Translations under genes and position numbers: made by a program
Notes under the pieces: model-generated
What the model saw: the letters and a program-made list of their open reading frames with translations, nothing else
The model's database searches: none
Told to the model about the DNA's origin: nothing
From: Deltaproteobacteria bacterium
GTDB taxonomy: Bacteria > Myxococcota_A > Polyangia > GCA-2747355
Length of the DNA stretch: 34,702 bases
Direction: 5' to 3'
Assembly (NCBI GenBank): GCA_019314525.1
Contig: JAFCZD010000027.1
Coordinates: 1-34,702 of the forward strand
In this document: positions 1 to 34,702 of the stretch, piece by piece
Layout: the number at the start of each line of letters is the position of its first letter
Numbering within the stretch: position 1 is the first letter of the stretch

Positions 1-286
1 TGATCATCACCAGCGCCACGAGCATCGCGACAAGGGAGACGATATGGGTCCACCCTGACCGGATCGCTGGGCGCCGACGGCTGTAGTAGCGGTCAAGCGT
101 AATGCGTGGTTCTTTCTCACCGTTACCCGCGAGTTCGTTGGGATCGATGCCCTCGTTGGGAACGTGCGTCTTCACAGCGGCAGGGGATCCTGGCGTATCC
201 TCCGCTCCTGGCGTATCCGCTCCTGGCGTATCCGCTCCTGGCAGCTCTGGCTCCCCGTCCTCTGGCGGGCGATGCTCTTCACTCAT
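1..286 (-). CDS. Partial hypothetical membrane protein, runs off left edge
   Basis: An open frame starts at the ATG at 284-286 and stays open for 95 codons to the window edge, so only the N-terminus is present. The first 60 or so residues are acidic, Pro/Gly-rich and low in complexity, with a repeated GADTP unit encoded by 15-bp tandem repeats. A basic stretch (YYSRRRP) follows, and then the start of a hydrophobic segment (HIVSLVAMLVALVMI) that looks like a membrane helix entering from the cytoplasm. The start codon lies just after recJ; when the recJ duplication is removed, the recJ stop and this ATG overlap as ATGA, which argues for translational coupling and supports this start. I do not recognise the family. 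It is probably the last or a late gene of the queA-sec-recJ cluster. Confidence 0.6.
   Translation of the reverse strand, partial: MSEEHRPPEDGEPELPGADTPGADTPGAEDTPGSPAAVKTHVPNEGIDPNELAGNGEKEPRITLDRYYSRRRPAIRSGWTHIVSLVAMLVALVMI
188..242. repeat. 15-bp tandem repeat (GCTCCTGGCGTATCC)
   Basis: Two exact 15-bp copies lie at 204-218 and 219-233, followed by a 9-base partial copy at 234-242. A 13-base match lies upstream at 188-200, separated by an extra TCC. Unit and insertion are multiples of three, so on the minus strand the array encodes repeated GADTP-type units without breaking the frame. Confidence 0.85.
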
Positions 287-295
287 CGGTCCTTC

Positions 296-2044
296 TCACT
301 CTCCTGGTGGCCCAAACCTAGGCCCGCCCCTACAATATCCGTCACGTTCAGTTGCACGCGCCGCTGGCCTCAGTTGCACGCGCCGCTGGCCCTGATACTC
401 GTCGATCTGCGGGGTAAACGCCACGTCCACACGCTCCCCCTCTGCTGGCGACTTCTGCCCCAACCCAAAGCCAATGGCCTGCTGCACGCAACCACTCTGC
501 CGCAACGCCAGCTTGAGATGATTGCGCCCGACAATCCTGGCCGAGACAACTTCAACGTCTCCTGTGGCAAAGAGCGGCGGCGGGTTGCCCTCCCCATGGG
601 GACCAAGGCGCTCGAGTTCACCACAAAAGTCAAAATCACCGGCGCGCAACTCCAGCTCCGCATCCACCTGAAGAACAGACGCTTCCCGGCCCTCCACCAG
701 CGGCTCTGCGGCCGCGTTCAACGCCAGGCCAAGAGCCCCCACAGCATCAGCGCGCACCGAGAAACCTGCCGCTGCCGCGTGACCACCGTAGCGCTCCATC
801 AAATCGCCACAGCGTTGAAGAATTTCGAAGAGATCCACGCCCTCGACGCTGCGGGCGCTGGCGCGCCCCCTCTCGCCCTCGAGGGCAACGACAGCCGCTG
901 GGCGCTCGAAGCGTTCAGCGATTCTGCCAGCCACGATACCTATCACCCCAGGGTGCCACCCTTCGCCAGACACGAGGATGAAGCTCCTCTCACGCTGCTG
1001 CTTCGCTTGGGCCATTGCCTCAGCAAGGATCTCTTCTTGAATCTCTCGGCGTTCGAGGTTCAACGCGTCACACTCGCGTGCTCGAGCGACGGCCAGGGAC
1101 TCGTCACGTGACCACAGACACTCCAACGCCACACCTGCATCTCCCAAGCGTCCTGGAGCGTTGAGCCGTGGGCCCAAGAGCCAACCAACATCCCGCGCGG
1201 TGGGGATCTTCCCTTCGAGTTCACAGATCCTCAGCAGTTCACGCAACCCTGGACGACTCGTCTGCGCCAACGCCTCGAGCCCCTTGGCGACGAGTACTCG
1301 GTTTTCCTGATCTAAGGGCGCCACATCTGCCAACGTTCCCAAGGCGACCAGATCGAGAGTTTCCCGTGGGTCTGCGGCAGAGCGCCCTCGAGCTTCGAGC
1401 CGACGGCGCAAGGCCGCCATGGCATAAAATGCCACGCCTGCCGCGCAGAGCCCTTTGTATGGAAAATGACAATCGGGGCGCTGCGGGTTGACGAGCGCAA
1501 GCCCAGGCCAAGTCTCGACTCCCACCCGGTGGTGATCCAAAGCGATGACATCGACGCCAGCGGCCACCACAGCGGCGATGGCGAGGTGGTCGCTGGTGCC
1601 ACAATCTGTCACCACCAGCAGCGAGATCCCGCGAGCCACCAACTCACGCGCCTGCCCCTCGCCAAAACCATAACCCTCATCGCGACGCGCCACCCGCATC
1701 GTGACCTGCCCACCGCAGCGTGTGAGATAGTCACCTACGAGGGCAGCAGAGGTGATGCCATCGACATCATAGTCCCCAAAGACCCCCACCAATTCCCCAT
1801 CGAGGACCCCTCGCTCCAACCGCTCGAGGGCAACTTCGAGCCCAGCCATGCCCTGTGGTGGCCTGAGATCTCCAAGCTTGGGCTGAAGAAATCGCTCTGC
1901 CTGCGAGAGGTCACCGAAGCCTCGGGTGACCAAAAAACGTGCGATGGAAAGAGGAAGTTTGAGCTCTCGATGGAGGTCGGCAACAGCAGCGGGCTTAGCC
2001 GCACGAAGCTGCCAGCACGGAAGCTGCGAGCGTGAGAGGCTCAT
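296..2044 (-). CDS. recJ: Single-stranded-DNA-specific exonuclease RecJ (3' end frameshifted)
   Basis: RecJ is a cytoplasmic 5'-3' single-strand DNA exonuclease of the DHH phosphoesterase family, used in recombination and mismatch repair. Visible motifs are DYDVDG near residues 91-96, DCG at 147-149 and DHH at 170-172, then GTLADVAPL, PRLNAPGRLGDA, the DHHA1-type GWHPGVIGIVAGR and GGHAAAAGF, and a C-terminal OB-like region. The start at 2044 lies 10 nt after the secF stop; an upstream in-frame start at 2113 would overlap secF and adds a non-conserved 23 residues. The last 24 or so residues are aberrant. A 22-bp tandem duplication at 348-391 shifts the frame after GQRRVQL. Removing one copy gives RRVQLNVTDIV, a RecJ-like ending, with a stop at 283 and 579 residues. 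As it stands the protein has 582 residues and is probably still largely functional, because the catalytic core is intact. Confidence 0.93.
   Translation of the reverse strand: MSLSRSQLPCWQLRAAKPAAVADLHRELKLPLSIARFLVTRGFGDLSQAERFLQPKLGDLRPPQGMAGLEVALERLERGVLDGELVGVFGDYDVDGITSAALVGDYLTRCGGQVTMRVARRDEGYGFGEGQARELVARGISLLVVTDCGTSDHLAIAAVVAAGVDVIALDHHRVGVETWPGLALVNPQRPDCHFPYKGLCAAGVAFYAMAALRRRLEARGRSAADPRETLDLVALGTLADVAPLDQENRVLVAKGLEALAQTSRPGLRELLRICELEGKIPTARDVGWLLGPRLNAPGRLGDAGVALECLWSRDESLAVARARECDALNLERREIQEEILAEAMAQAKQQRERSFILVSGEGWHPGVIGIVAGRIAERFERPAAVVALEGERGRASARSVEGVDLFEILQRCGDLMERYGGHAAAAGFSVRADAVGALGLALNAAAEPLVEGREASVLQVDAELELRAGDFDFCGELERLGPHGEGNPPPLFATGDVEVVSARIVGRNHLKLALRQSGCVQQAIGFGLGQKSPAEGERVDVAFTPQIDEYQGQRRVQLRPAARATERDGYCRGGPRFGPPGE
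348..391. repeat. 22-bp perfect tandem duplication in recJ 3' end
   Basis: The 22-bp unit beginning TCAGTTGCACGCG and ending CCGCTGGCC is present twice, head to tail, at 348-369 and 370-391. Since 22 is not a multiple of three, the second copy is read in another frame. Confidence 0.95.
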
Positions 2045-2054
2045 CGCAGGGGGG

Positions 2055-3257
2055 TTAGCGGGCGCTGCGGCCCTTGCGCTTGGCCGCATCAAAGCGCTCG
2101 TTGAAGAGAACAACCAAGGGGCTAGCGATGAAAACGGACGAATAAGTACCGATGATAACCCCGATGGTCAACGCAAAGGCGAACGACTTGAGCACGCCAG
2201 TACCCACCACCAAGATGGCGACGCACGTGAAGAGCGTCGTGATCGAGGTCAAGACGGTACGGCTGAGGGTCTCGTTAATCGAGGAGTTGACCACCAATGG
2301 AAACTTGCGGTCGCGGAGACGTGCAACGTTTTCGCGAATGCGGTCAAAGACAACGATGGTGTCATTGATCGAATAACCCGCAATAGTGAGCAAGGCGGCC
2401 ACCACCGGGAGTGAGAACTCCGTCCACGTGATGGCGAAGACACCAATGGTGATAGTCACGTCGTGGGCCAGCGCGACCACAGCGCCTGGTGCATAGCGGA
2501 AATCAAAGCGAAGGGCGATGTAGACGAGCATCAAGAGCAGCGCATAGAGCACCGCTTTGGCGCCATCATCACGCAGCTGCTTGCCCATCTTGGCGCCCAC
2601 GGTCTCAGCCTGGGGGATATCTTTGACGATACCCTTGCCGAGAGACGCTTCAAAGGCCTTGATCAACTCCACCGAGAGCCCACCAAGAGCGACCTCGAAG
2701 GTGCCATCTTGTAGGCGCCCAAAGAGTTGCACCTGTTGGGTTGGCACACCCGCTTTTTCAAGAACTTCGGTGATCTTCTTGGCGGTCGCGAGACCGTCTG
2801 CCTCAGTCTTGAGGCCAAACTCTTTTTTGAAGACGATATAGAACTTATCGCCGCCCGTCATGTGCTGAAACTTCCTCACATTGCCAGGAAAAGCCTCGTT
2901 CAACTGCTTTTTGGCAGCAGCTTGGTCTTGTTCGGTGAAGCCTGTGACGTCAGACAAACGCAGCATGAAGACGTTCTTCTGGCCACCACCGGACATGGCG
3001 ACCACCTCACCTGCACGAAAGCCTCCAACCTTGAGGGCCTTACGCACCATCTTCGTGTTGACCTTCTTGGAGAAGACCACCTGCACTTGGGACCCACCAC
3101 GAAAGTCAGTGCCATAGTTGAGCGCACTGCCACGGATGAAGACGTTGCCTATAAGGACGATGATGCTGACCGCCACCAGGATGATGGAGAGCGTCCAGTA
3201 CTGGCGACGACGACCAACGAAGTCGATGTTGATGTTTTCTTTTATCCACTGAGCCAT
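2055..3257 (-). CDS. secF: Protein translocase subunit SecF
   Basis: SecF pairs with SecD in the inner membrane and uses the proton motive force to assist late steps of SecA/SecYEG protein export. The 400-residue product starts with the typical INIDFVGRRRQYW stretch before the first membrane helix. A periplasmic domain with a GTDFRGGSQVQV motif follows, and then the C-terminal helix bundle with the conserved YSINDTIVVFDRIREN motif. The start is well supported by a Shine-Dalgarno AGGAG seven bases before the ATG, overlapping the secD stop. The gap to secD is 10 nt and the gap to recJ is 10 nt, so the three genes are almost certainly cotranscribed. Confidence 0.97.
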   Translation of the reverse strand: MAQWIKENINIDFVGRRRQYWTLSIILVAVSIIVLIGNVFIRGSALNYGTDFRGGSQVQVVFSKKVNTKMVRKALKVGGFRAGEVVAMSGGGQKNVFMLRLSDVTGFTEQDQAAAKKQLNEAFPGNVRKFQHMTGGDKFYIVFKKEFGLKTEADGLATAKKITEVLEKAGVPTQQVQLFGRLQDGTFEVALGGLSVELIKAFEASLGKGIVKDIPQAETVGAKMGKQLRDDGAKAVLYALLLMLVYIALRFDFRYAPGAVVALAHDVTITIGVFAITWTEFSLPVVAALLTIAGYSINDTIVVFDRIRENVARLRDRKFPLVVNSSINETLSRTVLTSITTLFTCVAILVVGTGVLKSFAFALTIGVIIGTYSSVFIASPLVVLFNERFDAAKRKGRSAR

Positions 3258-3267
3258 CGTTTTTCTC

Positions 3268-5034
3268 CTAGATGCTCAGCTTCTTCGGCTTGAACTTGTT
3301 GTTCACAAAGTCGAAAAGCAGGCGTGTAACAACGATACCGGTGAACATCGAGGTGATGATGCCCGCCATCAGCGTCACAGCAAAGCCCCGGATCGGGCCA
3401 GAACCATACTGGTAGAGCACCAAGGCAGCACCAAACGTAGTGATTTGCGCATCGAAGATGGTCCAAAAGGCACGAGCATAGCCGGCATCCACTGCCGCAC
3501 GAGGCGTCTTGCCCAAGCTCAACTCCTCACGGATACGCTCATAGATGATGACATTGGCGTCCACCGCCATACCAATGGTGAGCACCAACCCCGCGATCCC
3601 TGGCAACGTCAGCGTCGCCTGAAAACCCGCCATGATCGCAGCGATGAAGAGGAAGTTCAACGCCAGGCCAATATCGCAGATCAGGCCTGCGCCACGGTAG
3701 TAGTAGAGGATGAAGAGGACAACCAGGCTAAGACCGATCGCGAAGGCCAATGAACCCTTCTCGATGGCGTCAGCACCAAGAGTTGGCCCCACTTGACGCT
3801 CGAAGGTCTTGCGCAAGGGCGCTGGCAATGCGCCAGTACGCAACACTGCAGCCAAATCCCGCGCTTCTTCTTGGACCTTGAAGGGGTCTTTGAAGCCACC
3901 AAGGGTAATCCGCGCGCGACCACCACCAATGCGGTCCTGCAACACAGGTGCGGAGTTGATCTTGTTATCCAGGACAATCGCCATGCGACGCCCAATGTTG
4001 TCACCAGAGAGACGAGCAAAGATGTCCGCTCCCGTGCGGTCGAAGGTCAAGCTGACTTCGGGGCGCCCTGTCTGCTGGTCCCAATTCACTTCAGCGTCGG
4101 TGATATATTCGCCTGTGAGCTCAGTACGACGCTTGACGAAATAGGTAATCCAGAGCTTGCCAGGCAACTGATTGCCCTTCTTGTCCTTCTCGAGTTCCTC
4201 ACCGAAAAGCACCTGGTGTGTCTTCGGCAGCTTCAACGCAGCAATAAAGGCCTTCAACGCCTTTTTGTCCTTGGACTGGAAGTAGGTGTAGCTCATGACA
4301 CCATGCTTCTTGCCATCGTAGGAGTCAGTGCGAACCTGGATGGGGCTCTTAGGAGGCAGCGTCTTTGCTGCTTCTTCCATGAACTTCGATTCGTCATCGA
4401 CCATCTTGAATTCGAGTTGGGCTGTGCGCCCAATCTGCCGCTTGACCCGGTCGAATTCCTTCTTCTTCAGGCCAGGCAACTCGACGACGATGTCATGCCC
4501 CTTACGGAGGACCGTGGGTTCGGCGACGCCAAACCCATCCACGCGGCCGCGAATGGTCTCCACAGCCTGTCGGATGGCGTATTCTTGGACTTCACTGATG
4601 TAGTCCTTGTCCATCCTCAAACGCAGAACACCTGCTGCCTCATCCCGCTCGATCTCATCGAGGTTGGAACGAAAGTCAGCCATGAACTTCTTGTCGGTCT
4701 TCTTGATGTCGGCCTTGGGCGAAAAATGAATGACGATGTCGTCTCGCCCTTCACGGTCGATCTGGGGCTTGATCTTCTTGTCCTTGATCAAGCGCTCTTC
4801 GATGTCAGATGCCAGGCGGTCTGCCTTATCTGAGATCGCCTTCTCGACTTCCACCTCGAAGACGAGATGAATTCCACCCTGAAGATCCAGGCCGAGGTTG
4901 AGTTTGGCTTTGACGTATTTGGTGTACCAGCTCGGCAGAGCCTCTTCACCCACGATGGTCGGCACCAAATAGGCTACCGAGACCATCACTAGGAAGAGAA
5001 CACCGAATGCTTTCCACCACCACTTTCGTTCCAT
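3268..5034 (-). CDS. secD: Protein translocase subunit SecD
   Basis: SecD is the larger partner of SecF, an RND-type membrane protein whose periplasmic domains help pull exported proteins across the inner membrane. The 588-residue product has an N-terminal membrane helix (residues about 8-28), then the conserved LGLDLQGGIHLVFEV motif. A long periplasmic P1 region spans roughly residues 60-390, and at least five C-terminal helices follow with GMAVDANVIIYERIREEL. Length is within the family range. The ATG at 5034 is followed directly by a basic-then-hydrophobic signal-anchor, but I see no strong ribosome binding site. It lies 100 nt after yajC and 10 nt before secF. Confidence 0.97.
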   Translation of the reverse strand: MERKWWWKAFGVLFLVMVSVAYLVPTIVGEEALPSWYTKYVKAKLNLGLDLQGGIHLVFEVEVEKAISDKADRLASDIEERLIKDKKIKPQIDREGRDDIVIHFSPKADIKKTDKKFMADFRSNLDEIERDEAAGVLRLRMDKDYISEVQEYAIRQAVETIRGRVDGFGVAEPTVLRKGHDIVVELPGLKKKEFDRVKRQIGRTAQLEFKMVDDESKFMEEAAKTLPPKSPIQVRTDSYDGKKHGVMSYTYFQSKDKKALKAFIAALKLPKTHQVLFGEELEKDKKGNQLPGKLWITYFVKRRTELTGEYITDAEVNWDQQTGRPEVSLTFDRTGADIFARLSGDNIGRRMAIVLDNKINSAPVLQDRIGGGRARITLGGFKDPFKVQEEARDLAAVLRTGALPAPLRKTFERQVGPTLGADAIEKGSLAFAIGLSLVVLFILYYYRGAGLICDIGLALNFLFIAAIMAGFQATLTLPGIAGLVLTIGMAVDANVIIYERIREELSLGKTPRAAVDAGYARAFWTIFDAQITTFGAALVLYQYGSGPIRGFAVTLMAGIITSMFTGIVVTRLLFDFVNNKFKPKKLSI

Positions 5035-5134
5035 GGCTTTTGCCGCTTGTCTGAAAGGTTAATCGGCGACAAAGAACGTGCGGGATGACCTGCCTCGTCA
5101 CATTCTCGTCTACAGGCCCGTCTAACAGGCCCGC

Positions 5135-5488
5135 CTATTTTCCTTCGTCTGAGCTGCCTTGCTTGCCCAAAATATGCGAGCGCAACACGCGGAGACGAAT
5201 CTTCTCTGCAACCTCGAGGGTCACATAACGGTCTGTCAGGCCTGTAACCTTCCCGAGCATACCGCCATTGGTGATAATCTCATCACCACGCTTGATGTTC
5301 CCAAGCATTTCACGATGATCCTTCGCCTTCTTCTGCTGTGGTCGGATCAGCAAAAAGTAGAAGACAGCGAACATCAAGACCATCGGTAGGAGGTTAGCGA
5401 GGCCGCCACCACAACCGCCGGGGACCTGGCTTCCGCCACCCTTCCCCTGAGCCTGTGCCATTAGATTGAACCAATACATATAAGTCAA
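5135..5488 (-). CDS. yajC: Preprotein translocase subunit YajC (TTG start)
   Basis: YajC is a small single-span inner-membrane protein associated with SecDF. The sequence has a Gly-rich N-terminus, one membrane helix (LLPMVLMFAVFYFLLIRPQQKK, starting near residue 34) ending in the diagnostic IRPQQKKAK motif, and a cytoplasmic domain with GDEIITNGGMLGKVTG. The chosen start is the TTG at 5488, because GGAGG sits five bases before it. The in-frame ATGs at 5479 and 5461 have no well-spaced Shine-Dalgarno. It follows tgt after 122 nt and precedes secD by 100 nt, the classic queA-tgt-yajC-secD-secF order. A candidate promoter lies in the tgt-yajC gap. Confidence 0.93.
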   Translation of the reverse strand: MTYMYWFNLMAQAQGKGGGSQVPGGCGGGLANLLPMVLMFAVFYFLLIRPQQKKAKDHREMLGNIKRGDEIITNGGMLGKVTGLTDRYVTLEVAEKIRLRVLRSHILGKQGSSDEGK

Positions 5489-5573
5489 AGCACCCTCCGC
5501 GAGAGCATGCGCCGGTGCGCCTTTAATTTCGTTTACTTACAATCCGAAGGGCACATTCCACCCAAAGGACGGG

Positions 5574-5604
5574 ATTATCTAGCAAAATTGATCCTAGCGG
5601 TCAA
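5574..5604 (-). promoter_or_regulatory. Candidate sigma70-type promoter for yajC-secDF
   Basis: On the minus strand, TTGACC (5599-5604) is followed by a 17-base spacer and TAGATA (5576-5581), preceded by TGC as an extended -10. The overlapping GATAAT (5574-5579) is a better hexamer but gives a 19-base spacer. It lies just after the tgt stop and about 85 bp before yajC. This is a motif match only. Confidence 0.4.
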
Positions 5605-5610
5605 CTGACA

Positions 5611-6747
5611 TCACCGACTGCGACGGGCTTCGTCGGCGGCGTCCAAGCGGCTCAACCACGATCTCGTAAAGGTTTCCAGCTCCCCCGCCCGAATCGCTTG
5701 ACGAGCTTGCCGCACCAGATCGACGAAGAAATGCACGTTATGGTAGGTGGCCAGCCGACTGTAGAGGATCTCCTTTGCGACATAGAGGTGACGCAAATAG
5801 GCACGACTGTACCGTTGACAGGTCGTGCAGTGGCATTGCTCGTCGATGGGCCCCTTCTCGTCTCGATGACGAGCATTGGAGATCACGATCCGCCCTTGAC
5901 TCGTAAAGAGCTGACCGTTTCGTGCGTGCCGGGTTGGCATCACACAATCAAACATGTCAATGCCCGCGCTGATCGCTCGCAGCAGGTCTTGTGGACGGCC
6001 CACGCCCATCAAATAGCGTGGTCGGTGAGCGGGCATCTCTGAGGCGACGGCATCGAGCACCTCTGTCATTTGTTCTGGGGTGTCACCCACCGAGAGGCCC
6101 CCGAGGGCGTAGCCATCAAAAGGCATCCCCGCCAACGCCTCAATATGACGCCGCCTCAAATCAAGGTGCAAACCGCCTTGGACGATACCAAATCGCACCT
6201 GGTGATCCGGGCGCGGTTGGCGAACGCAGCGCTCGGCCCAGCGCGTGGTGCGCTCCATGGCCGCCTGAACATCAGCCTTCGAAGCGTCACTCGGGGGGCA
6301 CTGGTCAAAAGCCATGGCGATATCGGACCCCAGGGCAGCCTGAACGCCCATGGCCCGCTCTGGGCTCAACGTGTGCTTTGAGCCATTGATGTGTGAGCGA
6401 AAGGTCACGCCCTCATCATCAATACGCATGAGCTGCCGCAAACTGAAGACTTGATAACCACCCGAGTCGGTGAGGATCAGTCGTGGCCAGCCCATGAAGC
6501 GCTGCAGCCCCCCCAGTTCTTGCACCAGATCTTCTCCTGGGCGGAGGTGAAGATGGTAAGCGTTGGAGAGGATCACCTCGGCGTTGATGCTCTCGAGGTC
6601 CTCCACCGTGAGCGCCTTCACAGTGGCGTGTGTACCCACAGGCATGAAGATCGGGGTCTCGTAGCTTCCTCGGGGCAACGTCACACGCCCGGCGCGCGCC
6701 TTGCCTTCAGTAGCGTCGATTTCTAGCTGGGCGCGCTCACCACACAT
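5611..6747 (-). CDS. tgt: Queuine/preQ1 tRNA-guanine transglycosylase (Tgt)
   Basis: Tgt exchanges guanine-34 in the anticodon of tRNAs with GUN anticodons for preQ1, the first tRNA-bound step of queuosine synthesis in bacteria. The 378-residue product is the usual length. It shows LILTDSGGYQVFSL, with the conserved active-site Asp, and then FDQCPPSDASK, GIVQGG, the YLMGVGRPQDLL loop and MFDCVMPTRHARNG with the nucleophile Asp. It ends with a zinc site of CHCTTC plus a downstream His. The start at 6747 shares one base with the queA stop (TGATG), so the two genes are translationally coupled. A longer frame extending upstream to 7353 runs through queA out of frame and is not real. Confidence 0.97.
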   Translation of the reverse strand: MCGERAQLEIDATEGKARAGRVTLPRGSYETPIFMPVGTHATVKALTVEDLESINAEVILSNAYHLHLRPGEDLVQELGGLQRFMGWPRLILTDSGGYQVFSLRQLMRIDDEGVTFRSHINGSKHTLSPERAMGVQAALGSDIAMAFDQCPPSDASKADVQAAMERTTRWAERCVRQPRPDHQVRFGIVQGGLHLDLRRRHIEALAGMPFDGYALGGLSVGDTPEQMTEVLDAVASEMPAHRPRYLMGVGRPQDLLRAISAGIDMFDCVMPTRHARNGQLFTSQGRIVISNARHRDEKGPIDEQCHCTTCQRYSRAYLRHLYVAKEILYSRLATYHNVHFFVDLVRQARQAIRAGELETFTRSWLSRLDAADEARRSR

Positions 6748-7781
6748 CAAGCCTTCTCCTGCTTCGTCATCAGCATCGCGTCTCCATAGCTGTAGAAGCG
6801 ATACCCCCTCTTGACGGCATCTGCATAGGCCGCAAGGACCTGCTCCCGCCCTGCGAGGGCCGAAACCAGCATCAGCAGCGTCGAGCGAGGAAGATGAAAA
6901 TTCGTCACCAGGCCATCGACGATGCGAAAGCGATACCCTGGCCGAATGAAGAGTTCGGTCCGTCCTTCGCCAGCGAGAGCGGCGCTCGCTTCCAGGGTTC
7001 GAACGACCGTGGTGCCCACGGCGATCACGGGCCGCCCCTTGGACTTCGCTACGCTTATGGCGCGCGCGGTATCCTCTGATACCTCGTAGCGCTCCTGCTC
7101 CATTTGGTGTTCGTCTGGGTCTTCCACGCGCACAGGCACGAACGTTCCTGGTCCAACGTGCAGGGTCACGCTCACGATCTCGTGCCCTTCGGCGCGAAGG
7201 CGCCCAAGGAGGGCGTCGGTGAAGTGCAACCCCGCGGTCGGCGCCGCAACCGAACCATCCTCTCGCGCATAAACGGTCTGATAGCGTTTTGCGTCCTCCG
7301 CGTCGGCAGGGCGTTGAATATAGGGTGGCAGTGGCATGGCCCCCACCCGCCATGGCAGCGCCTCATCCGAAAGCTCCACCTCCGCGCGCCCAAGCTTCAG
7401 CGTAGTGGAGAGGCAGACGGCCCCTCCCCCGTCCACCTCGAGGACCTCTTGCTCACGCAGTTGCTTCGACGCGCGCACCATCGCCTTCCAACGCGTCAGG
7501 CCGATTCGCTCGAGCAAGAGCACCTCCACCTGTCCACCGCTGGCACGGCGGGCTGCGAGACGCGCAGGTATCACCTTGGAATCGTTGACGACGATCAGTG
7601 AGTTTGGGGGAAGGAATCGCGGGAGATCCCGAATCTGTTGGTGTTCGCTCTCACGACCAAGACAGAGCAGGCGACCTCCATCACGTTCCGCAGGTGGCCC
7701 CTGAGCGATCTGCTCTTCTGGGAGGGTGTAGTCAAAATCGCTTGTGGATAGGGCTTCCATAGAGGGCGCAACGTAGCACAT
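6747..7781 (-). CDS. queA: S-adenosylmethionine:tRNA ribosyltransferase-isomerase (QueA)
   Basis: QueA transfers and isomerises the ribosyl group of S-adenosylmethionine onto preQ1-modified tRNA to make epoxyqueuosine. Visible family motifs are DFDYTLPEEQIAQ-P-ERD-RLL near the N-terminus, IVVNDSKVIPARL, the SVAAPTAGLHFT motif, THE-type TLHVGPGTFVPV, GTTVVRTLE, the FIRPGYRF segment and TNFHLPRSTLLMLVSA at the C-terminus. Three starts are possible. The ATG at 7781 has AGGA seven bases upstream and is chosen here; the ATG at 7760 fits the usual family N-terminus best but lacks a ribosome binding site; a GTG at 7823 has GGAGG 12 bases upstream. It is divergent from the aldehyde dehydrogenase gene across about 150 bp and heads the queA-tgt-yajC-secDF-recJ cluster. 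Confidence 0.95.
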   Translation of the reverse strand: MCYVAPSMEALSTSDFDYTLPEEQIAQGPPAERDGGRLLCLGRESEHQQIRDLPRFLPPNSLIVVNDSKVIPARLAARRASGGQVEVLLLERIGLTRWKAMVRASKQLREQEVLEVDGGGAVCLSTTLKLGRAEVELSDEALPWRVGAMPLPPYIQRPADAEDAKRYQTVYAREDGSVAAPTAGLHFTDALLGRLRAEGHEIVSVTLHVGPGTFVPVRVEDPDEHQMEQERYEVSEDTARAISVAKSKGRPVIAVGTTVVRTLEASAALAGEGRTELFIRPGYRFRIVDGLVTNFHLPRSTLLMLVSALAGREQVLAAYADAVKRGYRFYSYGDAMLMTKQEKA

Positions 7782-7930
7782 CGGCCATTCCTGGCTACCC
7801 CGCCGGTTGGCCTTCGCTTTCACTTTCTAAGGCTTTCCTCCGCCAATCAGCGTGGTAAGAAGAGCGCATCCATTTCCGCCACTATGTGGCATGAGGCCGG
7901 CTTTCGAGCCCGGTAACGAGGGTGCAAGCA

Positions 7931-9439
<1,509 letters not shown>

Positions 9440-9504
9440 GTCTCACCTATCGTCGGCCCGCACACCTCCTTGCTGTGAGGCACGCCTGCTCGTACTCTTA
9501 CGCG

Positions 9505-11961
9505 ATGCGCAGCTGCTCCATTGTTCTCGTTCTCTCCTTCCTCGCTGGCTCACCCACCGCGCAGGCTAGCAAGATCATCCTGAAGCAGGGCAGCATCACC
9601 GTCCGTGATGACGCGACAGTTCACGTCGGTGGAAAACGCCTCAGCAGCATCGCGCTGCCGCCTCCCCCACGGAGGATTGAGGTCCTAAAGCCCCGCATCA
9701 AGGGGAAGAGGCTCCTGTGGATCCGGATCCATGGGGCAGAGGGGCGTGGGAGCGAGCTACTCTACGCTGGAGAGACTCTGCTCTTTACTGGTAGCACAGG
9801 CCCTCAGGGGGTAGATGGCGAGTGGAGTCGGCATCTTCAGGTCAACGCCAGCGGCGTCCTGCTCTACCAGCAGCGGCCAGGTGTCACACGCTGCGGCCAC
9901 AGGACGGATGTTCTCTTTCCTCAACGTTATGACTTCACCGCGAAACGCTTCCGTCACGTGTTCCCCCCCAGGGCCGCAGGAAAAGTTAAAGAGCTCCAAG
10001 CGACACGAATGAAGGGACCGTTGCACGAAGAGCCCCTCAACACCTTCTTCGTCAGCGCAGCATCGAGCCACCGCGGCGACGGCCGGGAGGCGGCAAACCT
10101 CGCGCCTGCCGTGGAGGCTGTGGATGGGCGCTTGGAGACAGCCTGGAGCTTGGCTGGTGCATCGTCTCGCGGAGCTTTTCTCACCCTGCGCCGCCCCCCT
10201 TCACCCTACCCCCTCGTTGCCATAGCGCTCGTCCCAGGGGACGCAGGAAGCGAACAACGCTTCCGCGCTGCCGGCCGCGTCAAGACCCTCCTCCTAGAGT
10301 TCGACGGCGGACTGCGCTATCGCTTGCGTATTCCGCAAGACCCAGCCCGCTCGGCCGACGGCTTCCGGGGCCCCTTCCGCGCAAATTTGCCCAAACCCTA
10401 CACGGGCCAATGCCTCTCCATCACGGTGGAGGAGCACTATCCTGGCCGTGAAAAACATACCCTTGCGCTAGCAGAGTTCCGACCCATCACAACCCTTTCC
10501 ATGGATAGCGGGGCGCTCACGCGCCTCGTGAAAGATCTCCAGCACGAAGACTCCACCCGAAGCGCGGTGGCCACGCGCATCCTCATTCGTCAGGGAGCAC
10601 GAGGTGTCCCAGCGCTAGCGTCAGCCGCCAAGAATGCAGCACCCAGAGCCCGGGAAAAGATCATCGAAACCTTGGCGCGTTTGCGTTCACCTGAAGCGGC
10701 ACGAGTGATCTTCGCCCACGTCCCCCACCTTTCCGTCCGGCTCCGTAAGCGCATAGCGCCGACCCTGCTCGCCCTCGGCGCCAACGCCCTGCCCCTCATC
10801 AAACCCCTCACGCTGCACAAGCGGGCACCCCTCCGTCACTACGGGTTTCGCCTCCTGGGCATGCTGGGCAACAAGGAGGCCCATGGCTTGCTCCTTGACC
10901 GTGTGGGGATCGGCTCACCACAGGAGCGGAAAGCCGTGGTTCAGGCTCTTGGTCTCCGAGGCAGCGCTCGACTGACCTCAGCGCTACTCCTCGCGCTCAC
11001 CAAGGCCACCCAGCCCGCGCAAAGGGCAGACCTCGTGCTGCTCCTGGGCCGCCACACACACACTGCTACACAAAAAACGGTGGTGGACGCGCTGCTCGCG
11101 CTCTGGCCCACCACCAGCGACTTCGAAGTCCACATCCGCCTCATCTCAGCGCTCTCCCGCCTTGACGCGAAAAGGGCAAAAACCCTCCTTCTGAAGGAAC
11201 TCGAGAGCAAGGATCCGATCCTGCGCTGGCGTGCTCTTTACGCCCTGCGGCGCATCCCTGCGGCTCTCAGCCAAGCAAAAGCCTCGGAGCTTCTTGCTGA
11301 CGCCGATCCACGTGTGCGCGAGGAGGCGAGCATGGCGTTGCGAGTCCATCGCCAAGGGAAGGTCACCGCCGCGCTCACTCAGCGCCTCCTCAACGACCGG
11401 TGGCCCCAGGTGGCGCGCAAGGCGGCTATCGCCCTCTCTGGACGCTGCGAAAAACTCACCCTCACCCGCATGAGGCAGGCCGTACGAAAGCGTGGCTTTG
11501 GCATTGACGCCCTCGCCCTACGCAACATCGTCGCCTGCCAGCCCAAGTGGTTGCTGATCTATCTGCTACGGGTTGCTGCCGAGCCCCGCCAACCCACCTC
11601 CCTCCGCCGCCTCGCCGTGGACGTGGTACCCGCCGACCTGCTCAAACGCCACCTGCGACACATCAAGAGGTTCTTCCTCAATATTCGCCGTGAAGCCCTC
11701 ACCAGCAGCGCCGCTGAGAAGGTCACCGCGACCCTCGCTGAGAGCATGGGCCGCTCTCGTCACCTGAAAATGGCGCCCTTATTGGCCGACGCCTTGGCCC
11801 TCGATCCGAGCCCGCTCATCCGTGCTTCTGCCGCCCGCGCCTTGGGGTATCTCTGTGACGCCAAAGTCGCACGTCCCCCCTTGCAACGGGCGGTGAAGGA
11901 CCCTTCCCCGCTCGTCGCAGGAGCGGCCCAGGCGACCCTTGCGAAGTGTGGGGCAAACTAA
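9505..11961 (+). CDS. Secreted protein with F5/8-like domain and HEAT repeats
   Basis: I do not recognise a named family, but the architecture is clear. Counting from the ATG at 9505, residues 1-21 form a Sec signal peptide ending in AQA before a Ser. A beta-rich region follows to about 175. Residues about 185-328 look like the discoidin-type (F5/8 C, NADase-associated glycan-binding) fold, with SAASSHRGDG, AVDGRLETAW and a closing SITVEEHYPG segment. From about 340 to the end (818 residues) there are alpha-helical HEAT/PBS-type repeats such as LRWRALYALRRIP, DPRVREEASMALRV and PLIRASAARALGYL. The product should act in the periplasm or outside, possibly binding carbohydrate and scaffolding proteins. 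A GTG at 9475 is an alternative start giving a poorer signal peptide. It lies 65 bp after the ALDH gene, and its stop overlaps the convergent PEGA gene stop. Confidence 0.85.
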   Translation: MRSCSIVLVLSFLAGSPTAQASKIILKQGSITVRDDATVHVGGKRLSSIALPPPPRRIEVLKPRIKGKRLLWIRIHGAEGRGSELLYAGETLLFTGSTGPQGVDGEWSRHLQVNASGVLLYQQRPGVTRCGHRTDVLFPQRYDFTAKRFRHVFPPRAAGKVKELQATRMKGPLHEEPLNTFFVSAASSHRGDGREAANLAPAVEAVDGRLETAWSLAGASSRGAFLTLRRPPSPYPLVAIALVPGDAGSEQRFRAAGRVKTLLLEFDGGLRYRLRIPQDPARSADGFRGPFRANLPKPYTGQCLSITVEEHYPGREKHTLALAEFRPITTLSMDSGALTRLVKDLQHEDSTRSAVATRILIRQGARGVPALASAAKNAAPRAREKIIETLARLRSPEAARVIFAHVPHLSVRLRKRIAPTLLALGANALPLIKPLTLHKRAPLRHYGFRLLGMLGNKEAHGLLLDRVGIGSPQERKAVVQALGLRGSARLTSALLLALTKATQPAQRADLVLLLGRHTHTATQKTVVDALLALWPTTSDFEVHIRLISALSRLDAKRAKTLLLKELESKDPILRWRALYALRRIPAALSQAKASELLADADPRVREEASMALRVHRQGKVTAALTQRLLNDRWPQVARKAAIALSGRCEKLTLTRMRQAVRKRGFGIDALALRNIVACQPKWLLIYLLRVAAEPRQPTSLRRLAVDVVPADLLKRHLRHIKRFFLNIRREALTSSAAEKVTATLAESMGRSRHLKMAPLLADALALDPSPLIRASAARALGYLCDAKVARPPLQRAVKDPSPLVAGAAQATLAKCGAN

Positions 11962-12668
11962 CGAATCGTAAACGAGTGGTCCGCCCCAAAGTCACTCACG
12001 GGATCACCACTCGCGACCGCCACGGGGATGGCGACGGCCAACGCTACGGCGATGGCGCCACCAGCGACGCCTGCCCAGACATACCACTTTTCGTACCACC
12101 TCGGCGGTGGGGGTGGCGCGGGCCGGTAAGGCGTTGTGCCCACAGCCATCGCCTTGAGCGTCGCCTTTAGCCTCAACTTCGCTCCAGGCAGCGCCTTCTG
12201 TGTTGCGATGAAATCGTGGTAGCCAGCCTTCTGCACGCGGATGGAGTGTTTGCCCTCCTGCACCTCGGTGGTCAGCGGCGCCAACCCCACAAAGCGTCCA
12301 TCCACATAGACTCGTGCTTCAGGGACACTCGCTGTCACCGCCAACACCCCTGCCACCGGCAAGAGGTCAATGTCGACCTTCGCTGCTTTACGACGCTTGA
12401 TCAGGATTACATCGATATAGGGCGTGTAGCCGGTCTTTGCCACCTTGAGGGTGTGACGTCCTACCTTGAGCCGCAGTGGCTTTTCGAGGGGAATCGCCCC
12501 CATCTCCCGGCCATCGACATAGACCTTGGCTCCCGTGGTGCCGGAGTTCACATGCAAGGTCCCAAAGGCCCTTCTGCGGCGGCGCTTTGCCTCCACAGGT
12601 CTGACGTCAAGAGCATTCAGAAGGAACACCCCGGCGAACACCAACACAAAAAGCCTCATGGCCTGCAT
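11958..12668 (-). CDS. PEGA-domain protein with signal sequence and C-terminal membrane helix
   Basis: The 236-residue product begins with a signal sequence or anchor (residues about 4-26, ending VEA before a KRRRRR run). Two PEGA modules follow, at about 36-100 and 105-170. Both show the GAKVYVDGREMG / EARVYVDGRFVG pattern, then the P-L turn, a GRH/GKH segment and KTGY / KAGY. A Pro-rich linker (PAPPPPPP) leads to a hydrophobic helix near 192-216 (WAGVAGGAIAVALAVAIPVA). PEGA domains are small beta modules found in surface or periplasmic proteins and often appear in many copies in Myxococcota; no enzymatic role is implied. The start at 12668 is an ATG with GAGG very close; the ATG at 12659 is equally possible. 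It lies 55 bp after the giant TPR gene on the same strand and may be cotranscribed with it. Confidence 0.88.
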   Translation of the reverse strand: MQAMRLFVLVFAGVFLLNALDVRPVEAKRRRRRAFGTLHVNSGTTGAKVYVDGREMGAIPLEKPLRLKVGRHTLKVAKTGYTPYIDVILIKRRKAAKVDIDLLPVAGVLAVTASVPEARVYVDGRFVGLAPLTTEVQEGKHSIRVQKAGYHDFIATQKALPGAKLRLKATLKAMAVGTTPYRPAPPPPPRWYEKWYVWAGVAGGAIAVALAVAIPVAVASGDPVSDFGADHSFTIR

Positions 12669-12723
12669 GCCTCGAAGTATAGCGTGTGCGACGCTCCTGC
12701 GTCCACGCGGGCTCCAGCTCTCA

Positions 12724-15700
12724 TCAATCCAGCGCCTCCAGTGCGTCTTTCAAGACTTGATTTCCAGGCTCGATTTCGAGCCCTCGTTCGAGCATGCTGC
12801 GAGCCTTCGCCAGCTCTCCTAAGGCTGTGTGAATTCGTCCAAGCTGACCGAAAATCTCGGCCTTCGTAATTTCCCAGTCGGATTTTGGATTCTGGAGGAG
12901 CATCGAACGATAGATACGGCGCGCAGCCTGCCAATCCTGCAGCGCGACGTAGACTCGCCCCAACCCTCCGAGAGTCGCACCAGCACTGCTGTCCATCCGG
13001 TAGGCCTTATCGTAACGCTCACGCGCTTGTTCCAGATCTCTCCGGCGCTCCGAAACCAACCCTAGGAGCTGGTGATAACGGGCGACATCCTTATTGCGTC
13101 TGTTCCCAGCATCCTCTACCAGAGACGCCAGCAGAGGCTCGGCGTCCTCCAAGCGTTCAGCGCGACAATAGGCCTCGGCCAGAGGCACGAGCACATCGAC
13201 GCTCTCTGGCTCAAGCTCTCGGGCGAGTTCAAGGGCTCGGACGGCGTCCTCGGGACGCCCCAAATGACCCTGATAGATTTGCGATAGCTCCTGCAAGAGC
13301 GCGACACGTTCAGCGCCCTCTACATGCTCCACACGAGCCTCGTTGTGTACAGCAAGCTCTCCCCATGCCTCTTCGTCCTTGAGAAAGGCGCCCAACGCCT
13401 CACCCGCCTCGTGGTGGTTCGGAGCGAGTTCACAAGCCTTGAAGTAGAGCGCCTTGACCTCCTGCGCGTCACCACCTTGCTCCCTCAACACCCGCGCGTG
13501 CCGGAAAGCCAACTCGGCCCGCTCCTCTGGTCTCGGATCCAAACTCTCAGCTTTCCGCAACACCTCCGCACATCGGTCCCACTGCGCCGTGGCCTCATAA
13601 ATGCGCGCCAACTCCGCGAGCGCCCTGACATTGGCCTCATCCTGCTGGAGAATCTCCTCGAGCACCTCAGCTGCTGCCTCTGGGTTCTCGAGTTCATCGG
13701 TCCAAAGACGCGCGACCACAGCCAACTCTGTTGTTGCAGCACGAATTTCGCCCGCTGCCACCAAGGCCTGGGCCCATGCCCTCTTCAGCTCGATCAAGTC
13801 ATACCACTGCGCCTCATCTCGCAAGAGAGAGGAGAGGCGCTGATACGCTTCATCGTGTTGCGCCGCATCCTCCAGCACACGCCGCAGATACTGTGTGGCC
13901 TGCGACAAGTTACCCAACTCCACCTGGTTCAACTCTGCGAGCTGCAAGAGCAGCTTATGGCTCTCTTCCCCCGTGATGATGTCGAGCCTCCGAAGCAGCA
14001 CCTCCTCCAGGCTCCGATAATCTTCTCGCCTACGGTGCAGCTCCTCGAGGACCGTCAGCGCCTCCTGATCTCGTGGGTTGGAATCTAGAATTTCCCCATA
14101 GATGTTGATCGCCGCCACTTCATCATCGAGTTCGACTCGCGCCAAGATCGCCAAACGGTGCCGCAGAGATGAGCGCTCTGCTTCGTCCAACTGAACCTCG
14201 ATCAAGCGCTCGAGCACATGCGAGAGTTCCTCCCACGCCTCCTCCACGCTGTGTAATCGCACGAGCTCGCCCAGGGCTTCGGTGTCACTCTCATCCAACT
14301 CCAACACAAGCCGCCAAACGTCTGTCGCTGCCCTATTGTCCTCTAGCACCTCCTCGCGTAGGCGCGCCAAATCCACCAAACGTTGGCGCTTCTTGCCTGC
14401 GTCCTGTTCCAGATCAGCGCGAGTATAGAGGACGTTCGAAAGTTCGCGGTGCTTCTCAGATCGGCGATAAATCCCATCCAATCCGTCGAGGGCCGCCATA
14501 CAATCAGGTGCTTGCTGAAGGACCATCCGGTAGCTGCGCTCAGCATCATCGAGCCGCTCAAGGCGCTGGTCGTACCAAGACGCCACACGCAACCCTAAGT
14601 CGCGCAGGCCATCTCCACCCGACTGCTCACCTCCCAACACAACTTCCATCCGGCGTACAACGTCCTCAAAACGACCCAGCTTCTCCGCGACCTCCTCCAA
14701 GGCGTCCAACAAGCTTGCATTGGACGGGTCCTCAGCGACGGCACGTGCGTAGCTCTGCAGCGCTCCCTCCGGCTGATCAAGCTGCTTCAACTGAATCGAC
14801 GCCATGCGTTCGAGCAACGTCACTCGTTCAAGGAAGTCGCCCACAGTATCGAGGCGAACCTCCAAAAGGCTCACCACCTTCTGAAAATCTCCCCCCTCCT
14901 CATAGAGGGGTTCGAGCACGTCCAGCACGCTCACGCGATGCATCTCAGAGCCAAGCAACTTTTCGAAAGCAACTCGTGCGCCCTCATGTCCTGGCGCCCG
15001 ATGTAATGCGTCGCGGAAAGCAGAAAATGCGCCGTCGAGATCTTTGAGGGTCTCACGCTGAATCTCCCCCGTACGGAAGTAGAGTTCAGCCTGCAAGGCT
15101 GGGTCATTCTCCAGCTGAATCCGCCGCTCGAGGACCTCCAGGAGATCTTCGCCCTTGTTCAGGCGCATCAAGACTCGGTCAAGATCAGCCAAGACCACGG
15201 GGTCTTCACCACCCACGTCCATCGCAGCCCGTAGGTGGCGTTCTGCCATTTCTGCATCGGAGAGGTTGGACTCGGCCAACTCGGCGATGCGGCGGTGCAA
15301 GTCCTTGGCAACAGCCGAGTCGTAGATCTCGTCGACTTGCCCTGCATATACCTCCACCAGCCGCTCCTGCAGCCCCAACTCATCCCCAAGTCGATCCATC
15401 TCTTGTCGCGTCTTGCTGTCCCCTGGAACCTCACAGAAAGCACGACATTGGACATCGAAGGCACGAGAGGGGTCAGAGAGCGACTCTTCGAGCAGCCGCG
15501 CCATCTCCATCAGGACCTCCCACCGCTCTTCTGCGGCCTCCACCGTCTCGAGCCGGACCTCCATGACACGCACCCTGGCGTCAACATCCTCGACGCTCGC
15601 ATAGAGGCGCTCCAAGATTCCAGCAACCCGAGGCTTGGTCGCCTCATCGAGGAGCAAGGCCTCGAGTGCTTCCCGCGCCGCGGCGTGGTTGGAGTCGGCT

Positions 15701-18700
15701 AATACGACCGCCTGGAAGTGATCTACCGCGCGATCCGCCTCGCCGAGTTCATGCGCGAGGATCGCCCCACTCCTGAAACGCAGCCCGTTGAGCGGGTCGC
15801 CGTCCTGGGCCAACTGCGTCTTGCTCTCGACCACGTCGAGCAATTCAACCCAAAGGGACTCCCGGGTATAGAGCCGGTCGAGTGAATCCAGAGCATCTCC
15901 GTCGGAAGGGAATCGCTCAAGGAAGGTCTTCAGAGCGCCAATGGCTTCGAAGTTATCCTCGACTTTCTCTTCGTAAATCGCTGCTACCCGAGCCTGCAAC
16001 CTCTGCCACATCTCCGGATCGTCGGTGAGTTCCAATTTTCGCTGGCAGACCCACACCAGGTCAGCCCAGTTTTCCTGTTCGAAATAGAGCTCATCCAGCG
16101 CGTCCAACGCTCTCCCGCTCTGTGGGTCAAGGTCCAGGACACGTCGCCACGCGGCGATAGACTCCTCTGCGTTGGGGAGCTGCTCACGATGGATCTCTGC
16201 AATTCGCTGATAAGCGCGCTGCTGCTCCAAGCGATCGGCAACCAAATCGGCCTTGCGATGTAGAGTCTCCACCAGCTCTGCGTAGCGCCCGAGGATCTCC
16301 AAGAGTTCCACAAGGGCGCTCATGGCGCGCTCATCCCCTGGCAAGATGCTCAACACACGCCGCCAGGCGTCCACGGCCGCGCCTCGGCTCTTTAATTTGT
16401 CTTCCAGTAGCTGGGCCTGCCGGGTCAGCAGACGCCCCTGCTGGTCGTCGTCGTAACTCTCATTGACACAGCGGTCTAGCACCTCGACGAGACGCTCCCA
16501 CCCTTGAACCTCTCCAGCGAGGCGCTCTACCTCCCGGGACAGCTCCCCATCGTTGGGATCCTGCTCGAAAGCCTGGCAGAGCGCGCTGAACGCCAACTCG
16601 AGGCTTCCTCCTCGTTCTTCGTGCAGGCGCGCAATCTCGCGCAGGAGATAAATCCGCCGGTCCTTGTCTTCGATGAACGCCAACTGGGCGTCATAGATAA
16701 CCACCAGCTTCGCCCACTCATCCTGGGCTTGATAAATCGGCTCTAGAACCTCCGCGATGCGGAAGCGTTGGTCGCGGTCCAGGACCAACTGTTCGAGCGC
16801 TCCAATGGCGCCGGCGTGGGCTGGCTCGCGGCTCAAGACCTCTTCGTAGTGATCGATGGCGATGGAATAATCGCCAAGCCTACGTTCGTAAACGCGTCCC
16901 AATTCGAATTTCATCTCAAGCAGCTCGTCGGCGTCATCCACCAAATCCATCCGACGGTTGTAGTGAGCGCAGAGGTCCTCCCAACGCTCTGCTTCGCGAA
17001 AGAGGCGGTCCAACGCGCTCGCCGCGGCCAGATCACTCTCTTCGTCGAAGATCGCCTGATAGGCGTCGATGGCGCGAGGCACATCCTCCAACGCCTCTTC
17101 CCAGACGCGGGCGATCTTGAACATCAGGTCGCGTCGCAGCGACGCATCCAATGTCTGGTCCACGCTCCGCTGGTAGACCCCCAAGAGGTCGTCCCAGCGC
17201 TCATGACGCATCAAGAGCTGCTCGAGCAGCCTGAACGCATCTTCATCACCTGGGTCATGATCGAGCACCCTCTCGAAGGCCTCTTTCGCCGGCTCCCAAG
17301 CGTAGAGCCGATCGTCCCAGATTTTCCCCAGATGAAGCGCCACCTCACGACTGGTGTCATCTTCGTTCATCACCTGGTCAAGATAAGTACTGTATACTTT
17401 CGCCAGCGTTTCCCACGCGTCCAGGACGCCCGCCAGGCGGGTGATCTGGTCGCGGATGGTGGAATCCGAGGGCTCCTCTAAGAAGACCTTGCTATACCAG
17501 GCGAGCGCCTCCTCCAGGTCCTCCAACTGCTCCTCGTAAAGCTGCGCTACCCGCCTCATCAGCGCCAGGCTTTCGTCACTCTCGTCAGCTGCTTCAAGCC
17601 TGACCTTGTAGATAGCGATCAGCTTGGGCCACACCTGACGAGCGGTGTAGATCGGCTCGAGGACACGCGCCGCCTCCGAGGACAGTGCATCATCTTCTAG
17701 ATAACGTTCGAGGGCCTCCACGGCCACTTGATGTCCGCTCTCCAGCTCGATCAAGCGCCGATAGTCCTCCAACGCGCCAGCAGGATCCTCCAGTCGGTCC
17801 TCTCTGACCTTCGCTGCACGCTCGATGAAAGCTAGCTCGTCCGCGAGTTCCTCCGCCAACTCAGCCCGCCGTAGCAAGAGGTCTGCCAACTCCGCCCAGC
17901 GACCAAGATCACCATAGAGCCGATCCAAACCCTCAAGCACATCACGCCGGTCCGGATCGAGGGACAACACACGCTCATAAAGCGAGACAGCGTCCTCATC
18001 GCGTTGCAGGTGCTCGTGGCAGAGAACTGCCGCCTTCACCAGCAGGGTCGCGACCTCATCATCCCCCACCAGTTCGGCACGAGAGAGCACGATCTCATAG
18101 AGGGGCTCCCACTCATCTCGGGACTCGAGGATGCGCTCGAGAGCACGCAGCGCGTCCTCACTGGTGGCATCCAGGTCTAGCAACTGACGATAATGCAGCT
18201 CTGCGCGACGCACATCGTCAAGCTGCTCTTCACTAATTCTGGCCGCAGTGGTGTGTACTCGCGCTCGAAGCTCTCCTGAGCAAACATCGCCGATGATGCG
18301 CTCCAGCGTCTCGACAAAGGTGGGCCACGCCTGGGTGGCCGCTGCGAGATCCTGCAGTGTATCGAGCAGCTGGGACGTCTGTCCCGTCTCACCCTCCACC
18401 ACAGCTGCAATCAATGCCTCCCGTGTCGCCTCAAAAGCCGACTCTGGGGCATCGAGTTCCCCTTCATAGATTTCGGCGATCGCTCGCAGGGCCGCCACTC
18501 GCTCACTGCCCTGCCCCTGGGCCGCCTGCAGCTGCCGCACCCGGATCCACTCTTCCCATTGCCCTGCCTCTGCGAAGAGCGGCGCAAGGATTTCAGCGGC
18601 GATCCCTCCATAGTCATCATTGTCGAGGAGCGCCTCCAGCGCCTGGCGTGCCCCCTCATGGTCTCGCTTCTGCGCGAGCACCTCGCGGTAATTCTCCACC

Positions 18701-21700
18701 GCCCCAGGGACATCCCCGAGCTCCTTCTCAAGCAACTCTCCGAGCTGAAAACCCAACTCGAGGGCATCTGGAGCGTCACCTGCCAGCTCGCGACGCGTCT
18801 GGAGCACCTCGTAGAGTTCGCTGTAGCGTCCCGCCTCTGCATAAATGCGACTCAGAGTTCGCAGGCTCTGCTCGTCATCTGGGTCCTCTCCAAGCAAAGA
18901 CAGATAGGCGGCGATGGTCTCCTCACCCTCTTCCAGCTCGACTTCATAGATCTCGGCGACACGACGCCACAACTCACGGCGGTCTTCAGCTGAGGGCGCA
19001 AGTTCAATGCGACGCTGCAGGATTTCGCTCAATTCCCGCCACCGTTCCGCGGCGAGGAAGAGGCGTTCTAGAGCGTCCAACGCCACTTGGGTGCCACCCT
19101 CATCGAGAAGCTGCTGGTAGGTTTCCACTGCTGCGTTAGGATCCCCAAGCGCGCCTTCCTGCACCTGAGCCACCCGTTCCAGCAAGCCCTGTCGCTGGTC
19201 CACGTCTTCACGCCACTCTGCAACCATCAGCATGGCATTGACCAGGTTGGCCCACTCTTGGTTCATCTCGTAGAGGCGCATCAACGCGTCTGCAGCAGCA
19301 AACCTCTCGCTGGCATCCTTGGGGTCGAGTTCGAGAAACTCCCGGTAGCTCTCGATGGCCCCGTCGACGCTGCCGATGTGGGTATCGCGCACCTGAGCCA
19401 ACTCCCAAAGCAGCTTGCCCCGTACGTGCAGGTCCTCAGCGCCTAGGGCTGCGAGGGCAGCTTCCCAGGCCTCGGCCCCGGCCTCCCAAAGCTCCAACTC
19501 GGCCATGAGACGCACAACGGCCTCCCGCAACTCAGCGTTCGCTGGATCTAGGCGTAGCGCGTCACGGTAGCGAAAAAAGGCAGCCTGAGGATCTTCGAGC
19601 CTCTCTTCGAATATGCGCGCAATGTGCGACAGCAAGTTGACCTGCTCAACGTGTCCTTCGGTAATATCTCGGCGGATCAGCAGGATGGTCACCAGATCTA
19701 TCCAACGCTCGGTTCGCTCGTAGAGCGCTTCGAGGATCTCGGTGAGGCGCAGACGCTCCGTGTCTTCCGTAACCAGCAACTCGAGCAGGTCCACCGCTTC
19801 AGGGTGACTGGGGTCCTCTGCAACCACTTCCTCGAGCAGGGAGACCGCCCGAGAAACCTGGGTCAACTCCCTGGCGTGAACCTCGGATTGCTTCACTTTT
19901 ATGTCGTTGATGACCGCGGGGTCCTCCACAAACGAGATCTGGGTGTGGTAAAAATCCGTAAGTTGTGTCCAAAGTTCGGCCTCCCGGTAGAGCCGCTCGA
20001 GCGCGTTGTTGGCGTCAGCGTGGTAGGGGCTGAGCTTGAGAATCTCCTCATAGATGCCAACGGTGGCCAGCTCATCACCAATCACATCTTCATTGAGGGC
20101 ACAGATCTGTTCGAGGATCTTGACCTCCTCGTCGAGCCCACTCACCAGCTCTCTACGTCGGTGGAGGACCTCACGCAGCTCGATCCAACGCCCCTTGTCA
20201 CGCAAGACACGCTCGAGCAGCTCAAAGGCCTCTTGATGTTTCGGATCCAACTGGACGATGCGCCGTGCGTGTTCTTCAGCGTCATCAGCTCGACCCAGCT
20301 CTTGGTCGAGCACGCGGGTGAGGAGCCAACGCAGATCCAACTCTAGCGCCTGCTCATCTCCGATCTCCGCCAAGACGGCCTCGAGGGTCACCGCCAACTC
20401 GTCATACCGCCCACTGGCCTCAACGACACGCACCAGGTCGCGACGCCCCTGGGGGTCTGAAGGGTCCATACGAAAGAGCCGCTCCGCCATAGTGAGAGCT
20501 AACTTCTCCGAGTCCAGCCGTCGCTCATAGAGCACCAAGAGCCGCTTCAGGATGATGCGCTGCTGCTCCGCGTCGGTCTCAGCGGCGAGCATCACCTCCA
20601 GGCTATTGGCCAAGCGACGAAAATCGTCTGATCGTTCGTAAAGCGGCTCGAGGATTCGGGCCACGCGTACCTGCTGCGCCCCTTCAGACGCCAATTGCTC
20701 CTCAAGAGCCAGGGCTGTAGGACGATGGTTGGGGTCCAGCTCAAGCCCACGAGCCAACGCGTCAATAGCCGCCTCACTGTTCCCCAACTCTTCTTGTTCC
20801 AACTCACCAATGCTGTAGTAAATTTCTACCTTCGCCTCATCGTCTTCCACCCGCTGCAGCTGCTGCTGCAAGACATCGCAGAGTCGATGCCACTCGCCAC
20901 GCACGTGGTAGAGTCGCTCCAAGGCACGGAGCGCCTTGAGGTTGCCCGGCGCCTCGTCCACGATAGTCGTATAGGTCCGAATGGCCGCCACTGGGTCGGC
21001 GAGGCGCTCTTCCTGGACGAAGGCCATCTTGAAGAGGCGCTCAACAATGGCGTCAGCGCCTTGGGCGATGGCCGCCTGGCGCTGGTAGATTTTGATGAGT
21101 TCTTCCCAGCGTTGGCCCTGCACATAGATCTGTTCCAGCGCGTTCAAGGGTGCGGTGGCTCCATCGTCGAGCTCTAGAAGGAGAGCGTGAAAGCGTTCAG
21201 CCTCCTCGGGGCGATGCAACTCCTCCTCGCAAATGCGGGCCATCTCACGCAGGAGAACCTGCTTGTCGTCGCCCGCCTCCACAGCCTCCACGCGGCGGAT
21301 ATACGCCTCGAGGAGCTCGTCGTAGGCGTCCGCCTCTTGGGCCAATCGCCGCAATTCGGTGTTTATGGTCTCATCTTCTGGGGCGATGACGTACGCCCTC
21401 ACGCACCACTGGAAAGCGAGCTGCTTTGAATTGAGACGCTCTTCACAGAGCTGTCGAATCTCTTCGAGCAACCGCAGCCGCCCCTGATCGTCTTCTGCCT
21501 GAGCCAGCAGCGTCTCGTAGGCGCTGAGGAGTCGGCTCCAACGTTCTGTCTCCCGGTAGAGGTCCACCAGCGCATGGCACACTTCGGCGTTCTTTCCGTC
21601 CACAGCGAGCACGCGCTCGTAGGCTTTGATCGCCCGCTCGCTGTTGTCCAACTCCCCACCAAAGATCTGGCCGACTCGTTGATAGAGACGAGCTTTGGTC

Positions 21701-22998
21701 TGTGGATCTTCCGTTCGGTCCGCGGCGGCTGTGAGCGTCTCCGCCAGCCCCCCCCATTGATCGCGCGCCCCAAAGAGGCTCTCGAGGTCTTCCCAACGGC
21801 CCTGTTGCACGTAAAGCGCGCGCAAGAGGGTCACAGCCTTGGGGTGATCCGGACGCAAGACCAACACTTGTTGCCAAACTTCTACAGCGATCTGTGGCCC
21901 GCGTAAGCGGTTGGTGTAGATATCACCCAAGGTCTCCAGCAACTCAAGGGCGTCATCCTCGGTCTCTGCCCGCTCATGCTGTCGATGAAGAATCTCGGCC
22001 AACGCAGCCCAGCGCTCCTCCTTGCGGTACAACTCGCTCAGTGCAGTAAACGCGCCTGCGTGCTCTGGTTCCTTCTCCAGCACCTCGTTCCAGATCTCGA
22101 TGGACTCCGCGGCGTCATTCAGCCGTTCACTGGCCACCCACGCGGCCTGTTCGAGGGCCGCCTCCCAGGCCTCCCCCTCGCAATGCCGTGCCTCCCGTTT
22201 CAGCAAATCGATCAGGCGGCGCCAATTTCGCCTCCGGGTGTGAATATCTTTGAGCAGGGTGAGCGCACGCTCATCTCGCCCGTCGTTCTGCAGCACCTGC
22301 TCCAAAGGCTCGATGGCTTTGGTGTGATTCCCAAAACGGTCAATCCAAAGCCCCGCAATTTTATGCAGGATCTGCTGTCGAGCAGCGGGATCGTTAGAGT
22401 GCTGCTGCCTCCGCTGAAGAACAGCGATGAGATCACTCCAGCGCCCCATCTCTTCATAACACTCGCTCAACGCCTCGAGGGCTGGCTCATAGTCTGGTTT
22501 AAGAGCCAAAATCGCGCCATAGGTGTTCACCACCATCATTGGCAACTTGAGGTGTTCACCGTAGATCTGAACAATCTGTCGGTAGAGAGCGATCTTTTCG
22601 TCCGTTGCGCTGTCTTCGAGGTCCTCAATCTCCTCTTTCAGCAGTTCGCGCAGGGCATTCCACTTGGGCGGGCTGGCGTCGCGGTAGAGACGCTTGAGCT
22701 GCGAAAAAGCCTCCTGACGGGCCGTCGGAAGGCGCACGATCCCCTTCCAAATGTCGATGGCCTTGTCGACATTCCTGAGGTCCTCTTCGGCCACTTGCGC
22801 CATCTCACGAGCGAGAGAAAGGCGCAATTCCTCGTCTTCTGCGAGGCGTTGCGCCGTATCCAAGAGGCCAATGAGCTTCGCTGGCTGCTCCTTCGCCCGA
22901 TAATAGCGGCGGTAGAAGCCAAGCATGGCGGCCGACTCCGGCGCGCTCTTGCGCACACGCCGGAAAAACTCCTCAGCCTTGTCTGGCTCGTCGCTCGT
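12724..22998 (-). CDS. Giant TPR-repeat protein, main part (downstream of frameshift)
   Basis: This long open frame encodes about 3,420 residues of repeated alpha-helical units. The unit is about 72 residues, two TPR-like hairpins, with a recurring Trp near its start and the pattern W..L...(Y/L)..R / L......(I/L)Y.....(D/E)...AI..Y..VL...P....A...L..LY. Counting by this period gives close to 48 units here. It is very acidic, lacks membrane helices, and should be a cytoplasmic superhelical scaffold. The reading frame continues the 322-residue upstream piece once a 7-bp tandem duplication at 22986-22999 is removed: LDE then joins directly to PDKAEEFF. The frame stays open upstream to a TTG at 23214, but that part is the out-of-frame reading of the N-terminal piece and not real protein. 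If translated separately, an internal start such as the ATG at MLGFYRRYY would be needed. Partners are unknown; the PEGA gene follows. Confidence 0.85.
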   Translation of the reverse strand, partial: TSDEPDKAEEFFRRVRKSAPESAAMLGFYRRYYRAKEQPAKLIGLLDTAQRLAEDEELRLSLAREMAQVAEEDLRNVDKAIDIWKGIVRLPTARQEAFSQLKRLYRDASPPKWNALRELLKEEIEDLEDSATDEKIALYRQIVQIYGEHLKLPMMVVNTYGAILALKPDYEPALEALSECYEEMGRWSDLIAVLQRRQQHSNDPAARQQILHKIAGLWIDRFGNHTKAIEPLEQVLQNDGRDERALTLLKDIHTRRRNWRRLIDLLKREARHCEGEAWEAALEQAAWVASERLNDAAESIEIWNEVLEKEPEHAGAFTALSELYRKEERWAALAEILHRQHERAETEDDALELLETLGDIYTNRLRGPQIAVEVWQQVLVLRPDHPKAVTLLRALYVQQGRWEDLESLFGARDQWGGLAETLTAAADRTEDPQTKARLYQRVGQIFGGELDNSERAIKAYERVLAVDGKNAEVCHALVDLYRETERWSRLLSAYETLLAQAEDDQGRLRLLEEIRQLCEERLNSKQLAFQWCVRAYVIAPEDETINTELRRLAQEADAYDELLEAYIRRVEAVEAGDDKQVLLREMARICEEELHRPEEAERFHALLLELDDGATAPLNALEQIYVQGQRWEELIKIYQRQAAIAQGADAIVERLFKMAFVQEERLADPVAAIRTYTTIVDEAPGNLKALRALERLYHVRGEWHRLCDVLQQQLQRVEDDEAKVEIYYSIGELEQEELGNSEAAIDALARGLELDPNHRPTALALEEQLASEGAQQVRVARILEPLYERSDDFRRLANSLEVMLAAETDAEQQRIILKRLLVLYERRLDSEKLALTMAERLFRMDPSDPQGRRDLVRVVEASGRYDELAVTLEAVLAEIGDEQALELDLRWLLTRVLDQELGRADDAEEHARRIVQLDPKHQEAFELLERVLRDKGRWIELREVLHRRRELVSGLDEEVKILEQICALNEDVIGDELATVGIYEEILKLSPYHADANNALERLYREAELWTQLTDFYHTQISFVEDPAVINDIKVKQSEVHARELTQVSRAVSLLEEVVAEDPSHPEAVDLLELLVTEDTERLRLTEILEALYERTERWIDLVTILLIRRDITEGHVEQVNLLSHIARIFEERLEDPQAAFFRYRDALRLDPANAELREAVVRLMAELELWEAGAEAWEAALAALGAEDLHVRGKLLWELAQVRDTHIGSVDGAIESYREFLELDPKDASERFAAADALMRLYEMNQEWANLVNAMLMVAEWREDVDQRQGLLERVAQVQEGALGDPNAAVETYQQLLDEGGTQVALDALERLFLAAERWRELSEILQRRIELAPSAEDRRELWRRVAEIYEVELEEGEETIAAYLSLLGEDPDDEQSLRTLSRIYAEAGRYSELYEVLQTRRELAGDAPDALELGFQLGELLEKELGDVPGAVENYREVLAQKRDHEGARQALEALLDNDDYGGIAAEILAPLFAEAGQWEEWIRVRQLQAAQGQGSERVAALRAIAEIYEGELDAPESAFEATREALIAAVVEGETGQTSQLLDTLQDLAAATQAWPTFVETLERIIGDVCSGELRARVHTTAARISEEQLDDVRRAELHYRQLLDLDATSEDALRALERILESRDEWEPLYEIVLSRAELVGDDEVATLLVKAAVLCHEHLQRDEDAVSLYERVLSLDPDRRDVLEGLDRLYGDLGRWAELADLLLRRAELAEELADELAFIERAAKVREDRLEDPAGALEDYRRLIELESGHQVAVEALERYLEDDALSSEAARVLEPIYTARQVWPKLIAIYKVRLEAADESDESLALMRRVAQLYEEQLEDLEEALAWYSKVFLEEPSDSTIRDQITRLAGVLDAWETLAKVYSTYLDQVMNEDDTSREVALHLGKIWDDRLYAWEPAKEAFERVLDHDPGDEDAFRLLEQLLMRHERWDDLLGVYQRSVDQTLDASLRRDLMFKIARVWEEALEDVPRAIDAYQAIFDEESDLAAASALDRLFREAERWEDLCAHYNRRMDLVDDADELLEMKFELGRVYERRLGDYSIAIDHYEEVLSREPAHAGAIGALEQLVLDRDQRFRIAEVLEPIYQAQDEWAKLVVIYDAQLAFIEDKDRRIYLLREIARLHEERGGSLELAFSALCQAFEQDPNDGELSREVERLAGEVQGWERLVEVLDRCVNESYDDDQQGRLLTRQAQLLEDKLKSRGAAVDAWRRVLSILPGDERAMSALVELLEILGRYAELVETLHRKADLVADRLEQQRAYQRIAEIHREQLPNAEESIAAWRRVLDLDPQSGRALDALDELYFEQENWADLVWVCQRKLELTDDPEMWQRLQARVAAIYEEKVEDNFEAIGALKTFLERFPSDGDALDSLDRLYTRESLWVELLDVVESKTQLAQDGDPLNGLRFRSGAILAHELGEADRAVDHFQAVVLADSNHAAAREALEALLLDEATKPRVAGILERLYASVEDVDARVRVMEVRLETVEAAEERWEVLMEMARLLEESLSDPSRAFDVQCRAFCEVPGDSKTRQEMDRLGDELGLQERLVEVYAGQVDEIYDSAVAKDLHRRIAELAESNLSDAEMAERHLRAAMDVGGEDPVVLADLDRVLMRLNKGEDLLEVLERRIQLENDPALQAELYFRTGEIQRETLKDLDGAFSAFRDALHRAPGHEGARVAFEKLLGSEMHRVSVLDVLEPLYEEGGDFQKVVSLLEVRLDTVGDFLERVTLLERMASIQLKQLDQPEGALQSYARAVAEDPSNASLLDALEEVAEKLGRFEDVVRRMEVVLGGEQSGGDGLRDLGLRVASWYDQRLERLDDAERSYRMVLQQAPDCMAALDGLDGIYRRSEKHRELSNVLYTRADLEQDAGKKRQRLVDLARLREEVLEDNRAATDVWRLVLELDESDTEALGELVRLHSVEEAWEELSHVLERLIEVQLDEAERSSLRHRLAILARVELDDEVAAINIYGEILDSNPRDQEALTVLEELHRRREDYRSLEEVLLRRLDIITGEESHKLLLQLAELNQVELGNLSQATQYLRRVLEDAAQHDEAYQRLSSLLRDEAQWYDLIELKRAWAQALVAAGEIRAATTELAVVARLWTDELENPEAAAEVLEEILQQDEANVRALAELARIYEATAQWDRCAEVLRKAESLDPRPEERAELAFRHARVLREQGGDAQEVKALYFKACELAPNHHEAGEALGAFLKDEEAWGELAVHNEARVEHVEGAERVALLQELSQIYQGHLGRPEDAVRALELARELEPESVDVLVPLAEAYCRAERLEDAEPLLASLVEDAGNRRNKDVARYHQLLGLVSERRRDLEQARERYDKAYRMDSSAGATLGGLGRVYVALQDWQAARRIYRSMLLQNPKSDWEITKAEIFGQLGRIHTALGELAKARSMLERGLEIEPGNQVLKDALEALD

Positions 22999-23941
22999 CG
23001 AGCTCGTTAGCGTAGAGCCCTCCCACTCGTACCAGCATCTCCACGGCAATCTCAGCTGGAAGCGTGGACCGCACCTCCTCAGCCAAAACGCTCGCCAAGC
23101 CGACAAAGTTCTGCGTGTCTTCGTAGATTGCGGACAATGTCTGCTGGGCGCGCGCCGAGCGGGGGTTGGCCGCGAACGCTGCCTCGTAACACTCAAGGGC
23201 GCGCGCCATGTCAATCTTCACGTCCTGCAAGGGAAGCACGCCCGCCCAGAGGTAGAGGTCGCCCAAGTCAAGCATGGCGGCGGCGTGGAGGGCAGGTCTA
23301 GTGCTCACCTCCGCTCGCTGGTGGATCGCTCCAGCGAGTTCTTCCACGCGCCCTTTGGCCAGAAGCCAGCGCTCGAGATGAGCGCTTGCTTTTTGGTTCC
23401 TGGCGTCGATCTCGAGGCTACGCCTCAGGCACTCCTCGACGCGCTCCGAGTCTGGGTTGTTGCGCCAGGTGACCTCGGCCGCTGAAAGGAACATCCTCGT
23501 GGCGAGCCCACGATCTGTGGCAGCCTCAGCCTCATTGATGAACTTCTCGGCGATGCGCTGCCAGTTCTCACGCACAATACCAATATGTTCAACGAGGTCT
23601 TCGATTTCCTCATCATCTGGCCGCAAATCGAGCGCTTGCTGCAGAGCCTTCACCGCGCCCTCGTCGTCAAGAAGCTCATCCTTGAGCACCTGCCCCTTGA
23701 GCAGCAATAGGTCAGCCCGCCCGTCACCGTCTATGTGCACCAGCTCGGCATCGATCAAACGAACCACCGCGTCCCAGCGACCATAAGAACGGAGCTCTTC
23801 ACGCGCCCTTTCGAGCAGCTGACGATCTTCGTCGCTAAGGCCCGAACGCTGGGCGATCAGCTCGCCCACCGACGCCATGAGGTGCGCGTCATGGGGGCGA
23901 ATCTTCAGCGCGTTAAGCTGCTGCTGTATGCTGGTGCTCAT
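22973..23941 (-). CDS. Giant TPR-repeat protein, N-terminal piece (ends at frameshift)
   Basis: This is the 5' part of the giant TPR gene. The ATG at 23941 opens a helical protein with no signal peptide. Residues about 1-315 already show TPR-type units (for example GAVKALQQALDLRPDD and ALECYEAAFAANPRSARA). The frame ends artificially at 322 residues, after LDERRARQG, because GACGAGC is repeated in tandem. With one copy removed the frame runs on without interruption to 12724, giving a protein of about 3,736 residues. Upstream lies a 318-bp gap divergent from an ABC exporter operon. Whether the break is biological, a slippage event or a sequencing error cannot be told from one sequence. Confidence 0.8.
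   Translation of the reverse strand: MSTSIQQQLNALKIRPHDAHLMASVGELIAQRSGLSDEDRQLLERAREELRSYGRWDAVVRLIDAELVHIDGDGRADLLLLKGQVLKDELLDDEGAVKALQQALDLRPDDEEIEDLVEHIGIVRENWQRIAEKFINEAEAATDRGLATRMFLSAAEVTWRNNPDSERVEECLRRSLEIDARNQKASAHLERWLLAKGRVEELAGAIHQRAEVSTRPALHAAAMLDLGDLYLWAGVLPLQDVKIDMARALECYEAAFAANPRSARAQQTLSAIYEDTQNFVGLASVLAEEVRSTLPAEIAVEMLVRVGGLYANELDERRARQG
22986..23000. repeat. 7-bp tandem duplication breaking the giant TPR gene
   Basis: On the plus strand GCTCGTC occurs at 22986-22992 and again at 22993-22999, with the period continuing one more base. On the coding strand this is GACGAGC twice. Removing one copy restores a continuous TPR reading frame. Confidence 0.9.
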
Positions 23942-24259
23942 CCCAAAAACCCCGTCCGAGGAGTGGCCGGGCTCCTCGCGTCATAGCCACAACCACCCCT
24001 AATCCAAGCGGAGAAAAGGCAGGAGAGACTCTGATTCTCAGCGGGGTTCGACCAACCTCGATTCCCGCTGTCTTTTTAAGCTCTTACAGGAATGCATCCT
24101 AACAGGAGCCTGGCCTGGGGTTCAAGCCACAAAGGCCGCCTGAGAGGCGGGCGCTCCTCCTGGGAAAAGTGCATCATTTCTGCGCTCTTTCGCTCACGGG
24201 TGACACAAAGGTCGCAAGCCTCTGTGCAATTGCTACCCTGACAAACGCGACCAACGACC
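23942..24259. other. 318-bp divergent intergenic region between giant TPR gene and ABC exporter operon
   Basis: I see no gene here. It should hold promoters for both directions, but neither shows a good consensus. On the plus strand, TGC-TACCCT (24231-24239) is a weak extended -10, leaving only a short leader before the ABC gene. Two inverted repeats are present: CGAGGAG / CTCCTCG at 23957-23963 and 23972-23978 (8-base loop) in the TPR leader, and CCGCCT / AGGCGG at 24136-24141 and 24145-24150 (3-base loop). Neither is followed by a T run in a useful place, so they are not called terminators. Confidence 0.6.
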
Positions 24260-26065
24260 ATGAAAATCTCTTCTCAAAACTCCCCTCTCCCTCCACAGAG
24301 CAACCCGCTGCGCTTCCTTGCACGTTACCGCGGTCAATTGGCCCTTGGCATCCTCTGCTTGCTGGTGACGAGCAGCCTCGGACAAACCATCCCCTATTTG
24401 ATCAAGCACGCAGTGGATGTCATCGAAGGGCACTTGACAACAGGTCGCGCTGGGAGCGCCCACCAGCAGACTTCCCTTTGGATATTCCCAGCTCTCGTTG
24501 CCCTCTTTGCCTTGGGCCAAGCTGCCATGCGTATCTTCTCTCGAGTGTTGATCTTCAACGCAGGACGCCAGGGCGAGTACCACTTGCGTGGCATGCTCTT
24601 TGCGCACCTCTGTCGCCTCGACGCTGCCTTCTACCGGAGCTTTCACACCGGCGAAATCATGTCCCGACTCACGAACGATCTTGCAGCTGTGCGGGCACTC
24701 TTTGGTGCGGGTGTGCTCTACACCACCAACACAGTCTTCGCCTACGCGGTGGCTCTCCCCCTCATGCTGAGCATCGACCCCTCTCTCTCCCTTCTGGCCC
24801 TCACTCCCTACCCCATCTTGCTGCTCGGAGCTCGAGCCTTCGCGCGTGGCATCTACCAACGCAGCCGGCAACAACAAGAAGCCCTCGCCCACATGACCTC
24901 GACGTTGCAGGAAGACCTCGCGGGCATCCGCGAGCTAAAGAGCTATCGCCTCGAGCCCATTCGCGCCGAGGCTTTCCGTCGGGAGTCTCAGGGCTATCTG
25001 CGCCATGCCCTACGCTTGGCGATGTGGCGTAGCGGCATGCTCCCCTTTGTAGGGGCTGGGACAGGAGCCAGCCTGGTCATCCTGCTTTGGGTGGGGGGGA
25101 ACCGCGTCATCGAGGGGTCTCTGGGCTTGGGCGATCTTGTCGCCTTGAACCTCTACGTGACCCTGCTGGCCTGGCCGACCATGGCCATCGGCTGGATGAT
25201 TTCGGTCTGGCAACGGGGCACCGCTGCGTGGCACCGGCTCCAATCCATCTTGGAGGCTCGTGCCGAACTTGAGGATGATCCCGCGGCTCACGGCCCCAGC
25301 ATGGGCTCGAGCGGGGTCCAACTGCGCCTTGAAGGTCTCACCCTGGAGGTCGGTGGACGAAAGGTCCTCAATAACATCAACCTTGGGGTCCGAGCCGGCG
25401 AAATCCTGGGGGTCGTGGGGCGCGTTGGGAGCGGAAAGACGCTCTTGATCGAGGCGGTAGCACGTCTACTGGACGTTCCCCCTGGTGTGCTCTATGTCGG
25501 CGGAGAGGACGCCACCACCCTCTCTCTCAGCGCCACGCGGCGAAAAATCGCCTACTCGCCCCAAGACCCCTTCCTTTTTTCTGCGACCATCAGAGAAAAT
25601 ATCCTCTACGGCCTCGACGAGACACCCCCCTCTCTCGAAGCCTCCCTTGAGGAAGTGGTTCGGGCAGCTGGACTCGAAACAGATATCGCGCACTTTCCGG
25701 CGGGCCTCGACACCATGGTGGGCGAACACGGGGTCACGCTCTCGGGAGGCCAACGGCAACGCGTCGCCCTGGCCCGTGCATTGGTCAGCCAGCGCCCTGT
25801 GCTCTTGCTCGATGATTCCCTCTCGGCCGTGGACACAGAAACAGAACGAGAGATCCTTCGCTGTCTGCGGCAGGTCTTGAACGAAAGAACCGTGCTCCTG
25901 GTCTCACACCGCATTTCTGCGCTTCGGCACACCGATCAGATCGTTGTATTGGAGAACGGCAGCGTCGCCGAACGTGGCACCCATGACCAGCTAATCGCAG
26001 CAGAGGGCATCTACTCGCTCCTCTACCAAGAGCAGCTCCTCGAGACACCCGAGGAGAGCCCATGA
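24260..26065 (+). CDS. ABC exporter half-transporter with degenerate Walker B (subunit 1 of heterodimer)
   Basis: This is a type IV (MsbA/MdlA-like) ABC exporter half with six membrane helices (residues about 25-315) followed by a nucleotide-binding domain. The domain has Walker A GRVGSGKT at 387-394, the Q loop YSPQDPF near 432-438, signature LSGGQ at 494-498, Walker B VLLLDD at 514-519 and H-loop His550. The catalytic Glu after Walker B is Asp519. In heterodimeric exporters such as the TM287/288 pair this marks the non-hydrolytic site. It overlaps the next gene by four bases (ATGA), so the two subunits are coupled. The substrate (lipid, drug or peptide) cannot be told. The ATG at 24260 has no clear ribosome binding site, yet the N-terminus is sensible. 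Confidence 0.93.
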   Translation: MKISSQNSPLPPQSNPLRFLARYRGQLALGILCLLVTSSLGQTIPYLIKHAVDVIEGHLTTGRAGSAHQQTSLWIFPALVALFALGQAAMRIFSRVLIFNAGRQGEYHLRGMLFAHLCRLDAAFYRSFHTGEIMSRLTNDLAAVRALFGAGVLYTTNTVFAYAVALPLMLSIDPSLSLLALTPYPILLLGARAFARGIYQRSRQQQEALAHMTSTLQEDLAGIRELKSYRLEPIRAEAFRRESQGYLRHALRLAMWRSGMLPFVGAGTGASLVILLWVGGNRVIEGSLGLGDLVALNLYVTLLAWPTMAIGWMISVWQRGTAAWHRLQSILEARAELEDDPAAHGPSMGSSGVQLRLEGLTLEVGGRKVLNNINLGVRAGEILGVVGRVGSGKTLLIEAVARLLDVPPGVLYVGGEDATTLSLSATRRKIAYSPQDPFLFSATIRENILYGLDETPPSLEASLEEVVRAAGLETDIAHFPAGLDTMVGEHGVTLSGGQRQRVALARALVSQRPVLLLDDSLSAVDTETEREILRCLRQVLNERTVLLVSHRISALRHTDQIVVLENGSVAERGTHDQLIAAEGIYSLLYQEQLLETPEESP

Positions 26066-27810
26066 AGGATAAGCGAAAACCGTCTGCTCGGGTCGACCTG
26101 CACCTCGCGCTGCGCTTGTGGACCTATCTGCGCCCCCATTGGCGCCCGCTCCTCTTGGCGCTGCTGCTCCTCCCCGTGGGTGCTGCGCTGCAGCTCGCCC
26201 CACCCTATTTGCTCAAACGTGTGATCGACGATGCGATCCTTCCCCGCCAAGCGGAGGCCCTCGCGCCCTTGATGGCCGTCTTGATCATGGTGCTCATCGC
26301 TGAATACACGGCCATCTTCTTCCAGTCTCTTGCGGTGCAAATCTGTGGGCAACGTGCCCTCCACGATCTGCGCCAAGCAGCCCACCAGCACCTGCTTCAG
26401 CTCAGGCTATCCTATTTCGACACGACCCCCATCGGGCGCACCGTAACGCGCCTAACAAACGACGCAGAGAGCATCGCCGAGGCCTTCGCAGGTGGGCTGG
26501 TGGCCCTCTTGGGGGATGTGCTCAAGCTGGTGGGAATCATCGCCATCCTCCCGCTGCTGAGTTGGAAGCTCACCCTCGTCGTCTTCACGCTGGCGCCACC
26601 GCTGCTGCTGGTGGCGATCTTCTTTCAGCGTCGCCTACGGGCGGCATTCCGCGCCATCCGGCGCCACCTGGCGAGCATTAACGCGACCCTCCAGGAACAG
26701 ATCAGCGGCGTGAAGGTGATCCAGATGTTCGGACGCGAAGCGCGCGCGGAGCGGGAGCTCGACCTCCACAATCGCGCCTATCGCGACGCCTACCGCTCAG
26801 CCATCCGTCATGACGCGACCCTCTTCGCCCTCGTGGAGTTCATCGCCAGCCTAGCGATGGCCCTGCTGCTCTGGTATGGCGGCATCCGCGTGTTTGTTGG
26901 CGCCATCTCCTTTGGTTTGCTCGTGGCGTTCGTCGAATACGTGCAACGCTTCTTTCAACCCGTGCGTGACCTCTCCGCGAAGGTGGCGATCATCCAGCAG
27001 GCCTTCGCCGCCGCAGAGCGCGTCTTTGAGCTGATGGACACCAACGCCCCTGACTGCCCCGTAGCCGAAAACGCAAGCGCAGAGGAGGCACACACAGACG
27101 AATCCCAGATCTCCCTAAGAGATGTGTTCTTCGCGTACCCTGACAAGCCGCCGCTCTTCGAATCCCTCTCACTGCAGATCGCCAAGGGCGAAACTGTCGC
27201 CGTCGTGGGACCCACCGGTTCGGGGAAGAGTTCGCTGCTCAAACTGCTAACGCGGCTCTACGAGCCACAAAGTGGACAGATTCTACTCAGTGGCCGCGAC
27301 ATCCGCCTGATCCCTTGCCATGAGCTTCGCAGACGCGTTGTGGTGCTCAATCAAGAGGTCTTCTTATTTCCTGGGACCGTCCTCGACAACATCATCCTTG
27401 GCGATGAGTGCGTGACCGAAGACCAGGCGCGCGACGCCGCTAAGCGTATTGGGCTTCTGGCTCGCTTTGATATCCAACGCGAGGTCGGTGAGCGTGGCCA
27501 GAACCTCAGCGCGGGTGAGCGACAGCTCGTGGTCTTCGCCCGAGCCCTGGCTCGCGATCCCGAGGTGCTGGTGCTCGACGAGGCCACCGCTAACGTTGAT
27601 CCCGAGGCGGAACGGCTGATCCAACAAGGAACCGCGGCGCTGCTGGCAGAACGCACCGCGATCATCGTCGCCCATCGCTTCTCCACAGTGGAGCAAGCGG
27701 ACCGCGTCATCGTGATGCACCATGGCAGGGTGGTGGAGGACGGTCGCCATGCGCAGCTCATCGCCGCGCAAGGGCTTTATGCCAGGCTGCACCGTTTGCA
27801 GTACATCTAA
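26062..27810 (+). CDS. ABC exporter half-transporter with canonical Walker B (subunit 2 of heterodimer)
   Basis: This is the partner of the preceding gene, 582 residues, with six membrane helices (residues about 28-310) and a nucleotide-binding domain. It has Walker A GPTGSGKS at 383-390, the Q loop VVLNQEVFLFPGTV, Walker B VLVLDE with catalytic Glu507, and H-loop His538. Its signature motif is LSAGE at 482-486 instead of LSGGQ. In an ABC dimer this signature packs against the Walker A/B of the partner, so the altered motif and the Asp519 of subunit 1 fall in the same degenerate site. The consensus site would pair this Walker B with the intact LSGGQ of subunit 1. The IGRTVTRLTND coupling-helix region and FGREARAERE are typical of MdlB/MsbA-like exporters. 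The ATGA overlap sets the start. Confidence 0.94.
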   Translation: MKDKRKPSARVDLHLALRLWTYLRPHWRPLLLALLLLPVGAALQLAPPYLLKRVIDDAILPRQAEALAPLMAVLIMVLIAEYTAIFFQSLAVQICGQRALHDLRQAAHQHLLQLRLSYFDTTPIGRTVTRLTNDAESIAEAFAGGLVALLGDVLKLVGIIAILPLLSWKLTLVVFTLAPPLLLVAIFFQRRLRAAFRAIRRHLASINATLQEQISGVKVIQMFGREARAERELDLHNRAYRDAYRSAIRHDATLFALVEFIASLAMALLLWYGGIRVFVGAISFGLLVAFVEYVQRFFQPVRDLSAKVAIIQQAFAAAERVFELMDTNAPDCPVAENASAEEAHTDESQISLRDVFFAYPDKPPLFESLSLQIAKGETVAVVGPTGSGKSSLLKLLTRLYEPQSGQILLSGRDIRLIPCHELRRRVVVLNQEVFLFPGTVLDNIILGDECVTEDQARDAAKRIGLLARFDIQREVGERGQNLSAGERQLVVFARALARDPEVLVLDEATANVDPEAERLIQQGTAALLAERTAIIVAHRFSTVEQADRVIVMHHGRVVEDGRHAQLIAAQGLYARLHRLQYI

Positions 27811-27911
27811 GGTAACACAGCCAGCAAACGGGAACGTATGTGTGCTCTAACATAGATTGACAGCGGCCTCTCTCGTTGGTAGACGGGCCTACATTGGAAC
27901 GCGACATCACA

Positions 27912-27940
27912 TTGACCCTATCTGCCCACCCACGTACAGT
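27912..27940 (+). promoter_or_regulatory. Candidate promoter for feoAB
   Basis: TTGACC (27912-27917) is separated by exactly 17 bases from TACAGT (27935-27940), which puts the transcription start about 18 bases before the feoAB ATG. A second, weaker pair is TTGACA at 27857-27862 with TAGACG at 27880-27885. No clear Fur box was recognised in the 154-bp gap. Confidence 0.35.
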
Positions 27941-27964
27941 GCCCCGCTCAGGCGAACCTAGAAC

Positions 27965-30487
27965 ATGAAAACTGGCTCTCTCCCCAACGATAACGCACCC
28001 ATAGCCCTCTGCGACCTACCCCTAGGGCGCATTGGGAAAGTCTTGGCAGTAGATGGAGAACCGGAGTTTCGTCAGAGGCTCCTCGAGCTGGGCCTTGTGC
28101 CTGGTGTGGAGGTCAAAGCCACCCGCGTGGCGCCCCTTGGTGATCCCATGCGGATCGAGCTTCGCGGAGCAGGGTTTTCCATTCGCAAGGGTGAGGCTCG
28201 TCAGGTCTTGGTGGATCCTCTGCCACCATGCCCTGAGGAGACCGACGACAACGCCTCCATGCCCACTGGAGAGATTCGCCAGGTGCGCGTGGCGCTGGTT
28301 GGAAACCCAAACGTCGGAAAGACCAGCCTCTTCAACGCGTTGACGGGGCACAGTGGGCACGTGGGGAACTACCCAGGGAGCACGGTGGATCGCCTGGTTG
28401 GCAAACTCGACCTGGCGGATGACCTCGAACTCGAGTTGGTGGACGTCCCGGGAACCTACACGCTCAACGCGCGCTCTCGCGATGAGCAAGTCGCCATCAG
28501 CGAGTTGATGGGGCTCGCCGATAGAAGACCCCCAGACGTTGTCATCGTGGTCCTGCGCTATGCCACTCTGCAACGCGGGCTCTATTTCTTGATGCAGGTC
28601 CAGGAGTTGGGGCAGACCGTCGTTGGCGTCGTCAATATGCTCGACGAGGCGCGGAAAAATGGTTTCCACGTCGACCTCGACGGCCTCTCCAACCACTTTG
28701 GCATCCCCATGGTGGGCACCGTCTCCCAAACGGGAGAGGGGTTGCAGGACCTCAAGGACCAACTCGCAGAGGTGCTGCGTGCAACCGCCTCTCAGAGCGA
28801 AGAGTGCGAAAAGAGCGAAGAGTGCGAACATCCAGAACACGTTTGGCATTGGACCCCCAGCGCCCACCTCACCGAGCACCTTGATGACCTCGCCACGGAT
28901 ATCGCGTCGTTCTTGCCACCAGAGACGCCGAAGCTGCGCCAGCGCGCCTTCGCCCTCTGGTGCTTGATGAGCTTGCGGCCACGCGACCATTTTGTGGAGA
29001 TCCCACGGATCATCCGTGATCACGTGATCAGCGCGCGCAAGGAGATGCTCGCAGAGGGCCACGACCTGAACCTCGAGGTCACGCAATCCCGCTACCATCA
29101 TATTGATGAGGATGTGGATCGTTATGGTTGGAAGGAGGAACGTCACCGAGATGTAAGCCAGGTCATCGATGGGGTCGTCACGCACCCCTTGTGGGGTAGC
29201 GTGGTCTTTCTCCTCGCCATGGCGCTGATCTTCATCGCCCTCTTCGACTGGTCTGCGCCGCTGGTGGACGCCATCGAGTGGACCTTCGGGAGAGTAGGCG
29301 CCGCCGCCCAGGACACCTTCGGCTCAGGTATCTTCGGCCAATTCATCGCCAATGGATTGGTGGCCGGCGTGGGCTCGGTGGTGGTCTTTCTGCCCCAAAT
29401 CCTCTTGCTCTTCTTCTTCGTCACGCTCCTCGAAGCTTCGGGTTATATGGCGCGCGCGGCGTTCATGATGGATCGCCTGATGCAGAAGCTTGGTCTCCAT
29501 GGACGCGCGTTTGTGCCCATGCTCACAGGCTTCGCCTGCGCGGTGCCAGCGGTGATGGCCGCACGAACCATCGAGCGACGCCGCGACCGCATGCTGACGA
29601 TCATGGTGCTCCCGCTGATCAGTTGCTCGGCGCGCTTGCCGGTCTACACCCTGATTATCAGTGCCCTCTTCCCAGCAGACCAACGTATCTGGGGCCCCTT
29701 GAGCCTTGGCGCGGCGATGATGCTGGGCCTCTATCTCACCTCGACGCTCCTGACGCTCATCGCCGTCGGTGTCCTTGGTCGGACGGTCTTGAAGGGAAAG
29801 CCTGCGCCTCTCTTGCTCGAACTGCCACCGTACCGCCTGCCCTCGGTTCGCGCGGTCTTCACGGTGCTCTACCACCGCACACGCATCTTCCTCCGCACCG
29901 CAGGGACCGTGATCCTCGCGGCCACAGTGCTGCTCTGGGTCTTCGTCACCTTTCCCCGGGCTGACACCTTCTCTCGCGACTATGACCGCGCCATCACCCT
30001 CGCCAAAGCAGAGGGGAAGACCCAAAAGGTTCAACAGCTAAAAAACGCCAAACGGAGCGAGCAACTGGAGCAAAGCATCGCTGGGAGGATCGGTCAGACC
30101 ATCGAACCCCTCATCGCCCCCCTGGGCTTCGACTGGAAAATCGGTGTGGGCTTGGTGGGGGCCTTTGCCGCGCGTGAGGTCTTCGTCTCGACCATGGGCC
30201 TGATCTACGGGGTCGGGGGAGACGCAACGGAGACGAGCCGCACCTTACGTCAGGCGATGAAGAGCCAGCAGTGGGCAGATGGGAAACCTGTGTACACACC
30301 GCTGATGGGGCTCTCTTTGCTGCTCTTCTTCATGATCGCGCTTCAATGTCTGTCTACTGTGGCCGTGGTGCGACAGGAGACGGGTGGCTGGCGCTGGACA
30401 GCCTTTCAGTTGCTCTATCTCTATGGGCTCGCGTATATCGTCTCTTTCTCGGTGTATCAGGGAGGGCGTCTACTCGGTTGGTCTTGA
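27965..30487 (+). CDS. feoB: Ferrous iron transporter, FeoA-FeoB fusion
   Basis: This inner-membrane Fe(II) transporter carries FeoA and FeoB on one 840-residue chain. Residues about 12-86 are an SH3-like FeoA domain (LCDLPLGRIGKVL ... RLLELGLVPGVEV ... GAGFSIRKGEA). After a linker the FeoB G domain follows: G1 GNPNVGKT at 113-120, G2 Thr in GNYPGSTVDR, G3 DVPG at 160-163, G4 NMLD at 224-227. The C-terminal half has the gate motifs GFACAVPAVMAARTIERRRDR and ISCSARLPVY, with many helices. Odd points: the usual DATNLERNL segment is replaced by LRYATLQRGL, and an in-frame 18-bp duplication encodes SEECEK/SEECEH (Cys281, Cys287) in the linker after the G domain. FeoA normally acts as a separate small partner of FeoB. 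It lies 154 bp after the exporter operon and is likely its own transcript. Confidence 0.95.
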   Translation: MKTGSLPNDNAPIALCDLPLGRIGKVLAVDGEPEFRQRLLELGLVPGVEVKATRVAPLGDPMRIELRGAGFSIRKGEARQVLVDPLPPCPEETDDNASMPTGEIRQVRVALVGNPNVGKTSLFNALTGHSGHVGNYPGSTVDRLVGKLDLADDLELELVDVPGTYTLNARSRDEQVAISELMGLADRRPPDVVIVVLRYATLQRGLYFLMQVQELGQTVVGVVNMLDEARKNGFHVDLDGLSNHFGIPMVGTVSQTGEGLQDLKDQLAEVLRATASQSEECEKSEECEHPEHVWHWTPSAHLTEHLDDLATDIASFLPPETPKLRQRAFALWCLMSLRPRDHFVEIPRIIRDHVISARKEMLAEGHDLNLEVTQSRYHHIDEDVDRYGWKEERHRDVSQVIDGVVTHPLWGSVVFLLAMALIFIALFDWSAPLVDAIEWTFGRVGAAAQDTFGSGIFGQFIANGLVAGVGSVVVFLPQILLLFFFVTLLEASGYMARAAFMMDRLMQKLGLHGRAFVPMLTGFACAVPAVMAARTIERRRDRMLTIMVLPLISCSARLPVYTLIISALFPADQRIWGPLSLGAAMMLGLYLTSTLLTLIAVGVLGRTVLKGKPAPLLLELPPYRLPSVRAVFTVLYHRTRIFLRTAGTVILAATVLLWVFVTFPRADTFSRDYDRAITLAKAEGKTQKVQQLKNAKRSEQLEQSIAGRIGQTIEPLIAPLGFDWKIGVGLVGAFAAREVFVSTMGLIYGVGGDATETSRTLRQAMKSQQWADGKPVYTPLMGLSLLLFFMIALQCLSTVAVVRQETGGWRWTAFQLLYLYGLAYIVSFSVYQGGRLLGWS
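28794..28828. repeat. 18-bp in-frame tandem duplication in feoB
   Basis: The 17-base block AGAGCGAAGAGTGCGAA occurs at 28794-28810 and 28812-28828, with an 18-base period. It adds six residues (SEECEK then SEECEH) without breaking the frame. Confidence 0.92.
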
Positions 30488-30566
30488 GCTAAGTCAACGG
30501 GCCGAAAAGTCGCCCACGCCCGTGACCTCTGATAATTAGGGAGGGTGTACACTGAGGAGTGAGCCC

Positions 30567-30905
30567 ATGAAGACCCTTGCCGAAAAACGCCGTTTTCCCC
30601 GCGCCCCCCTCCCCTACCGCCTGGAAATCGGGCGGGGAAGCCACCACGAGACCGCACGAATCGCGGATATCAGCGAGCGCGGTGTTCGTTTGTGCAATGC
30701 GCCCGACCTGCCCTTTGACCAGGACGTCGAGATGACGATCCCCCTGCGCCGCCAGGATGGCAAGAACGCAACGTGTCGAGTGGTGGGACAGGTGGTTCGT
30801 CGCGACGACAAGAGCGTCGGCGTACATTTCCTGCCGCTGCTACCAGCAGACATGCTCCGACTTCGCGATTTTGTGTGGCGCAATAGCGCTGCTGAAGTTT
30901 GGTAG
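30567..30905 (+). CDS. PilZ-domain protein, likely c-di-GMP receptor
   Basis: The 112-residue product is a stand-alone PilZ domain. It has both signature motifs for cyclic-di-GMP binding: RxxxR (R8 RFP R12) at the N-terminus and DxSxxG (DISERG, residues 34-39). A beta-barrel follows, with a late VVRRDDKSVGVHFLPL strand, then a short C-terminal helix. Single-domain PilZ proteins act as cytoplasmic adaptors that change motility, surface or export functions when c-di-GMP is bound. A GAGGAG sequence lies about seven bases before the ATG and fixes the start. It follows feoAB by 79 bp on the same strand and faces the radical SAM gene. The target is not evident from the neighbourhood. Confidence 0.9.
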   Translation: MKTLAEKRRFPRAPLPYRLEIGRGSHHETARIADISERGVRLCNAPDLPFDQDVEMTIPLRRQDGKNATCRVVGQVVRRDDKSVGVHFLPLLPADMLRLRDFVWRNSAAEVW

Positions 30906-30915
30906 GTCGTCGTAG

Positions 30916-30932
30916 AAGCGCTTCAGGCGCTT
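30916..30932. terminator. Possible bidirectional hairpin between convergent PilZ and radical SAM genes
   Basis: AAGCGC (30916-30921) pairs with GCGCTT (30927-30932) around a 5-base loop in the 25-bp gap between converging genes; its right arm overlaps the radical SAM stop codon. No clear T run follows on either strand, so termination activity is uncertain. Confidence 0.3.
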
Positions 30933-32178
30933 AGGCCGCCGTCTTGTCCGCACCGTCTTCTTTGCCTGCGGCCTCTTTCTTCGGGGCCGTCTTCATGAAC
31001 TCACCATAGTTGAGACACTCTTCCAGCCGGCACGACCAGACGAGCTCGCCATTATGGGGCGTGATGTCAGGGCAAGCGTCGCACATATTCTGTCGGCCAT
31101 CGGGAAGAATATCGATGGGCTGGATCACGACGATGGTTTGCATATGGATCCGATTGAAGAGCACACGCGGGTCCTTCAGCGCGTTGAGAGCAGCCTTACG
31201 GCTCTCCTTGTCGACCATCCACAACCCTGAAAGAATCGAGCGACCGCTGCGAGCCATGCTTGGGTTTGTGTAGGCTGTGTAAGCGCCATTCATCGCGTGA
31301 CCCACGACCTGCGTCAGCTCCATCGCCTTGGGGCCCAGATAACCATAGACCTTGTCTTTGTTGCCAAAGCGCGTGGTCAACAGCCACTTGAAGGAGTCGG
31401 GCTTCTCGGTGCCATTGAGGTAGGCGCAAGGCGCAAAGTCAGGGTGAGTCTCCTGGATCTTGGCGACTATTTCACGAGCGTCGATATCGATTCGTTCTTT
31501 GCGCTCCTCCTGGCTGTAAACGAGCTTGGAGGGGTCGACTTTTTCGCCCGCGACCAGATAGTCATACTGATCGTTGAGGATGGCCTCACGGTAGGTGATG
31601 AAGACCATGGTGTGCACAATGTCCATGTGCTGCTGCGCCCAATCCACCAGATCTGGGATCTCGTGAAACGTGCTCCCATAGACTGTAGAGTTGAAGGATG
31701 TGAGGATCCCGCCCACCTTCGCCACGAGCTCGGCATATTGCAAGCGCAGCTCGTTGGTCTCCACTTCTGTCTTGTCCGTCCAACCCGGGCGGCCCTGGCG
31801 GCTGTCCACATGGAATGTGATCGCCCTCAGGCCTGCCTTCTTGAGCGCGCGCAAGAGGTCTTCGTCCAGGGCGAGGCCATTGGTGTTGAGCGTCGGTTTC
31901 CACCCACGATCCGCCACCATCTTGACGATCTCTACCACGTCCGGATGAGTCAGCGGATCTCCGCCCGCGATGGAAACACTATCGAAGTTACGAAACTTCG
32001 CGAAGACATCGAGGTCAGCAGCAACCTCTTGCAGTGTCTTGTGCTTGTTGACGTTCTTACGGTAGCAGCCGTGGCAGGAGAGGTTGCACTTCTCCGTTGG
32101 CTCAAGCCAAGCGATGGTATTGTCCGTCATGCTCCAGGGCAAACGGTAGAGTGACCGGTGGTCGAGATGTTGAGTCAT
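30931..32178 (-). CDS. Radical SAM protein with C-terminal Cys cluster, unassigned function
   Basis: This cytoplasmic radical SAM enzyme has 415 residues. The [4Fe-4S] site is C31-x3-C35-x2-C38 (CNLSCHGC). The SAM-binding AGGDPLTHPD motif and the barrel segment PTLNTNGLALDEDLL follow, and then HVDSRQGRPGWTDK. Near the C-terminus, Cys366, 369, 383 and 388 (C-x2-C-x13-C-x4-C) suggest an auxiliary SPASM-like cluster. A Lys/Ala/Glu-rich tail ends the protein. The start at 32178 is fixed by a perfect AGGAGG five bases upstream; an in-frame frame extends to 32220 but has no such site. I cannot assign a product. No precursor peptide or partner enzyme lies next to it. A candidate promoter and a CRP-like palindrome lie upstream. 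Confidence 0.9.
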   Translation of the reverse strand: MTQHLDHRSLYRLPWSMTDNTIAWLEPTEKCNLSCHGCYRKNVNKHKTLQEVAADLDVFAKFRNFDSVSIAGGDPLTHPDVVEIVKMVADRGWKPTLNTNGLALDEDLLRALKKAGLRAITFHVDSRQGRPGWTDKTEVETNELRLQYAELVAKVGGILTSFNSTVYGSTFHEIPDLVDWAQQHMDIVHTMVFITYREAILNDQYDYLVAGEKVDPSKLVYSQEERKERIDIDAREIVAKIQETHPDFAPCAYLNGTEKPDSFKWLLTTRFGNKDKVYGYLGPKAMELTQVVGHAMNGAYTAYTNPSMARSGRSILSGLWMVDKESRKAALNALKDPRVLFNRIHMQTIVVIQPIDILPDGRQNMCDACPDITPHNGELVWSCRLEECLNYGEFMKTAPKKEAAGKEDGADKTAA

Positions 32179-32218
32179 CTTTGCCTCCTGCCTCGTAGGT
32201 GAAGCCGAGGCGGCCGGC

Positions 32219-32246
32219 AAGATAGCAAGAATGCTTTTTTGGTAAA
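32219..32246 (-). promoter_or_regulatory. Candidate extended -10 promoter for the radical SAM gene
   Basis: On the minus strand TTTACC (32241-32246) is followed by a 16-base spacer and TATCTT (32219-32224), with TGC directly before it as an extended -10. This would give a leader of about 34 nt containing the AGGAGG ribosome binding site. Confidence 0.4.
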
Positions 32247-32274
32247 GCCCTTAGTCGCCATTCATCCATTAGGC

Positions 32275-32292
32275 ATGTGACAAACATCACAT
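32275..32292. promoter_or_regulatory. CRP/FNR-family-type operator palindrome
   Basis: ATGTGA-N6-TCACAT is a perfect inverted repeat with the TGTGA-N6-TCACA spacing of CRP sites. Its centre lies about 71 bp upstream of the transcription start predicted for the radical SAM gene, a position used by class I CRP activation. It lies 6 bp from the stop of the permease gene. Confidence 0.5.
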
Positions 32293-32297
32293 CGTGT

Positions 32298-34559
32298 CTA
32301 GATAAGTTCTCCGGCAAAGCCCGTGTTATTTCGCACAAAAACCGTGGAATGGAAGCCTTGGGCCATGGTCCCTAATCGTTCGGCGTAGGCCTGCTCTTCA
32401 CCCTCCTCCGGCAGAGGCAATCCCAAGAACACCACATCCGCCTTGCGGCTCGCCGCATGCATCGACTCCTGCAACGAGCGATCAGGAGCGCGCACCAGCA
32501 CATCGGCTGTGGCCTCGATGCGAACATCTCTGATCAGCTCCGCCAGCTTCTCCTCCGTCTGCTGCCGGTCCTCCTCCTTCTCGATGAGCGTTCGCACAGT
32601 GATGCGTGCACCCCGCCACTTCTGATTGAGGCTCAGCAAATACGCCAAGAGCAGCATCAGGTCACCATTATGCTGCATGCCACGCCACCAAACATCGATA
32701 TCACTGTGGCTCTTTGGGCCTCCAGAGTCCGAGAGTCGCGCCAAGACGATGCTCTTTTCGATGGCAGCTGCGGTGCGAGTAACGCGCAAGAGGCGGGCTA
32801 GACCCTCGTCGCTATTGGGCCAACCGAACATCAGCGTATTGGACTGCAGGCCAGCGAAGCCGTTGGCCTGGGCGATGCTGACAATGCCAGCCTCGAAGTT
32901 CGGCACCACATCAACCTCGGTAAATGCTACGAGCCCCTCCCGATAGAGGGCCTCGTCCATCTTCTGCAACCGCGTCTGGAGCTTGGGCGCCTCCTCGTCC
33001 AGGTTACCCTCCACGAGCCGACAGACGGTCACGATCCCCCTGCTCTGGTTGAACCAGCTGGCCATGCGCACCAAGCCCATGCGACTGGCAGGGTTTGCGT
33101 TGAAGAGAAGGATCTGTGGCCGCCAATTGCGGGCATCAGGCTTGTGTTGCCGCAAGCGTAAGAGTGAATAGCGCGCCAGAGCCGTCCAGAAGCCAGCGCG
33201 GACATCACCCCATCCGGTCTGAAGCGAACGTCTCCGCAAGATCAGGTAGATCAGAACCTCAAGTGAGATCGCGGCGACACAGGCTGCTTGGTTGATCAGG
33301 AACATCACCACCAAAGCCCCACCACTGCCTGCCAACGACACGATCCACGGCACCCGAACGGTGGGACGATAGGACGGATTGCGCACAATCTGCTCGATGG
33401 CGGCCGAGAAATTGATGATCACATAGAGCGTCAGGAAGAAGATCGTCACCCAACGCCCAACAGCGTTCAAATCGCCAAGAGCCACCGCGCTGATGGCGAT
33501 CACGCCCGTCACCCAGGTGGCGATAGTTGGCTGCCCTGTGCGGCTGGTGTGGGCGAGCAGGCGGGGCACCAGTCCGTCATTTGCGAGGGCTTGGAGCACA
33601 CGGGGTCCCCCAAGAGCGCTGCCAAAAGCCGACGAGAGGATCGCCCCCCACATCCCTGGATAGACGAGCCAAAAGCCAAAGAGCGCGACCTTCGTCCAAA
33701 TCGGTGGTGCGTTGGGATCGATGCGTGCCAGATCATCTCCGCCCAACTGCGCGCTGCTGCCCAAAAGCACCAGGATCAACAGATAGCTGATGGTGCCCAC
33801 CACCACAGCCAGCATGGTGCCCCGGGGAATCGAACGTTTGGGGTCGGCGAGATCGCCGCTCATCCCAATTCCTGCCGTGAAGCCCGTGACGGCAGGGAAA
33901 AAGACCGCGAAGACGTACCAGAATCCGCCCGCAGCAGAGCGCTGGTAGTGGGGCACCATCTCAGGCGCGCTCAAGCCGCCCTGGAGGACACCGCCAAAGA
34001 GGGCTACCACGCTGAGGAACACGGCCACCATGATGGGAAGTTGCAGCTTCAAACTCAGCGCCGCGCTCTTCCCTGCTACCCCCGTGATCACGATGATCAC
34101 TCCCACCGTCAGCAGCTGTAATGGCGGCGGGCCCCAGCTTGGAGGCCAGAGGAAGGCAAACGACTCGGTGAGGCCAAAGGAATAGAGCGTCAAACTCAAG
34201 GTGCGGCAAAGGAAGAGCGGAATGCCAATAGCCCCGCCCAGTTCAGGCCCCAAAGAGCGCGACACCATATAATACTCGCCACCCACTCCCACGTGCATAT
34301 TCGTAGCGATGGCAGAGGCGCTCAAACCAGTCACAAAGGTAATACTGCTCGCCATCAACACGATCACCAGCGCGATGGGCGTGCCCACGTTCCCCACAAC
34401 CCAACCAAAGCGCAGGTACATCATCACGCCCAAGATCGTGAGCACGCTGGGCGTGAAGACCCCAAGGAAGGTGCCAAATTTCGCGGCTGATGGTTGATCG
34501 TGGCCTGAGGCCTGATCTTGCTCTGCTTGATCTTCTTTTGGGAGAGCGTCGCTCACCAC
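32298..34559 (-). CDS. SLC12-like (cation-chloride cotransporter family) permease
   Basis: This 753-residue inner-membrane transporter belongs to the APC superfamily and most resembles bacterial homologues of Na-K-Cl/K-Cl cotransporters. An acidic N-tail leads to KFGTFLGVFTPSVLTILGVM and MYLRFGWVVGNVG (first helix), and about 12 helices run to roughly residue 440. A cytoplasmic C-terminal domain of about 300 residues includes the SLC12-type DIDVWWRGMQHNGDLMLLLAYL stretch near residue 630, followed by a segment like WRGARITVRTLIEKEED. That C-domain distinguishes it from plain amino acid permeases; the ion set carried is not predictable. The start is a GTG at 34559 (a second GTG at 34556 is equally possible), because the next Met lies in the first helix. 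It is upstream of the radical SAM gene on the same strand. Confidence 0.88.
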   Translation of the reverse strand: MVSDALPKEDQAEQDQASGHDQPSAAKFGTFLGVFTPSVLTILGVMMYLRFGWVVGNVGTPIALVIVLMASSITFVTGLSASAIATNMHVGVGGEYYMVSRSLGPELGGAIGIPLFLCRTLSLTLYSFGLTESFAFLWPPSWGPPPLQLLTVGVIIVITGVAGKSAALSLKLQLPIMVAVFLSVVALFGGVLQGGLSAPEMVPHYQRSAAGGFWYVFAVFFPAVTGFTAGIGMSGDLADPKRSIPRGTMLAVVVGTISYLLILVLLGSSAQLGGDDLARIDPNAPPIWTKVALFGFWLVYPGMWGAILSSAFGSALGGPRVLQALANDGLVPRLLAHTSRTGQPTIATWVTGVIAISAVALGDLNAVGRWVTIFFLTLYVIINFSAAIEQIVRNPSYRPTVRVPWIVSLAGSGGALVVMFLINQAACVAAISLEVLIYLILRRRSLQTGWGDVRAGFWTALARYSLLRLRQHKPDARNWRPQILLFNANPASRMGLVRMASWFNQSRGIVTVCRLVEGNLDEEAPKLQTRLQKMDEALYREGLVAFTEVDVVPNFEAGIVSIAQANGFAGLQSNTLMFGWPNSDEGLARLLRVTRTAAAIEKSIVLARLSDSGGPKSHSDIDVWWRGMQHNGDLMLLLAYLLSLNQKWRGARITVRTLIEKEEDRQQTEEKLAELIRDVRIEATADVLVRAPDRSLQESMHAASRKADVVFLGLPLPEEGEEQAYAERLGTMAQGFHSTVFVRNNTGFAGELI

Positions 34560-34607
34560 GCGTTTCTACCACGGGGTCGGCACGAGACCCAAGCCCCATA
34601 CAAAAGA

Positions 34608-34635
34608 CCGAGGCCACCTCGAAAGGTGGCCTCGG
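34608..34635 (-). terminator. Strong hairpin, likely rho-independent terminator of a minus-strand gene beyond the right edge
   Basis: CCGAGGCCACCT (34608-34619) and AGGTGGCCTCGG (34624-34635) form a perfect 12-bp stem with a CGAA loop. On the minus strand TCTTTTG follows the stem. A minus-strand frame ending PQVER-stop at 34684 could be the tail of that gene, but only five codons are inside the window. Confidence 0.65.
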
Positions 34636-34643
34636 AAAGCGTG

Positions 34644-34674
34644 CTCAGGGGCTTTGGAGGGGGAAGCCTCTGAG
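34644..34674. other. Second inverted repeat beside the terminator
   Basis: CTCAGGGGCTT (34644-34654) and AAGCCTCTGAG (34664-34674) pair over 11 bases with one mismatch (a G-T wobble on the plus strand), around a 9-base loop. It lies just before the strong terminator in minus-strand order. It may be part of the same termination region or a structured RNA end. Confidence 0.5.
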
Positions 34675-34702
34675 CCTATGTTCTTAGCGTTCTACCTGCG
34701 GC

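Follow-up and report, generated by a model that had tools for sequence, protein, structure and literature searches.

The giant tetratricopeptide repeat (TPR) locus described here is best explained as one conserved gene for a probable TPR scaffold, carrying a 7-bp lesion that is found in this draft only, as an artefact or a recent mutation and not as a switch (probability about 0.8). The window, i.e. the whole stretch of 34,702 nt that was analysed, is one entire contig of a 7.57-Mb draft with 1,038 contigs and 83.7% completeness. On its minus strand, positions 22986-22999 form an exact tandem pair of the heptamer GACGAGC. This pair is the frame-breaking lesion: Because of it, an 11.2-kb frame is divided into a part of 322 residues and a 10.3-kb frame. 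The pair lies where the original prediction had placed it, and an exact search found it once in the window. The features at the break are:

22973-23941, minus strand: N-terminal part (322 aa) of the giant TPR gene, with homology to the orthologues over residues 1 to ~316
12724-22999, minus strand: C-terminal piece of the giant TPR gene, a TPR solenoid of ~3,420 aa
22924-22926, minus strand: first ATG that follows the break in the downstream frame, preceded by GGAG at a distance of 9 nt; a potential restart site, provided that the break is real

The two frames had been described correctly as 22973-23941 and 12724-23214. The upstream frame starts at 23941, which matches the N-terminal consensus of the orthologues, and its last few residues are out of frame. 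The downstream open frame comprises 3,496 codons, with TPR sequence and homology from residue ~76; it extends to 23214, and the stretch upstream of the junction is non-homologous. Exact 7-bp tandem pairs as such are not rare (five in the window versus 2.2 expected from shuffled sequence), but the position of this pair at the frame change is not due to chance. Homology locates the frame change to ~15-20 bp, and the GACGAGC pair sits exactly there. When one heptamer copy is counted, the orthologue spacing L-D-E-x-x-K/R-A-E-E-F is restored and a protein of ~3,736 residues is predicted. Another small indel as the actual break, with a coincidental heptamer, is disfavoured because the single-copy count restores the orthologous spacing exactly. 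Both this spacing and the orthologues support the proposal of a single gene shifted out of frame by the duplication.

In all 20 relatives for which the gene was fetched in full, it is uninterrupted and encodes 3,731-3,943 residues in one frame. The two window pieces abut on the orthologous frame in these 20 relatives: In G002, piece 1 ends at 384 and piece 2 begins at 383. Of the 20 frames first picked, 18 were matched by the two pieces over their full length in BLAST; after frame correction for the other two, the alignment of all 20 has 3,734 well-occupied columns. At the heptamer site, none of the 20 orthologues has an indel, and the heptamer repeat is absent from all orthologue DNA sequences displayed for comparison. 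Two separate genes, named beforehand as the result that would overturn the idea, were not found, and this arrangement is rejected because the relatives carry one frame. A programmed ribosomal frameshift, or two genes acting as a pair, has next to no probability: Only the overlap of the two frames speaks for it, whereas in the relatives a single frame continues across this point, and the duplication lies where the frame shifts.

A wider search among named genomes yielded a similar picture. A scan with a single protein gave no hit, and an alignment-based scan returned 80 loci, of which 78 are orthologous. Nearly all belong to records named Myxococcota, Myxococcales or uncultured 'Deltaproteobacteria', among them Nannocystineae, Sandaracinaceae, Kofleriaceae and Polyangiaceae; from these record names we infer the class 'Polyangia' for the family. 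The site is open in 77 of these 78 further loci, and 54 of the 57 complete copies consist of a single frame. The three broken ones break at sites other than the heptamer position, namely near reference residues 326, 400-410 and 1830-1850 (L159), at residues 992-1065 with the loss of about one unit's length (L160) and near residues 946-966 (L176). Among the loci examined, the frame is broken in ~5% of the complete draft copies of this 11-kb gene, and the positions are scattered; the window copy adds another case. As the frame of nearly all orthologues continues across the site and the broken copies are interrupted at other positions, the break is private to this draft and the locus, judged by sequence comparison, is one gene. 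Apart from the frame break, the window copy fits the giant TPR family of Polyangia-type Myxococcota, which is defined in this analysis (one frame of ~3,700-4,000 aa, full-length co-linear homology). A homologue in a 5-contig genome (G133:C1, L215) contains numerous frameshifts, suggesting a long-read assembly that was left uncorrected; as evidence, this broken copy from a poor draft is uninformative.

The downstream piece shows no signs of decay. Its identity to G002 is 53% compared to 46% for the upstream piece, and its 3,420 codons are open without extra stops. Neither relaxed constraint nor further lesions, as expected for an established pseudogene, were detected downstream of the break. 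As the same degree of constraint acts on both pieces, the break should be new or not real.

The most likely cause of the 7-bp duplication is an assembly or consensus error. Spurious frameshifts arising from low coverage have been documented (PMC11017572), and the same draft contains other lesions. The first of them lies on the same contig:

348-391, plus strand (recJ is encoded on the minus strand): exact 22-bp tandem duplication at the recJ 3' end, the second frame-breaking duplication of this contig

The final recJ codons are thrown out of frame by this pair. The frame as assembled reads RPAARATERDGYC, and the alternative frame past the pair, read by eye, gives QRRVQLNVTDIVGAG, a plausible RecJ C-terminus. 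Furthermore, an exact 41-bp tandem pair breaks a urocanase-like gene (G000:C870; L112 10198-10281), which by eye appears to be hutU. A TPR paralogue (G000:C314; L235 3576-8368) is broken near L235:6140-6170 without any tandem repeat. Another candidate, G000:C735 as a TPR gene cut by one stop, was rejected and is an ordinary pair of adjacent genes. Lesions and repeats were counted in a 556-kb sample of this genome (L055-L114 plus the window). Exact two-copy pairs with a unit of at least 14 bp and a length that is not a multiple of 3 occur seven times in these 556 kb and not at all in 783 kb of relatives, and this surplus is suggestive of assembly error. Tandem arrays with units of at least 14 bp number 46 in the 556 kb versus 11 in the 783 kb of relatives. 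The excess consists mostly of 15- and 18-bp units, i.e. multiples of 3, and many of these arrays are in-frame and multi-copy. Because in-frame arrays are enriched, too, the genome itself is possibly slippage-prone. A codon-usage screen for frame-breaking duplications gave a rate not clearly different from that of the relatives. It is unlikely that the lineage is unusually prone to short exact tandem duplications and that the pairs in the giant TPR gene, hutU and recJ are real and reversible lesions. If it were, frame-breaking pairs would keep the population heterogeneous.

A recent mutation that duplicated the 7 bp in tandem within the sampled population is possible, and is ranked second to an assembly or consensus error. 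In this case, cells would make the 322-residue N-terminal fragment and perhaps, by a restart at 22924-22926, a C-terminal protein of 3,400 residues. The exact duplication and the undamaged downstream frame would be compatible with such an event, as would an ATG with a GGAG-type site after the stop, and real slippage is plausible in a genome rich in tandem repeats. However, the hutU and recJ-tail breaks in the same draft exceed the expectation for a healthy genome. The Met encoded at 22924-22926 is ordinary in the orthologues; since it is the common residue at that position, the ATG is no evidence of a start. Whether error or mutation, the case calls for caution: In a draft sequence, a single short and exact duplication made two genes out of a conserved one of 11 kb.

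The original prediction had also considered a phase-variable ON/OFF switch through slippage at the heptamer. This part did not withstand the comparison, and such a switch is very improbable. In its favour, 7 is not divisible by 3, the lesion could in principle revert, and localised hypermutation is known to arise through tandem duplications (PMC4235727). The Haemophilus influenzae genes hmw1A and hmw2A have phase-variable heptanucleotide tracts, i.e. the same 7-bp unit as in the window, in their promoter (PMC4235727). In contrast to these tracts, the window has two copies within a conserved coding region and no repeat in the relatives examined. Contingency loci have many copies and a copy number that varies; here, only two copies are present, and copy number was constant among the relatives compared, none of which is a same-species strain. 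The lack of any indel in the orthologues, the open site in nearly all named loci and the position of the other breaks elsewhere argue against a switch as well. In addition, the site occurs once in the assembly and no second state is present there, the housekeeping genes hutU and recJ bear the same kind of lesion, and the TPR paralogue of the same draft is broken without any repeat. Finally, the giant TPR gene is class-wide and syntenic, and its product, predicted to be cytoplasmic, belongs neither to the surface nor to the modification genes.

The split is most likely not biology, and the family is more interesting than the break. The giant protein is predicted to be an acidic, all-helical TPR alpha-solenoid composed of 72-residue double TPR (four-helix) units. 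The identity autocorrelation peaks at 72 and then at 144 residues, so that the 72-residue unit proposed originally is real. About 52 four-helix units, or ~100 TPR-like helix pairs, are arranged in one chain of ~3,736 residues. Pfam yielded TPR_19 with 100.7 bits (cut-off 25) and TPR_7 with 85.5 bits (cut-off 27.9), which identifies TPR sequence. Part of the protein was modelled with AlphaFold2:

20239-22953, minus strand: 905 residues modelled as an all-helical superhelix

The model, calculated from these 905 window residues and 39 relatives, has 50 helices, ~four per 72 residues. Its mean pLDDT is 90.3; pTM is 0.45, and the long-range curvature is uncertain. No signal peptide, membrane or hydrophobic segment was detected (best 19-residue mean 1.3), and the net charge of the C-terminal piece is near -306. 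The protein is probably cytoplasmic, as far as its sequence indicates. In the alignment of the 20 orthologues, conservation is highest at residues ~300-600 and in the final 130.

Helix-turn-helix repeats throughout the chain are a property shared with TPR alpha-solenoids (Pfam TPR clan; CTPR superhelices, PDB 8bu0 and 9qhb). A PDB profile search returned designed consensus TPR proteins as best and significant matches. Compared to the solved TPR chains that were matched, the window protein is far longer, with ~100 helix pairs and a double unit of 72 residues. Foldseek revealed local fold matches to the eukaryotic proteins Ski3, the TPR subunits of IFT-A and Ctr9, which are long TPR superhelices that hold multi-protein complexes; the global TM score is at most 0.26 and no sequence kinship is evident, so the likeness is one of fold type only. 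Among bacterial proteins in NCBIfam, PrsT, LapB, MamA and GltE gave weak TPR matches. They are much shorter than the window protein, and the equivalog cut-offs were not reached (GltE 26.5 versus 225, PrsT 87.5 versus 312.2, LapB 51.4 versus 474; MamA far below its curated cut-off). GltE, going by its family name, is presumably a lipoprotein, unlike the window protein. None of the libraries searched assigns a function to the giant TPR family, the literature search on giant TPR proteins of this group found nothing relevant, and the plasmid collection contained no match. Fold, acidity, constant length and the absence of membrane or catalytic parts suggest that the protein is probably a scaffold. 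As a very long, rod-like scaffold, it would present a concave groove in each unit, and the chain of units could hold several partners at set distances.

The giant TPR family appears to be class-wide and, by sequence, nearly fixed in length across Polyangia-type Myxococcota, a large group of bacteria from soil and water that resemble myxobacteria. A profile match with E<=1e-25 was obtained in 156 of 284 sampled genomes of the phylum (113 of the 193 of high quality), and matching genomes typically carry several giant frames of 3,500-4,200 residues. The original prediction had called a protein of this size without signal peptide unusual. It is indeed large and lacks a signal peptide or membrane segment, but it is not unusual for its lineage, because homologues are present in each of the 39 genomes from the first search for relatives, and this genome contains seven or more further TPR frames longer than 1,400 residues. 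These paralogues comprise a TPR frame of 3,952 residues and others of 1,400-2,700 residues. The former (G000:C840; L056 2-11857) is possibly a member of a second widespread group of paralogues; in some proteins of that group (L201, L213), the N-terminal region is rich in Pro and Ala. That a repeat protein of ~52 units keeps a near-constant length and register across a whole class matters more than the split. This constancy implies that the overall length is under selection, as it would be in a molecular ruler or a scaffold.

The neighbourhood of the giant gene is shared, too. Its flanking genes are:

11958-12668, minus strand: PEGA-domain protein with an N-terminal hydrophobic stretch, the next gene downstream on the same strand
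9475-11961, plus strand: HEAT-repeat protein, convergent, with a homologue downstream in seven genomes
24260-27810, plus strand: two ABC exporter subunits, divergent and upstream of the giant gene, with homologues in the corresponding position in several families

The row queA-tgt-yajC-secD-secF-recJ with the convergent HEAT-repeat gene is found downstream in several families. Such a shared neighbourhood would be expected of a core gene that is inherited vertically. Elsewhere in the window, a gene for a PilZ-domain protein (30567-30905, plus strand) is located beside feoB.
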